Positions 1 to 56,093 of a stretch of DNA of 56,093 nt are shown here, piece by piece. Below the pieces are notes generated by a model. It was given only the letters and a program-made list of their open reading frames with translations. It had not been told where the DNA came from and did not search any database. The stretch is taken from assembly GCA_004563715.1 (NCBI GenBank), contig SIRX01000160.1, positions 1 through 56,093 on the forward strand, given 5' to 3'. A program made the position numbers and the translations under genes. Position 1 is the stretch's first letter; the number at the start of each line of letters is the position of its first letter. This DNA comes from Actinomycetota bacterium (GTDB lineage Bacteria; Actinomycetota; Rubrobacteria; Rubrobacterales; Rubrobacteraceae).

Positions 1-132
1 CTTTACACTTTTGTAAATCAACTGGAGAAAGGGTGTTTGCGGGATGGAGGCTCAGGTAGACGGCGAACCCGCTGCGAAGGCTATTCGGTTATCGGTGACG
101 CCGTCACCGGTCGCTTGCGGGGGTTCAGAAGC

Positions 133-1728
133 GTGACCAGCTACGGCTTTATCATAGACAACCGCAAGTGCATCGGGTGTCACGCCTGTACGGTGGCCTG
201 CAAGCAGGAGCACGACGTGCCGGTCGGGGTGAACCGCACGTGGGTGAAGTACATCGAGAAGGGCGAGTTTCCGGACACGGAGCGGGCTTTTCACGTTATG
301 CGGTGCAACCACTGCGAGGACGCGCCGTGCGTGGAAGCGTGTCCGGTAACGGCGCTGTACACCCGAGAGGACGGCATCGTGGACTTCAACTGGGACCGGT
401 GCATCGGGTGTAACGCCTGCGTGCAGGCCTGTCCGTACGACGCGCTCTACACCGACCCGCAAACCAGCACGACGGCCAAGTGCAACTACTGCGCCCACCG
501 GGTGGACGTGGGGCTCGAGCCGGCGTGCGTGAACGTGTGTCCGGAGCGCGCGATCATCAGCGGGGACATGGACGATCCCACGACGGAGATCTCCCGTCTC
601 CTCGCCCGCTCTAAGGTGACCGTCCGCAAGCCGGAGAAGGGCACCAAACCCAAGCTCTTCTACATCGACGGCGACGAGGCGGCTCTGACCCCCGAGGACG
701 CCCAACCCTCCTCGGACTACGCGTGGAACAACCAGAGCCGCGGCGTCGGGCGCCACGCGCCCGGTGGCGGGCACGGAAACAAGGCTGGAATACCGCAGGG
801 TGTGATCCCGTTGGGCAAGAAGGGCGAGAACGGCAGCCTCTCCCCGGCCCCCGGGAAACAGCCGGAGAACGCCCGCCGCACATACGACGAGCCGAACAAG
901 GGCGTCGCGTGGGGCAGGGAGGTGCCCGGCTACGTGTGGACCAAGGCCATCGCCACGGGGTCGGTAGCCATCCCGTTCCTGCTGGCCGGCATGGGGGTCG
1001 CGGTAGCCGACGCGGCGCTGTGGGCCGGGGCCATCCTGGGGCTCGTCTTTATGGCGGCCACGGGCGGGCTCCTGGTCCTGGACCTCGGCCGCCCGGACCG
1101 CTTCCACTACGTGCTGCTGATGCCCCAGTGGCAAAGCTGGCTGGTGCGGGGCGCCTACATCATCACCGCCTTCGGCGGCCTGCTCGCGCTGTGGGCGCTC
1201 CTCGCGCTGCTCGGGGTGCCGCGGGCCACAGGCTTCCTCGCCTGGCCGCTGGTCGCCCTGGCGCTCGCGACGGCGGTCTACACGGCTTTCCTGTTCGCCC
1301 AGGCCAAAGGGCGGGACTTCTGGCAGAGCCCGGCGCTGCCCCTGCACATGCTGGCCCACGCGGCGGTGGGCGGGGCGGCGGCATTGTATCTCGCCTCGTT
1401 CTTCGTGGGAGGGCTCGAGACCTTGAGAGAGGTCTTGCGCTGGACCCTCGGGGGTGGGGTCCTGGCGGCGCTGGCCGTGATGTGGGTCGAGCTCGGGGTC
1501 CGGCACCCGACGCGGGACGCAGAAAGAGCGGCGAGGATGATCTACGCCGGGCGATACAGGAAGCTCTTCTGGGGCGTCTCAGTGGGGCTCGGGGCGCTCG
1601 TCCCGCTGGTCCTGGTCCTCATCGGCACTCCCGTGGCCGTCGGGATGGCGGCGGTCCTGGCGCTGGCCGGGGTCCTGGCGACCGAGCACGCGTGGGTCGA
1701 GGCCCCGCAGCTCATCCCGCTCGCGTGA
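133..1728 (+). CDS. Fused four-cluster ferredoxin / NrfD-type membrane subunit (SoeB-SoeC-like) of a molybdopterin oxidoreductase
   Basis: Predicted electron-transfer and membrane-anchor subunit for the molybdoenzyme encoded 18 bp downstream. Numbering from GTG 133 (531 aa), four cysteine groups that can bind [4Fe-4S] clusters are visible: C13/C16/C19/C23, C58/C61/C66/C70, C90/C93/C96/C100 and C117/C120/C132/C136. A charged linker (about 200-265) follows, then about eight hydrophobic helices with the NrfD-like stretch GRPDRFHYVL. The frame is open back to TTG 37, but the family N-terminus (TSYGFIIDNRKCIGC) begins at GTG 133, so that start is preferred. In PsrABC, DmsABC and SoeABC complexes these two parts are usually separate proteins; here they are one chain. 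No secretion signal is visible. Fusion seen; sulfite role inferred. Confidence 0.85.
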   Translation: MTSYGFIIDNRKCIGCHACTVACKQEHDVPVGVNRTWVKYIEKGEFPDTERAFHVMRCNHCEDAPCVEACPVTALYTREDGIVDFNWDRCIGCNACVQACPYDALYTDPQTSTTAKCNYCAHRVDVGLEPACVNVCPERAIISGDMDDPTTEISRLLARSKVTVRKPEKGTKPKLFYIDGDEAALTPEDAQPSSDYAWNNQSRGVGRHAPGGGHGNKAGIPQGVIPLGKKGENGSLSPAPGKQPENARRTYDEPNKGVAWGREVPGYVWTKAIATGSVAIPFLLAGMGVAVADAALWAGAILGLVFMAATGGLLVLDLGRPDRFHYVLLMPQWQSWLVRGAYIITAFGGLLALWALLALLGVPRATGFLAWPLVALALATAVYTAFLFAQAKGRDFWQSPALPLHMLAHAAVGGAAALYLASFFVGGLETLREVLRWTLGGGVLAALAVMWVELGVRHPTRDAERAARMIYAGRYRKLFWGVSVGLGALVPLVLVLIGTPVAVGMAAVLALAGVLATEHAWVEAPQLIPLA

Positions 1729-1746
1729 TGACAAGGAGCGTAGAGA

Positions 1747-4644
1747 GTGCGTAAAGAACCTGGCCGCTCCTTTATCGAGCGGGTGGCGGCGAAGCTGAAG
1801 CTGATACCAAACCTGGACCAGCCCGAGGACGACGACCTGGCGCGCCAGGTTCCCGGCACAGCCCTCACGGGCTACCCGCCGCCGGAGCGGTGGGACGACT
1901 GGACCGAGTACGAGGCCAGGGGCTGGACCAGGAAAGAAAAGAAGAGCTACCAGATCGTGCCGACCGTCTGCTTCAACTGCGAGTCGGCCTGCGGCCTTCT
2001 GGCTTACGTGGACCAGGAGAAGAGAGAGGTAAGGAAGTTTGAGGGCCACCCGCTGCACCCCGGCAGCCGGGGTAAAAACTGCGCCAAGGGACCGGCGACG
2101 ATAAACCAGATCCAGGACCCAGAGCGCATCCTCTACCCGATGCGGCGCAAGGGGGCGCGTGGCTCGGGCGGGTGGGAGCGCGTCTCCTGGGATGAAGCCC
2201 TCGAAGACATCGCGGGGCGTATCCGCCAGGCGCTTTTGGAGGACCGGCGCGACGAGGTCATGTACCATGTCGGCCGGCCCGGCTTCGAGCACCAGCACAT
2301 GGAGCGCGTTTTCCGGGCCTGGGGCGTGGACGCCCACAACTCCCACACCAACGTCTGCTCCTCCGGCGGCCGTTTCGGCTACCAGCTCTGGGGTGGCTTC
2401 GACCGGCCCTCCCCCGACTACGCCAACGCCCGGGCCATAGTCCTCGTGAGCGCCCACCTAGAGAGCGGCCACTACTTCAACCCCCACGCCCAGAGGATCA
2501 TCGAGGGCAAGATGCGCGGCGCAAAGCTCATCGTCGTGGACCCCCGCCTCTCGAACTCCGCCTCGATGGCCGACTACTGGCTCCCGGCCCGTCCCGGCTC
2601 CGAGGCCGCTCTGTTCCTCGCGATGGCGAAGGTCATCCTGGACGAAGGGCTCTGCGACGCGGCGTTCCTGCGCGACTGGACCAACTGGCAGCAGTACCTT
2701 GAAGAGGAGCACCCCGAGAAGGACGTTGCCTTCGAGAACTTCATCGAGGCTCTGAAGGAGGACTACGCCAGGTACACCCCGGAGTACGCCGAGGCCGAGT
2801 GCGGCGTCCCGGCGGAGAAGGTGGTCGAGGTGGCGCGCGTGATCGGCGACGCCGGCCCGGCCGTAGCCGCCCACAACTGGCGGGCCGCGGCGGCCGGCAA
2901 CCTGGGCGGCTGGCAGGTCTCGCGCACCCTGATGTTCCTGAACGTCCTGACCGGGAGTTGGGGCCGCAAGGGCGGGACCAGCCCCAACGGCTGGAACAAG
3001 TGGCTCCCCCACTTCTGGGAAGAGGCCCCGCCCCAGAAGGCGTGGAACGAGCTCACCTACCCCGACGAGTACCCGCTCGCCAACTACGAGATGAGCTTCC
3101 TCCTGCCTTACTTCCTCATGGAGGGCCGCGGGAAGGTGGACGTGTACTTCTCCCGGGTCCTCAACCCCGTGTGGACCTTCCCGGACGGCTTCTCCTGGAT
3201 CGAGGCTCTCTCCAACGAGGACTACGTCGGCTGCCACGTCGCCCTCACCCCCACCTGGAACGAGACGGCCTACTTCGCCGACTACGTGCTGCCGATGGGC
3301 CACGCCTCCGAGCGCCACGACCTGATGAGCCAGGAGACCCACGCCGGCAAATGGCTCTCCTTCCGCCAGCCGGTGCTGCGAGAGGCGGCCAGAAGACGGG
3401 GAGAAGAAGTTCAGTACACCTACGAGACGAACCCTGGCGAGGTGTGGGAGGACGACGAGTTCTTTATCGAGCTAAGCTGGCGCATAGACCCCGACGGGAC
3501 GCTGGGGATAAGGCGCCACTTCGAGAGTCCCTACGCGCCGGGCGAGAAGCTCACGGTCGAAGGGTACTACCGCTGGATCTTCGAGAACGCCGTCCCGGGG
3601 CTGCCCGAGAAGGCCGCCGAAGAGGGCCTCACGCCCCTGGCCTACATGCGCAAGTACGCCGCCTTCGAGGTCCAGGAAGAGGTCTACGAGCGCAACCTGC
3701 GCGTGCTCCCGGAAAAAGAGACAGAGGGAGCGCGCCTCGAAGACGACGGCACCCTCACCACCAAGGAGAGCCGCGAGGAGGGCGCGCTGCGGGCCAACCG
3801 CCTCGTGCCCCACGTAGGCGTCCAGGTAGGTGGAGAGCCGCGCGAAGGCTACCCCACGCCCTCCGGCAAGCTAGAGGTATGGTCCCCTACGATGGCCGGG
3901 TGGGGCTGGCCCGAGTACGCCGCCCCGGGCTACATAAAAAGCCACGTCCACCCGGACGAGCTGGAGGAAGGGCAACTCGTCCTCAACTCCACCTTCCGCC
4001 TGCCAACCCTCATCCACAGCCGCAGCGGCAACTCCAAGTGGCTGAACGAGATCTCCAACAAGAACCCCGTCTGGGTCCATCCCAAAGACGCAGAGCCTCG
4101 TAGGATACAGACCGGAGACCTGGTGCGGGTCGTGACCGAGATCGGCTACTCCGTAAACCACGCCTGGGTCACCGAGGGCATCGCCCCCGGCGTCATCGCC
4201 GTCTCCCACCACCTGGGCCGCTGGCGAAGGAAACAGGACCGGGCCGACCGCTGGAACAACTCCCTGGTGGACATGACCCGCGACGAGGACGGCGGCTGGC
4301 GGCTGCGGCAGGTAGAGGGTCCCGCCCCCTACGAGAGCGAGGACCCCGACACGCGGCGCATCTTCTGGAGCGACGGCGGGGTACACCAGAACCTCACCTT
4401 CCCCGTCCACCCCGACCCCGTAAGCGGGATGCACTGCTGGCACCAGGCGGTATATTTAGAGCAGGCCCGTCCGGAGGACCGCTACGCCGACGTGTACGTG
4501 GACACGAACAAGAGCCAGGAAGTCTACCGGAGGTGGCTGGCGATGACCCGCCCCGGACCGCTGGAGAACGGCCTGCGGCGGCCCGAGGTCTTCGACCGGC
4601 CGTACAGGCCGGACCGCCGGGTGTTCTTCGTGGGGAAAGGCTGA
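1747..4644 (+). CDS. Molybdopterin oxidoreductase catalytic subunit, probable cytoplasmic sulfite dehydrogenase (SoeA-like)
   Basis: 965-aa CISM-family molybdoenzyme. An N-terminal [4Fe-4S] motif uses C75, C78, C82 and C112. The NSHTNVCSSGG stretch puts C204 where the molybdenum ligand lies in the polysulfide reductase/SoeA group. The C-terminal part has the molybdopterin dinucleotide-binding domain (LVLNSTFRLPTLIHSRSGN). GTG 1747 follows AAGGAG at 1733-1738. No Tat signal is seen, which fits a cytoplasm-facing SoeA rather than periplasmic PsrA/PhsA/TtrA. It is encoded directly after its fused FeS/NrfD partner and directly before a SulP transporter; persulfide and rhodanese genes lie about 8 kb on. 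Sulfite oxidation to sulfate is an inference; polysulfide or thiosulfate reductase is the alternative. Confidence 0.8.
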   Translation: MRKEPGRSFIERVAAKLKLIPNLDQPEDDDLARQVPGTALTGYPPPERWDDWTEYEARGWTRKEKKSYQIVPTVCFNCESACGLLAYVDQEKREVRKFEGHPLHPGSRGKNCAKGPATINQIQDPERILYPMRRKGARGSGGWERVSWDEALEDIAGRIRQALLEDRRDEVMYHVGRPGFEHQHMERVFRAWGVDAHNSHTNVCSSGGRFGYQLWGGFDRPSPDYANARAIVLVSAHLESGHYFNPHAQRIIEGKMRGAKLIVVDPRLSNSASMADYWLPARPGSEAALFLAMAKVILDEGLCDAAFLRDWTNWQQYLEEEHPEKDVAFENFIEALKEDYARYTPEYAEAECGVPAEKVVEVARVIGDAGPAVAAHNWRAAAAGNLGGWQVSRTLMFLNVLTGSWGRKGGTSPNGWNKWLPHFWEEAPPQKAWNELTYPDEYPLANYEMSFLLPYFLMEGRGKVDVYFSRVLNPVWTFPDGFSWIEALSNEDYVGCHVALTPTWNETAYFADYVLPMGHASERHDLMSQETHAGKWLSFRQPVLREAARRRGEEVQYTYETNPGEVWEDDEFFIELSWRIDPDGTLGIRRHFESPYAPGEKLTVEGYYRWIFENAVPGLPEKAAEEGLTPLAYMRKYAAFEVQEEVYERNLRVLPEKETEGARLEDDGTLTTKESREEGALRANRLVPHVGVQVGGEPREGYPTPSGKLEVWSPTMAGWGWPEYAAPGYIKSHVHPDELEEGQLVLNSTFRLPTLIHSRSGNSKWLNEISNKNPVWVHPKDAEPRRIQTGDLVRVVTEIGYSVNHAWVTEGIAPGVIAVSHHLGRWRRKQDRADRWNNSLVDMTRDEDGGWRLRQVEGPAPYESEDPDTRRIFWSDGGVHQNLTFPVHPDPVSGMHCWHQAVYLEQARPEDRYADVYVDTNKSQEVYRRWLAMTRPGPLENGLRRPEVFDRPYRPDRRVFFVGKG

Positions 4645-4756
4645 GGTAGATACGTCCGGGCGTCTGGAGAAGATAGTACCGGCTGCGGGGTGGCTCCGGG
4701 ACTACGGCCGGGAGGACCTCACCCGCGACGCCTCCGCCGCGCTGGTCATCACCGTA

Positions 4757-6355
4757 ATGCTGGTACCGCAGAGCATGGCCTACGCCCTGCTCGCCGGGCT
4801 CCCGCCCATCTACGGCCTCTACGCCTCCACCGTGCCGGCCGTGATCTACGCCCTGTTCGGCACCTCGCGGCACATGCCGGTAGGGCCCCCGGCGCTCATG
4901 GCGCTCCTGACCCTCGCTTCGGTCTCCAGGCTCGCCGAGCCCCGGACGGAGGAGTACGTCGGGTACGTGCTGCTGCTGGCGCTGATGGCCGGCGTCATCC
5001 AGCTCGGCATGGGCCTGCTGCGCATGGGCTTCCTGACGAACTTCGTCTCCCACCCGGTCCTGAGCGGCTTCATCTACGCCTCGGCGATAATCATCGCTCT
5101 CAGCCAGGTGGAGCACTTCCTGGGGATAGAGGTCCCCGCCGCCCACTCCACGCCGGAGACGGTAGCGGCGATCTTCGAGAAGGCCGGAAGCACGGACTGG
5201 TTGCCGCTCTCGGTCGGTCTTCTGAGCCTCGCGGCGATAGTGCTCCTCGGCCGGTTTGCGCCGCGGTTGCCCGGACCGCTGATCGCGGTGGCCGCCGCCA
5301 CGCTCGCGGTGTACCTGCTCTCGCTCGGGGACCGGGTGGGGATCGTGGGCGAGGTGCCCCGGGGCCTGCCGGACCTCTCGATGCCGACCCTGGACTTCGA
5401 GGTGGCGCGGGCGCTGTTGCCGGCGGCCCTCATCGTGGCCTTCGTCGGGTTTATAGAGTCCATATCGGTGGCGAAAGCTATCGCCGCCCGGGAACGCTAC
5501 AAGATAGACTCCAACGCGGAGCTGCGCGCCCTGGGCCTCTCCAACGTGGGCGCGGCCTTTTTCTCGGGCTTCCCGGTGGCGGGCTCCTTCTCGCGCACGG
5601 CGGTCCAGTACCAGTCGGGGGGCCGGACGCAGATGGCCTCGATCCTGACGGCCCTCATGGTCGTCCTTACCCTGCTCGCGCTCACGCCGCTCTTCTACTA
5701 CCTGCCCGACGCGGCGCTCGCGGCGGTCATCGTGGTCGCCGTCTACAAGCTGCTCGACCTCCGGGAGGCCCGGCACATCTTCCGGGTCCGCGGCTCCGAC
5801 GGCCTGACGCTCCTGATCACCTTCTCCGCCACCCTCCTGTTCGGTGTCGAACAGGGTATCCTGGCCGGCGCCGCCTTCTCCCTGCTGGCCTTCCTCCGGC
5901 GCACCGCCTACCCGGAGATCACCGAGCTCGGTTACGTCGAGGAGGAAGACGCCTTCCTGGGCCTCAGGAGCCACCCGGAGGCAAAGACCTTCCCGGAGGC
6001 CCTGATCCTGCGCTTCGACGCCCGGCTCTACTTCGCCAACATCCCGTTTCTGGAGGAGTGCCTGATCTCCCTGATCCCCGACCGTCCTAGACTGAAGTAC
6101 GTGATCCTGGACTGCCGCGGCATCAACGACGTGGACGTTACCGCCATCGAGGGGCTGGAGAACCTGGCCGCCGAGTACCGCGCCCGCGGCATCCGGCTCC
6201 TCTTTACCCACGTGAAGAAGCAGATCCGGGACCGCCTGGAGAGGGCCGGTTGGGAGGAGAGGTTCGGTAACACCGACTACCCGACCACCCGCGACGCCGT
6301 CCACGACCTGGGCTTGCTCGAAGAGCGCCGGGTACACAACCCGGAGGCTCGCTAG
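4757..6355 (+). CDS. SulP family anion (sulfate) transporter with C-terminal STAS domain, copy 1
   Basis: Inner-membrane SulP/SLC26-type permease. The core reads VPQSMAYALLAGLPPIYGLYAS, many hydrophobic helices follow (to about residue 390), and a STAS domain closes the protein (LKYVILDCRGINDVDVTAIEGL). Conserved coding sequence continues upstream of ATG 4757: the in-frame residues LEKIVPAAGWLRDYGREDL match the start region of the second SulP at 14112. No ATG, GTG or TTG exists in that extension, so the true start (about 4649-4673) may use a non-standard codon, or the short form is made. It abuts the SoeA-like gene, suggesting sulfate movement linked to sulfite oxidation; direction unknown. 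Its stop codon overlaps the stop of the convergent capA-like pseudogene. Confidence 0.9.
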   Translation: MLVPQSMAYALLAGLPPIYGLYASTVPAVIYALFGTSRHMPVGPPALMALLTLASVSRLAEPRTEEYVGYVLLLALMAGVIQLGMGLLRMGFLTNFVSHPVLSGFIYASAIIIALSQVEHFLGIEVPAAHSTPETVAAIFEKAGSTDWLPLSVGLLSLAAIVLLGRFAPRLPGPLIAVAAATLAVYLLSLGDRVGIVGEVPRGLPDLSMPTLDFEVARALLPAALIVAFVGFIESISVAKAIAARERYKIDSNAELRALGLSNVGAAFFSGFPVAGSFSRTAVQYQSGGRTQMASILTALMVVLTLLALTPLFYYLPDAALAAVIVVAVYKLLDLREARHIFRVRGSDGLTLLITFSATLLFGVEQGILAGAAFSLLAFLRRTAYPEITELGYVEEEDAFLGLRSHPEAKTFPEALILRFDARLYFANIPFLEECLISLIPDRPRLKYVILDCRGINDVDVTAIEGLENLAAEYRARGIRLLFTHVKKQIRDRLERAGWEERFGNTDYPTTRDAVHDLGLLEERRVHNPEAR

Positions 6356-7968
6356 CCTCGCCCGCGGGCGGCTTTGTACGCCTCGAACTCTGGCCCCAGG
6401 GAGGCCGCGTAGATCCTGTTCAGCGCCCGGTTCTCGCCGGCTCTGGGCAAGAGGAAGTTCGGCTGGGCCTGATCCAGGATTATGAACGGGACCGGCCGCG
6501 CCTGGATCACCCGGTCTTCGTAGAGGGTTATCTCGGCGAAGATGCCGGTGGAGGTCTCTTCGGACCAGTACTGGTCGAACAGGAAGTTGCCCGTGCCGTA
6601 GAAGACCGGCTTGCCCCCGTATACCTCCATGCCCTTGGGCCAGTGGGCGTGCCCCCCCACGATCAGGTCCGCCCCCGCGTCTACGGCCGCGCGTGCGAAC
6701 TCTACCTGGTCGGGCTCGGGGGTCGCCAGGTACTCGTTTCCCTAATGGGGCATGAGGATGAGGAGGTCCACCCGGGGCCGCAGCCGCCTTATGTCCTCGA
6801 CCATTACCTTCTTCCGGAGGGGCGCCGTACCCGGCGCGGCCTCCGTGGCCCAGGCCCACTCGTAGGAGGGGACCCCCTGGTGGTTGAGTACGCCTACCCT
6901 CATGCCTCCGAGATCGAAGACCATGGGTTCGCGCGCCGCCCGGAGGTTCATGCCGGCTCCGGTGCTGCGGATGCCGGCGTCTTCCAGGTACGCCAGCGTC
7001 TGCCGCAGCCCGGAAACGCCCGCGTCCAGGACGTGGTTGTTCCCGAGCGTCACGCCGTCCACACCGGCCTGCTCGAGCACCGGCAGGAGCCGCGGGTCGC
7101 CGGTAAAGGTCGTCTCGTCCGGGTGCCACACCGCGTCCCGGACCACCGGGCTCTCGAGGTTGGCGAGCACGAGGTCGGCGCTGTTGAGGTACTCCCTCAC
7201 CGCTCCCCTCCCTCCCCGGCGTTCGGCCACGAACTGGTGAATGACCCCGTACTCCGAGTACGGGCTGGGCTCGGCGGTGCGCCCGGTCACGGCCGCGTAG
7301 CCCCCGTCGAGCGGAAAATCCAGCCCGAGGCCCTGCTGGATGACCGTGTAGTTCTGCCCCCGGTCGAGGACCACGTCCCCGGCTATCACGACCCGCAGCA
7401 GCCGACCGGGGTCCGGGACCTCCGCCCGCCCGGAGCGCAGCGGATAACCCCCGGAGTCCAGGGCGCCCGGTTCCAGTATCTCTACGCCGTCCACCGGCAG
7501 TGTCCTGACCCGCGGCACCACCTCGTCCCAGGGCACGAGGCCCGCGGCCCCGGGGGACCGGCTCACGTGCCCGACGACCTCGGCGGGCGATTCGAAGACG
7601 GCGAGGTCCGGCTCGTCGAGCAAAGCTTCGGCCAGCCCGTGGTCTCCCCGGGCGACGGCCAGGTCCTCGGTCCGCGAGAGGTCCTCGACGCTCGTGCCCC
7701 TCCGGAGCGAGGTGAAGTGTACGATCGGGACGAGGGCGCCCTCGGGTTCGGTTCTCCGGGGCTCGCTCTTTTCGACCGTGGTTTCCGCAGGCATCCCGGA
7801 AGCCCGGTCCCCCGTCGTTTCGTGGCGGGCCTCTGGCGTGGTGCCAGAGCCGCCGCCAGCGTCCCTGGAGGTCGTCCCGCTGGCATCTCCGGAACGCCCG
7901 TCGGAAGCGCAGCCCGAAAGCAGGAGGAAGACCAGCATGAAGATCCAGGTAGCCGCTTTGCGCCCCAA
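6352..7968 (-). pseudogene. CapA/PgsA-like metallophosphatase lipoprotein, interrupted by one in-frame amber codon
   Basis: One continuous reading frame (538 codons) with a TAG at 6744-6742. Upstream it encodes a lipoprotein signal (TWIFMLVFLLLSGCAS, cysteine in a lipobox) and a PGA_cap-type metallophosphatase domain (VVIAGDVVLDRG, LANLESPVV, LGNNHVLDAG). Downstream, without frame change, it continues with GNEYL, DAGADLIVGGHAHWPKGMEVY and YGTGNFLFDQ, the usual end of the family. The family motif here is H-W-G-x-E-Y; the sequence reads H-stop-G-N-E-Y, so a TGG to TAG change at the conserved tryptophan explains the break. The 408-aa part would lack essential C-terminal residues. TTG 7968 is the likely start because it preserves the signal peptide. 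Readthrough or a sequencing error cannot be excluded. Confidence 0.85.
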
Positions 7969-8104
7969 CCCGTCCGAAGCTCCCTCTCCCCCGACAGCGC
8001 AGCACCGTCACTCTACCAGAGACACCGGGCCGGAACCTCACGAGCCCGAAAAAACGATAGAGTAGGTGGCACGCCCCGCAAGAGATAGACGAGGAGGTAG
8101 AAGC

Positions 8105-8926
8105 GTGGGACTTCTAGAGCGGATGGACGGCGTCGAGGTCGTAGGAAACACCCTGGCTTTTTGGGGGCTGGGACAGGTCGGCGTGGCGATCAAGGGCCCC
8201 ACCGGCGTCATCTACGTAGACCCTTACCTCACCGACTCCGACGGGGCCGGCGGCAACCTGGGCCGCAGCTTCCCGCCGCCGGTACAACCCGATGAGGTCA
8301 CGAACGCCTCGGCGGTGCTCCTCACCCACGCCCACATAGACCACACCGACCCCGACACCCTGCTGCCGCTCGCAGAAGCCTCGCCGGAGGCCTCGTTCCT
8401 CGCCTCTTTTACGAGCCGGGACACGCTCGTCGAGGCGGGCCTAGACACCGGCCGCGTCGCCGTACCCGCGGTGGGCGAGCCCGTCGAGGTAGCCGGGGCC
8501 ACGGTGACGGCGGTGCCCGCGGCGCACACGGAGCTGGAGTACGACCCCGATCGGGGCCACCCCTACCTAGGCTACGTGCTGGAGTGGAACGGAGTCACCG
8601 TCTACCATGCCGGCGACACCGTGGTCTTCGACGGGCTCGTCGAAGCCCTGCGCGGCTGGGACATAGACGTGGCTTTCGTGCCGATCAACGGCCGCGACTA
8701 CTTCCGCACCCGCGAGGGCATCATCGGGAACGCGGACGTCCGGGAGGCGGCGCACCTCGCCGAGGAACTGGACTTTGGCCTGATCGTGCCGACCCACTAC
8801 GACCTCCTGCCTTTTAACGGCGCCGACCCCGGGCACTTCGTGAGCTACCTCTACGACCTGAACCCCGCCCGCAGACACAAGCTGCTGGTGCCCGGCGAGC
8901 TCCTCTACCTAGCGCGTGAGGTTTGA
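8105..8926 (+). CDS. Metallo-beta-lactamase-fold hydrolase (UlaG-like)
   Basis: 273-aa cytoplasmic MBL-fold protein. The metal-binding signature THAHIDHTDP (HxHxDH) is present, followed by VPAAHTE, YHAGDTVVFDG and a late histidine in VPTHYDLLPFN. This set resembles the UlaG/L-ascorbate-6-phosphate lactonase group, but the substrate cannot be read from sequence. GTG 8105 is chosen over GTG 8066 because GAGGAGG at 8091-8097 sits 7 bp before it. It is divergent from the broken capA-like gene; the 136-bp gap must hold both promoters. The GH15 gene follows closely on the same strand. Confidence 0.85.
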   Translation: MGLLERMDGVEVVGNTLAFWGLGQVGVAIKGPTGVIYVDPYLTDSDGAGGNLGRSFPPPVQPDEVTNASAVLLTHAHIDHTDPDTLLPLAEASPEASFLASFTSRDTLVEAGLDTGRVAVPAVGEPVEVAGATVTAVPAAHTELEYDPDRGHPYLGYVLEWNGVTVYHAGDTVVFDGLVEALRGWDIDVAFVPINGRDYFRTREGIIGNADVREAAHLAEELDFGLIVPTHYDLLPFNGADPGHFVSYLYDLNPARRHKLLVPGELLYLAREV

Positions 8927-8980
8927 GCCCGCGCAACCGGGCCGGCAACCCCGCACCGATTACGCCGCCGGGCTTTGGGG

Positions 8981-8986
8981 CATAAT
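8981..8986 (+). promoter_or_regulatory. Candidate -10 element of a leaderless promoter
   Basis: CATAAT ends 7 bp before ATG 8994, and no Shine-Dalgarno sequence lies between. Transcription from this element would begin at or next to the start codon, giving a leaderless mRNA, which is common in Actinobacteria. No convincing -35 is seen. Inference only. Confidence 0.4.
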
Positions 8987-8993
8987 AGACGGC

Positions 8994-10820
8994 ATGGAAT
9001 CGACGAGCTTTTATCCGCTGCAATGGGCTGATGGCTACCTGCCGCTGGAAGACTACGGCCTTATCGGAGACGGCGCGACCGCCGCCCTCGTCGGCCGCGA
9101 CGGCGGTATCCCCTGGCTGTGCGTCCCCCGCTTCGACTCGCCGCCGCTCTTCTGCGGCATCCTGGACCGGGGGCGCGGGGGCTCCTTTACCGTGGCGCCC
9201 GAAGACCTCGTGGAGTCCCGGCAGCTCTACGAGCCGGACACCGGCGTCCTCATGACCGAGATGCGAGGCCGCTCGGGGACGGTGCGGGTCACCGACGCCC
9301 TGACCCTCCGTTCGGGGGCGGACCTGAACGAGGACGCGCCGGCGGCCCGCGGGGAGCTGTTGCGGTCGGTACGCGTGCTGGAAGGGAGCGTCAGGCTGCG
9401 GGTCGTGGTCGAACCCCGGGACGAAGTCCGCGCCGAGAGCCGGGGCGGCGGCCTGGAGCTCAGCCTCTCTTCCAGGCCGGACCTCGACCTGCACCTCTGG
9501 GCCACGGCCCGGCTCGACGGGCTCCGCACGACCCTGGACCTCGAAGCCGGCGACCGGCTCTCGCTCGTGCTGAGCTGGGGTGGCCGTCAGCACCGCTACC
9601 ATCCGGACCCGCCGGACGGCCTGCTGGAATCCACCCAGGAGGCCTGGCGGCGCTGGGTGCGCTGCTTCGCCTACGAGGGCCCGCAAGAACGGCTCGTCCG
9701 GCGCTCCGCGATAACGCTCAAGCTCTGCGACTACCTGCCCACCGGCGCCATCGTCGCCGCCCCCACCTCGTCGCTGCCCGAGTGGATCGGCGGGGAGCGC
9801 AACTGGGACTACCGGTACGCCTGGATCCGGGACGCCGCCTTCTCGGTGTACGCCCTCCGGCGCATCGGCCTGGTGAACGAGGCCCGGAGCTTCCTGGGGT
9901 GGGTGCTGGACGCCGTCGAGCGTCACGGCCGTCCCAAGGTCCTCTACGACCTGGACGGCGAGAACCCCCAGCCCGAGCGCGAGGACCCCGAGCTGGAAGG
10001 CTACCGGCGCTCGCCGCCCGTCCGGTGGGGCAACGCCGCCGACGCCCAGCGCCAGCACGACGTCTTCGGCGAGATCCTCGACTGCGCCTACCAGTGGGCC
10101 ATGCACGACGGCGACATAGACCCCGCCCTCTGGGAGAGGCTCTGCGAGCTGGTCGACGCCGCCGGGAAAGAGTGGACCGAGCCGGACCACGGTATCTGGG
10201 AGGTGCGCACCGCGGGCCGGCCGTTCACCTACTCGGCAGCCCTCTGCCAGGTCGCCCTCGACCGCGGGGCGCGGCTCTCCGAGCGGTTCGGCCTGCCCGC
10301 CGACGCCCGGCGCTGGCACGGGGAGTCGGAGAAGATCCGCCAGGCCATCCTGGACGAGGCCTGGGACCCGGAGATCAACTCCCTGACCGAGCACCTCGGC
10401 GGCGGCGCCCTGGACGCCAGCCTGCTCGCCCTGCCGTTGCGGCGGGTCATCCCGGCGGACCACCCGAAGATGGTCGCCACCACGGCCGCGGTTTCCGAAC
10501 GTCTGGGCGCGGGCGACGGCCTGCTCTACCGCTACCTGGTCGACGAGTCGCCCGACGGCCTCTCCGGCCACGAGGGCGCCTTTCTGCTGTGCAGCTTCTG
10601 GCTCGTGGAGAACCTCGCCCGCCAGGGCCGACTGGAGGAGGCCATGGAGCTCTACGATTCCCTGTGCGCCCGGGCCAACCCTCTGGGCCTGCTCCCCGAG
10701 CAGATAGACCCCTCCGACGGCTCGTTCCTCGGTAACTACCCCCAGGCCTTCAGCCACATTGGCGTGATCTCCAGCGGCTTCAACCTGGCCCGCGAGGTGG
10801 AGAACAGGGAGTCTTCGTGA
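8994..10820 (+). CDS. Glycoside hydrolase family 15 protein (glucoamylase/trehalase-like)
   Basis: 608-aa protein with the usual actinobacterial GH15 order: N-terminal beta-sandwich domain (PLEDYGLIGDGATAALVGRDGG, DSPPLFCGILD), then the (alpha/alpha)6 catalytic barrel with ERNWDYRYAWIRDAAF and the closing GNYPQAFSHIGVI. Acid residues for hydrolysis would lie in the barrel; the first general-acid region cannot be fixed without alignment. Related enzymes hydrolyse alpha-glucosidic bonds of maltooligosaccharides or, in mycobacteria, trehalose. No signal peptide, so it is cytoplasmic. ATG 8994 is preferred over an in-frame ATG at 8916 because similarity starts there. It overlaps the G6PD-like gene by 4 bp (GTGA), so released glucose may feed the pentose phosphate route. 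Confidence 0.88.
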   Translation: MESTSFYPLQWADGYLPLEDYGLIGDGATAALVGRDGGIPWLCVPRFDSPPLFCGILDRGRGGSFTVAPEDLVESRQLYEPDTGVLMTEMRGRSGTVRVTDALTLRSGADLNEDAPAARGELLRSVRVLEGSVRLRVVVEPRDEVRAESRGGGLELSLSSRPDLDLHLWATARLDGLRTTLDLEAGDRLSLVLSWGGRQHRYHPDPPDGLLESTQEAWRRWVRCFAYEGPQERLVRRSAITLKLCDYLPTGAIVAAPTSSLPEWIGGERNWDYRYAWIRDAAFSVYALRRIGLVNEARSFLGWVLDAVERHGRPKVLYDLDGENPQPEREDPELEGYRRSPPVRWGNAADAQRQHDVFGEILDCAYQWAMHDGDIDPALWERLCELVDAAGKEWTEPDHGIWEVRTAGRPFTYSAALCQVALDRGARLSERFGLPADARRWHGESEKIRQAILDEAWDPEINSLTEHLGGGALDASLLALPLRRVIPADHPKMVATTAAVSERLGAGDGLLYRYLVDESPDGLSGHEGAFLLCSFWLVENLARQGRLEEAMELYDSLCARANPLGLLPEQIDPSDGSFLGNYPQAFSHIGVISSGFNLAREVENRESS

Positions 10821-12178
10821 TCCGGCACATGCTGGTCCTCGGCGCCCTGGGAGACCTGGCGGCCCGCTACCTCCTGCCCGCGCTCGCCCGGTTGCGCGAG
10901 GCCGGGGAGCTGCCGGAGGGGTTCAGGGTCTCCGCCCTGGCCCGCGATGACCAGGACACGCCGGGCTACCGCGAGTTCGCGGGGGAGAACCTCGCGGAGC
11001 ACGCCCCCGACACCCCCGAAGCCGCCCGCTCCGGCCTCGTGGAGGCCCTGGAATACTACCAGGCCGACGTCACCGACCCGGAGCGGATAAAGGCGGCCCT
11101 CGGGGACTCCGGCGAGCCGGTCATCGTCTACCTGGCCCTGCCGCCGGCCGTCTTCGCCCCCACCATCGAGGCCCTCGGGGAGGCCGGCCTGCCGGAGGGG
11201 AGCCGGATCGTGGTCGAAAAACCTTTCGGGGAGGACCTGGAGTCCGCCCAGAAGCTCAACCGGCTGCTGCACGACACCTTCCCGGAGGAGGCCGTGTTCC
11301 GGGTGGACCACTTCCTCGGGCTCCAGACGGTGCAGAACGTGCTGGGCCTGCGCTTCGCCAACCGGGTCTTCGAACCCCTGTGGAACCACGACCACGTCGA
11401 GCGCGTGGAGATCGTTTGGGACGAGACCCTGGCCCTCGAAGGCCGCGCCGGCTACTACGACAGCGCCGGGGCGCTGAAGGACATGATCCAGAACCACCTC
11501 CTCCAGCTCCTGTGCCTGGTGGGCATGGAACCCCCACTTACCCTTCACGAGCGCGACCTGCGCGACCGCAAGGTGGACCTCCTTCGGGCCGTCCGCCGGC
11601 TCTCTCCGGAGGAGATCGAGGAGCTGACCGTCCGCGCCCGCTACACGGCCGGCCGCATCGCAGACCGGGAGATACCGGCCTACGCCGACGAGGAGGACGT
11701 GGACCCGGAGCGCGAGACCGAGACCTTCGCCGAGGTCACGCTCTTCGTGGACAACTGGCGCTGGTCGGGCGTGCCGTTTACGCTGCGCTCCGGCAAGGCC
11801 CTCGGCCAGGACCGCTCGGAGGTCTCCATCCACTTTAAACCCGTCCCCCACTCCACCTTCGCCCCGGAGGCCAAACCCGAACCGAACGTGCTGACGCTCG
11901 GGCTCGACCCGGACCGCATCTCGCTGGACATCGAGATCAACGGCCCCGGAGAATCCCTCGACCTGGAACACCTGGAGCTCGGCTCCGAGCTCTCCCCCCA
12001 GAAGATACCGGCCTACGGGCGCCTGCTGCTCGGAATTCTCGAAGGCGACCCCACCCTCTCTATCCGCGGCGACGAGGCCGAGGAGTCCTGGCGCATCGTC
12101 GAGCCCATCCTGGAAGCGTGGAACGCGGACAAAGTGCCGCTGCGCGAGTACCCCGCCGGCTCCGGCGGTCCCAGCTAA
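10817..12178 (+). CDS. zwf: Glucose-6-phosphate dehydrogenase family protein (variant active-site motif)
   Basis: 453-aa NAD(P)-dependent sugar-phosphate dehydrogenase of the G6PD family. Visible are the N-terminal dinucleotide site (LGALGDLAARYLLPAL), VEKPFGEDL, RVDHFLGLQTVQNVLGLRF, FEPLWNHDHVERV and DMIQNHLLQLL. In typical G6PD the signature is RIDHYLGKE, with a lysine that contacts the substrate phosphate; here leucine replaces it (DHFLGLQ). The rest of the fold looks intact, so this may be a paralog with altered substrate or cofactor preference. GTG 10817 overlaps the GH15 stop as GTGA, so the two genes are translationally coupled. It should act in the cytoplasm at the entry to the oxidative pentose phosphate pathway if true G6PD. 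Confidence 0.82.
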   Translation: MIRHMLVLGALGDLAARYLLPALARLREAGELPEGFRVSALARDDQDTPGYREFAGENLAEHAPDTPEAARSGLVEALEYYQADVTDPERIKAALGDSGEPVIVYLALPPAVFAPTIEALGEAGLPEGSRIVVEKPFGEDLESAQKLNRLLHDTFPEEAVFRVDHFLGLQTVQNVLGLRFANRVFEPLWNHDHVERVEIVWDETLALEGRAGYYDSAGALKDMIQNHLLQLLCLVGMEPPLTLHERDLRDRKVDLLRAVRRLSPEEIEELTVRARYTAGRIADREIPAYADEEDVDPERETETFAEVTLFVDNWRWSGVPFTLRSGKALGQDRSEVSIHFKPVPHSTFAPEAKPEPNVLTLGLDPDRISLDIEINGPGESLDLEHLELGSELSPQKIPAYGRLLLGILEGDPTLSIRGDEAEESWRIVEPILEAWNADKVPLREYPAGSGGPS

Positions 12179-12226
12179 CCTCCCGGGCTCGGGGCGCAAC
12201 CCGACTCTGGAACTTACACTACTCTA

Positions 12227-12255
12227 TTGACATATAGATATTAGTGGGATAGTAT
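12227..12255 (+). promoter_or_regulatory. Sigma-70-like promoter for the persulfide/rhodanese genes
   Basis: TTGACA (12227-12232), a 17-bp spacer and TAGTAT (12250-12255) form a near-consensus promoter 42 bp before GTG 12297. The spacer is strikingly AT-rich for this genome (CATATAGATATTAG), which could accommodate a repressor such as an ArsR-type persulfide sensor; that is speculation. Confidence 0.6.
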
Positions 12256-12296
12256 CCGGATCAGCCGGAAGTTTTTGGAGAGCGAAAGGAGCCGGC

Positions 12297-13700
12297 GTGC
12301 TTTTCGAGCGGTTTTACGACGGGGATCTGGCGCAGGCCAGCTACTTTATCGGGTGCCAGCGGAGCGGGGAGGCGGTGGTCGTGGACCCCCGGCGGGACGT
12401 CCGGGTCTACCAGGAGAAGGCCCTGGAGCAGGAGATGGAGATCGTGGCCGTCACCGAGACGCACATCCACGCGGACTACCTGTCGGGTTCTCGGGAGCTG
12501 GCGGCGGCCACGGGGGCCACCCTGTACCTCTCGGACGAGGGGACCGAGGATTGGAAGTACGGCTTCGGCGGCGAGAAGCTCTACGACGGGAGCGGCATCC
12601 AGGTCGGCAACGTGGCCCTTCGCGCGGTCCACACGCCGGGCCACACGCCGGAGCACGTATCCTTCCTGGTAACGGACGGCGCCACCACGGACGAGCCGGG
12701 CTTCGTCCTCACCGGGGACTTCGTCTTCGTCGGGGACCTGGGCCGTCCGGACCTGTTGGACGAGGTAGCCGGGGGGAAAGACACGCGCCTGTTGGGGGCG
12801 CGGCAGACGTTCCGGAGCTTGCGCGAGAAGTTCCTCACGCTGCCGGACTACGTGCAGGTGTGGCCGGGACACGGGGCGGGGAGCGCCTGCGGAAAGGCCC
12901 TGGGGGCCGTCCCGGCCTCCACGGTCGGCTACGAGCGGCTCTTCTCCTGGTGGGGCCGGTTCGTCGAAGAGGACGACGAGGAGGGCTTTGTCCGATCCCT
13001 GCTCGCCGACCAGCCGGACGCCCCGATGTATTTCGGGCGCATGAAGCGGCAGAACAAGAGCGGGCCGCCGGTCCTGGGGGAGAGGCCGCCGCTGGTACGC
13101 CACGGGGCGGCGGAGCTCGAGGAGGTGCTGGAGCGCTGCGAGATCATCTTCGTCGATACGCGGGCGACCGAGGACTTTGCCCGGGGCGCGGTGCCGGGAT
13201 CTCTGAACATCCCGGACGGGGGGCACTTCGCCACCTGGGCCTCCTGGGTCATAGACCCGGAGCAGGACGGAAGGCCCGTCGTCGTGCTGGCGGCCGGCGC
13301 GGAAGGCGCGGCGAGGCTCCGGGACCGGCTCTCCTACGTGGGCGTAGACAACGTCACCGGGTACGCCACCAGCCTGGAGGGCCTGGAAAAGAAGCCGGCC
13401 GGGACCGTCGCGCCCGGCGAGCTGGAGAAGCTCGGAGAGCCCTTTGTCCTGGACGTGCGCGCCCGCAGCGAGTACGAGGCCGGGCACATACCCGGCGCGC
13501 ACCAGCTTCACGGCGGGCGCGTGATGTGGCGTCTGGACGAGCTGCCCGGGGACCGGCCCATCGTCACCCACTGCCAGACGGGCAGCCGCAGCGCGGTGGT
13601 GGCGAGCGCCCTGCGCGCCGCCGGGTTCGAAAACGTATTCGAGCTGGAAGGCAGCTACGAAGGCTGGAAGAAAGCCGACAGGCAGACAATCCCAGCCTAG
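12297..13700 (+). CDS. Persulfide dioxygenase-like MBL protein with two C-terminal rhodanese domains
   Basis: 467-aa protein. Residues 1-240 form an ETHE1/BlhA-type MBL domain: THIHADYLSG (H56, H58, D60; tyrosine replaces the last His of HxHxDH), HTPGHTPEH and LTGDFVFVGDLGRPDL. The three iron ligands used by ETHE1-type enzymes (first His, GHT His, GD Asp) are all present. A first rhodanese domain (about 260-360, VDTRATEDFARGAVPG) has no catalytic cysteine; the second (about 375-460) has the loop CQTGSRS. The family oxidises glutathione persulfide or similar persulfides to sulfite, which the SoeABC-like complex upstream could oxidise further. AAAGGAG at 12285-12291 precedes GTG 12297. Substrate thiol unknown. 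Confidence 0.85.
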   Translation: MLFERFYDGDLAQASYFIGCQRSGEAVVVDPRRDVRVYQEKALEQEMEIVAVTETHIHADYLSGSRELAAATGATLYLSDEGTEDWKYGFGGEKLYDGSGIQVGNVALRAVHTPGHTPEHVSFLVTDGATTDEPGFVLTGDFVFVGDLGRPDLLDEVAGGKDTRLLGARQTFRSLREKFLTLPDYVQVWPGHGAGSACGKALGAVPASTVGYERLFSWWGRFVEEDDEEGFVRSLLADQPDAPMYFGRMKRQNKSGPPVLGERPPLVRHGAAELEEVLERCEIIFVDTRATEDFARGAVPGSLNIPDGGHFATWASWVIDPEQDGRPVVVLAAGAEGAARLRDRLSYVGVDNVTGYATSLEGLEKKPAGTVAPGELEKLGEPFVLDVRARSEYEAGHIPGAHQLHGGRVMWRLDELPGDRPIVTHCQTGSRSAVVASALRAAGFENVFELEGSYEGWKKADRQTIPA

Positions 13701-13717
13701 CGCGGGGACAATGTACC

Positions 13718-13743
13718 GGGCCGCGGGTGAGACCCCGCGGCCC
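13718..13743 (+). terminator. GC-rich hairpin between the MBL-rhodanese gene and the rhodanese gene
   Basis: Perfect 10-bp stem GGGCCGCGGG / CCCGCGGCCC around a 6-nt loop (TGAGAC). No T-run follows, so it may be a weak terminator, an mRNA-stabilising processing structure or an attenuator that lowers expression of the downstream rhodanese and SulP genes. Confidence 0.45.
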
Positions 13744-13792
13744 CGCCCGCGAGAGACAGCAAGAAAGGTTCTCGCCGAGAAAGGGTTTGTAA

Positions 13793-14101
13793 ATGGCCGG
13801 TTACGCGGAGATCTTTCCCGAAGAGCTTGACAATTGGCGGCGCGGCGGCGCGCAGATCGTGGACGTGCGCGAGGGGTGGGAGTACGTGGGCGGCCACGTG
13901 CCGGGCGCGGAGAACATCCCGCTCGGGGAGCTTTCCGGGCGGCTGGGCGAGCTGGAGGAGCCGCTGGTGCTGGTCTGCGCCACCGGCAACCGCTCGGGAC
14001 AGGCCGCCCACTACCTCACCGAGCACGGCTACCTCGTCGAGGTGGCGAACCTGATGGGCGGCACGGAGGGCTGGCGGGAGCGCGGCCTCCCCGTGGCGTA
14101 G
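13793..14101 (+). CDS. Single-domain rhodanese (sulfurtransferase)
   Basis: 102-aa GlpE/PspE-sized rhodanese. DVREGWEYVGGHVPGAENIP is the family N-terminal signature and CATGNRSG the active-site loop, so the persulfide-forming cysteine is present. It should move sulfane sulfur in the cytoplasm; no signal peptide. It lies 92 bp after the MBL-rhodanese gene and 10 bp before the second SulP gene, so the three are probably one operon in a sulfur-oxidation context. An AGAAAGGG ribosome site lies about 10 bp before ATG 13793. Confidence 0.88.
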   Translation: MAGYAEIFPEELDNWRRGGAQIVDVREGWEYVGGHVPGAENIPLGELSGRLGELEEPLVLVCATGNRSGQAAHYLTEHGYLVEVANLMGGTEGWRERGLPVA

Positions 14102-14111
14102 CCGGGCCGGG

Positions 14112-15803
14112 TTGGGAGAAAAGCTGGAGAAGCAGATCCCCGCCGCGGGCTGGCTGCGGCGCTACCGGCGAGCGGACCTGCCGGGGGATCTCTCGGCGGG
14201 GCTCATCGTGGCGGTCATGCTCATCCCACAGGGGATGGCGTACGCGATGCTCGCGGGCCTGCCGCCCGTCGTCGGGCTCTACGCCGCGACGGTCCCGCTC
14301 GCGGTCTACGCGCTCTTCGGCTCCTCGCGCCACCTCGCGGTGGGGCCGGTGGCGCTGGTCTCGCTGCTGACCCTGACCGGCGTCTCTACCCTGGCGGAGC
14401 CCGGCTCGGGCGAGTTCATCGCTCTGGCGGCGCTCCTGGCGCTCATGGTCGGCGTTTTGCAGCTCGGCCTCGGCCTCCTGCGGGCGGGGTTCGTGGTCAA
14501 CTTCCTCTCGCACGCGGTCATCAGCGGCTTTACGTCGGCTGCGGCCGTCGTTATCGGGCTGAGCCAGCTAGGGCACCTGCTCGGCGTGGAGCTTGAGTCC
14601 ACCTCCTCGGTCTTCGCCCTGCTCTGGGACGCGGCGCGGCAGATAAGCGAGGTCAACCCCCTCACGCTCGCCATCGGGCTTTCGAGCATCGCCGCGCTGG
14701 CCGTTTCCAGGAGGGTCGCGCCGCGCTTTCCGGCGCCGCTCCTGGTGGTTGTCCTGGGCACGCTCGCCGTGTACGTCTTCGGCTTGCACGAGCGGGGCGT
14801 AGGCGTCGTGGGCGACGTGCCGCGGGGGATGCCGGGGCTCGCGCTGCCGGCGTTCGGACTCGACTCGGCGGCCTCGTTGCTGACGATCGCCCTCACGATC
14901 TCCTTCGTCGGCTTTATGGAGTCTATCGCCGTCGCCAAGTCCATCGCCAACCGGGAGAAGTACCGGGTAGACGCCAACCGGGAGCTTACCGGGCTCGGGC
15001 TGGCGAACGTCGCGGGCTCGGTGTTCGCGGCCTACCCGGTAACGGGCGGGTTCTCCCGCACGGCGGTCAACTACCAGGCCGGGGCGCGCACGCCGCTGGC
15101 CTCGATCGTCACCGCCGGCCTGGTCTTGCTGACGCTGCTCTTCTTCACCCCGCTCTTCTACTACCTGCCCAACGCGGTGCTGGCGGCCATCGTCATGGTC
15201 GCCGTCTACGGCCTTGTAGATTACGCGGAGCCGGCACGGCTCTTCAGGGTCAAAAAGGCCGACGGGTGGACGCTGCTCACGACCTTCGCCGCCACGCTCC
15301 TCATCGGGATCGAGCAGGGCATCCTGATCGGGGTCGGCTTCTCGCTGGCGCTGTTTATCTGGCGCAGCGCCTACCCGCACACCACCGAGGTCGGCTACCT
15401 GCCCGGAGAAGACGTTTTCCGCAACGTCAACCGCTACCCCGAGGCCGAGCGCTTTCCCCGAACGCTGATCGTGCGGGTGGACGCCTCGCTGTACTTCGCC
15501 AACACCGCCTTCTGGGAGAGCTGGCTCAACGACGCCGTCCTGGACCGCCCGGACCTGCGGTATCTGGTCCTGGACTTCTCCGCAGTGAACGACGTGGACG
15601 CGGTGGCCCTGGAGCGGCTGGAGGAGCTGATGCTCTCCCTCCGGGAACGGGGTGTCGAGATTCACATCGCCGGGATGAAGGGGCCGGTGCGGGACATCGT
15701 GGAGAAGGCCGGCTGGACAAAGGAGTTCGGCGCGAACATCTCCCACCTGTCCATCCAGCACGCGCTGGAGGCCGTCGGGGTGTGGCGAAAAGCGTCCCCG
15801 TAG
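14112..15803 (+). CDS. SulP family anion (sulfate) transporter with STAS domain, copy 2
   Basis: 563-aa SulP permease, clearly paralogous to the one at 4757. Both share AAGWLR, PQ-MAYA-LAGLPP-GLYA, GFSRTAVNYQAGARTP-type segments and a C-terminal STAS domain (LVLDFSAVNDVDAVALERL). TTG 14112 is the first possible start after the rhodanese stop; GTG codons further in would cut the conserved N-terminus. Two SulP copies around one sulfur cluster suggest separate roles, for example sulfate export and another anion (bicarbonate, sulfite), or a duplication. Direction of transport cannot be inferred. Confidence 0.9.
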   Translation: MGEKLEKQIPAAGWLRRYRRADLPGDLSAGLIVAVMLIPQGMAYAMLAGLPPVVGLYAATVPLAVYALFGSSRHLAVGPVALVSLLTLTGVSTLAEPGSGEFIALAALLALMVGVLQLGLGLLRAGFVVNFLSHAVISGFTSAAAVVIGLSQLGHLLGVELESTSSVFALLWDAARQISEVNPLTLAIGLSSIAALAVSRRVAPRFPAPLLVVVLGTLAVYVFGLHERGVGVVGDVPRGMPGLALPAFGLDSAASLLTIALTISFVGFMESIAVAKSIANREKYRVDANRELTGLGLANVAGSVFAAYPVTGGFSRTAVNYQAGARTPLASIVTAGLVLLTLLFFTPLFYYLPNAVLAAIVMVAVYGLVDYAEPARLFRVKKADGWTLLTTFAATLLIGIEQGILIGVGFSLALFIWRSAYPHTTEVGYLPGEDVFRNVNRYPEAERFPRTLIVRVDASLYFANTAFWESWLNDAVLDRPDLRYLVLDFSAVNDVDAVALERLEELMLSLRERGVEIHIAGMKGPVRDIVEKAGWTKEFGANISHLSIQHALEAVGVWRKASP

Positions 15804-15824
15804 AGACCCGCTTGCCAGGCGCGG

Positions 15825-16040
15825 CTACCGCCTCCGGCCGAAGAGGAAGTAGGAGACCGGGCCGACGAAGTTGACGAAGGAGGCCAGGGTCCAGGCCAAT
15901 TTGCTGCCCCGGACCTCCTCTTCCGGGCGGCGGTAGATGTCCACGAGCGCCGCGACCAGCAACGCCACCTGCACCGTTCCCGAGAATACGATCCCCAGCT
16001 TCTGCCCGGGGCTCAGGTCTTCCCATTTTTTCTCTGGCAT
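15825..16040 (-). CDS. Small two-helix membrane protein (PLDc_N-like)
   Basis: 71-aa protein with two hydrophobic segments (LGIVFSGTVQVALLVAALVDI and LASFVNFVGPVSYFLFGRR). The ending NFVGPVSYFLFGR resembles the PLDc_N domain often found as small stand-alone membrane proteins in Actinobacteria and Firmicutes. Specific function unknown. An AAAGGGGG ribosome site precedes ATG 16040. It is convergent with the second SulP gene (21 bp apart) and downstream of pfkA on the same strand. Confidence 0.75.
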   Translation of the reverse strand: MPEKKWEDLSPGQKLGIVFSGTVQVALLVAALVDIYRRPEEEVRGSKLAWTLASFVNFVGPVSYFLFGRRR

Positions 16041-16073
16041 CGTTCCCCCTTTCTATACTTTGCTTTGGAGGGC

Positions 16074-17042
16074 TCAGGGCAACCCGGCCAGGGTCTCGGC
16101 AAGGGCGTAGATCTCCGGGTCCAGCGGGCGCATCTTCCCTACGATTTCCTTCAGCGGCACGCGATTCACCTTGCGGCCGTTGAGCCCGGCCATCACCCCG
16201 GACTCGCCGTCGGCGAGGGCTGAGATCGCGGCGGCCCCCAGGCGGCTGGAGAGGATCCGGTCGTAAGCCAGCGGCGCCCCGCCACGCTGAACGTGACCGA
16301 GCACCGTAAGCCGGGACTCGAAGGTGCCGGGGGCGTCGTTTATGTACTCGTGCAGCTCCCGGGCGGAGATCCTCGCCCCCTCCGCCGCCACGACTATGAA
16401 GTGGGGCTTGTCCGCGGCCGCCGACTCCCGGAGCGCGGCCATTATGCCCTGCGGGTCGGGCTCGAACTCCGGCACCAGCACGGCCTCCGCGCCGCCGGCC
16501 AGGGCGGACATGAGCGCCAGGTACCCGCAGCGGCGGCCCATAACCTCCACCACGTGCGCCCGCTGATGGGAGCTGGCGGTGTCCTTTATGCGGTCTATGG
16601 CCCCCAGCGCCGTGTTGAGCGCCGTGTCCACCCCCACCGCTATGTCCGTGCCCCACACGTCGTTGTCTATGGTGGCGGGTATCCCGGCCACCGCCACGCC
16701 GAGCTCCTCCAGCCGGAGCGCCCCGGTGAGGCTCCCCTCTCCCCCGGCTACCACCACGCCTTCGATCCCCGCCGCCGCCAGAGCCTCGACCCCGCGCTGC
16801 CGGCCCTCCGGGGTCATGAACTCCGGGGAGCGGGCGGTGCCGAGCACGGTGCCTCCGTGGTGTATTATGCCGCCCACGCTGCGGTTCTCGAGAGGCCGCA
16901 GGCGTCCCTCCAGAAGGCCCTGATAACCGCGCTCTATCCCCACTACCTCCCACCCCCGGGAGAGCGCTGCCCGGGCGACGGACCGGACCACCCCGTTCAT
17001 CCCCGGGGCGTCGCCCCCGCTCGTCAGCACCGCTACCTTCAT
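16074..17042 (-). CDS. pfkA: 6-phosphofructokinase
   Basis: 322-aa group I phosphofructokinase (glycolysis, fructose-6-phosphate to fructose-1,6-bisphosphate). Seen are the N-terminal TSGGDAPGMN, GGEGSLTGA, ATIDNDVWGTD with the catalytic Asp, EVMGRRCGYLA and GHVQRGG. The residues that separate donors are glycine in GGEG and alanine before TIDND; PPi-dependent enzymes usually have Asp and Lys there, so ATP is the likely donor. Glu replaces the usual magnesium-binding Asp of GGDGS, an oddity. Length is normal. It is 14 bp downstream of the baeRF gene on the same strand, probably cotranscribed. Confidence 0.92.
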   Translation of the reverse strand: MKVAVLTSGGDAPGMNGVVRSVARAALSRGWEVVGIERGYQGLLEGRLRPLENRSVGGIIHHGGTVLGTARSPEFMTPEGRQRGVEALAAAGIEGVVVAGGEGSLTGALRLEELGVAVAGIPATIDNDVWGTDIAVGVDTALNTALGAIDRIKDTASSHQRAHVVEVMGRRCGYLALMSALAGGAEAVLVPEFEPDPQGIMAALRESAAADKPHFIVVAAEGARISARELHEYINDAPGTFESRLTVLGHVQRGGAPLAYDRILSSRLGAAAISALADGESGVMAGLNGRKVNRVPLKEIVGKMRPLDPEIYALAETLAGLP

Positions 17043-17056
17043 AGGCGTTCCCCCGC

Positions 17057-18172
17057 TCAGAAGCGCGTGAGGCCGGTCAGGCCACCGAACTCGCCGCGCA
17101 AGGTCTCGTATACCTCGCTCCCGTCACGCACGAACTCTACCCGGGCCCCGCGGGTGTCCGCAAGCTCGGCCAGCACGTCCATGAGGGGTCTCGTACGGGT
17201 CGGACGTCCGGCGTAGGCCTCTTCCAGGGGCGAGCCCTCCGGCACGGCGACGCCGTCCTCGTCCGACCAGCGGGCTTCGCCCTCCAGGGGCCAGGAGACG
17301 ATCAGGTGATAGACCCGTCCCTCCTGCAGGGCTTCCAGGGTCTCCCTCACGCCCCGGACGCCACGCTCGCGGGCCTTCTCCAGAAGCTCCGCCTCCCGTT
17401 TGCTCTCGGCCCGGCGCCGGGCGTCGGAGATACGGTCCACCAGCTCGCCCTCCGGCGCGTCGGCCGGGAGGCGGGCCTCCTCCGCCACCCGCTCCCGGAG
17501 TTCCTCGGGGAGCGTCGCGCGAAACCCGGCGGTCCTCTCCTCGGTGCCGGCCAGGATCAGGGCCCCGATCCCCTGCCGTTTCACCTCCCGCCGGACGTAC
17601 TCGGCCATCTCTTTGTAGAAGCGCCGGGTGTTCTCCTCCACGCGGTCCTCGAAGTCGTCCCGGGAGGAACCGCCCCGCGGCGTGACGTTGGACGGAGAGA
17701 TCGTCAGCTCCCGCCAGCCGCTGGTGTTCAGCGGGTTCTCGGCCTCGGCAACCTCCTCGATCTCACCCAGCGAGGTCACCAGAAACCGGAACCTCTCCCG
17801 GTCGAGGAGCAGGACCCCGTAGCTCTCGTACTCGTTGAGCGCGAGCATGAGCGGGGCCACGTCGGGCTCGCCCCAGCGAACCTGCTCGGGGAGATCCAGG
17901 TTCAGCCGGTAAGCCTCGAACAGCCCATTGGGGTCGGCAAAGAGGACGATGGTCCGCGCGCGGGGCGGCTCTTTGCGGAAAAGCTCCAGGGCGCGGTCCG
18001 CAACCTCGCCCGGAGCCCCGCACTCTTTCAGGGCGGCCTTGAACCGGGTGACGTAGGCTTTACCCTGGTTCTCGGGATGGGCGGGGTTGACGTTCACGTA
18101 CGCGGAGAGAACCGGCCCCGGATGGTCCGAGATGCGGTCCATGAGCCCTTTTATGACCTCGGTTGACGCCAC
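17057..18172 (-). CDS. Bacterial eRF1-like (baeRF family) protein, probably baeRF10-like
   Basis: 371-aa protein with the layout of bacterial homologs of archaeal/eukaryotic release factor 1: PVLSAYVNVNPAHPENQGKAY at the N-terminus, YGVLLLDRERFRFLVTSLGEIEEV in domain 1, RGGSSRDDFEDRVEENTRRFYKEM where relatives carry a GGQ/GGWSQ-like loop, GALILAGTEERTAGF in domain 2 and a C-terminal domain ending in LADTRGARVEFV. Residues GGSS replace GGQ, so peptidyl-tRNA hydrolysis is unlikely. The wider family includes the ribosome hibernation factor Balon and mycobacterial Rv2629; membership in that functional group is inference. The stress proteins a few kilobases away fit a dormancy role. Confidence 0.65.
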   Translation of the reverse strand: MASTEVIKGLMDRISDHPGPVLSAYVNVNPAHPENQGKAYVTRFKAALKECGAPGEVADRALELFRKEPPRARTIVLFADPNGLFEAYRLNLDLPEQVRWGEPDVAPLMLALNEYESYGVLLLDRERFRFLVTSLGEIEEVAEAENPLNTSGWRELTISPSNVTPRGGSSRDDFEDRVEENTRRFYKEMAEYVRREVKRQGIGALILAGTEERTAGFRATLPEELRERVAEEARLPADAPEGELVDRISDARRRAESKREAELLEKARERGVRGVRETLEALQEGRVYHLIVSWPLEGEARWSDEDGVAVPEGSPLEEAYAGRPTRTRPLMDVLAELADTRGARVEFVRDGSEVYETLRGEFGGLTGLTRF

Positions 18173-18298
18173 GGTCGTCCTCCTCTCAGAGCCTTTCTAC
18201 TAGACTCTACACCAGGAACGGATACGTGCCCGGGCGCGGTGCGCCGGGCGCCGGTGGGTTATCCTCGATTTCGGAGCTTTCAGTAAGGGGGACGGACA

Positions 18299-19150
18299 AT
18301 GCGTTACGGTATCGTGGCGGCGAACCTGGGAGATTACGCCGACCCCCGCCAGGCCGTCCGGCTGGCCCGGACGGCCGAGGATGCCGGCTGGGAGGGGTTT
18401 TTCGTCTGGGACCACCTGGGCTTCGTGTGGGGCGCGCCTTCCGGAGACCCGTGGGTGATCCTCTCCGCCGTCGCAGCCTCCACCCGGCGGCTGCGCCTGG
18501 GGACCGACGTATCTCCCCTGGCCCGCCGCCGGCCGCAGGTCGTGGCGAACACCCTGGCCACCCTGGACCTCCTGAGCGGCGGCCGAGCCGTCTTCGGCGC
18601 GGGGCTCGGCGGCGTGCCGCGGGAGTTCGCGGCCTTCGGCGATCCCGGAGAAGCGAAGGTGCGGGCCGCCATGCTGGACGAAGGCCTGATGGTCCTCGAC
18701 CGGCTACTCTCGGGCGAGGAGGTTACGTACCGCGGCGGGTACTACACCGTAGAAGGCATCACGCTCTCCCCGCTGCCGGCGCAGCGTCCGCGGGTTCCGT
18801 TCTGGATCGGCGGCGAGGCCCCGCCCGCCCTGCGCCGCGCCGCCCGCTGGGACGGCTGGCTCGCCAGCGCCACGAGGCTGGACGGGATCATAGGCATGTC
18901 CAAGAGCCCGGAGCAGATCGGGGCGATGGTCGAGTACATCCTGCGCCACCGGACGGCGGACGCCCCCTTCGAGGTGGCCGTGGACGGTTACTCGGAGCCG
19001 GGCGACGCCACGCTGCCCCGCGCCTACGCCCGGGCCGGTGCCACGTGGTGGCTGGAGAGCATCCACGGCCGGCGCGGCACCCCGGACGAGATGCTGGCCC
19101 GTGTGGAAGCAGGCCCTCCGGAGAAGAGCGGAGACGACGCGCCAGGATAA
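18299..19150 (+). CDS. Luciferase-like (LLM class) flavin/F420-dependent oxidoreductase
   Basis: 283-aa TIM-barrel oxidoreductase. N-terminus MRYGIVAANLGDYADP, EDAGWEGFFVWDHL, RLRLGTDVSPLARRRPQVVA and FWIGGEAPPALRRAARWDGW are typical of the bacterial luciferase-like family, many of whose actinobacterial members use F420. Cofactor and substrate are not readable. ATG 18299 follows AGTAAGGGGG. It is divergent from the baeRF gene. The next gene, an isochorismatase-family hydrolase, lies 174 bp on and may have its own promoter. Confidence 0.85.
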   Translation: MRYGIVAANLGDYADPRQAVRLARTAEDAGWEGFFVWDHLGFVWGAPSGDPWVILSAVAASTRRLRLGTDVSPLARRRPQVVANTLATLDLLSGGRAVFGAGLGGVPREFAAFGDPGEAKVRAAMLDEGLMVLDRLLSGEEVTYRGGYYTVEGITLSPLPAQRPRVPFWIGGEAPPALRRAARWDGWLASATRLDGIIGMSKSPEQIGAMVEYILRHRTADAPFEVAVDGYSEPGDATLPRAYARAGATWWLESIHGRRGTPDEMLARVEAGPPEKSGDDAPG

Positions 19151-19233
19151 AACCCGAAAACGGGGCGAAGGCAGGACGGTCCTCCCGGTTTGCGATCGCC
19201 CTGATCGATCCCGGTCAGAGAAGCGCGCCAGAC

Positions 19234-19272
19234 TGGTCAGGACGCCGTCCACGCGAGATAATGTTCTGACCA
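19234..19272 (+). promoter_or_regulatory. Inverted repeat around a -10-like element upstream of the isochorismatase-family gene
   Basis: TGGTCAG (19234-19240) and CTGACCA (19266-19272) are perfect 7-bp inverted arms flanking GATAAT (19257-19262), about 55 bp before ATG 19325. The arrangement could be an operator over a promoter. The 174-bp gap shows no open frame of note. Inferred from sequence symmetry only. Confidence 0.35.
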
Positions 19273-19324
19273 CAGGGAAACATAGGCGAGCACGCCCGTT
19301 ACGGGCGATCGGGAAAGGCGCGAG

Positions 19325-19879
19325 ATGAAACCCGCCGTAATCGTCATCGACATGCTCAACGACTTCGTTCACGGCTCACTCAAGTGTGAGAGGGCGCAGC
19401 GGATCCTGGACCCGCTGCAACAGCTTTTGGAGCAAGCCCGCGGGGCCGGGATACCCGTGATCTTCTCCAACGACGCGCACACGCCCGGTATAGACCACGA
19501 GTTCGAGGTCTGGGGCGAGCACGCGGTCGCCGGAACACCCGGCGCGCAGGTCATCCCGGAGCTGGAAGCCGAAGAAGGGGACTACCAGGTGCCGAAGCGG
19601 CGCTACAGCGGCTTCTACGGCACCGACCTACAGATGCTCCTGGAGGAACTCGGGGTGGATACCCTCGTCCTGGCCGGGCTCCACACCAACATCTGCGTCC
19701 GGCATACGGCAGCGGACGCTTTCTACCGCGGCTACCGCATTATCGTCCCGACGGACGGCGTCGAGGCGTTTACCGAGGAGGATCACCTCTCCGGCCTCGA
19801 CTACCTCAAGCAGGTGTACGGCGCGGAGTTGTTGGGTCCGGACGAGTTGCGGGAGCGCCTGGCAAACGTGACGGCCTGA
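19325..19879 (+). CDS. Isochorismatase-family cysteine hydrolase (nicotinamidase-like)
   Basis: 184-aa cytoplasmic hydrolase. The catalytic triad of the family is readable: Asp in VIDMLNDF, Lys in YQVPKRRYSGF and Cys in LHTNICVRHTAADAF. The fold and length match nicotinamidase/isochorismatase-like amidohydrolases, as do SNDAHTPGID and the metal-binding-like residues. Nicotinamide deamidation is possible but not proved; substrates in this family vary. ATG 19325 lies just after GGGAAAGGCGCGAG. Its neighbour downstream is the convergent stress-protein cluster. Confidence 0.85.
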   Translation: MKPAVIVIDMLNDFVHGSLKCERAQRILDPLQQLLEQARGAGIPVIFSNDAHTPGIDHEFEVWGEHAVAGTPGAQVIPELEAEEGDYQVPKRRYSGFYGTDLQMLLEELGVDTLVLAGLHTNICVRHTAADAFYRGYRIIVPTDGVEAFTEEDHLSGLDYLKQVYGAELLGPDELRERLANVTA

Positions 19880-19952
19880 ACCGACCTGGTTTTCACGCTG
19901 TTCTGCGCCTGTTCCGGGCCTCCTACAGCGGTAAGCTGAGAAGCGCGAGGGC

Positions 19953-20846
19953 TTACGCGTCCGCAGGATAGACCAGCACCGGCCCCTCCGCGGCCCGGAG
20001 CACCTTGGTCGAGACGCTGCCGAGGCGGAAGCGCCGGATCGGCCCGAGCCCCCGGCTGCCGACGGCGATGAGCGTGCTGTGCACGCTCCTGCCGCGGGCG
20101 GCCCGAACCAGGTCTTCCGCCGCGTCACCCACGGCGATGGAGATCCTCGGCCGGCCGCCGAGCAGTCCTTCGAGCTCCCCGGCCCGATCTCCCAGCTCGT
20201 TCTCCGCCCGGCGCAGCTCGTCGTCGGTCATCCGGGGGTCCATGCGGCGGCCCTCCTCGTACACCTTGGGGAGCTCGGGGTAGGTCCGCACCAGCGTCAT
20301 ACCCGCCCCGGTGAGGCGTCCTATCTCCGCGGCCAGCTCCCCCGCCTTGCGGGCCGGGCCGGAGCCGTCCTCCCCCACGACGACGTGCTCCAGGGGCCAG
20401 GCGTCCTCGCCGCCGCGCAGCAGGAGTACCGGCAGGTGGGCGTGGTGTACGACCCCCTCGGAGACGCTGCCCACCGCGAGCCGCTTCAACGCTCCTACGC
20501 CGCGGCTGCCCATCACCAGCAGGCCCGCGCCCACCTCCCCCGCCAGGTAGAGCAACTCGTCGGCCACCGCCGCGCGCGTCCTCAGGTGGGACTCGGCCAC
20601 GGTCCCGCCGAGCTGCTTTATGCGCTCGACCTGCCCGGCCAGAACCTCCTCGGCCTGCAGCTCGTAGTAGGAGGAGTAGATCTCCGGCATCGCGGGCCAG
20701 GCCCCGACGGGAAGGTGCCAGACGTGCGCCACGTGCAGCTCCGAGCCGGTGTTCTGGCCGAGATCCACCGCCGCCCGGGCGGCCAGCTCCGCGTCTTCCG
20801 ATCCGTCGGTGGCCAGCAGCATCCTGTCGGGAAACGAGCTACTCAT
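19953..20846 (-). CDS. Tandem-domain universal stress protein, copy 3 of the operon
   Basis: 297-aa UspA-type protein with two domains. Each begins with a beta-strand and nucleotide-site aspartate (MLLATDGSEDAELAARAAVDL; HVVVGEDGSGPARKAGELA) and carries a GSRG...GS phosphate-binding loop (GSRGVGALKRLAVGSVS; GSRGLGPIRRFRLGSVS), so both may bind ATP. It starts inside the end of the previous gene (8-bp overlap, ATGAGTAG) and is last in a three-gene minus-strand operon. Family members act in stress survival; the specific signal is unknown. Confidence 0.88.
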   Translation of the reverse strand: MSSSFPDRMLLATDGSEDAELAARAAVDLGQNTGSELHVAHVWHLPVGAWPAMPEIYSSYYELQAEEVLAGQVERIKQLGGTVAESHLRTRAAVADELLYLAGEVGAGLLVMGSRGVGALKRLAVGSVSEGVVHHAHLPVLLLRGGEDAWPLEHVVVGEDGSGPARKAGELAAEIGRLTGAGMTLVRTYPELPKVYEEGRRMDPRMTDDELRRAENELGDRAGELEGLLGGRPRISIAVGDAAEDLVRAARGRSVHSTLIAVGSRGLGPIRRFRLGSVSTKVLRAAEGPVLVYPADA

Positions 20847-21783
20847 CGGGTGTGGCTCCTCCTTTTTCCTCGCTCTCTTCGCGTACTACCAGCACCGGGC
20901 AGTGGGCGTGCCGGACGATGCTCCCGGAGGCGCTGCCCAGCAGGGAGCGCTCCATCCGGCCCAGCCCCCGGTTGCCCACCACGACGAGCCCGGCTTCTAG
21001 CTCTTCGGCGAGGTCGACCACCTCCACGTCCACCCTGTCTCCCATCCTGAGGTGGGCTCCGGCGACCGCGCCGCCCCTGCCCTCGATAAGCTCTACCTGC
21101 TCACCGAGGACCTTCCGGCGGTCTTCCTTGATCTGCTCGTACTCGGACGTTTTCACGTAGTCGTGTACGAGCAGGTGATACTCCACCCCCACGTGCACGA
21201 GGTGCAGCTCGGAGCCGGTCTTCTCCGCAAGTTCCAGGGCAATCACGGCGGCGCGCTCCGCCTCCTCCGAGCCGTCGACGGCCAGCAGGATCCTGGTGGG
21301 AAACACGCCTTCGTCATCACCGGCGGGCCGTCCCTCCCGGTCCCCGCGCACCACCAGTACCGGGCAGTGGGCGTGGCGCACCACGGACTCCGAGACGCTC
21401 CCCAACAAAAGGCGTTTCAACCCGCCCAGCCCCCGGCTACCCACCACGATCAGGCCAGCGCCGGCCTCCTCCGCCAACGCTACTATCTGCTCGTCCGGGC
21501 GGCCCACCGGGCCCGTGCGGAGATGGGCCTGCGCGACGCTGCCGCCGGTAGCGGTAACCCGCTCCACCTGCTCTTCCAGTTGCCGCCGGGCCGCTATGCG
21601 GTGTTCCTCCAGTATCGCCTGGTAGCCGTGCAGCTCGGGACGGTAGACCACCGGCAACTCACCCACGTAGACCACGTGAAGCTCGGAGCCGGTCTTCTCC
21701 GCCAGTTCTACGGCGGCCCGGGCCGCCAGCATCGCCTCTTCCGAGCCGTCGACGGCCAGCAGGATTCTTCCCAGAACGCTCAC
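20839..21783 (-). CDS. Tandem-domain universal stress protein, copy 2 of the operon
   Basis: 314 aa from GTG 21783, chosen because homology begins with SVLGRILLAVDGSEEA; the longer open frame is non-homologous. Both Usp domains carry intact ATP loops (GSRGLGGLKRLLLGSVS; GNRGLGRMERSLLGSAS). The two halves are similar to each other (ILLAVDGSEEA in both, AHCPVLVVR in both), so the gene looks like an internal duplication. It starts 8 bp after the stop of copy 1 and overlaps copy 3 by 8 bp. Confidence 0.88.
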   Translation of the reverse strand: MSVLGRILLAVDGSEEAMLAARAAVELAEKTGSELHVVYVGELPVVYRPELHGYQAILEEHRIAARRQLEEQVERVTATGGSVAQAHLRTGPVGRPDEQIVALAEEAGAGLIVVGSRGLGGLKRLLLGSVSESVVRHAHCPVLVVRGDREGRPAGDDEGVFPTRILLAVDGSEEAERAAVIALELAEKTGSELHLVHVGVEYHLLVHDYVKTSEYEQIKEDRRKVLGEQVELIEGRGGAVAGAHLRMGDRVDVEVVDLAEELEAGLVVVGNRGLGRMERSLLGSASGSIVRHAHCPVLVVREESEEKGGATPDE

Positions 21784-21791
21784 GGGGCAGC

Positions 21792-22703
21792 TTACCTCTC
21801 CGGGGTCTCGGCGGGATGCGGGCAGACCAGGACCGGCCCCTTCGACCCGCGGAGGACCTTGGTCGAGGTGCTCCCCAGGGCCATGCGCTTTACCGCCCCG
21901 AACCCCCGGGAGCCGACGGCTATCAGGGCAGACTCGTCGCTGCCGGCGATCATGTCGAGGATCACCGCCGCGCTGCCGGACAACACCCGCGTTTGCGGCC
22001 GCACGCCCAGCGTATCTTCTATCTCCTGTGCCCTCTTTTCGAGCGCCTGCTTGTCCTCCTCCATCGTGCGCTCGACCATGCGCTCGTAGAGGCTCAACTG
22101 GTCCGACGGAAGGTCCACGGGCGCGGGGGACGACGGATGCGCCCTCACCAGCAGCGCGGGCGCCTCGAAGAGCCTGGCGAGGCTTACGGCCAACCCCTCC
22201 GCTTTCCGGGCGTCCTCCGAACCGTCGTCGCCGATAACGAACCGCTCCGGGGGCCACGTACGCTCCCCGGCGCGCACCACCAGAACCGGCACGTGGGCGT
22301 GGTGTGCGACCTCTTCGGAGACGCTGCCCAACGCTATCCTGCGGAACGCGCCGAGACCCCGGCTGCCCACTACGATGAGGTCCACCCCGGCCCGCTCGCC
22401 GGCGTCGAAGATCACGTCCGCCGGCCGTCCCTCTTCCAGGTAAGACTCGGTAACGGTCCCGCCGAGCTTTTCTATGCGTTCCAGGTCCCGGTTGAATGCC
22501 CTCTCCGCCTGATGGCTGTAAGTTGCCTCCAGGGACTGGTGGGAGACGCCGGGATAGGCGTACTCGTGGGGTCCCTGCCAGGCGCGGACCACGTGCAGTT
22601 CCGCGCCGGTCTTGTTCGCGAGATCCACCGCCGCCCGGGCGGCGGCCGCCGCGTCTTCGGAACCGTCCGTCGCCAGCAGTATCTTCTCCGGTAGAATGCC
22701 CAT
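21792..22703 (-). CDS. Tandem-domain universal stress protein, copy 1 of the operon
   Basis: 303-aa, two-domain UspA-type protein and first gene of the operon. ILLATDGSEDAAAAARAAVDL and FVIGDDGSEDARKAEGLAVSL open the domains; GSRGLGAFRRIALGSVS and GSRGFGAVKRMALGSTS are the ATP-binding loops. GAGAGGAGG lies just before ATG 22703. The promoter should be in the 99-bp gap between this gene and the DksA-like gene. Sequence similarity with copy 3 (SEDAxxAARAAVDL, GSTSTKVLR) suggests tandem gene duplication. Confidence 0.88.
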   Translation of the reverse strand: MGILPEKILLATDGSEDAAAAARAAVDLANKTGAELHVVRAWQGPHEYAYPGVSHQSLEATYSHQAERAFNRDLERIEKLGGTVTESYLEEGRPADVIFDAGERAGVDLIVVGSRGLGAFRRIALGSVSEEVAHHAHVPVLVVRAGERTWPPERFVIGDDGSEDARKAEGLAVSLARLFEAPALLVRAHPSSPAPVDLPSDQLSLYERMVERTMEEDKQALEKRAQEIEDTLGVRPQTRVLSGSAAVILDMIAGSDESALIAVGSRGFGAVKRMALGSTSTKVLRGSKGPVLVCPHPAETPER

Positions 22704-22802
22704 TCGGGCCTCCTCTCGTCGTCCACCAGCGGGCCGCGCGTACCGTCTTATCGTCCGGCGGCCCTTGAGCTAACCGGGGCTTTCCTTCCCTCTCTCTATA
22801 CT

Positions 22803-23213
22803 CTACCCTCGCTTCCGCTCGCGCGCTTTCTGGGCTTCCAGAGTGTAGATGGCCTCTGGAACGGCCTCGAGCCGCCCCCGGGGGATGGGCTCTCCGGTAT
22901 CGTCACAGACTCCGTAGCTACCCTCGCCGACCTTCTCCAGCGCCCGCTGGATCAACGCCAGCCGGCGCATGATGGCCTGGTCCAGGGCGGTGTCCACTTC
23001 GCCGGCCAGTATGCGGGCGGCCACGTCCTCGGCGTCGGGACGTGCGTACTGGCTGCTCTCGCTCCACTCCCGCTCCTCTTCTTCTATCCCGGCATGCGCC
23101 CGCAAGAGCATCCGCCGCATGTCTTCCAGCCGCGCCCGCTGACGCTCGACGAACTGCGGGTCCAGGGCCTCCCTTCCAGCTATAGGATGGCCGCTCTCTC
23201 TCACCGCGTCCAC
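22803..23213 (-). CDS. DksA/TraR-family protein with degenerate zinc finger
   Basis: 136-aa protein with a long coiled-coil N-terminal region (ERQRARLEDMRRMLLRAHAGIEEEE), acidic residues near its tip (DAEDVAARI), RALEKVGEGSYGVCDDTGEPIPRGRLEAVPEAIYTLEAQ at the C-terminus. In canonical DksA this last segment carries CxxC...CxxC; here only one Cys (GVCDDTG) remains and the others are Thr and Leu. Such cysteine-poor members can keep the fold and work without zinc. Expected role: binding in the RNA polymerase secondary channel, modulating transcription under stress. GTG 23213 is the start. Confidence 0.8.
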   Translation of the reverse strand: MDAVRESGHPIAGREALDPQFVERQRARLEDMRRMLLRAHAGIEEEEREWSESSQYARPDAEDVAARILAGEVDTALDQAIMRRLALIQRALEKVGEGSYGVCDDTGEPIPRGRLEAVPEAIYTLEAQKARERKRG

Positions 23214-23402
23214 GCTCGCCTCCTCGAAATCCTCGAAAACACCGGCCTCGCCACACGTTTACCGTAACCCAGAGCGCAGGTCCTGCCCTGAGCAGTTTTC
23301 GTCATTTACCGGGTCAGAATTGACTAAACACACCCCATCGCAGGTCTTTGCTTCTTTTGTACTTGTCCGCTGTATCCATCGCGCCTGCCTACGCTGCTTC
23401 CT

Positions 23403-23428
23403 ACTTAGCTTGTCAGCCCGTTGAAAAA
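23403..23428 (+). repeat. IS terminal inverted repeat, left
   Basis: 26 bp beginning ACTTAGCTTGTCAGCCCG, the exact reverse complement of 25035-25060. Confidence 0.93.
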
Positions 23429-24955
23429 GGCCCGGACCAGCGGAAATTGGCGGCCTGAGAGGAGGCCACGGTGCGGACGACGCGCCGTTGGCGTGACGCG
23501 CAGGGCCACGACCTGGGCCGGGCGTCTCGGCCCCTTCCGGCCGAAAGCAAGCAACCGCTTGACGTTCTGGCCGGCGGCCACCAGCAGGGCCTCGATGTTC
23601 ACCTTCTCCAGCCGCCTGAGCCTGAACCTGCGTAAACCGTGCCAGTCCTTGGCTTCACCGAACAACGGCTCCACCCATACCCGCCTCTTTCGCAGTGCCT
23701 TCTCGTAGGCGAAGGTACCACGGTAGCTCTTGACCCGATCTACGTAGCGCTCGTCGCGGTGGCGCAGGACTTGGCGGCCCGTCTTGTTGTTGGTGCATCG
23801 AGATCTCATCGAGCAGGAGTCGCAGATACCCGGCTCGGTCTTGTAGATGACCTGGTTTCTGGCGGTTCTGAAGGTCTTGGGCCTCAAGATCTCGCCTGCC
23901 GGACACCGGTAGAGGTTCTGTTCGGGGTCGTAAGCGAACTCCTCCTTGCTGAAAAAGGGGCGTGCCTTGCCCGCTCCGGTCAGGGGCACGAAGGCACGGA
24001 TGCCAGCGCGCTCGATCGCTGCAATGTTCTCGGTGGTGCCGTAGGCAGTGTCGCCGGTGATCTGGTGGGGTCTGAGCTTCCATCGGAAGGCGCTGCGCCA
24101 TAGCAGGTCGAGCATCGGGGCGTTCTCGGTTACCTCAAAGGGGGTTACGAGGACGTTCAGGATCACCCTGGCTTTCCCGCCGTCCACAACGTAGTGAGCG
24201 TAGTAGCCCAGGTGCGATCCCTTGCTGTCCCGACGCTTCATTGGCGAGGCATCCGGGTCGGTCTCGGAGCACAGGAAGTCGGCGGTGCGCCTGTACCAGA
24301 CGCCTTTTATCTCGCGCCGCTGCCTGCCCGTCCTCGAGATCCAGTCGCCCCTGGCGGCGTTCTCGGCCAGCAAGGCCTCATCGTTTGCGGTGGGAAGCGA
24401 TGCCCCCGCGTCGCTGTTCTGCGCACCGGAGGGCTCCTCCTCGAAGAGGTCGTCCAGGTGCTCTTCCACGTAGAAGCGGGGACCGATCGAGTCGAGGGAG
24501 GCGTCAGCGTCAACTTTGGTGGCGTCGAAGTACAGCTCCTTGCCCCAAACCAGGCCCGCTTCGGCGCACATCTCGACGACCTTCTCGAAGAAGGCCCTGA
24601 AGATGCCGAGACCGTAGCGCTCCCTGATTCTGGTCAAGCTGGAGTGGTCCGGCAAGGTCTCGAAGAGGTCGTAGCCCAGGTACCAGCGTACGCTCAAACG
24701 ATCTGCTGCGACCTCCATGAGCCGCCGTTCGGAGCGGATGCCCTCGAAGAACATGACGAGCTGGAGCTTGAAGAAGACCACTGGGTCCACGGAAGGCCTG
24801 CCTCCCCCAGCGTAGAGCGGGCGCACCAATTCTCGGGCGAAGGAGAGGTCGAGATCTGCTTCCAGGCGACGGTAGAAGTGGTCCGTGGGGATCAGATCCT
24901 CAAGCGAGACGTCGCGGGGCAACGGCGAGAAGCTGCGGATCTTCGTGCCCATCAT
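23405..24955 (-). CDS. IS1182-family DDE transposase
   Basis: 516-aa transposase. The N-terminal part (LIPTDHFYRRLEADLDLSFARELV, SVDPVVFFKLQLVMFFEGIRSERRLMEV) is typical of IS1182. DDE residues can be placed: Asp in LYFDATKVDADAS, Asp in ITGDTAYGT and Glu in VEPLFGEAKDWHGLRRFR. A four-cysteine patch (CRCPAGE region, CDSCSMRSRC) lies before the last acidic residue. The start is ATG 24955 after GGAGGT. The frame is unbroken, so the element may be active. Confidence 0.93.
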   Translation of the reverse strand: MMGTKIRSFSPLPRDVSLEDLIPTDHFYRRLEADLDLSFARELVRPLYAGGGRPSVDPVVFFKLQLVMFFEGIRSERRLMEVAADRLSVRWYLGYDLFETLPDHSSLTRIRERYGLGIFRAFFEKVVEMCAEAGLVWGKELYFDATKVDADASLDSIGPRFYVEEHLDDLFEEEPSGAQNSDAGASLPTANDEALLAENAARGDWISRTGRQRREIKGVWYRRTADFLCSETDPDASPMKRRDSKGSHLGYYAHYVVDGGKARVILNVLVTPFEVTENAPMLDLLWRSAFRWKLRPHQITGDTAYGTTENIAAIERAGIRAFVPLTGAGKARPFFSKEEFAYDPEQNLYRCPAGEILRPKTFRTARNQVIYKTEPGICDSCSMRSRCTNNKTGRQVLRHRDERYVDRVKSYRGTFAYEKALRKRRVWVEPLFGEAKDWHGLRRFRLRRLEKVNIEALLVAAGQNVKRLLAFGRKGPRRPAQVVALRVTPTARRPHRGLLSGRQFPLVRAFFNGLTS

Positions 24956-25034
24956 GATGATGCGACCTCCTATTGTGCGAGACGGGAGGCCATACTACCC
25001 GCGCACGTTCCGACTCGCCTCCGGCAGGTGCTAC

Positions 25035-25060
25035 TTTTTCAACGGGCTGACAAGCTAAGT
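25035..25060 (-). repeat. IS terminal inverted repeat, right
   Basis: 26 bp, exact inverse of the left end; its inner edge is TTTTTCAACGGGCTGAC. Confidence 0.93.
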
Positions 25061-25175
25061 TACTCCAGCACAGCTTCCCCAACTCTCCCGACAGGACGTG
25101 CTGGCCTGCGGGGCCTACGAGGCGGAGATGAGCCGGGAGCGGTTCGTGGACGTGCCTCTCGAACGCCCGGCTTGA
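25059..25175 (+). pseudogene. DUF433 antitoxin, C-terminal remnant at the IS border
   Basis: In-frame residues QLPQLSRQDVLACGAYEAE then RFVDVPLERPA-stop match the end of DUF433 (VapB45-like) antitoxins and resemble EEYPQFSRGDVLACVAYGA of the complete copy at 26591. The frame hits a stop inside the IS right repeat, so the N-terminal half is missing. It cannot be expressed as a functional protein. Confidence 0.7.
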
Positions 25176-25248
25176 AGGTGGGGCTTCGTGGCCCCAGATC
25201 GTGATACCATCGGATGTGTTTGGTGGCTGAGTACAGGTCAGGTGTCAC

Positions 25249-25497
25249 GTGCAAGATTTCAAGACAAAGCTCGGCAAGGGTGGCAGGATCGTCATACCTA
25301 CCGAGTATCGGCGAAGGTTAGGCGTAGAGCCTGGGGATGAGATCATCCTGCACCTGGAGGAGGAGGGGCTGCGGCTCTATACACCGGCTCAGGCTGTGGC
25401 GCGGGCTCAGGCCCTTGTGCGGCGCTACGTCCCCGGAGAGCGGAGGTTGTCGGAAGAGTTGATCTCCGAGCGGCGCGAAGAAGCCGACCGTGAGTGA
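25249..25497 (+). CDS. AbrB/MazE-type (SpoVT-AbrB fold) antitoxin
   Basis: 82-aa DNA-binding antitoxin. KTKLGKGGRIVIPTEYRRRLGVEPGDEIIL is the swapped-hairpin AbrB signature; the C-terminal tail (LVRRYVPGERRLSEELISERR) would wrap the toxin. It overlaps the next PIN-domain gene by 8 bp, the normal antitoxin-first order. GTG 25249 is the only plausible start. Probably autoregulates the pair. Confidence 0.9.
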   Translation: MQDFKTKLGKGGRIVIPTEYRRRLGVEPGDEIILHLEEEGLRLYTPAQAVARAQALVRRYVPGERRLSEELISERREEADRE

Positions 25498-25876
25498 GGT
25501 GGTGCTGGACGCATCGGCACTCCTCGCGCTGCTAAATCTGGAACCCGGACACGAAGATGTAGCCCGATCCATCCCTCACGCGGCGATCAGCGCGGTGAAC
25601 CTCTCGGAAGTAGTCGCGAAACTGGCGGATGCTGGTATGCCCGAGGAAGAAATTCGGGAAGCCCTCGAAGGGCTCGCACTGGAGGTTCACAGCTTTGAGC
25701 GAGAGTCGGCTTACGAGACCGGGTTGCTGCGCCCTACGACAAAATCCAGAGGTCTCTCCCTGGGCGACCGGGCGTGTCTCGCACTGGGAAATCGCCTCGA
25801 ACTACCGGTGCTGACCACGGATCGGGCCTGGGAAAGGCTCGATGTAAGAGCGGAGATAAGACTGGTACGCTCGTGA
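25490..25876 (+). CDS. vapC: PIN-domain ribonuclease toxin (VapC family)
   Basis: 128-aa PIN toxin. The acidic residues of the RNase site are seen in VVLDASALLALLNLE, in SEVVAKLAD, and in LSLGDRACLALG followed by LTTDRAW. Family members cleave tRNA or rRNA and are silenced by the cognate antitoxin. GTG 25490 lies inside the antitoxin gene, so the two are translationally coupled. The frame is complete. Confidence 0.9.
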   Translation: MSEVVLDASALLALLNLEPGHEDVARSIPHAAISAVNLSEVVAKLADAGMPEEEIREALEGLALEVHSFERESAYETGLLRPTTKSRGLSLGDRACLALGNRLELPVLTTDRAWERLDVRAEIRLVRS

Positions 25877-25885
25877 CGCTACACT

Positions 25886-26209
25886 ATGGTTGAGATAAAA
25901 GGATCGCGCATATCGAAGGAGCGGGCATCTACCCCGCCGGGAGCGTTGCTGCTGGAGGAGTTCTTGAAGCCGCTGGGGATGACGCCGTCCGAACTGGCGG
26001 AGAGGATACGGGTGCCCTACGTGGGGGTCAACGCGTTCGTCAACGGCAAGCGGCGCATCACACCCTCGACGGCGCTGCGGCTGGCGAAGGTCTTCGGCAC
26101 CAGCCCGGAGTTCTGGTTGAACGGACAACGCGCGTTGGGACTCTACCGCACGATCAACGACGAGAAGGAGATCCGGGAACTAGAGCAGATAGAGCCGAGC
26201 CCACGCTAG
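25886..26209 (+). CDS. higA: HigA-type XRE-family antitoxin, orphan
   Basis: 107-aa protein of the HigA/VapI helix-turn-helix group: PGALLLEEFLKPLGMTPSELAERIRVPYVGVNAFVNGKR, TALRLAKVFGTSPEFWLNGQ. HigA genes normally follow a higB toxin; here the gene 10 bp upstream is the PIN toxin instead, so no HigB partner is present. It may repress or interact with other modules in this patch. Two decayed copies of its 3' end occur at 26820 and 27686. Confidence 0.88.
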   Translation: MVEIKGSRISKERASTPPGALLLEEFLKPLGMTPSELAERIRVPYVGVNAFVNGKRRITPSTALRLAKVFGTSPEFWLNGQRALGLYRTINDEKEIRELEQIEPSPR

Positions 26210-26211
26210 AC

Positions 26212-26502
26212 TCACTCCGGCCCGGCAGCCAGCGGCATGAAGGCGCTCGTGTCCCACACCTCGTCTGCCTCGTTATTCCAGAAGTCGAAGGCGCCCTCGC
26301 TGGCCGCGAGCCAGCCCAGGGACTCCCTCTCGGCTCTCCTCGCTTCTTCGCCCACCGCCTCCTCCAAAGCCTCCTGGTCTATCGGGGAGATCACGGCCAC
26401 GGGGTTTCCCCTCAGCGTGAGAATGATCCTCTCACCTTTACTGACCCGCTCGATGATCTCCCCCGTATGCTGCTTTAGCTCCCTCGCTCCAACCCGGTGC
26501 AC
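26212..26502 (-). CDS. Phd/YefM-type antitoxin, orphan
   Basis: 96-aa antitoxin: VHRVGARELKQHTGEIIERVSKGERIILTLRGNPVAVISPID is the Phd/YefM N-terminal DNA-binding fold. GTG 26502 is preferred over GTG 26517 because GGGAGGT lies 6 bp before it. No toxin gene follows on this strand: it runs tail to tail into higA with 2 bp between stops. The C-terminal tail FDFWNNEADEVWDTSAFMPL would be the toxin-binding part. Confidence 0.85.
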   Translation of the reverse strand: MHRVGARELKQHTGEIIERVSKGERIILTLRGNPVAVISPIDQEALEEAVGEEARRAERESLGWLAASEGAFDFWNNEADEVWDTSAFMPLAAGPE

Positions 26503-26590
26503 GGACCAACCTCCCACTTTCGCACAGTGTTCACAATTGTAATACCTGATGCGTCGGTTTCCACAGCGAAGACCGGACGTCTAACCTGCG

Positions 26591-26818
26591 GTGGTAGATC
26601 CCGGAAGCCCTCGAACGTTTCGCGCTGTCTTTCTTCCGCCCGGTCTGTGCTTCGGCAAGCCCCGCATCCGGGGGACTCGTATCTGGGGCTCTCTGCTTCT
26701 GGACCTGCTCTCCGCCGGGCTCTCCATCGAGGAGATCCTGGAAGAGTACCCGCAGTTCTCGCGGGGGGACGTGCTGGCCTGCGTAGCCTACGGGGCCGCG
26801 TTGAGCCCGAAGCCATAG
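26591..26818 (+). CDS. DUF433 (VapB45-like) antitoxin
   Basis: 75-aa protein; CFGKPRIRGTRIWGSLLLDLLSAGLSIEEILEEYPQFSRGDVLACVAYGA is the full DUF433 winged-helix motif. The first about 20 residues are atypical and GTG 26591 is uncertain. DUF433 proteins usually pair with a PIN-like toxin downstream; only a 14-codon PIN fragment is found here (26854), so the pair is broken. Confidence 0.75.
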   Translation: MVDPGSPRTFRAVFLPPGLCFGKPRIRGTRIWGSLLLDLLSAGLSIEEILEEYPQFSRGDVLACVAYGAALSPKP

Positions 26819-26819
26819 G

Positions 26820-26856
26820 AGATTTGGGAGCTGGGACGGATAGAACCGGTCCCGTG
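26820..26856 (+). pseudogene. Decayed higA 3' end, copy 1
   Basis: GAGATTTGGGAGCTGGGAC...GATAGAACCGGTCCCG aligns base by base with the end of intact higA (GAGATCCGGGAACTAGAGC...GATAGAGCCGAGCCCACG). Translated, EIWELGRIEPVP corresponds to EIRELEQIEPSP. Only the tail survives. Confidence 0.5.
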
Positions 26857-26898
26857 TTGGATCCCAACGTCCACATTATCTCCGCTTGCCTGGCTTGA
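26854..26898 (+). pseudogene. PIN-domain toxin, N-terminal stub
   Basis: GTG followed by LDPNVHIISACLA and a stop resembles the opening strand and first acidic residue of PIN toxins (VLDxNVLISAxLx). It is cut after 14 codons. Position just after the DUF433 gene is right for a lost toxin partner. Short, so only moderate support. Confidence 0.4.
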
Positions 26899-26908
26899 CC
26901 TCTCGATG

Positions 26909-26927
26909 TACTGAGTAATACTCTGTA
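26909..26927 (+). promoter_or_regulatory. 19-bp palindromic operator upstream of the RHH antitoxin
   Basis: TACTGAGTA-A-TACTCTGTA is symmetric except for one pair. It overlaps possible -10 hexamers downstream of TTGACC (26895-26900) and ends 35 bp before ATG 26963. RHH antitoxins bind such sites for autoregulation; the assignment is inference. Confidence 0.5.
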
Positions 26928-26962
26928 TTAACCAGGTTGGTGTGGAGAAGAAAGGCGTGCCA

Positions 26963-27205
26963 ATGGGTAGAAACACCGAGATACTGAGCTTTTCGGTGCC
27001 GCCGGAGACGAAGCTGGAGTTCAAGGAGCTGGCGGAGGAGCAGGGGATGGGGGCCAGCGAGCTCTTCCGGGAGATGGTGCGGGTCTACGAAGACTACCGG
27101 GAGGAGAAGGAGTTCCGGCGGCTCCAGCGGTACGGCGCGTTGCGGTCGCAGGAGAGTTTCGGCAGCGAAGAGGAGCTTTTCGAGTCTCTGTACCTGGACC
27201 AGTAG
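26963..27205 (+). CDS. Ribbon-helix-helix antitoxin
   Basis: 80-aa protein with an N-terminal ribbon-helix-helix (EILSFSVPPETKLEFKELAEEQGMGASELFREMVRVYEDY) and an acidic C-terminal tail. ATG 26963 is chosen over GTG 26942 since AGAAAGG lies 8 bp before it. It precedes a PIN toxin by 9 bp, so it is the antitoxin of that pair. Confidence 0.85.
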   Translation: MGRNTEILSFSVPPETKLEFKELAEEQGMGASELFREMVRVYEDYREEKEFRRLQRYGALRSQESFGSEEELFESLYLDQ

Positions 27206-27214
27206 TCGGGACCG

Positions 27215-27667
27215 GTGGCGAGGGAGGAGCCGGAGAAGGCGTTCAGGGTCGTCTTCGACTCGAACGTGTTGGTAGCCGCGTATAACTGGCCCGGCGGTAT
27301 GGCGGACCGTGCCTACGGTTTCGCGAGGAGGGGCGTGGTCGAGCTACACACGAGCCCGTTCATACTCGGTGAGGTGGAACGCATACTCCGGGAGAAGTTC
27401 GGTTGGGAGGACGACAGAGCCGGTCGGGCCGTGGCACAGATACGCCGGGTCTCCGGCGGCGTCCACGAACCGGCAGAGGAGGTAGAGGTGATCGAGGACG
27501 ACCCGACGGACAACCGGGTTCTCGAATGCGCCCTGGCAGCCGGCGCGGAGTTTCTCGTGACCGGCGATAAAAAGCACCTGCTGCCGCTGGGTTCTTTTCG
27601 AGGCGTGTACGTCGTCGGGCTGAGGGACTTCGTTGCTACGCTGGCCGAACGGTATCGAAAACCATAG
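27215..27667 (+). CDS. PIN-domain toxin (PIN_3-like, RHH partner)
   Basis: 150-aa PIN-fold protein: VVFDSNVLVAAYNWPGG, SPFILGEVERILREKFGW, DDPTDNRVLECALAAGAEFLVTGDKKHLLPLG hold the conserved acidic residues of the RNase site. This subgroup is usually annotated as a putative toxin-antitoxin PIN protein and is partnered with an RHH antitoxin, as here. Frame complete; GTG 27215. Confidence 0.87.
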   Translation: MAREEPEKAFRVVFDSNVLVAAYNWPGGMADRAYGFARRGVVELHTSPFILGEVERILREKFGWEDDRAGRAVAQIRRVSGGVHEPAEEVEVIEDDPTDNRVLECALAAGAEFLVTGDKKHLLPLGSFRGVYVVGLRDFVATLAERYRKP

Positions 27668-27685
27668 TGTCTGCGAACATCCACA

Positions 27686-27771
27686 GCGAGGTTCGGCGAA
27701 GGTCTTCGGCGTGAGCCCGGAGTAGAGGGGATCCCGGAGCCGGAGCGGGGATAGAGCCGGTCCCGCGCTAG
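27686..27771 (+). pseudogene. Decayed higA 3' end, copy 2
   Basis: GGCGAAGGTCTTCGGC...AGCCCGGAGT is nearly identical to intact higA at 26088-26112; the match resumes with GATCCCGGAG...GATAGAGCCGGTCCCGCGCTAG, equal to the higA end. About 60 bp between the two blocks are missing. A deleted remnant, not expressed. Confidence 0.6.
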
Positions 27772-27808
27772 AGGACGTACCTGCCCTGGCGGGTGAGGCC
27801 TTCCCCTG

Positions 27809-28846
27809 CTACTTCGTGGGCCGGACGACGATGGCCGTGCGGCGGAAGCCGGTGATCTCGACCTCCGTGCCGGGCTCTATGGGGGCCATCTGCGGCTCTT
27901 CGGGGAGCGCGGTCCACAGCTCGCCGTGGACGAAGACCAGGCCGCCGTCCTTGCCGACGGGACGCCGGACCGTGCCGACCTCCCCGACCATGCCCTCCCG
28001 GCCCGTGCTCACCCGCGCCCGGCTGCTCTTGATGGCCGCGAAGGTGAACCCGATCGCCAGCAGCCCCAGCAGCACGCCGGGCACTATGACGTACCAGCGC
28101 GAGAACCCGAACCGCTCCTGGAAGGTCAGGTTCTGGGCCACGAGGGTGGCGCCGGCGGTGTTCAGCGTGATCCCCTTGGGCTCCACCGTGATGCCGTCGG
28201 CCGCTTCCAGCAGGGCTTCCACGTTCGGCTCCACGTACTCTATAACCCCGATCTCCAGGGCCTCCTGGGCCCCGATGGCCGCCGCCTCGCGGACGGCATC
28301 CTCGGCCCACTCGACGTTCCGGTCGTGGGTCTCGGCGAGGCTGGTTATGAGGGCCACGGCGTCGTTGCGGGCCTTCTCGCCCAGGTCGCCGGGGATGTCC
28401 CCGCCGAAGAAGGTCACCGGGGTGGCCGCCCCGGTGCGGGTGTCCGGGGCCATCGCCGCCACGTCGCTGCCCATCAGGATGAAAGTGCCGGCGCTCGCGG
28501 CCTGAGACCCGCGGGGCGTCACGTAGACGAAGATCGGGGTCTGCTCCGCGTCGCCCATCAGCCCGACGATGTCCTGGGTGTGGTCGAGCCGCCCGCCCGC
28601 CGTGCTCAGCTCTATGACGACGGCCTCGGCCTCCTCCTCGGCGGCCCGGGAGATCACGCGCTCCAGGTAGCTCACGGTCCCCGCCGTCAGCTCGTCGTTG
28701 CGCCCGGTCGTCTGGGAGACGTCGGCCACGAATACCTCGGGCGTCGCCTCGTCCGCGCCGTTCTGTCCCAGCGGGCCGCACGCCGCCAGAAAGGCCGCCA
28801 GGACCACCGCGCCGAGCGCCGCCAGCAGGGTCAGATAACGTCTCAT
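27809..28846 (-). CDS. NfeD-family membrane serine protease (ClpP-class domain plus NfeD OB-fold)
   Basis: 345-aa protein. A signal with lipobox-like end (LAAFLAACG) is followed by a ClpP/crotonase-fold protease domain: VVIELSTAGGRLDHTQDIV, YVTPRGSQAASAGTFILMGSD (nucleophile Ser in SAASAG) and a Lys in EKARNDAVALI for the Ser-Lys pair. One transmembrane helix (WYVIVPGVLLGLLAIGFTFAAI) precedes an NfeD OB-fold domain (GMVGEVGTVRRPV...GELWTALPEEP). Such proteins cleave hydrophobic tails of stomatin partners; no stomatin gene is adjacent here. Role in membrane quality control is inferred. Confidence 0.88.
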   Translation of the reverse strand: MRRYLTLLAALGAVVLAAFLAACGPLGQNGADEATPEVFVADVSQTTGRNDELTAGTVSYLERVISRAAEEEAEAVVIELSTAGGRLDHTQDIVGLMGDAEQTPIFVYVTPRGSQAASAGTFILMGSDVAAMAPDTRTGAATPVTFFGGDIPGDLGEKARNDAVALITSLAETHDRNVEWAEDAVREAAAIGAQEALEIGVIEYVEPNVEALLEAADGITVEPKGITLNTAGATLVAQNLTFQERFGFSRWYVIVPGVLLGLLAIGFTFAAIKSSRARVSTGREGMVGEVGTVRRPVGKDGGLVFVHGELWTALPEEPQMAPIEPGTEVEITGFRRTAIVVRPTK

Positions 28847-28922
28847 GCCAGCCTGATTCTACTACCCGTCCGGGAGGTGGAAGTCAGCGCTGCCACAGGG
28901 CGGTTTTCCGGGGTGTCCGGGG

Positions 28923-30173
28923 CTAGAGCCGGTCGAGGGCCTGTTCGAGGTCCGAGACGATGTCTTCCGGGTGCTCGATGCCGCAGGAGAGCCGCACCAG
29001 GTTCTCCTTGACCCCGAGCCGCTCCCGGCGGGAGGGGGAGAGCTCGCGGTGGGAGCTGGTGGCGGGGTGTATCGCCAGGGTGTACACGTCGCCCAGGCTC
29101 GGGGCCCGGACGCAGAGCTCGAGGGCGTTCAGGAAGCGGAACGCCGTCTCGCGGTCCCCGTCCGCCAGCTCGAAGGCGACGAGACCCCCGGTGTCCGCCA
29201 GCACGCGGCGGGCGGTCCCGGCGTCCGGGTGGTCCGCGAGGGAGGGGTGGTGGACCTTCGCGACCTTCGGGTGGGCGGAGAGCCGGGCGGCGACGGCGCG
29301 GGCGTTCTCGCACTGGCGTTCCATCCGGAGCGGCAGCGTCTTCAGGCCGCGCAGGGCGAGCCAGGCCTCGAAAGGTCCCAGCACGCCGCCGACCAGCTTG
29401 CGGACCTGCTCGGCGGCCCCGTCGTAGGGCGGGTTCGCGACGACCACCCCGGCGGTCAGGTCGCCGTGGCCCGAGAGGTACTTCGTCGCGCTGTGGACCA
29501 CGATGTCCGCGCCCAGCTCCAGCGGGCGTTGCAGAAACGGCGTGCCGAAGGTGTTGTCCACGATCAGGGTGGAGCCGGCGGCGCGCGTGATCTCCGCGAT
29601 GCGCGGCACGTCGGCCACCCGCAAAAGGGGGTTGGAGATCGTCTCGATCACGACCGCCCGGGGGTTCGTCTTTTTTATCTTCGCCTCCAGCGCGTCCGGG
29701 TCGCACCCGTCGAAAAAGCGGACCTCCACGCCGGAGGCCCCGAAGACCTGGACCAGCAGCGTCGCCGTGGAGCCGTAGAGCTGCTCGGCGGCCAGCACCG
29801 TGCACTCGCCGCCGCACTCCGCCGCCGAGAGCGCCGCGTGCATGGCGGCCATCCCGGAGGCGAACGCGAAGGCCCGGCCCGGGCTCTCCGCGGAGCCCTC
29901 CAGGGCCTCCAAAGCCTCCTCGAAGGCGACGACCGTGGGGTTGTCGTAGCGGGCGTAGCTGTAGCCCGCCTCCTCGCCGCCCAGCACCCGGTCCGTGGTC
30001 TCCAGGTCCTCGTGGGAGAAAGTCGTCGAGGCGTAGACGGGCGTGGAGATCGGGTAGTACGCCCCGTTGGGCTCCCGGCCGGCGCCGGGGCGGCGCTCGC
30101 CGGAGTGGACGGCGCGGGTCTCGAAGCGGCGGGAACCCTCTATAGATCGCTGCTGTGTGCGGTGCTGTTCCAT
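28923..30173 (-). CDS. Cys/Met metabolism PLP-dependent enzyme (cystathionine gamma-synthase / methionine gamma-lyase family)
   Basis: 416-aa fold-type I PLP enzyme. Seen: PISTPVYASTTFSHED, YSYARYDNPTVVAFEEALEALEG, FASGMAAMHAALSA, VVIETISNPLLRVADV, VDNTFGTPFLQRPLELGADIVVHSATKYLSGHGDLTAG (Lys of SATKY binds PLP) and RLSCGIEHPEDIVSDL. It catalyses transsulfuration-type chemistry on cysteine, homocysteine or O-acylhomoserine; which one cannot be set from sequence. Expressed alone, 76 bp upstream of the nfeD-like gene on the same strand. Complete length. Confidence 0.9.
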   Translation of the reverse strand: MEQHRTQQRSIEGSRRFETRAVHSGERRPGAGREPNGAYYPISTPVYASTTFSHEDLETTDRVLGGEEAGYSYARYDNPTVVAFEEALEALEGSAESPGRAFAFASGMAAMHAALSAAECGGECTVLAAEQLYGSTATLLVQVFGASGVEVRFFDGCDPDALEAKIKKTNPRAVVIETISNPLLRVADVPRIAEITRAAGSTLIVDNTFGTPFLQRPLELGADIVVHSATKYLSGHGDLTAGVVVANPPYDGAAEQVRKLVGGVLGPFEAWLALRGLKTLPLRMERQCENARAVAARLSAHPKVAKVHHPSLADHPDAGTARRVLADTGGLVAFELADGDRETAFRFLNALELCVRAPSLGDVYTLAIHPATSSHRELSPSRRERLGVKENLVRLSCGIEHPEDIVSDLEQALDRL

Positions 30174-30221
30174 CCGCCTATACTAACCCACGAGGGCAAA
30201 CGTTTAACGGGAGGTGGACCC

Positions 30222-30551
30222 GTGGAGGGTTTCGAGAACAGGATCGAGTACTTCGAGCGGCTGGTGGCGGACAACCCGGACAACCCCACGGGGCTGCTGG
30301 CGCTCGCCAACGAGTACGGCAAGGCCGAACGCTACGACGACGAGGCGGCGGCCCTGGAGCGTTACGTGGCCACCCACGAGGACGAGGGCAACGCCTACGG
30401 TCGGCTGGGGAGCGTGCTCGACCGGCTCGGGCGCCGGGACGAGGCGCGGACCGCCTACGAGCGGGGTATCCGGCAGGCCGAGAAGCACGGCCACAGCGGC
30501 ATGGCGGAAGACTTGCGGGGGGCGCTCGCTGAGCTCGGCGGACACGTCTAG
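30222..30551 (+). CDS. Small TPR-repeat protein
   Basis: 109-aa protein with TPR-like helices (NPTGLLALANEYGKAERYDDEAAALERYV; GNAYGRLGSVLDRLGRRDEARTAYERGIRQAEK). GTG 30222 is chosen because GGGAGGTGG lies 4-6 bp before it. Probably a scaffold for protein contacts; partner unknown. It is divergent from the PLP enzyme and 183 bp before sucA. Confidence 0.75.
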   Translation: MEGFENRIEYFERLVADNPDNPTGLLALANEYGKAERYDDEAAALERYVATHEDEGNAYGRLGSVLDRLGRRDEARTAYERGIRQAEKHGHSGMAEDLRGALAELGGHV

Positions 30552-30644
30552 AAGCCGGGGTTTTCGGGTAGAGAACGAAGGGTGGATGTGGGGTATGATT
30601 AAGAAGATAGCGATGTCGAAAATTTCCTGCAAAAAAGCATTGCG

Positions 30645-30688
30645 GGGAGACGCCGGAGGTCTGGCCGACGTCTCCCGTTCCCATTTTT
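30645..30688 (+). terminator. Hairpin plus T-run before sucA (terminator or leader attenuator)
   Basis: GGGAGACG (30645-30652) pairs perfectly with CGTCTCCC (30669-30676), with extra pairing possible inside the loop; ATTTTT follows at 30683-30688. It could end the TPR transcript. A TATGAT hexamer at 30594-30599 upstream means that a transcript could also start before it, making it a leader attenuator for sucAB. Confidence 0.5.
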
Positions 30689-30734
30689 GGATTGGCTGTA
30701 AACCAGAAGACCGCAACGTGAGGGTGTGATCCGC

Positions 30735-33605
30735 ATGAAGAGTACAGAGACCCGGTTTTATGGTCCGAACCTCGGGTACGTGCTGGAGCTCTACGAAAAG
30801 TACCGCGAGGACCCGGACTCCGTGGACGAGTCGGCGCGGCGCTTTTTCGAGACCTGGAGCCCGCCGAGGATCGAGAAGAACGGCGGGGCCAACGGGCGCG
30901 CGTCCGGCGCGGTAGCCGAGGCCGGCGTCGAGGTGGACAAGGTGGTGGGCGCGGCCAAGTTCGTCCGGTCCGTGAGGGACTTCGGCCACATGGCGGCCCA
31001 GCTCGACCCGCTCGGGACCGAACCGCCCGGAGACCCGACCCTGGACCCGGACTTTCACGGCATCAGCGAGGAAGACCTGGAGCAGATGCCCTCCAGCGTG
31101 ATCGGGGGTCCGCTGGGAGAGCGTACCTCGACCGCCAAGGAAGCGGTGGACGAGCTGCGGCGCATCTACTGCAGCACGACCGGCTACGACTTCGGCCACA
31201 TCAACAAGCCGGAGGAGCGGTTCTGGCTGCGGGACGCCGTTGAGTCCGAGGAGTTCGGGAACCAACTGGAGGGCGAGGCCGCCAGGCGGCTCCTGCGGCG
31301 TCTCACGCGGGTTGACACCTTCGAGAAGTTCCTGCACAAAACGTTCCTGGGGCAGAAGCGGTTCTCGGTCGAGGGCAACGACATGGTCGTGCCGATGCTC
31401 AACCGCCTGATCCGGCGGGCCGCCAACGACGAGGTGCCGGAGGTCGTCATGGGCATGGCCCACCGGGGCCGGCTGAACGTGCTGGCCCACGTCCTCCAGA
31501 AGCCCTACGCGAAGATCTTCAACGAGTTCCAGCAGCCGGACCGGGGCGAGCAGCCGTCGGTCTCCGAGAGCGGCGGCGGCGGATGGGTCGGGGACGTCAA
31601 GTACCACCTCGGCCAGCGGGAGTTCTATCTCGAAGAGGGCGAGGAGGACTGGCGGGTCCTGATCAACCTGGCCCCGAACCCGAGCCACCTGGAGCACGTC
31701 AACCCGGTCGCGGAGGGCATGACCCGCGCCGCCCAGGAGAAGCGGGAGGAGCCGGGCGAGCCGCGCCTCGACACCAGCGCCTCGTTCACGATCCTGCTGC
31801 ACGGGGACGCGGCGTTCCCCGGCGAGGGCGTGGCGGCCGAGACGCTCAACCTCTCGCGCCTGCGCGGCTACACCACCGGCGGCACGCTCCACATCATCAC
31901 CAACAACCAGCTCGGCTTCACGACCGAGAAGCACGAGGCCCGCTCCACGCAGTACGCCAGCGACCTGGCCAAGGGCTTCGAGATCCCGGTCGTCCACGTC
32001 AACGCCGACGACCCGGAGGCATGCCTGGCGGTGGTGAACATGGCCTACGCCTACCGCAAGAAGTTCAAGAAAGACTTCATGATAGACCTCGTCGGCTACC
32101 GGCGGTACGGCCACAACGAGGGCGACGAGCCCGCCTACACCCAGCCCACGATGTACGAGACGATCCGGGAGCACCCGTCGGTGCGCGAGATCTGGGCCGC
32201 CAGGCTCCAGGAGCGGGGCGTTTTAGAGGAGGGCGAGGCCGAGAAGATGGTCGAGGAGATCCAGGCCAAGATGGAGGACCTCCACAAGAACCCCCCGGAG
32301 ACCGAGGAGGAAGAGGACGAAGAAGGCGGCCAGTCTTACACGCCGCTCGCCGGGATACCGGACACCGCGGTCCCGGCCGACCGGATCGAGGCGGTCAACG
32401 CGGCGCTCCTGGAGCGGCCCGAGGGCTTCTCGCCGAACAACAAGCTGGAGCGCCTGTTCCAGAAAAACCGGGGCGACCTCGAACGTATCGACTGGGCCCA
32501 CGCCGAGACGCTGGCCTTCGCCACGCTCCTGGAAGACGGCGTGCCGATCCGGCTCACGGGCCAGGATAGCGAGCGGGGGACTTTCTCCCAGCGGCACGCC
32601 GCGCTCTACAACGCGGAGACCGGCGAGAAGTACGTGCCGCTGCACGCGATGCCCCAGGCCAACGCCTCGTTCGCCGTCTACAACAGCCCGCTCTCGGAGA
32701 TCGCCGCGATAGGCTTCGAGTACGGTTACTCGGTGAACGCGCGCAGCGTTCTCACCCTCTGGGAGGCCCAGTACGGCGACTTCGCCAACGTCGGGCAGCC
32801 CATGATCGACCAGTTCATCGTCAGCGGGCAGGCGAAGTGGCGCCAGATCTCCGGCCTCGTCCTGCTGCTGCCGCACGGCTACGAGGGCCAGGGGCCGGAG
32901 CACTCTAGCGCCCGGCTGGAGCGTTTCCTACAGCTCGCGGCGCAGGAGAACATCCGGGTCGCCAACCTGACCACCTCGGCCCAGTACTTCCACCTGCTCC
33001 GCGCCCAGGCTGTCCTGGAGGACCACAAGCGGCCCCTGGTCATCATGACCCCCAAGAGCCTGCTGCGGAACCCGATGTCCGCCTCGAAGCTCGAAGACCT
33101 GGCCGAGGGCCGGTTCAAGCCCGTGCTGGACGACGCAGAGGCCCGCCAGCGGGCGGAGTCCGTCGAGCGGCTCATCCTGTGTTCCGGTAAGATCTACACG
33201 GAGCTCGCCGGGAGCGAGTACCGGGAGGAGGCCGTGGACACCGCGCTGGTCCGCATAGAGTTGCTCTACCCCTTCCCCGAGGACGAGGTAGAAGAGGTGA
33301 TCGAGGGTTACCCCAACCTGCGGGAGATACTGTGGGTCCAGGAGGAGCCGCAGAACATGGGGGCCTGGACCTTCGCCGAGCCGCGCCTCCGGGAGATCAC
33401 CGGCGGGACGTGGGATGGGATGCCCATAACCTACATCGGCAAGCCGGCCCGGCCCAGCCCGGCCCAGGGCTCGGCCCGCTTCCACAAGGAGGAGCACGCC
33501 CAGATCGTGCGGCGGGCCTTCGAGAACGTCAGCGACGACGGCGGCGAGGCGGGCCGGGAGGTCGCCAGCGCGACCCGGTCCCAGGCCCCTGCCCAGAGCG
33601 AGTGA
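30735..33605 (+). CDS. sucA: 2-oxoglutarate dehydrogenase E1 component
   Basis: 956-aa thiamine diphosphate enzyme of the TCA cycle; decarboxylates 2-oxoglutarate and passes the succinyl group to lipoyl-E2. The N-terminal helix (FYGPNLGYVLELYEKYREDP) and core HRGRLNVLAHV, HGDAAFPGEGVAAETLNLSRL, ITNNQLGFTT, VDLVGYRRYGHNEGDEP and LLPHGYEGQGPEHSSARLERFLQL are all typical SucA. No E2 domain is fused at the N-terminus, unlike the mycobacterial Kgd type. ATG 30735 is preferred over GTG 30726 because GAGGGT at 30719-30724 spaces correctly only with the ATG. sucB follows 38 bp later. Confidence 0.95.
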   Translation: MKSTETRFYGPNLGYVLELYEKYREDPDSVDESARRFFETWSPPRIEKNGGANGRASGAVAEAGVEVDKVVGAAKFVRSVRDFGHMAAQLDPLGTEPPGDPTLDPDFHGISEEDLEQMPSSVIGGPLGERTSTAKEAVDELRRIYCSTTGYDFGHINKPEERFWLRDAVESEEFGNQLEGEAARRLLRRLTRVDTFEKFLHKTFLGQKRFSVEGNDMVVPMLNRLIRRAANDEVPEVVMGMAHRGRLNVLAHVLQKPYAKIFNEFQQPDRGEQPSVSESGGGGWVGDVKYHLGQREFYLEEGEEDWRVLINLAPNPSHLEHVNPVAEGMTRAAQEKREEPGEPRLDTSASFTILLHGDAAFPGEGVAAETLNLSRLRGYTTGGTLHIITNNQLGFTTEKHEARSTQYASDLAKGFEIPVVHVNADDPEACLAVVNMAYAYRKKFKKDFMIDLVGYRRYGHNEGDEPAYTQPTMYETIREHPSVREIWAARLQERGVLEEGEAEKMVEEIQAKMEDLHKNPPETEEEEDEEGGQSYTPLAGIPDTAVPADRIEAVNAALLERPEGFSPNNKLERLFQKNRGDLERIDWAHAETLAFATLLEDGVPIRLTGQDSERGTFSQRHAALYNAETGEKYVPLHAMPQANASFAVYNSPLSEIAAIGFEYGYSVNARSVLTLWEAQYGDFANVGQPMIDQFIVSGQAKWRQISGLVLLLPHGYEGQGPEHSSARLERFLQLAAQENIRVANLTTSAQYFHLLRAQAVLEDHKRPLVIMTPKSLLRNPMSASKLEDLAEGRFKPVLDDAEARQRAESVERLILCSGKIYTELAGSEYREEAVDTALVRIELLYPFPEDEVEEVIEGYPNLREILWVQEEPQNMGAWTFAEPRLREITGGTWDGMPITYIGKPARPSPAQGSARFHKEEHAQIVRRAFENVSDDGGEAGREVASATRSQAPAQSE

Positions 33606-33643
33606 GAGGCCAGTCATAGAGACTAGAGAGGAAGGGTGAGCAG

Positions 33644-34945
33644 GTGGCGGTTGAGATACACGTCCCGGAGCTGGGAGAGTCGGTCACCGACGCGACCGTC
33701 GGCAAGTGGCTGAAAGGTGAGGGGGAGCAGGTCTCGGCCGGCGACCCCCTCGTCGAGCTGGAGACCGACAAGATCAACTTCGAGGTCGAGGCCGAGGAGG
33801 ACGGCGTCCTGGAGTCCATCGCCAGGGGCGAGGGCGAGACCGTGAACGTGGGAGACGTGATCGGCACTATCGGGGCGGGTGACGGCCAGCCGGCGCAGGA
33901 GGAGGAGCAGGAAGAGGAGGCCGAAGAAGAGGCCGAAGCCGGGGCGGAGGAAGAGGCGGAGGCGGAAGCCGGGGCCGAAGAGGACTCGGAGGAGGCCAAC
34001 GGCCACCGGGAGGATGGCGAGGTGCGGGCTTCGCCGTCGGTGCGCAAGCTGGCCCAGGAGTACGACATAGAGTTGGCCGAGGTCTCCGGAAGCGGCTCCG
34101 GTGGACGCGTGACCCGCGAGGACGTGGAGCGCCTGATCCGGGAGCAGTACCGTCAGGCGCCCGCCGAGGAGGGCGAGGAGAAGCAGGCCGACGGCCAGCA
34201 GCAGACCCGGCAGGCGGCCCCGCAACCTTCCGAGGACGGCCGGGCCGACCTCGAAGAGCGGGTCCGGCTTTCCCGGCGGCGCCAGACCATCGCCAAGCGG
34301 CTCGTAGAGGCCCAGCAGACGGCGGCGATGCTCACCACCTTCAACGAGGTGGACATGACCGCTGTTATGGAGCTCAGGAACCGCCGCAAGGACGCGTTCC
34401 TGGAGCGCAACGAGGTCAAGCTCGGCTTTATGAGCTTCTTTACCAAGGCCTCCATCGGCGCGCTCAAGGCGTTCCCCAAGATCAACGCCGAGCTGCAGGA
34501 AGACGAACTGGTGCTCAAGCGCTACTACGACATCGGTGTGGCGGTCAACACCGATGAGGGGCTCGTGGTGCCGGTGGTGCGCGGCGCGGACTCCAAAAGC
34601 TTCGCCGAGATCGAGGGCTCGATAGCCGAGCTCGCCAAAAAAGCCCGCGACGGCAAGCTGGCCCTCGAGGACCTGACCGGCGGCACGTTCACCATCACCA
34701 ACGGCGGCATCTACGGCTCGCTCAACTCGACCCCCATCCTCAACACCCCGCAGGTGGCGATCCTGGGGATGCATAAGATCCAGCAGCGCCCGATGGTGGT
34801 GGACGGAGAGATCCAGGTTCGGCCCATGATGTACCTGGCCCTCTCCTACGACCACCGCATCGTAGACGGCGCCGACGCCGTGAGCTTCCTCGTCCGCATC
34901 AAAGAGCTGATCGAAGACCCGGAGACGCTCCTGCTGGAAGGGTAG
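33644..34945 (+). CDS. sucB: Dihydrolipoyllysine succinyltransferase (E2 of 2-oxoglutarate dehydrogenase)
   Basis: 433-aa E2. Lipoyl domain with the lipoylated lysine K43 ([12 protein letters not shown]), a long Glu/Ala linker (about 85-120), a peripheral subunit-binding domain ([33 protein letters not shown]), a second linker, and the catalytic domain ending in [13 protein letters not shown] (H404, D408). Assembles as the core to which SucA and E3 bind. No E3 gene is nearby. Acidic linker is unusually Glu-rich. GTG 33644 follows GGAAGGG. Confidence 0.95.
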
Positions 34946-34971
34946 GGGCGGGGTACGCGCCGGGCGAGAGA

Positions 34972-35004
34972 AAGGGAGGTCCGCCGCGAGGCGAGTCCTC
35001 CCTT
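34972..35004 (+). terminator. Strong hairpin downstream of sucB
   Basis: AAGGGAGG and CCTCCCTT form an 8-bp stem, and CGCC/GGCG extend it around a GCGA tetraloop. No T-run follows. Likely a transcript end or stability element between sucAB and the osmC-like gene. Confidence 0.5.
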
Positions 35005-35040
35005 GATGTTCGGGGTGGAAAGCCGCAAGGAGGAGTTGCT

Positions 35041-35538
35041 ATGGATCTTCGTTCGGTACAGAAGCCGCTAAAGGAGAAGTACCGCAGTGAGCCGGGCTCC
35101 TCGCGCATAACGCTCCGCGCGAGGGCGAGCGAGGAGGACACCCCCATCTCCTGCTCCGTGGACATCGGGCGCGCCGTCTACCAGGCGGAGGCCCACGCGG
35201 GCGTCGGGGGGACCGGCGGCGGCGCCTGCTCCGGGGACCTCCTGCTGGGGGCGCTCGCGGCCTGCGCCCAGGTCACGTGCCAGATGGTCGCCGGGGCAAT
35301 GGGAATAGAAACCGAGCGCATCGAGGTCGAGGTCGAGGGAGACCTGGACCTGGCGGGGACCCTGGGCGTCTCGAAGGACGTACCCGTGGGCTTTGAGCGC
35401 ATCCGCACCCGGTTCCATGTTGCGGCACCGGAGGCGACGGAGGAGCAGCTCGACGGCCTACGGCGCAAGACCGAGCAGTACTGCGTCGTTCTGCAGACAC
35501 TATCCCGGCCGCCGGAGCTGGTTACCGAGTGGGTCTAG
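35041..35538 (+). CDS. OsmC-family peroxide-type stress protein
   Basis: 165-aa OsmC/YhfA-like protein. Both redox cysteines are present: LLGALAACAQVTCQMVA and TEQYCVVLQTLSRPP. Related proteins reduce organic hydroperoxides or act as thiol-based stress proteins. AAGGAGGAG at about 35028 precedes ATG 35041. The last bases overlap or abut the meaB frame, so coexpression with meaB is likely. Confidence 0.85.
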   Translation: MDLRSVQKPLKEKYRSEPGSSRITLRARASEEDTPISCSVDIGRAVYQAEAHAGVGGTGGGACSGDLLLGALAACAQVTCQMVAGAMGIETERIEVEVEGDLDLAGTLGVSKDVPVGFERIRTRFHVAAPEATEEQLDGLRRKTEQYCVVLQTLSRPPELVTEWV

Positions 35539-35567
35539 CGCAGCGCCGCTCTCGGAAAGCAGGGCGG

Positions 35568-36509
35568 GTGAGCGGTAACGGCCTTGCGGGGCGGCTGCTC
35601 GCTGGCGACCGGCGGGCGCTGGCGCGCGTTATCTCCAAGATCGAGCGCGAAGACCCCGAGGTCCACGAGATCGTGCGCGAGATCTACCCGCATACGGGCA
35701 GCGCAATGAGCCTGGGCTTTACCGGGCCGCCGGGGGTGGGGAAGAGCTCCGTGATCTCGCACCTCATCCAGCTCTACCGCGCCGAAGACAGGCGGGTTGG
35801 CGTGGTCTCGGTGGACCCTTCGAGCCCGTTCTCCAAGGGTGCGATCCTGGGCGACCGCATCCGGCTCTCGGACCACTTTCTGGACTCGGGGGTGTTTATC
35901 CGGTCGATGGGGAGCCGGGGGCACCTGGGGGGGCTGGCGGCGGGATCGCGGCTGGCGGCCCTGGCGATGGATGCTTCCGGGTGCGACGTGGTGATCTACG
36001 AGACGGTCGGGGTGGGGCAGGGAGAGGTGGAGGTCGCCTCGGCGGCGGACGTGGTGGTCCTGTGCCTGCAGCCCGGGGCGGGCGACGCGGTGCAGGCGCT
36101 CAAGGCGGGCGTCATGGAGGTGGCGGACGTCTTCTGCATCAACAAGGCCGACCACCCCCAGGCGAAGGGGGCGGCGAGCGAGGTCCGCTCCATCCTGGAG
36201 ATCGGGCACGAGCTCGACCCCGAGGCCCCCATCCCGCCCATCATTATGACCCGCGGCGACACGGGCGAGGGAGTGGGGGAGCTGAGGGAGGTCGTCCGGG
36301 AGCACCGGAAGGAGATGGAGGCGGGTGGACGCCTGGAGGCCCGCCGGCGGGCCTCGCTGCGGGAGTTCGTGGTCTCCTGGGCCACGGACCGGCTGGAGAA
36401 GGAGCTGCACCGGCGCCTCGGCCGGGACGACCCGGAGATTATGGAGAAAGTCTACCGCCGGGAGCTGGACCCGATCTCCGCCGCCGAGAAGATCTTCCGG
36501 GACGTCTAG
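35568..36509 (+). CDS. meaB: Methylmalonyl-CoA mutase-associated GTPase (MeaB/ArgK family)
   Basis: G3E-type P-loop GTPase that loads and protects the B12 cofactor of methylmalonyl-CoA mutase. Walker A TGPPGVGKSS, VVSVDPSSPFSKGAILGDRIR, SMGSRGHLGGLA, ETVGVGQGEVEVA and the NKAD guanine motif are all seen. GTG 35568 starts close to the usual family N-terminus (LAGRLLAGDRRALARVI); GTG 35529, overlapping the osmC-like gene, is an alternative. Mutase genes are not in the window. A BtuF-like gene starts 2 bp after the stop, which suits a B12-related pair. Confidence 0.9.
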   Translation: MSGNGLAGRLLAGDRRALARVISKIEREDPEVHEIVREIYPHTGSAMSLGFTGPPGVGKSSVISHLIQLYRAEDRRVGVVSVDPSSPFSKGAILGDRIRLSDHFLDSGVFIRSMGSRGHLGGLAAGSRLAALAMDASGCDVVIYETVGVGQGEVEVASAADVVVLCLQPGAGDAVQALKAGVMEVADVFCINKADHPQAKGAASEVRSILEIGHELDPEAPIPPIIMTRGDTGEGVGELREVVREHRKEMEAGGRLEARRRASLREFVVSWATDRLEKELHRRLGRDDPEIMEKVYRRELDPISAAEKIFRDV

Positions 36510-36511
36510 GG

Positions 36512-37279
36512 GTGGCGCAGGATCCGGCCCCGTCGCGGATCGTCAGCCTGGTGCCGAGCCTGACGGAGGCGCTGTTCGCCTTCGGGGTGGGCGAGAGGGT
36601 CGTGGGCCGCACCCGCTACTGCCGCTGGCCGCCCGGGGCCGTGGGCCGCGTGCCGAAGGTCGGTGGTACGAAGAAGGTGGACGTGGAACGTATCCTCGCG
36701 CTGGAGCCGGACCTGGTGGTCGCCGTCCGGGAGGAGAACAGCCGGAAGGACGTAGAGGAGATCGCGGCCACCGGTGTCCCGGTGCTGCTCGGGGCGCCGG
36801 AGACCGTGGCCGGGGCCATAGATTTCCTCGGAGAGCTGGCGGAGAAGACCCGGGCGTCGGAAGCGGGAGTTTTTCTGGAAGCCGCAGACCGGGCCTGCCG
36901 AACCGTCCGGAAGCGTGCCGGCACCGCCCGGCGGGTCTTCGTCCCAATCTGGAAAAACCCGTACATGACCGTCGGCTCGGACACCTACGTCCACGATCTC
37001 CTGAGGGTTTGCGGCGGGGAGAACGTCTTCGGCCACCGGGCACGCTACCCCGAAGTAACGCTGGAGGAGATAGAGGCGGCGCGGCCCGAGGTGATACTGC
37101 TCCCGGACGAGCCCTACCCGTTCTCCGCCGAAGACCTGGCGGAGATCTACGCGCTGGACGTGCCCGCCGTCCGGGAGAACAGCGTTCACCTGGCAGACGG
37201 CAAGCTCCTCACCTGGTACGGTCCGCGCATGGCTGGCAGCCTCGTCCAGCTCTCGGCGTTGCTAAAGAACCCGCTATAA
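36512..37279 (+). CDS. BtuF-like cobalamin/metal-binding protein without a signal peptide
   Basis: 255-aa helical-backbone metal receptor family protein: RIVSLVPSLTEALFAFGVGERVVGRTRYC, VPKVGGTKKVDVERILALEPDLVVAV, YGPRMAGSL. The family includes BtuF, the vitamin B12 receptor of ABC importers, but a secretion signal or lipobox is absent, and no permease or ATPase gene is adjacent. It may be a cytoplasmic corrinoid-binding protein or an importer part missing its export signal. GTG 36512 lies just after the meaB stop. Confidence 0.8.
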   Translation: MAQDPAPSRIVSLVPSLTEALFAFGVGERVVGRTRYCRWPPGAVGRVPKVGGTKKVDVERILALEPDLVVAVREENSRKDVEEIAATGVPVLLGAPETVAGAIDFLGELAEKTRASEAGVFLEAADRACRTVRKRAGTARRVFVPIWKNPYMTVGSDTYVHDLLRVCGGENVFGHRARYPEVTLEEIEAARPEVILLPDEPYPFSAEDLAEIYALDVPAVRENSVHLADGKLLTWYGPRMAGSLVQLSALLKNPL

Positions 37280-37304
37280 CACTGCCCGGAACACCTGGCC
37301 ACCG

Positions 37305-37549
37305 TTGGTTTTCGACGAGGCGCGGCGGGCCCTGCGGGTCGACGACGGGTGTTTCATGCCACTGGCCAAGACGTCGGCCAAACGCTAGCAACACATCGAT
37401 TGGGCGTTCCGGCTGGGGTGCGAACTGCCTCCGGTCTCGCTATACAAGCTCGGCGAAGCCTACTACGTAAAGGACGTCCACAACCGCGTGAGCGTGGCCT
37501 GCTTCCGCAACGCCGGGCGGATCGACGTCGAAGCAACCGAGTTCAGGAC
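37305..37549 (+). pseudogene. ParB-like nuclease-fold protein, broken
   Basis: The + frame reads LVFDEARRALRVDDG, stop TAG at 37386-37388, then HIDWAFRLGCELPPVSLYKLGEAYYVKDVHNRVSVACFRNAGRIDVEATEF. The second part matches the ParB/Srx-like motif ELPPVxLYKxGxxYFVKDGNHRVSVAR, with D-V-H-N-R in place of D-G-N-H-R. The in-frame stop, the degraded motif and the missing C-terminus show a decayed gene. The 314-bp gap to the next gene holds nothing else. Confidence 0.6.
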
Positions 37550-37593
37550 GAGTTGTGTTTCCGCCCCCGCCGCAACTCGGCCTGCCAGGACTT

Positions 37594-37965
37594 CTACGTC
37601 CAGAACACCCTGGGTATCTTCGACCGGTCGAACTCTTCTATCCGCTCCCGTCCGAGCATCTCCAACTCTTCGAGGACCGTCCGGCTCTCGCTCACGAGGC
37701 GGGCGACGTCTATACCCAGCGTCTCCGGCTCGAACTCTTCCAGGCGCGCGATACCATTTCGCAGGACCCCGGTTGCCCCGCGCCAGTTGCCGTTCTGCAG
37801 GTGGTAGAAACCCACCCCGACCTGGAGTATGCCCTGGTAGAGAAAGCGTACCCGGCGCGGCTCCTGTATCCAGGCCTCTTCGAGGTACTCGTGGCACTCG
37901 AAAAACTCGCCCCGGTTGAACTCCTCTATACCTTGCAAGACGAGCTCGGGAACTTCTTCCTTCAC
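37594..37965 (-). CDS. DUF309 family protein
   Basis: 123-aa helical protein with the DUF309 signature EFNRGEFFECHEYLEEAW and FLYQGILQVGVGFYHLQNGNWRGATGVLRNGIARLE. Function unknown; histidines and glutamates in the HEYLEE stretch could bind metal. ATG 37965 start. It is 30 bp downstream of the FmdB-like gene on the same strand. Confidence 0.85.
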   Translation of the reverse strand: MKEEVPELVLQGIEEFNRGEFFECHEYLEEAWIQEPRRVRFLYQGILQVGVGFYHLQNGNWRGATGVLRNGIARLEEFEPETLGIDVARLVSESRTVLEELEMLGRERIEEFDRSKIPRVFWT

Positions 37966-37995
37966 CGGGCGGCGAGCCCTGTACCGGTGGGCTCG

Positions 37996-38244
37996 CTAGC
38001 CGCAGCCGCAGGCCCCGCCGCAACAGCCGCCCCCGCCACCGCCGCCCGCGATGCGAGCATCCATCATGGGGTTGGAGGACATTGCGGAGGCTCCGGGAGT
38101 TATGGAGGCGAAGTTGGAGATAACGCGCCGCGATTCCAGGGAGCCGCACTCCGGACACTCCGCAGGCTCGTCGGCGGCGTTCATCGGACGCATCAGGTCG
38201 AAACGCTCCTCACACCCGGCGCACTTGTATTCGTAGAGGGCCAT
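37996..38244 (-). CDS. FmdB-family zinc ribbon protein
   Basis: 82-aa putative regulatory protein: MALYEYKCAGCEERFDLM and CPECGS give the CxxC...CxxC zinc ribbon. The tail is rich in glycine and cysteine (GGGGGGGCCGGACGCG), as in many actinobacterial members. Role unknown. ATG 38244 follows GAGAGGTGGG; the longer open frame above it is only the antisense of tRNA-Ala. Confidence 0.88.
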   Translation of the reverse strand: MALYEYKCAGCEERFDLMRPMNAADEPAECPECGSLESRRVISNFASITPGASAMSSNPMMDARIAGGGGGGGCCGGACGCG

Positions 38245-38310
38245 ATGTCCCACCTCTCGGGTCGTAGCTATACGGTAAGAAATTGTACCGCTTCTTGTTT
38301 CGGCCGTGCG

Positions 38311-38339
38311 TTGAATAACTTCCCGGCGGCGCGTAAACT
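38311..38339 (+). promoter_or_regulatory. Promoter of tRNA-Ala
   Basis: TTGAAT (38311-38316), 17-bp spacer, TAAACT (38334-38339); a start about 7 bp later would lie roughly 10 bp before the mature tRNA 5' end. Confidence 0.6.
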
Positions 38340-38355
38340 CAACCGCGAAGTTTAC

Positions 38356-38428
38356 GGGGCCGTAGCTCAGTCGGGAGAGCGCCGCCTTTGCACGGCGGAG
38401 GTCAGGGGTTCGAATCCCCTCGGCTCCA
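38356..38428 (+). tRNA. tRNA-Ala (anticodon UGC)
   Basis: 73-nt cloverleaf: acceptor GGGGCCG/CGGCTCC, TA at 8-9, D-arm GCTC/GAGC, anticodon stem CCGCC/GGCGG with loop TTTGCAC (anticodon TGC at 38389-38391), T-arm AGGGG TTCGAAT CCCCT, discriminator A. The CCA end is not encoded. It borders an accessory island with an integrase remnant, so it is the likely integration site. Confidence 0.97.
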
Positions 38429-38433
38429 CTCCT

Positions 38434-38452
38434 AAAATATATCAATTTGCAG
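38434..38452 (+). repeat. Island-end motif B, left copy
   Basis: AAAATATATCAATTTGCAG, 16 of 19 bases identical to 55908-55926 in the same orientation; begins 5 bp after tRNA-Ala. Confidence 0.45.
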
Positions 38453-38511
38453 GTAAAAACCAAAATACTATGCGGGCGTCCTTGTGCTGCTGGCCAGATT
38501 TTGACACCAAC

Positions 38512-38532
38512 CTGACACCAACGCAGCCCGGG
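38512..38532 (+). repeat. Island-end motif A, left copy (11-bp-period tandem)
   Basis: TGACACCAAC occurs twice with an 11-bp period (38512, 38523). The same tandem is at 55835-55855. One-helical-turn spacing is typical of recombinase arm sites. Confidence 0.55.
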
Positions 38533-38835
38533 CGCTGTATTTACACGAGCGGCGTGATCTTAGAATTTGGGGTACCGGCAGCGTCTGGCGGTTACTGACA
38601 CTTGGGGCAGGGAGTAGCGATTCATGCTGACAGGCGACATGCTCAAGGTTTTTCGAGACCTCGCAACTCACGCGCGAAGCCTGGAGTTGCAGGGTGACGC
38701 ACTTATCGGGCCCTATGCGGCAGCGCCTGACCGCCGCCCGGTGAGCGCAGAAGCGCCGGGAATTCCGGCCCTAAGCGCGTCCTTGTTCACCTATTCGGCA
38801 GTCATAGGCGGCAGGCGGGACGCCGAGAATCAAGT

Positions 38836-39069
38836 CTACGAAAGCGCCGCCTCCATCGCCTTTGCGGTCCGATCCCCCATACTGGGCAGCACGTGAGAAT
38901 AGGTGTCTAGCGTGATTGCTATGGTCGCGTGGCCCAATAGCTCCTGGACGAACTTCGGGTGTACGCCCTCCAGGAAGAGCAGCGTGGCGGCGGTGTGGCG
39001 GAGGTCATGAAAGCGAACCTGGGGTAGACCAGCCTTCTCTAGCAGCGCGGGCTCGACACCTCGCGCTTT
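38836..39069 (-). pseudogene. Tyrosine recombinase (phage-type integrase), C-terminal remnant
   Basis: The minus strand encodes, in frame to a TAG at 38838-38836, EKAGLPQVRFHDLRHTAATLL, VQELLGHATIAITLDTYSHVLPSMGDRTAKAMEAALS. This is the catalytic end of a tyrosine integrase with HxLR (HDLRH), the GHA histidine and the nucleophile Tyr (LDTY). The N-terminal two thirds are absent: similarity stops near 39069, where unrelated + strand coding-like sequence begins. It is not functional but marks past site-specific integration next to tRNA-Ala. Confidence 0.85.
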
Positions 39070-39198
39070 ACCTTCGCCTACGTGGCGAACTACGCCGGCG
39101 AGGCTGAGATCCTACGGGCGGCGCTGGAGCGCATCCAGGGAGCGGCCGGGCGGCTCATAGAGGCGGTGGAGGACCCTATGGAAGGCAGGCGGTCTTGA
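39064..39198 (+). other. Open coding-like fragment of unknown origin
   Basis: In frame: RFTFAYVANYAGEAEILRAAL, then ERIQGAAGRLIEAVEDP, ending in a TGA. It has amphipathic-helix character and high-GC codon use but no start codon and no recognised family; probably the 3' end of a gene truncated by the same rearrangement that cut the integrase. Confidence 0.3.
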
Positions 39199-39702
39199 TG
39201 GCCGCCCGGAAAGTTACCGAGAGGCGGGCCGCACGCGCGGCCCGCCAACTCCTCTACCATCGCCGTGGATCTCCCGCGAAACGGTGGAGAATGAGGCTAC
39301 GTTGGAGGGCTGCCTGATCGGCAGCGGAGAGGCTAGGGCCGTGCTACTGTCTGGCTGCGTCCTGGAACGCGCTGGCACGAAGAGCCCCGTGGAGGATTGG
39401 ATGTTGTCGTCCGTCCCGAGCTTCGCTACGGGCCCCCGGGGCTCTTGCAGGCCTTCGAGCGCCCGGGGACGAGGTGATATCCGGCATCCTATGTCGGACC
39501 GCGAGCATTACGCCAGCGGCTTCGACACCCCTGCTTTCCCTTGCCGATCCACAATGAACTTTTATCGAGGAGCGTCGAATGCTCCATACGATATAGATAA
39601 ATGACCGTCGAGAGTCTTGGTGAAGCGTGATTGGTTTGAAGACAGATCAATGCGTATACTGACAGACTCCGCAAGCTTTAGAGGGAACGTAGAGGGAAAG
39701 AC
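39199..39702. other. Intergenic region upstream of the defence operon
   Basis: About 500 bp without a convincing gene. It holds a small perfect hairpin (GCTGCC/GGCAGC at 39308-39324) and the promoter at 39631-39660. The last 200 bp are less GC-rich than the neighbourhood. Confidence 0.4.
39631..39660 (+). promoter_or_regulatory. Candidate promoter of the helicase-methylase operon
   Basis: TTGGTT (39631-39636), 18-bp spacer, TATACT (39655-39660), 43 bp before GTG 39703. GAGGGAAAG just before the start serves as ribosome site. Confidence 0.5.
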
Positions 39703-42700
39703 GTGGACGTATTCCAGTTACGCAATCGCCTCGTCGAGGATTACGGATCCTACGTAGGTAGCTTTATCCGGATAAAGGACGCCCGCGTTGAGGATGAGGT
39801 CCGCCGGAGCCTTGACGACGGCTTGCTCTGGCCCGAGCCCCTCATACAGCTCAACCCCTCCTTTGAGGCCGGAGATCGGATCGACGAACTGGTTGGTGAG
39901 GGAGTGCTTCACGAGGAATGTGAGCGCATCTTCCGCGCCGGCAAGCACTCTACCAATCCCGGAGTTACCCTCCGGCTCCACCGCCACCAGTCCGAGGCCG
40001 TCCGCACCGCCCGCGCCGGCCACAACTACGTCCTCACTACCGGCACGGGCTCCGGCAAGAGCCTCACGTACATCATCCCCATCGTGGACCACGTCCTCCG
40101 GCGCGGCCCCGGCAAAGGCATCCAGGCGATCGTCGTCTACCCGATGAACGCTCTCGCCAACAGCCAGCACGGCGAGCTTGAGAAGTTCCTCAACGACGGA
40201 TACCCGGACGGCAAGGGACCGGTCACCTTCGCCCGCTACACGGGACAAGAGTCCGAGGAGGAGCGGCAAAGAATAAAAGCCAACCCCCCGGACATCCTGC
40301 TCACCAACTACGTGATGCTGGAGCTTATCCTGACACGTTACGATGAGCGTCCGCTCGTCCGGCAGGCTCAGGACTTGGGCTTTCTGGTCTTCGACGAGCT
40401 GCACACCTACCGTGGGCGGCAGGGAGCCGACGTCGCCTTCCTGATCCGGCGCACGAAGGAGTTGCTCGCCGCGCACAACCTTCGGTGTGTCGGCACCTCC
40501 GCCACCCTCGCCGGCAGCGGCACCCACAACGAGCAGCGGGCGGAGATCTCCCGCGTCGCGACCCGGCTCTTTGGCGCCGAGGTCCGGTCCGAGAACGTCA
40601 TCGGCGAGACCCTTCGCCGCGCCACCCCGGACGAGGACCTGGAAGATCCCTCCTTCGTCTCCGGGCTGACCGCCCGCGTCCGGGACGGGGAGCGCAGGCC
40701 ACCCACGGACTACGAGGGCTTCGTGCGCGACCCGCTCTCTGTCTGGATCGAGAGCACCTTCGGCGTGACCACGGAGGAGGAGACCGGCCGCCTGATCCGA
40801 ACTACGCCGCGTAGTGTATCGGGACAGGATGGAGCCGCTAAAACGCTCGCCGCGCTCACCGGGCTCCCCGAGGAGCGCTGCGCGCAGGCCGTAGAGGAGG
40901 GGCTCCTCGCCGGCTACTCTTGCGCTCCGGATCCGGACACCGGCCGTCCGCCCTTCGCCTTCCGCCTCCACCAGTTCATCAGCCGTGGCGACACCGTGTA
41001 CACCTCGCTCGAAGCCGAGGAAGATCGGTACATTACCGTGACGGGCCAACAGTACGTCCCCGGCGACCGAGGCCGCGTCCTGATGCCGCTCGCGTTCTGC
41101 CGCGAGTGCGGCCAGGAATATTACCCGGTGCGAGCCTTCCCGGATAACACCGCTAGTACCCTGGAGTTCCGTCCCCGCCCCCTCTCGGACGTCCACGATG
41201 ATGGCGAGAGTGAGGCCGGGTTCCTCTTCTTCAGCACCACCGAGCCCTGGCCGAGCGAGTCCGAGGAGGATTTCTGGAACAGGCTCCCGAACGACTGGCA
41301 GGAGGAGCACCGCGGATATCCCCGCGTCCGCAAGGACCGGCGCAAGGACCTGCCCCGTCCCGTCTCCGTCGAGACCTGCGGCCGAGAGACCAGCGGAGAA
41401 GACGGCCTCGAAGGCCACTACTTCCCGGCGCCCTTCAGGTTCTGCCTCTCGTGCGGCATCTCCTACTCCGCGAACCTACGTTCGGACTTCACGAAGCTGG
41501 CCTCCCTGGGCTCCGAGGGCCGCAGCACCGCCACCACGATCTTGAGCCTCTCCGCCATAAGCGGCCTCAAGGAGGCGGAAGACCTGCCGGAGAGGGCCCG
41601 CAAGATCCTCTCCTTCACCGACAACCGTCAGGACGCCTCCCTCCAGGCCGGCCACTTCAACGATTTCGTGGAGATCGGGCTGCTCCGCTCCGCCCTCTAC
41701 CGCGCCACTCTTACGGGCGGGGAAGAGGGACTCGCGCACGACGAGCTGACGCAGCGGGTCTTCGGCGCCCTGGACCTCCCGCTGGAGCGGTACGCGAGCA
41801 ACCCTTCCGCCCGCTTCAGGCAGCTCTCCGAGACCCGGGCCGCCCTGCGGGACGTGCTCGGCCACCGCCTCTACCGGGACCTGGAGCGGGGCTGGCGGGT
41901 AACCTCCCCGAACCTGGAGCAGTGCGGCCTCTTGAAGATCTCCTACGATTCCCTCGACGAGCTCTGCGCCGCCGAGGACGTCTGGCAGGAGAAGCACCCG
42001 GCGCTCGTCGGCGCCAGCCCTCAAACCCGCGCGAAGATCGCCACGGTCCTCCTCGACGACATGCGCCGCCGGCTCGCCATAAAGGTGGACTACCTGGACT
42101 ACGACTACCAGGAGCGCATCCGGCGCCGCAGCAACCAGAACCTCATACCGCCCTGGGCCGTGGACGAGAACGAGGAGATGAAGTACGCCGCCATCCTCTT
42201 CCCCCGCTCGCAGCGTCCCCGCGATCCCCGCGACAACGCCTACCTCTCCGCCCGCGGCGGCTTCGGCCAGTACCTCCGCCGCTCCTCCACGTTCGAGGAC
42301 TATGGAGAGAAGCCCAACCTGGAGGAGACGGAAGAGATCATCCGCGGCCTCCTCGACGGCCTCACCGAGGCCGGCATCGTCGAGGTCGTCGCCGAACCTG
42401 GCGGAGCCGGGGAGGAAGACGTACCCGGCTACCAGGTCCAGGCCTCCGCCATGCGCTGGCTAGCCGGCGACGGCACCGAGCCCTTCCACGATCCCATCCG
42501 CACCCCCGACCGCTCCGCCTCTGGCGGGAGCACCAACCCGTTCTTCGTCGGGTTTTACTCGGAGGCCGCCGCCGGCATGCAGGACCTCGAAGCCCGCGAG
42601 CACACCGCCCAGGTCCCCTACGAAGTGCGCGAGAACCGCGAGGAAAGCTTTCGTGAGGGACGGCTCCCCATCCTCTACTGCTCCCCGACGATGGAGCTCG

Positions 42701-44904
42701 GCGTGGACATCTCCGAGCTGAACGCCGTTAGCCTCCGCAACGTCCCGCCGACTCCCGCCAACTACGCCCAGCGTAGCGGCCGGGCGGGCAGGAGCGGGCA
42801 GCCGGCCCTCGTCTTCGCCTACTGCTCCATCGGCAGTTCCCACGACCAGTACTTCTTCAAGCGCCCCGAGCGGATGGTCGCCGGCGCCGTCAGCCCTCCG
42901 CGCCTCGACCTCGCCAACGAGGATCTCGTCCGCGCCCACGTGCAGGCCATCTGGCTCACCGAGACCGGCCAGAGCCTCGGCCGCTCCCTCAAAGATGTAC
43001 TCGACGTGGAAGGAGAGGAGCCGAGCCTGGAGCTCAGGGACTGGGTCCACCAGAGCTTCGCTGACAAGGCTGCGAAACGCCGCGCCCACCAGCGGGCCGG
43101 CCGCGTCCTCGAAAGCGTCGAGGAGGAACTGCGCGACGTTCCCTGGTATACGGAGGGCTGGCTCGATGGGGTGCTAGATGGTGTGGAGCGTGCCTTCAAC
43201 GGCGCCTGCAACCGCTGGCGCACCCTCTACCGGGCGGCGCTCGCCCAGGCCGAGGTGCAGAACAAGATCGTCCGTGACGCCTCTCGCTCCCAGAGGGACA
43301 AGGAGCAGGCCGCCCGCCTGCGCCGCGAGGCCGAGGCCCAGCTAAACCTCCTCATCTCTGAGGCCGAAGGCGTCTCTTTCTCGGACTTCTACAGCTACCG
43401 CTACTTCGCCAGCGAGGGGTTTCTGCCCGGCTACAGCTTCCCGCGGCTTCCGATAAGCGCCTTTATCCCAGGCTCCGGCCGCCGCCACGACCGCGAGGAG
43501 TTCTTCTCCCGCCCGCGCTTCCTGGCCGTCTCCGAGTTCGGCCCGCGGGCATCGATCTACCACGAGGGCGCCCGCTACCTCATAAACCGCGTCATTCTGG
43601 AGCGCGACGAGCAGGAGCTACTCACCACCCGCGCCAAGCAATGCGAACACTGCGGCTACTTCCACCCGATACCCGGCTCCGATGACGGCCCCGACCTCTG
43701 CGAGAGCTGCGGCGCCGCCCTCGGAGCCCAGCTAAGGCAACTCTTCCGCCTCCAGAACGTCTCTACCGTCCGCCGCGACCGCATCAACTCCGACGAGGAG
43801 GAGCGCCAGCGCCTCGGCTACGAACTGCGCACCGGCGTCCGCTTCGCCGGCCTGGACGGCGACCTCTCCGCCCGCGACGCCACGATACGGAGCGGCGGCC
43901 AGACGCTCGCCACCATCACCTACGGCAACGCCGCCACCCTCTGGCGGATAAACCTCGGCTGGACCCGACGCAAGAACAAGGACCAATATGGCTTCGTCCT
44001 CGACACCGAGCGTGGCTTCTGGGCCCGGACCGAGCAGGAGACCACCGGCGACTCGGAGGACCCGCTCTCCGCCAGCACTAGCCGGGTCATACCCTACGTC
44101 GAGGATACCCGCAACTGCCTGCTCCTCCACCTGGACGAGACTCACCCAGAGGAGGTGCTCGCCTCCCTCCAGGCCGCCCTCAAGAGCGCCATCCAAGTCG
44201 TCTACCAGCTGGAGGACAACGAGCTCGCCGCCGAGCCCCTGCCCTCGCGCTACGACCGGCGTCTGATCCTCCTCTACGAGTCCGCCGAGGGCGGCGCCGG
44301 CGTCCTGCGCCGCCTGCTCGACGATCCCGGCTCCTTCGCCAGGGTCGCCGCCGAGGCCCTCCGCATCTGCCACTTCGACCCAGAGACCGGCGGGGACCTT
44401 CGCCGCGCTCCGCGCGCCAGGGAGGACTGCGAAGCCGCCTGCTACGACTGCCTGATGACCTACACCAACCAGATGGACCACCCCATGCTCGACCGCCAGA
44501 GCATCCACGAGCTCCTCATGCAGCTCACCAGCGCCACGGTCGAGGCAGCCCCGACCCTCGGCACCCGCTCCGAGCACCTGCAGCGGCTCGAACGACAGGT
44601 CGGTTCCAGCCTGGAACAAGAGTGGCTCGCCTTTATGAAGGACCGCGGCCACCGGCTCCCCACCCACGCCCAGCTCCTCGTAGAAGAAGCTGGCACTCGC
44701 CCCGACTTCTTCTACGACGGCGAGTTCGGCGCCGCCATCTACGTGGACGGCCCGCACCACGACTACCCCGAGCGTGCGAAGCGCGACGCCGCGACGACCG
44801 AGGCGATGGAAGACCTCGGCTACGTGGTCATCCGCTTCGGCCATGAGGACGATTGGGCAGCTATCATGGCCCGGTATCCCTACGTCTTCGGGGGCGGATC
44901 ATGA
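39703..44904 (+). CDS. Large DEAD/DEAH-like helicase with zinc ribbons, DUF1998-type region and C-terminal Vsr-like nuclease domain
   Basis: 1733-aa protein, first gene of a probable antiphage operon. Helicase domain 1 has Walker A TTGTGSGKS (about 112-120), DELH at D231 and GTSATLAG; domain 2 has SPTMELGVDI and QRSGRAGR from Q1023. Zinc ribbons: CRECGQEY and CLSCGISY before domain 2, and C1314/C1317/C1333/C1336 after it. C1576, C1580 and C1583 (CYDCLMTYTNQMDH) are the DUF1998/DrmB-like signature. Residues about 1610-1733 (RPDFFYDGEFGAAIYVDGPHHDY, GYVVIRF) look like a Vsr/MTES_1575 PD-(D/E)xK nuclease with D1668 and D1682. DISARM DrmA and DrmB are normally separate; here related parts are joined and carry a nuclease. 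DruE of Druantia is an alternative relative. Confidence 0.8.
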   Translation: MDVFQLRNRLVEDYGSYVGSFIRIKDARVEDEVRRSLDDGLLWPEPLIQLNPSFEAGDRIDELVGEGVLHEECERIFRAGKHSTNPGVTLRLHRHQSEAVRTARAGHNYVLTTGTGSGKSLTYIIPIVDHVLRRGPGKGIQAIVVYPMNALANSQHGELEKFLNDGYPDGKGPVTFARYTGQESEEERQRIKANPPDILLTNYVMLELILTRYDERPLVRQAQDLGFLVFDELHTYRGRQGADVAFLIRRTKELLAAHNLRCVGTSATLAGSGTHNEQRAEISRVATRLFGAEVRSENVIGETLRRATPDEDLEDPSFVSGLTARVRDGERRPPTDYEGFVRDPLSVWIESTFGVTTEEETGRLIRTTPRSVSGQDGAAKTLAALTGLPEERCAQAVEEGLLAGYSCAPDPDTGRPPFAFRLHQFISRGDTVYTSLEAEEDRYITVTGQQYVPGDRGRVLMPLAFCRECGQEYYPVRAFPDNTASTLEFRPRPLSDVHDDGESEAGFLFFSTTEPWPSESEEDFWNRLPNDWQEEHRGYPRVRKDRRKDLPRPVSVETCGRETSGEDGLEGHYFPAPFRFCLSCGISYSANLRSDFTKLASLGSEGRSTATTILSLSAISGLKEAEDLPERARKILSFTDNRQDASLQAGHFNDFVEIGLLRSALYRATLTGGEEGLAHDELTQRVFGALDLPLERYASNPSARFRQLSETRAALRDVLGHRLYRDLERGWRVTSPNLEQCGLLKISYDSLDELCAAEDVWQEKHPALVGASPQTRAKIATVLLDDMRRRLAIKVDYLDYDYQERIRRRSNQNLIPPWAVDENEEMKYAAILFPRSQRPRDPRDNAYLSARGGFGQYLRRSSTFEDYGEKPNLEETEEIIRGLLDGLTEAGIVEVVAEPGGAGEEDVPGYQVQASAMRWLAGDGTEPFHDPIRTPDRSASGGSTNPFFVGFYSEAAAGMQDLEAREHTAQVPYEVRENREESFREGRLPILYCSPTMELGVDISELNAVSLRNVPPTPANYAQRSGRAGRSGQPALVFAYCSIGSSHDQYFFKRPERMVAGAVSPPRLDLANEDLVRAHVQAIWLTETGQSLGRSLKDVLDVEGEEPSLELRDWVHQSFADKAAKRRAHQRAGRVLESVEEELRDVPWYTEGWLDGVLDGVERAFNGACNRWRTLYRAALAQAEVQNKIVRDASRSQRDKEQAARLRREAEAQLNLLISEAEGVSFSDFYSYRYFASEGFLPGYSFPRLPISAFIPGSGRRHDREEFFSRPRFLAVSEFGPRASIYHEGARYLINRVILERDEQELLTTRAKQCEHCGYFHPIPGSDDGPDLCESCGAALGAQLRQLFRLQNVSTVRRDRINSDEEERQRLGYELRTGVRFAGLDGDLSARDATIRSGGQTLATITYGNAATLWRINLGWTRRKNKDQYGFVLDTERGFWARTEQETTGDSEDPLSASTSRVIPYVEDTRNCLLLHLDETHPEEVLASLQAALKSAIQVVYQLEDNELAAEPLPSRYDRRLILLYESAEGGAGVLRRLLDDPGSFARVAAEALRICHFDPETGGDLRRAPRAREDCEAACYDCLMTYTNQMDHPMLDRQSIHELLMQLTSATVEAAPTLGTRSEHLQRLERQVGSSLEQEWLAFMKDRGHRLPTHAQLLVEEAGTRPDFFYDGEFGAAIYVDGPHHDYPERAKRDAATTEAMEDLGYVVIRFGHEDDWAAIMARYPYVFGGGS

Positions 44905-44965
44905 ACCATGTCGAGGCGCGCGATACACTACCTTAGTAAGGGATATAAAGTAAGGAGCGCAAAGT

Positions 44966-45220
44966 ATGGAGCAGAAGGCCAGAATAACCAGCAAGGGGCA
45001 GATAACGATACCGAAGGCCGTGCGCCGGGCGCTGGGCATCAAGGAGGGAGACAGCCTGCTCTTCGAGATAGAGGGGGAGGAGGTGCGGGTGCGGGTCGCC
45101 AGAGAGCCGGTGAGCTTCGCGGACTACGCCGGTATCTGGCGCGAGGGGGAAGGGATGAGTTGGGACGAGGTGAACGACTACGTCCGCGACCTGCGGGGCC
45201 GCGGCGGCGAGGACGCGTGA
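44966..45220 (+). CDS. vapB: AbrB-fold antitoxin inside the defence operon (VapB-like)
   Basis: 84-aa SpoVT/AbrB-type antitoxin: KARITSKGQITIPKAVRRALGIKEGDSLLFEIEGEEVRVRV, then an acidic, Trp-containing tail (DYAGIWREGEGMSWDEVNDYV) for toxin binding. ATG 44966 follows AAGGAG. It begins 61 bp after the helicase stop, a gap with TATAAA, which could hold an internal promoter. GTGA overlap with the toxin gene. The antitoxin would repress its own, and maybe the operon's, transcription. Confidence 0.9.
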   Translation: MEQKARITSKGQITIPKAVRRALGIKEGDSLLFEIEGEEVRVRVAREPVSFADYAGIWREGEGMSWDEVNDYVRDLRGRGGEDA

Positions 45221-45651
45221 GGACGGCGGTGGACACCAACGTCTTCGTCGCGCTCTTCTCCGGCGACGAGGGAACCTCGCGCGCGGCGCAGGTCGCCCTC
45301 GCGGAAGCCCGCGCCGACGGAGCGCTCGCGATCTCGCCCGCCGTCTACGCCGAGCTCGTGGCGGGCCGGGACGCCTCGTTCGTCGAGAGGTTCCTCTCGG
45401 AGAAAGACATCGAGGTGGACTGGGACCTGGATCGGGGCGTTTGGAGTGCGGCGGGCGCGCGCTACGGGGAGTACGCGCGGGCGCGGAGGAAACAGAGAGG
45501 CGATGCCGGCCCCCGGCGAATCCTCGCCGACTTCCTTATCGGGGCGCACGCCCTGCAGCGGGCCGGGGCGTTGCTCACCTCCGACACCGGCATCTACCGG
45601 ACGTACTTCTCCGAACTGAAAATCCTGGCGCCGGCGGAGAGCTCCCGATGA
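45217..45651 (+). CDS. vapC: PIN-domain toxin inside the defence operon (VapC-like)
   Basis: 144-aa PIN ribonuclease: VRTAVDTNVFVALFSGDEG (first Asp), ISPAVYAELVAG (Glu), RRILADFLIGAHALQRAGALLTSDTGIYRTYF (Asp residues). GTG 45217 overlaps the antitoxin stop by 4 bp and its own stop overlaps the SNF2 helicase ATG as ATGA, so it is locked into the defence operon by translational coupling at both ends. This suggests a guard or addiction role rather than chance neighbourhood. Confidence 0.9.
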   Translation: MRTAVDTNVFVALFSGDEGTSRAAQVALAEARADGALAISPAVYAELVAGRDASFVERFLSEKDIEVDWDLDRGVWSAAGARYGEYARARRKQRGDAGPRRILADFLIGAHALQRAGALLTSDTGIYRTYFSELKILAPAESSR

Positions 45652-48490
45652 GCTTCGCCGTAGGATCTCTCGTAAGAGCGCGTGGCAGGGAGTGGGTTGT
45701 ACTGCCCGAGTCCGAGGAGGAGCTGCTGGTCCTCCGTCCCCTCGGCGGCACCGAGGAGGAGGTAACGGGCGTCTACCTGCCGCTGGAGACCGTGGAGCCC
45801 GCCACCTTCGACCTGCCGGACCCTACGAAGCGCGGAGACTATCGCTCCTCGCGCCTCCTGCGCGACGCCGTGAGGCTCGGCTTCCGCTCCAGCGCGGGTC
45901 CGTTCCGCTCGTTCGCCAAAATCGCCGTCGAGCCGAGGCCTTACCAGCTCGTCCCGCTCATCCTCGCGCTCCGGCTGGACCCGGTGCGCATCCTTATCTC
46001 AGACGACGTCGGCATCGGCAAGACGGTCGAGGCCGGCCTCATCGCCCGCGAGCTCCTGGACAGGGGAGAGGCCGAACGGCTGGCCGTCCTCTGCCCGCCG
46101 CAGCTCGCCGCCCAGTGGCAGGCCGAGCTCCGGGACAAGTTCCACATCGAGGCGGAGCAGGTCCTCCCCAGCACTGCCCGGCGCCTGGAGCGCGGCTGCC
46201 GGGTCGGGGAGTCCATCTTCGACCGCTACCCGTTCGTGATCGTCTCCACCGACTTCATCAAGTCCGACAGGAGGCGCCACGATTTCCTCCGCGCCTGCCC
46301 GGAGCTGGTCATAGTTGACGAGGCCCACACCTGCGCCGAGCCGGGCGAGGGCCGCAGCGCCCGCCACCAGCGCCACCGCCTGATCTCCGGCCTCTCAAAG
46401 GACCCGGACCGGCACCTGATCCTGGTCACCGCCACCCCGCACTCCGGCAAGGAGGGCGCCTTCCGCTCCCTGCTCTCCTTCCTGCACCCATCCTTCGCCG
46501 ACCTGCCCGACGACCTCGCCGGGCCGGCGAACGAACGCCACCGCCGCCGCCTCGCCCGGCACTTCGTCCAGCGCCGCCGCGCGGACATCCGCCACTTCAT
46601 GCAGGACGAGACCCCCTTCCCCGACCGCGAGGAGGCCGAGGTCTCCTACACCCTCTCGCCGAAATACCGCGGGCTCTTCGACCGCGTCCTCCGCTACGCC
46701 GGGGAGAAGGTCCGCGACAAAGAGGGCGGGGGTCTCCGCCAGCGGGTGCGCTGGTGGTCGGCGCTCGCCCTCCTGCGCTCCCTGGCCTCCAGCCCCGCCG
46801 CCGCCGCGGAGACCCTGCGCAACCGCGCTGCCCCCTCCGAGGCGGAGACCCCCGAGGAGGCCGACGAGGTCGGCCGCCGCACCGTCCTAGATCTCACGGA
46901 GGACGAGTCCCCCGCAGCGAACGACGTGGCCCCGGGCAGCGACGCCGGGGAAGAGGACGACGAGGGTCGGCGCGAACGCCGCCGCCTCCTGGAGATGGCC
47001 CGCGAGGCCGAGGCCCTCTTCGGCAGGGAGGACGCCAAGCTCCAGCAGGCCACGAAGCTCGTCTCCCAGCTCGTGGGGGACGGCTACAGGCCCATCGTCT
47101 TCTGCCGCTTCGTCCCCACCGCCGAGTACGTCGCCGCCGAGCTGAGGAAGAAGCTGAAGGGTGTCGAGGTCGCCGCCGTGACCGGCGCGCTCCCGCCCGC
47201 CGAGCGCGAGGGTAGGGTGGAGGAGCTCTCCGGCCACGAACGGCGCGTGCTCGTCGCCACCGACTGCCTCTCCGAGGGCATCAACCTCCAGGAGCACTTC
47301 GACGCCGTCTTCCACTACGATCTCTCCTGGAACCCCACGCGCCACGAGCAGCGCGAGGGGAGGGTGGACCGCTACGGTCAGCCCAAAGGCAAGGTGCGCG
47401 CCGTCACCTACTATGGCACGGACAACCAGATCGACGGCGTCGTCCTCGACGTGCTCCTCCGCAAGCACAAGGCGATCCGCAACACCCTGGGCATCTCCGT
47501 ACCCGTTCCCGGCGACACCGAGGAGGTCGTCGAGGCGATCTTCGAGGGCCTCTTGCTGCGCGAGAGCTCCGGGGCGAGCGGCCAGGTCCTCCTCCCGGGC
47601 TTCGAGGAGTACCTCCGTCCCCAGAAGGAGGACCTCTTCGGCCGCTGGGACTCCGTCACCGAGCGCGAGCGGCGCTCCCGCACCATGTTCAGCCACGAGC
47701 CCGTAAAGGTGGACGAGGTCGCCGCCGAGCTCGCCGCCACCCGGCGAGCGATAGGCTCCGGTACCGACGTCGCCCGCTTCGCCCGGGAGGCCTTCGAGGC
47801 GCACGGGGCCGCCGTGAGCGTGAACGGCAACATGAGGATAGATCTCTCGGACGTCCCGCGCCCCGTGCGGGAGGCCGTGGGCCGTCCCGAAGGGGGCGCT
47901 ATCAAGGCCCGATTCGAGCTGCCCGTGCGCGACGGCGAGGTCTACCTCAGCCGCACGCACCCCATTATCGAGGGCCTCGCCTCGCACGTCATGGACACCG
48001 CCCTCGACCGGCTGGGCAGCGGGGCCGGTCGCCGCTGCGGCGTCACGATCACCTCCGGCGTCGAGCGCCGTACTACCCTGCTCCTGGTCCGCTACCGCTA
48101 TCACATCCTCGCCCGCCACCGGGGAAGCGCCGGGGAAGACCGGGCGCTCCTCGCCGAGGACTGCCAGCTAGCCGCCTTCGCCGGCTCTCCCCGCAGCGCC
48201 GAGTGGCTCCCCGAAGAGGAGGCCGAGGATCTCCTCTTCGCCAAGCCCGAGGCGAACGTCTCCCCGGACCGGGCGGCGCACTTCCTCACACAGGTGATCT
48301 CCGAGGGCGAAGCCCTCAAAGGTAGTCTGGGACGGGTGGCCCACGAGCGCGGACAGGAGCTCCTCGAAGCCCACCAGCGCGTCCGCCGGGTGGCGCAGAA
48401 GAGGGGCGTCCGCTACGAGGTGGACCCCAAGCTCCCGCCCGACATCCTCGGCGTCTACGTCTACCTGCCGAACAGGGGAGGGGCCGCGAG

Positions 48491-48494
<4 letters not shown>
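45648..48494 (+). CDS. SNF2/Swi2-family helicase, DISARM DrmD-like
   Basis: 948-aa helicase. A small N-terminal domain (VGSLVRARGREWVVLPES) precedes RecA domain 1 with DDVGIGKTVEAG (from D119), VDEAH (D224) and VTATPHSGKEGAF; RecA domain 2 has VLVATDCLSEGINLQ and EQREGRVDRYGQPKGKV. An acidic insertion (DEDDEGRRERR region, about 430-450) separates them. The layout and the adjacent adenine methylase are those of DrmD in class 1 DISARM; HepA/RapA-like helicase is the generic alternative. ATG 45648 overlaps the toxin stop; the stop overlaps the methylase GTG. Confidence 0.85.
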
Positions 48495-52963
<4,469 letters not shown>

Positions 52964-52995
52964 GGAGCGAGGAGTCGTGCGCGAGCCCCCAGGCG

Positions 52996-54237
52996 TTAAA
53001 CTTCCGTTCTCCACAGGGAATCCACCGGCAGGGCGTACAGGTTCTCACCAAAGGGGATGGCGGTCCTGCCGGTGTAGAGTACGACGCCGCGCCGGAAGCG
53101 GTCGCCGCACACTTCCGCCAGGGCGCGCAAGCCCCTGAAGTCGCGGGCGCCGACGGTGGCGGCGCCCTTTACCTCGACTCCTACGACATACCCCGCCGCA
53201 TCTTCGAGGACGATGTCCACCTCCTGTCCCGACTGGGTGCGGAAGTGGAAGAGCCGGGGCTGCGTCTGGCTCCACGCCGACTGCTTCATCAACTCCATCG
53301 CCACGAAGTTCTCCAACAGAGGACCGACGAGGACGGGATCCGCCGCGAGCCGCTCGGCGCTCAGCCCGTGAAGGCTGGAGATCAAACCCGTATCGCAGAG
53401 CAGGAGCTTCGGCGAACGCACCAGCCTTTTCCCCAGGTTGCCGGACCAGGCCGGAAGGGTCTGGACGAGGAAGGTGGCTTGCAGCAGGGAAACGTACCGC
53501 TTCAGGGTGCTCTGGGGCATGGCGGCGCTGCGGGACAGCTCCGAGTAGTTCACGAGCGACGCGGCGCGAGCCGCCAGCAGCGACAGCAGGCGCGGCAACT
53601 CCGTCAGCCCCTCGATGTTGGAGAGATCCCGCACGTCCCGCTGCAAGATGGTGGTGACGTAGGACCCGAACCAGGCTCGCCGTCGCGCCTCCGAGCCCCT
53701 GCCGAGCACCTCGGGATACCCTCCGCGCAACAGTCTCTCTAAGAGGTCCGAAGCTCCCTCGAGTTCTTCGGGCAAGGCGAGAGGACTTTCCGAGAAGACC
53801 GCGTCGATAAACCCCTCCTCGACATCCTCTATCTCCCCTTGCGAGAGCGGCCAGAGCGTCAGGATCTCCATCCGCCCTGTCAGCGACTCCGAGAGCCGGG
53901 GGAGGAGCAGCACGTTGGCCGAGCCCGTGAGCAAGAACCGCCCCGGACGTCTCTCCCGGTCCACCTCCGCCTTGATCGCCGGGAACAACCCCGGCGCCCG
54001 TTGCACCTCGTCCAGGATCACCCGTCCCCCAAGCCCCGCAAGAAACCCGACCGGGTCCGCCTCGGCCGCCGCCAGTGTTCCCGCGTCGTCCAGCGTGAGG
54101 TAGCGCGCATCCCGATTGTCCAGCATCCCGCTCTGTACCAGCGTGCTCTTTCCCGTCTGGCGTGCCCCGTTGAGCAGTACAATCGGAGTATCTTGCAGAG
54201 CCTCGCTAATCAGCGGAGCAACGTTTCTGCGATACAT
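52996..54237 (-). CDS. AAA-family ATPase with DUF4143 domain
   Basis: 413-aa protein: Walker A LNGARQTGKSTL, Walker B GRVILDEVQRAP, sensor LLTGSANVLLLPRLSESLTGR, then DUF4143 with a PD-(D/E)xK-like core (VDIVLEDAAGYVVGVEVKG). Such genes are widespread, mobile-like and of unknown role; some are viewed as toxins or defence-linked. It is convergent with the methylase gene (32 bp apart), so it is not part of that operon. ATG 54237; two palindromes sit just upstream. Confidence 0.9.
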   Translation of the reverse strand: MYRRNVAPLISEALQDTPIVLLNGARQTGKSTLVQSGMLDNRDARYLTLDDAGTLAAAEADPVGFLAGLGGRVILDEVQRAPGLFPAIKAEVDRERRPGRFLLTGSANVLLLPRLSESLTGRMEILTLWPLSQGEIEDVEEGFIDAVFSESPLALPEELEGASDLLERLLRGGYPEVLGRGSEARRRAWFGSYVTTILQRDVRDLSNIEGLTELPRLLSLLAARAASLVNYSELSRSAAMPQSTLKRYVSLLQATFLVQTLPAWSGNLGKRLVRSPKLLLCDTGLISSLHGLSAERLAADPVLVGPLLENFVAMELMKQSAWSQTQPRLFHFRTQSGQEVDIVLEDAAGYVVGVEVKGAATVGARDFRGLRALAEVCGDRFRRGVVLYTGRTAIPFGENLYALPVDSLWRTEV

Positions 54238-54258
54238 GAACGAAATTTAGCCCGTATA

Positions 54259-54297
54259 TGGTTGAAAATCAACCAGTTAGTGGTCGATTTTCAGCCA
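54259..54297 (-). promoter_or_regulatory. Pair of 17-bp palindromes upstream of the DUF4143 ATPase gene
   Basis: TGGTTGAAAATCAACCA (54259-54275, perfect arms) and TGGTCGATTTTCAGCCA (54281-54297, one arm mismatch) are spaced 22 bp centre to centre, 22 bp before the ATPase start. Two helical turns and matching halves suggest a dimeric regulator bound on one face. Confidence 0.55.
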
Positions 54298-54351
54298 CAA
54301 TCTTCTCTCACAAGCCGGTTCGTGAGGAGAAGAAAGAGTGAGGAGGAATGC

Positions 54352-54593
54352 GTGAAGAAGCTACTATTGGGCCGGGTGAGCTTGCGCAACGACTACACGG
54401 TGTACGAAGACGGTGGATCTTACCTCGTCGCCGGTGAGAACCGCAGGGGCCAGCGCTACGAGTGTCGGGTTCGACAGGAAGCCGTCTCCTACCTGCGCGA
54501 CCATGCCGCAGAGTTCGCCTGGACTCCGACGACCTTATCTTCAACGACTTCACCGCCTGCGTCTCCGAGTGGCTCAAGGAGAACAACTGGTGA
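54352..54593 (+). pseudogene. Small hypothetical gene with a single-base frameshift
   Basis: GTG 54352, 6 bp after AGGAGG, opens MKKLLLGRVSLRNDYTVYEDGG and continues AGENRRGQRYECRVRQEAVSYLRDHAAEF. The frame is then lost, but a shifted frame continues RLDSDDLIFNDFTACVSEWLKENNW with a stop at 54591. Adding one base near 54515 would restore an 80-aa protein. Family not recognised. Either a genuine frameshift mutation or a sequencing error. Confidence 0.55.
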
Positions 54594-54665
54594 TCGGGTT
54601 CGCCAACGCCCGGCAAATCGAGTCTATCTTCGGTTCGTCGACCAAGAGCAAACGTCACGGTCCGT

Positions 54666-54706
54666 CCCTACTCAATAGGGAATTACGTTAAACTAGTCAA
54701 AATGAC
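54666..54706 (+). promoter_or_regulatory. Small palindromes upstream of the Phd/VapC pair
   Basis: CCCTA-CTCAA-TAGGG (54666-54680) and GTCA-AAA-TGAC (54696-54706) are perfect short inverted repeats within 65 bp of ATG 54731. Candidate autoregulatory sites for the Phd-type antitoxin. Confidence 0.35.
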
Positions 54707-54730
54707 CCGTTCAGAAAAATGGAGGCAAAC

Positions 54731-55036
54731 ATGACGGAGAAGATAAGAGTGACAGAGGCGAAGGCCAATCTCTCGGCGCTGATGGCACGCGTTGGCTACG
54801 GAGGCGAACGCTTCGTTATTGAGCGGCGGGGGAGGCCACTCGCTGCGCTGGTGGGCGTCGAGGATCTGGAGCGCCTGGAAAAAGAGCGCGGTGCCACTAC
54901 TTCCCGGCCGCTGGGAGCGATAGCTCTAGCCGGAGCTTGGGGCGAGGTGGAAGAGCAGGACCTGGACGCGGTGCTGGAGGAGATCTACGCGGAGCGCGAG
55001 CGCGACACCGGACGCCCAGTAGATCTCGGCGCCTGA
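54731..55036 (+). CDS. Phd/YefM-type antitoxin of a VapC toxin
   Basis: 101-aa antitoxin: IRVTEAKANLSALMARVGYGGERFVIERRGRPLAALVGVEDLERLE is the Phd/YefM fold; the tail carries the toxin-contact helices (VEEQDLDAVLEEIYAERERDTGRPVDL). ATG 54731 is preferred because GGAGG at 54721-54725 precedes it. Its stop and the toxin start overlap as TGATG. Confidence 0.88.
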   Translation: MTEKIRVTEAKANLSALMARVGYGGERFVIERRGRPLAALVGVEDLERLEKERGATTSRPLGAIALAGAWGEVEEQDLDAVLEEIYAERERDTGRPVDLGA

Positions 55037-55446
55037 TGTACCTGCTCGACACAGACATCCTGAGCAACCTGATGAGGCGCTCCCCATCGAGCGCGCTGGT
55101 GGCAAAGGTAGCCCAAATCCCGCCTGAGCAACAGTTCACCTCAAGCGTCACTCTCGGAGAGCTTGTGTATGGAGCACACCGTCTGAGGGAGCGCACCGCC
55201 ACCCTCATGCAAAAAATAGAGGACGTCCTGCTACCCAACCTGCCCATCCTGTCCTTCGACGCTGCTGCGGCCAGGCGTTACGGTGAGCTTCGAGCCGAGC
55301 TGGAGCGGCGGGGAACTTTCATAGGTGATGCCGACATGCGCATAGCAGCCATCGCTCTCTCGCACGGCCTCAAAGTCGTGACCGGCAACGAACGCCACTT
55401 CCAGCGGGTCCCCGAGTTGGGGGTAGAGAATTGGCTGGACCAGTAA
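55036..55446 (+). CDS. vapC: VapC-type PIN-domain toxin
   Basis: 136-aa PIN toxin of the VapC/FitB type: MYLLDTDILSNLMRR, SVTLGELVYGAHR, IGDADMRIAAIALSHGLKVVTGNERHFQRVPEL. All four acidic active-site residues are visible. ATG 55036 overlaps the antitoxin stop by one base, so expression is coupled. Complete. Confidence 0.92.
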   Translation: MYLLDTDILSNLMRRSPSSALVAKVAQIPPEQQFTSSVTLGELVYGAHRLRERTATLMQKIEDVLLPNLPILSFDAAAARRYGELRAELERRGTFIGDADMRIAAIALSHGLKVVTGNERHFQRVPELGVENWLDQ

Positions 55447-55834
55447 ACAGCGCTACTAGTGCAGGGTTCCTCATGAGGCCAACTCTTACCTGTGTGACAG
55501 GATGAAGGGGGCTGCGAACCCCGGCTCTTACTCCCTGCTCCTGGCCGTCTCCGCACGGATTGGAAAAAGGTCTAAATACCGAGGAAGAAGTAGGAGCTAA
55601 CGTCGAGGAGAGGCCAGTTGCCATAACTGTACGCATGGGGCGACATAACCGACGGTTTCAAGTACACGCTCGTGCTCGGACAAGGGGAGTATAGTCGTGC
55701 ATCGCGGCTTCGGATACGAGTGCCGGGACCGGCCAAGGAGGTGGGACCTCGGAACGAAAGTGAAGCAACGTGAGTTGGGACGCAACGTTTGCAGGAAACT
55801 CAGGACTCGACCCTTTCGGTGAGTGGTCTGGTCT

Positions 55835-55855
55835 TGACACCAATTTGACACCAAC
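55835..55855 (+). repeat. Island-end motif A, right copy
   Basis: TGACACCAAT and TGACACCAAC with 11-bp period; including flanks (TTGACACCAA..TGACACCAAC.CAG) 23 of 26 bases equal the left copy. Confidence 0.55.
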
Positions 55856-55907
55856 CCAGGCGGCACCCAGCGGGATTGAGCGAACCAGCGAACTAATGCC
55901 GATCATC

Positions 55908-55926
55908 AAAATATGTACATTTGCAG
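55908..55926 (+). repeat. Island-end motif B, right copy
   Basis: AAAATATGTACATTTGCAG, same orientation as 38434-38452 with three differences. It lies 73 bp from motif A; on the left the offset is 78 bp in the opposite order. Confidence 0.45.
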
Positions 55927-56093
55927 TACATTCTGAATGCGAGCGGATGGTAGTGGATTCTTTAGGTAACCTGAGTTGCCCCCTACAGGCATTGAACGGA
56001 GAAAGCTAGCAGGAAGCAAACGATCTTCAACTCAAACCCTTTGGGCGTCACCGCGTGGATCTTCCTTGAGAACATGCGGCTCAACTCACCGAA

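Follow-up and report, generated by a model that had tools for sequence, protein, structure and literature searches.

A Balon-like baeRF family-10 protein with a degenerate GGQ loop in a Rubrobacteraceae genome

The first account of Balon-type ribosome hibernation dates from 2024 and includes structures of Psychrobacter and mycobacterial proteins (PMC10901736). In that account, a β-loop of the Balon C-domain contacts EF-Tu, and Hsp20 is a reported neighbour of Balon genes. Among the baeRF families, most were regarded as non-catalytic by Burroughs and Aravind (2019; PMC6514570) on the grounds of poor loop conservation, and family 10 was described there as the family most notably retaining the glutamine, hence potentially catalytic. 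The same work suggested that a two-strand insert of many baeRFs is a possible degenerate zinc ribbon.

The window analyzed here is a 56,093-nucleotide stretch of a genome of the family Rubrobacteraceae (GCA_004563715.1, contig SIRX01000160.1). One of its genes had been read, from the letters alone, as encoding an eRF1-like protein with a degenerate GGQ loop and a possible function in ribosome hibernation. The Rubrobacter lineage is known for radiation and desiccation resistance, and a literature search found no paper linking Rubrobacter with ribosome hibernation.

The gene and its predicted fold

The gene has 371 codons, a GTG start, a TGA stop and an intact frame in the ORF listing and the sequence. 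The gene, its parts and its flanks are as follows.

17057..18172, minus strand: baeRF family-10 / Balon-like protein of 371 aa (ORF, Pfam, structure and profile)
18179..18184, minus strand: Shine-Dalgarno sequence AGGAGG, 6 nt 5' of the GTG (read by eye)
17864..18172, minus strand: N-terminal domain, residues 1-103, of the eRF1/Balon decoding-site type without NIKS (AlphaFold and fold search of residues 1-104; Balon profile match from residue 8)
17408..17863, minus strand: middle domain baeRF_family10, residues 104-255 (Pfam 2e-34 over 103-252; structure)
17651..17677, minus strand: degenerate catalytic loop RGGSSRDDF, residues 166-174 (sequence and alignments)
17060..17407, minus strand: C-terminal Pelota/eRF1_3 domain, residues 256-371 (Pfam eRF1_3 4.3e-6; fold match)
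17195..17275, minus strand: degenerate zinc-ribbon hairpin, residues 300-326 (alignments)
16074..17042, minus strand: phosphofructokinase gene pfkA, 14 nt downstream of the baeRF gene (PF00365, 5.4e-102)
18173..18298, no strand: 126-bp gap up to a divergent LLM oxidoreductase gene, within which the baeRF promoter is expected (ORF listing)

The baeRF gene and pfkA are probably co-transcribed. A sigma-70 consensus scan of the 126-bp gap found no promoter. The protein is acidic overall (D+E 70 versus K+R 53), and the NIKS and GGQ motifs are both absent from it. Pfam baeRF_family10 (PF18854) ranked first of the 12 families listed, with 2e-34 and 119.3 bits against a cut-off of 27.1, and eRF1_3 was matched at 4.3e-6. 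PF18854 was also the top Pfam family in all 10 homologues sampled.

The structure was predicted with AlphaFold2 from 57 sequences without templates; the Balon PDB entries were released in 2024. The model (pLDDT 87.5, pTM 0.81) contains all three eRF1 domains, and its only segments with pLDDT below 50 are residues 141-156 and 165-167. The baeRF fold, which had appeared intact to the sequence-only reading, is thus present in the model. In the fold search, the top match was the Msmeg1130/Balon structure 8v9l (VIA-align Z 29.8, 344 residues, 3.3 Å), and Foldseek ranked Msmeg1130-Balon 8v9j first (E 1.9e-20). P. urativorans Balon (8rd8, 8rdv, 8rdw; Z 23.8) and Rv2629 (8v9k; Z 21.3) followed with the same three-domain fold. 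The release factors ranked lower, although all three domains were matched (eRF1 Z 18.0 at 8.8 Å; aRF1 Z 17.0 at 10.2 Å), and whole Pelota/Dom34 chains scored far below Balon, with Z 10.5-12.8 across 188-239 residues. The Pelota C-domain 5eo3_A reached Z 13.5 over 87 aligned residues. The comparison with Balon and Rv2629 that had been proposed as a check thus ranked Msmeg1130, P. urativorans Balon and Rv2629 first, with eRF1, aRF1 and Pelota behind them; in this predicted structure, the eRF1 domains were not missing and the protein did not group with a non-ribosomal baeRF subgroup.

Part of the Balon-eRF1 score gap may come from domain arrangement, because the N-domain folded alone (residues 1-104, pLDDT 87.2) gave a near tie, with Z 10.4 for Balon versus 9.2 for aRF1.

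Profile comparisons were made with an alignment (A2) of the window protein and 56 of the 76 homologues; a smaller alignment (A3) held 38 of those 57 sequences. The A2 profile matched Balon Msmeg1130 over nearly its full length (6e-32, residues 8-371), and likewise Rv2629 (2.2e-16, residues 16-371) and P. urativorans Balon (1.3e-6, residues 10-371). In contrast, matches to the full-length eRF1 entries and aRF1 4af1 started only at residue 107-109, and that to aRF1 3agk at residue 63.

The window protein is nevertheless far from these proteins in sequence, with 14-19% identity to the Balon structures: 18-19% to Msmeg1130, 14% to P. urativorans Balon and 19% to Rv2629. The cut-offs of the NCBIfam hibernation-factor equivalogs were far from reached: 70.5 of 480 bits for the Msmeg1130 model (NF052288), 43.5 of 320 for the Rv2629 model (NF052289) and 29.1 of 330 for NF052287, the AOC03_06830 family, which we take to be the P. 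urativorans Balon model. Msmeg1130 carries a 9-residue N-domain insertion relative to the family profile that the window protein lacks, and the segment ahead of the GG loop is longer in the window protein. The decoding-site HP motif and the bL27 trap loop of Balon had no clear place in the window protein: an H32-P33 pair is present, but H32 is among the most variable columns. For the trap loop and the A2602 lasso of Balon, the model has low confidence at residues 141-156 and 165-167. In the C-domain, a stretch of like length aligns with the Msmeg1130 hairpin, with strands predicted at 299-303 and 308-310. The window protein shares with Balon-type proteins an aeRF1-like three-domain fold, nearest to Balon, without NIKS and without GGQ.

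Relatives, duplication and neighbourhood

Matches were found in 37 of the 60 genomes searched, own genome included. They comprise 30 of 36 same-family genomes, all at E 8.8e-69 or better with some relatives truncated at contig ends, so the gene is not a chance frame; the other seven are among 24 genomes outside the family, with best E from 7e-4 to 7.5e-12. Across the phylum, PF18854 was matched in 96 of 197 genomes and above the cut-off in 91. A scan of GTDB genomes gave 93 relatives, from which 80 loci were kept; 21 (L053-L073) are close Rubrobacter-type loci and the remainder is mainly from Chloroflexota. An alignment of 13 sequences, including the window protein, holds 37 invariant columns.

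The genome itself (G000, 3.47 Mb) contains a second family-10 copy at C29:76230-77336, 49% identical to the window copy. Two full copies are also present in G008, G009 and G019. The genome G013 has one intact copy and a second (C17; L042 6342-7482) that is broken or an assembly error, since it is split across two frames; its two pieces were excluded from the family alignment and from both trees. Next downstream of the own-genome paralogue (L002, L034 6231-7340) lies a 2'-5' RNA ligase-like/2H phosphoesterase gene.

The trees drew 55 and 50 of 134 loci rows. In the 50-row tree, the Rubrobacteraceae rows formed a single clade (100/100) separate from six Msmeg1130-type rows (100/99); of the four among these six that were run against the NCBIfam Msmeg1130 model, two exceeded its cut-off. 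In the 55-row tree, six Rubrobacteraceae rows formed a clade (97/93) that L007 adjoined without resolution; in the 50-row tree, L007 joined three of these six rows (96/82). The window copy was the first branch in a 30-row clade (100/96) of the 55-row tree, beside R. taiwanensis copy a, and the own-genome paralogue was placed deep within this clade. Therefore, the window copy derives from an old duplication. Orthology of the window copy with R. taiwanensis copy a was considered but not adopted; the free tree split the two (96/85), although the AU test did not reject a joint clade (p 0.11).

Family searches identified three Usp genes and one DksA-like gene near the baeRF gene.

19953-20846, minus strand: Usp protein
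20839-22257, minus strand: Usp protein
21792-22703, minus strand: Usp protein
22803-23213, minus strand: zf-dskA_traR (DksA-like) protein

The sequence-only reading had pointed to these three Usp genes and the DksA-like gene. They do exist, 1.8-5 kb from the baeRF gene and beyond two opposite-strand genes (LLM oxidoreductase and isochorismatase), but as an argument for function they failed: in a tblastn search of 32 homologous loci, short ones and repeats of one place among them, none of the window neighbours (zwf, rhodaneses, sulP, pfk, LLM, isochorismatase, Usp, DksA) recurred apart from one weak LLM match (26% over 171 aa, L065). Neighbour genes were therefore rejected as functional evidence. 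A 516-aa ORF at 23405-24955, like the DksA-like gene on the minus strand and immediately upstream of it, looks IS transposase-like by eye. At the start of the window, positions 37-15803 look sulfur-metabolic, with a 4Fe-4S/NrfD protein and a molybdopterin oxidoreductase (37-4644), SulP-type transporters (4757-6355 and 14112-15803) and rhodanese proteins (12297-14101).

At no fewer than 7 of the 80 loci (2 of 21 close relatives and 5 of 59 others), an Hsp20 gene lies 600 bp or less from the family-10 gene; these counts are lower bounds from two queries, with at least 1 kb on each side at 67 loci. These loci are L054 (9194-9655), L066 (7241-7693), L092, L093, L102, L103 and L109; the five outside the family are convergent with the family-10 gene at about 100 bp. 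No Hsp20 gene lies beside the window gene. One HPF query at E 1e-4, which distant HPFs may escape, found no HPF near family-10 homologues at 91 loci; elsewhere in its own genome there is one HPF gene, a 195-codon frame.

The catalytic loop and the zinc ribbon

The degenerate loop noted from the letters alone is real. Human eRF1 RGGQSALRF aligned without gaps to the Rubrobacter profile and placed its glutamine on S169. Among 31 further phylum loci rows, 13 read GGW[SAE]Q, typically QGGWSQARFQR, and a gap-free alignment of this form with the window RGGSSRDDFED, made by eye, placed its glutamine on R171, whose codon CGG is one step from CAG. The catalytic glutamine is thus missing from the loop in both registers. 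Taking GGQ as the sole yardstick was dropped, because 39 of 97 outside-family rows have the loop glutamine as GGW[SAE]Q or in a GGGSQ-like form (17 of the 30 rows with a GGW loop, 22 of the 41 with a GGGSQ-like one). For this reason, the Arg at 171 is a telling change besides the Ser at 169.

Among the 37 same-family rows, window included, place 169 is Gln only in the own-genome paralogue, whose loop RGGQDQDSF has Gln in both registers (GGQDQ) and is the sole eRF1-type GGQ. Place 171 is Gln in 10 rows, Arg in 6, His in 5, Tyr in 2 and Asp in 1; in the other 13, two residues are inserted, which makes the assignment of their column 171 a guess. This column ranks 21st in variability among the 371. 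The loop glycines are better kept (G167 in 27 and G168 in 32 of the 37 rows), and the Gln/not-Gln label changed at least seven times on the tree. The loop of L007 has A at +1 and R at +3 after the GG. With Gln so rare at 169, in a minority of rows at 171 and the column variable, the pattern within the family is not one expected of a hydrolase under selection and argues against a kept hydrolase function. The well-conserved Gln used to characterize family 10 in PMC6514570 is not found in the window protein, which reads GGSSR where other members often have GGWSQ or GGGSQ. Because that paper named family 10 as the notable Gln-keeping exception, the Rubrobacteraceae branch departs from its expectation.

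The four-Cys ribbon is also lost in the window protein, unlike in many other members of family 10. Its zinc-ligand places 303, 306, 318 and 321 are S, D, E and A, whereas relatives have CCCC or CDCC. CCCC was found in 7 of 37 family rows, namely a six-row clade and L007; the remaining 30 rows are CDCC/CECC (14), SDSS/SESS (11) and other Cys-free sets (5, SDEA of the window among them). No row of the 37 has one or two Cys at the four places. Intact, reduced and lost ribbon forms all occur within one bacterial family. Outside it, the C-terminal C..C-C..C pattern is held in 62 of 97 rows. The ligand set of the ribbon changes as a whole between Cys and Ser versions (window 17195-17275; L036 6204-7313, L006, L002, L008 and others). 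In three of the four two-copy genomes (G008, G009 and G019), a CCCC copy is paired with a Cys-free copy, and in G000 both copies are Cys-free. A scan with a mycobacterial-type Zur box consensus found no such box in the window, a result that says little here, since the consensus comes from another lineage and the host genome is GC-rich. Judging from the alignments, the hairpin insert of the window protein may be the same element as the EF-Tu-contacting β-loop of Balon.

A probable Balon-type role and its alternatives

We consider it probable, with moderate confidence, that the gene product is a non-hydrolytic A-site factor of the Balon type acting in ribosome hibernation. Its nearest characterized relatives block idle ribosomes in stress, so it probably silences ribosomes as well; from them we infer ribosome binding, A-site occupancy, translational silencing and stress expression for the window protein. 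In such a mechanism, the protein would enter a vacant 70S A site. The N-domain would sit at the decoding centre, while the middle domain would face the peptidyl-transferase centre and the C-domain would point toward the factor-binding site. Since the catalytic Gln is absent, peptidyl-tRNA would be left unhydrolysed, and the occupied ribosome would stay silent in stress or dormancy. The protein would probably act together with the genome's own HPF.

A Dom34/Pelota-like rescue factor would also enter the A site without hydrolysis, of stalled ribosomes in this case, and would split or clear them rather than store idle ones. Such rescue was proposed for non-catalytic baeRFs by Burroughs and Aravind (PMC6514570), and Pelota belongs to the same superfamily, lacks the catalytic Gln and matches in its C-domain. 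However, whole Pelota/Dom34 chains fit far worse and over fewer residues than the 344 of Balon, which makes this reading unlikely. It is very unlikely that the protein is a peptidyl-tRNA hydrolase still active through another residue or the GG-loop backbone. The GG is kept, the own paralogue reads GGQDQ and family 10 was termed potentially catalytic in PMC6514570, but Gln is gone from both registers, column 171 is one of the more variable and 13 of 37 rows carry the two-residue insertion at the Gln place.

The remaining alternative, which we regard as improbable, is that the window copy is a decaying duplicate or has moved off the ribosome to another role. The genome has two copies, the window copy lacks both Gln and zinc ligands, its neighbours are unlike those of the relatives compared, and the protein is acidic. 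Nevertheless, the frame is intact behind a good Shine-Dalgarno sequence, the 37 invariant columns include the window protein, and its deep branch at the base of the 30-row clade indicates that the copy is not recent. The Balon-type A-site factor is therefore preferred.

More speculatively, and in our view improbably as a whole, family 10 in the Rubrobacteraceae would be a release-factor lineage turning into a hibernation factor, with Gln repeatedly lost or changed, the zinc ribbon switching between CCCC/CDCC and SDSS, and zinc supply choosing the EF-Tu-docking silencer. Such a choice by zinc is conceivable because a four-Cys and a Cys-free copy coexist in three of the four genomes with two full copies. 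It would parallel what zinc-free ribosomal-protein paralogues, known in M. smegmatis (PMC8866557), do for the ribosome.

By itself, the window gene adds a rather ordinary member to its family; a more interesting lead is given by the paired and zinc-switching copies around it. Coexisting Gln-bearing and Gln-free, and zinc-binding and zinc-free, copies offer a natural series in which to study how a release factor becomes a ribosome plug.
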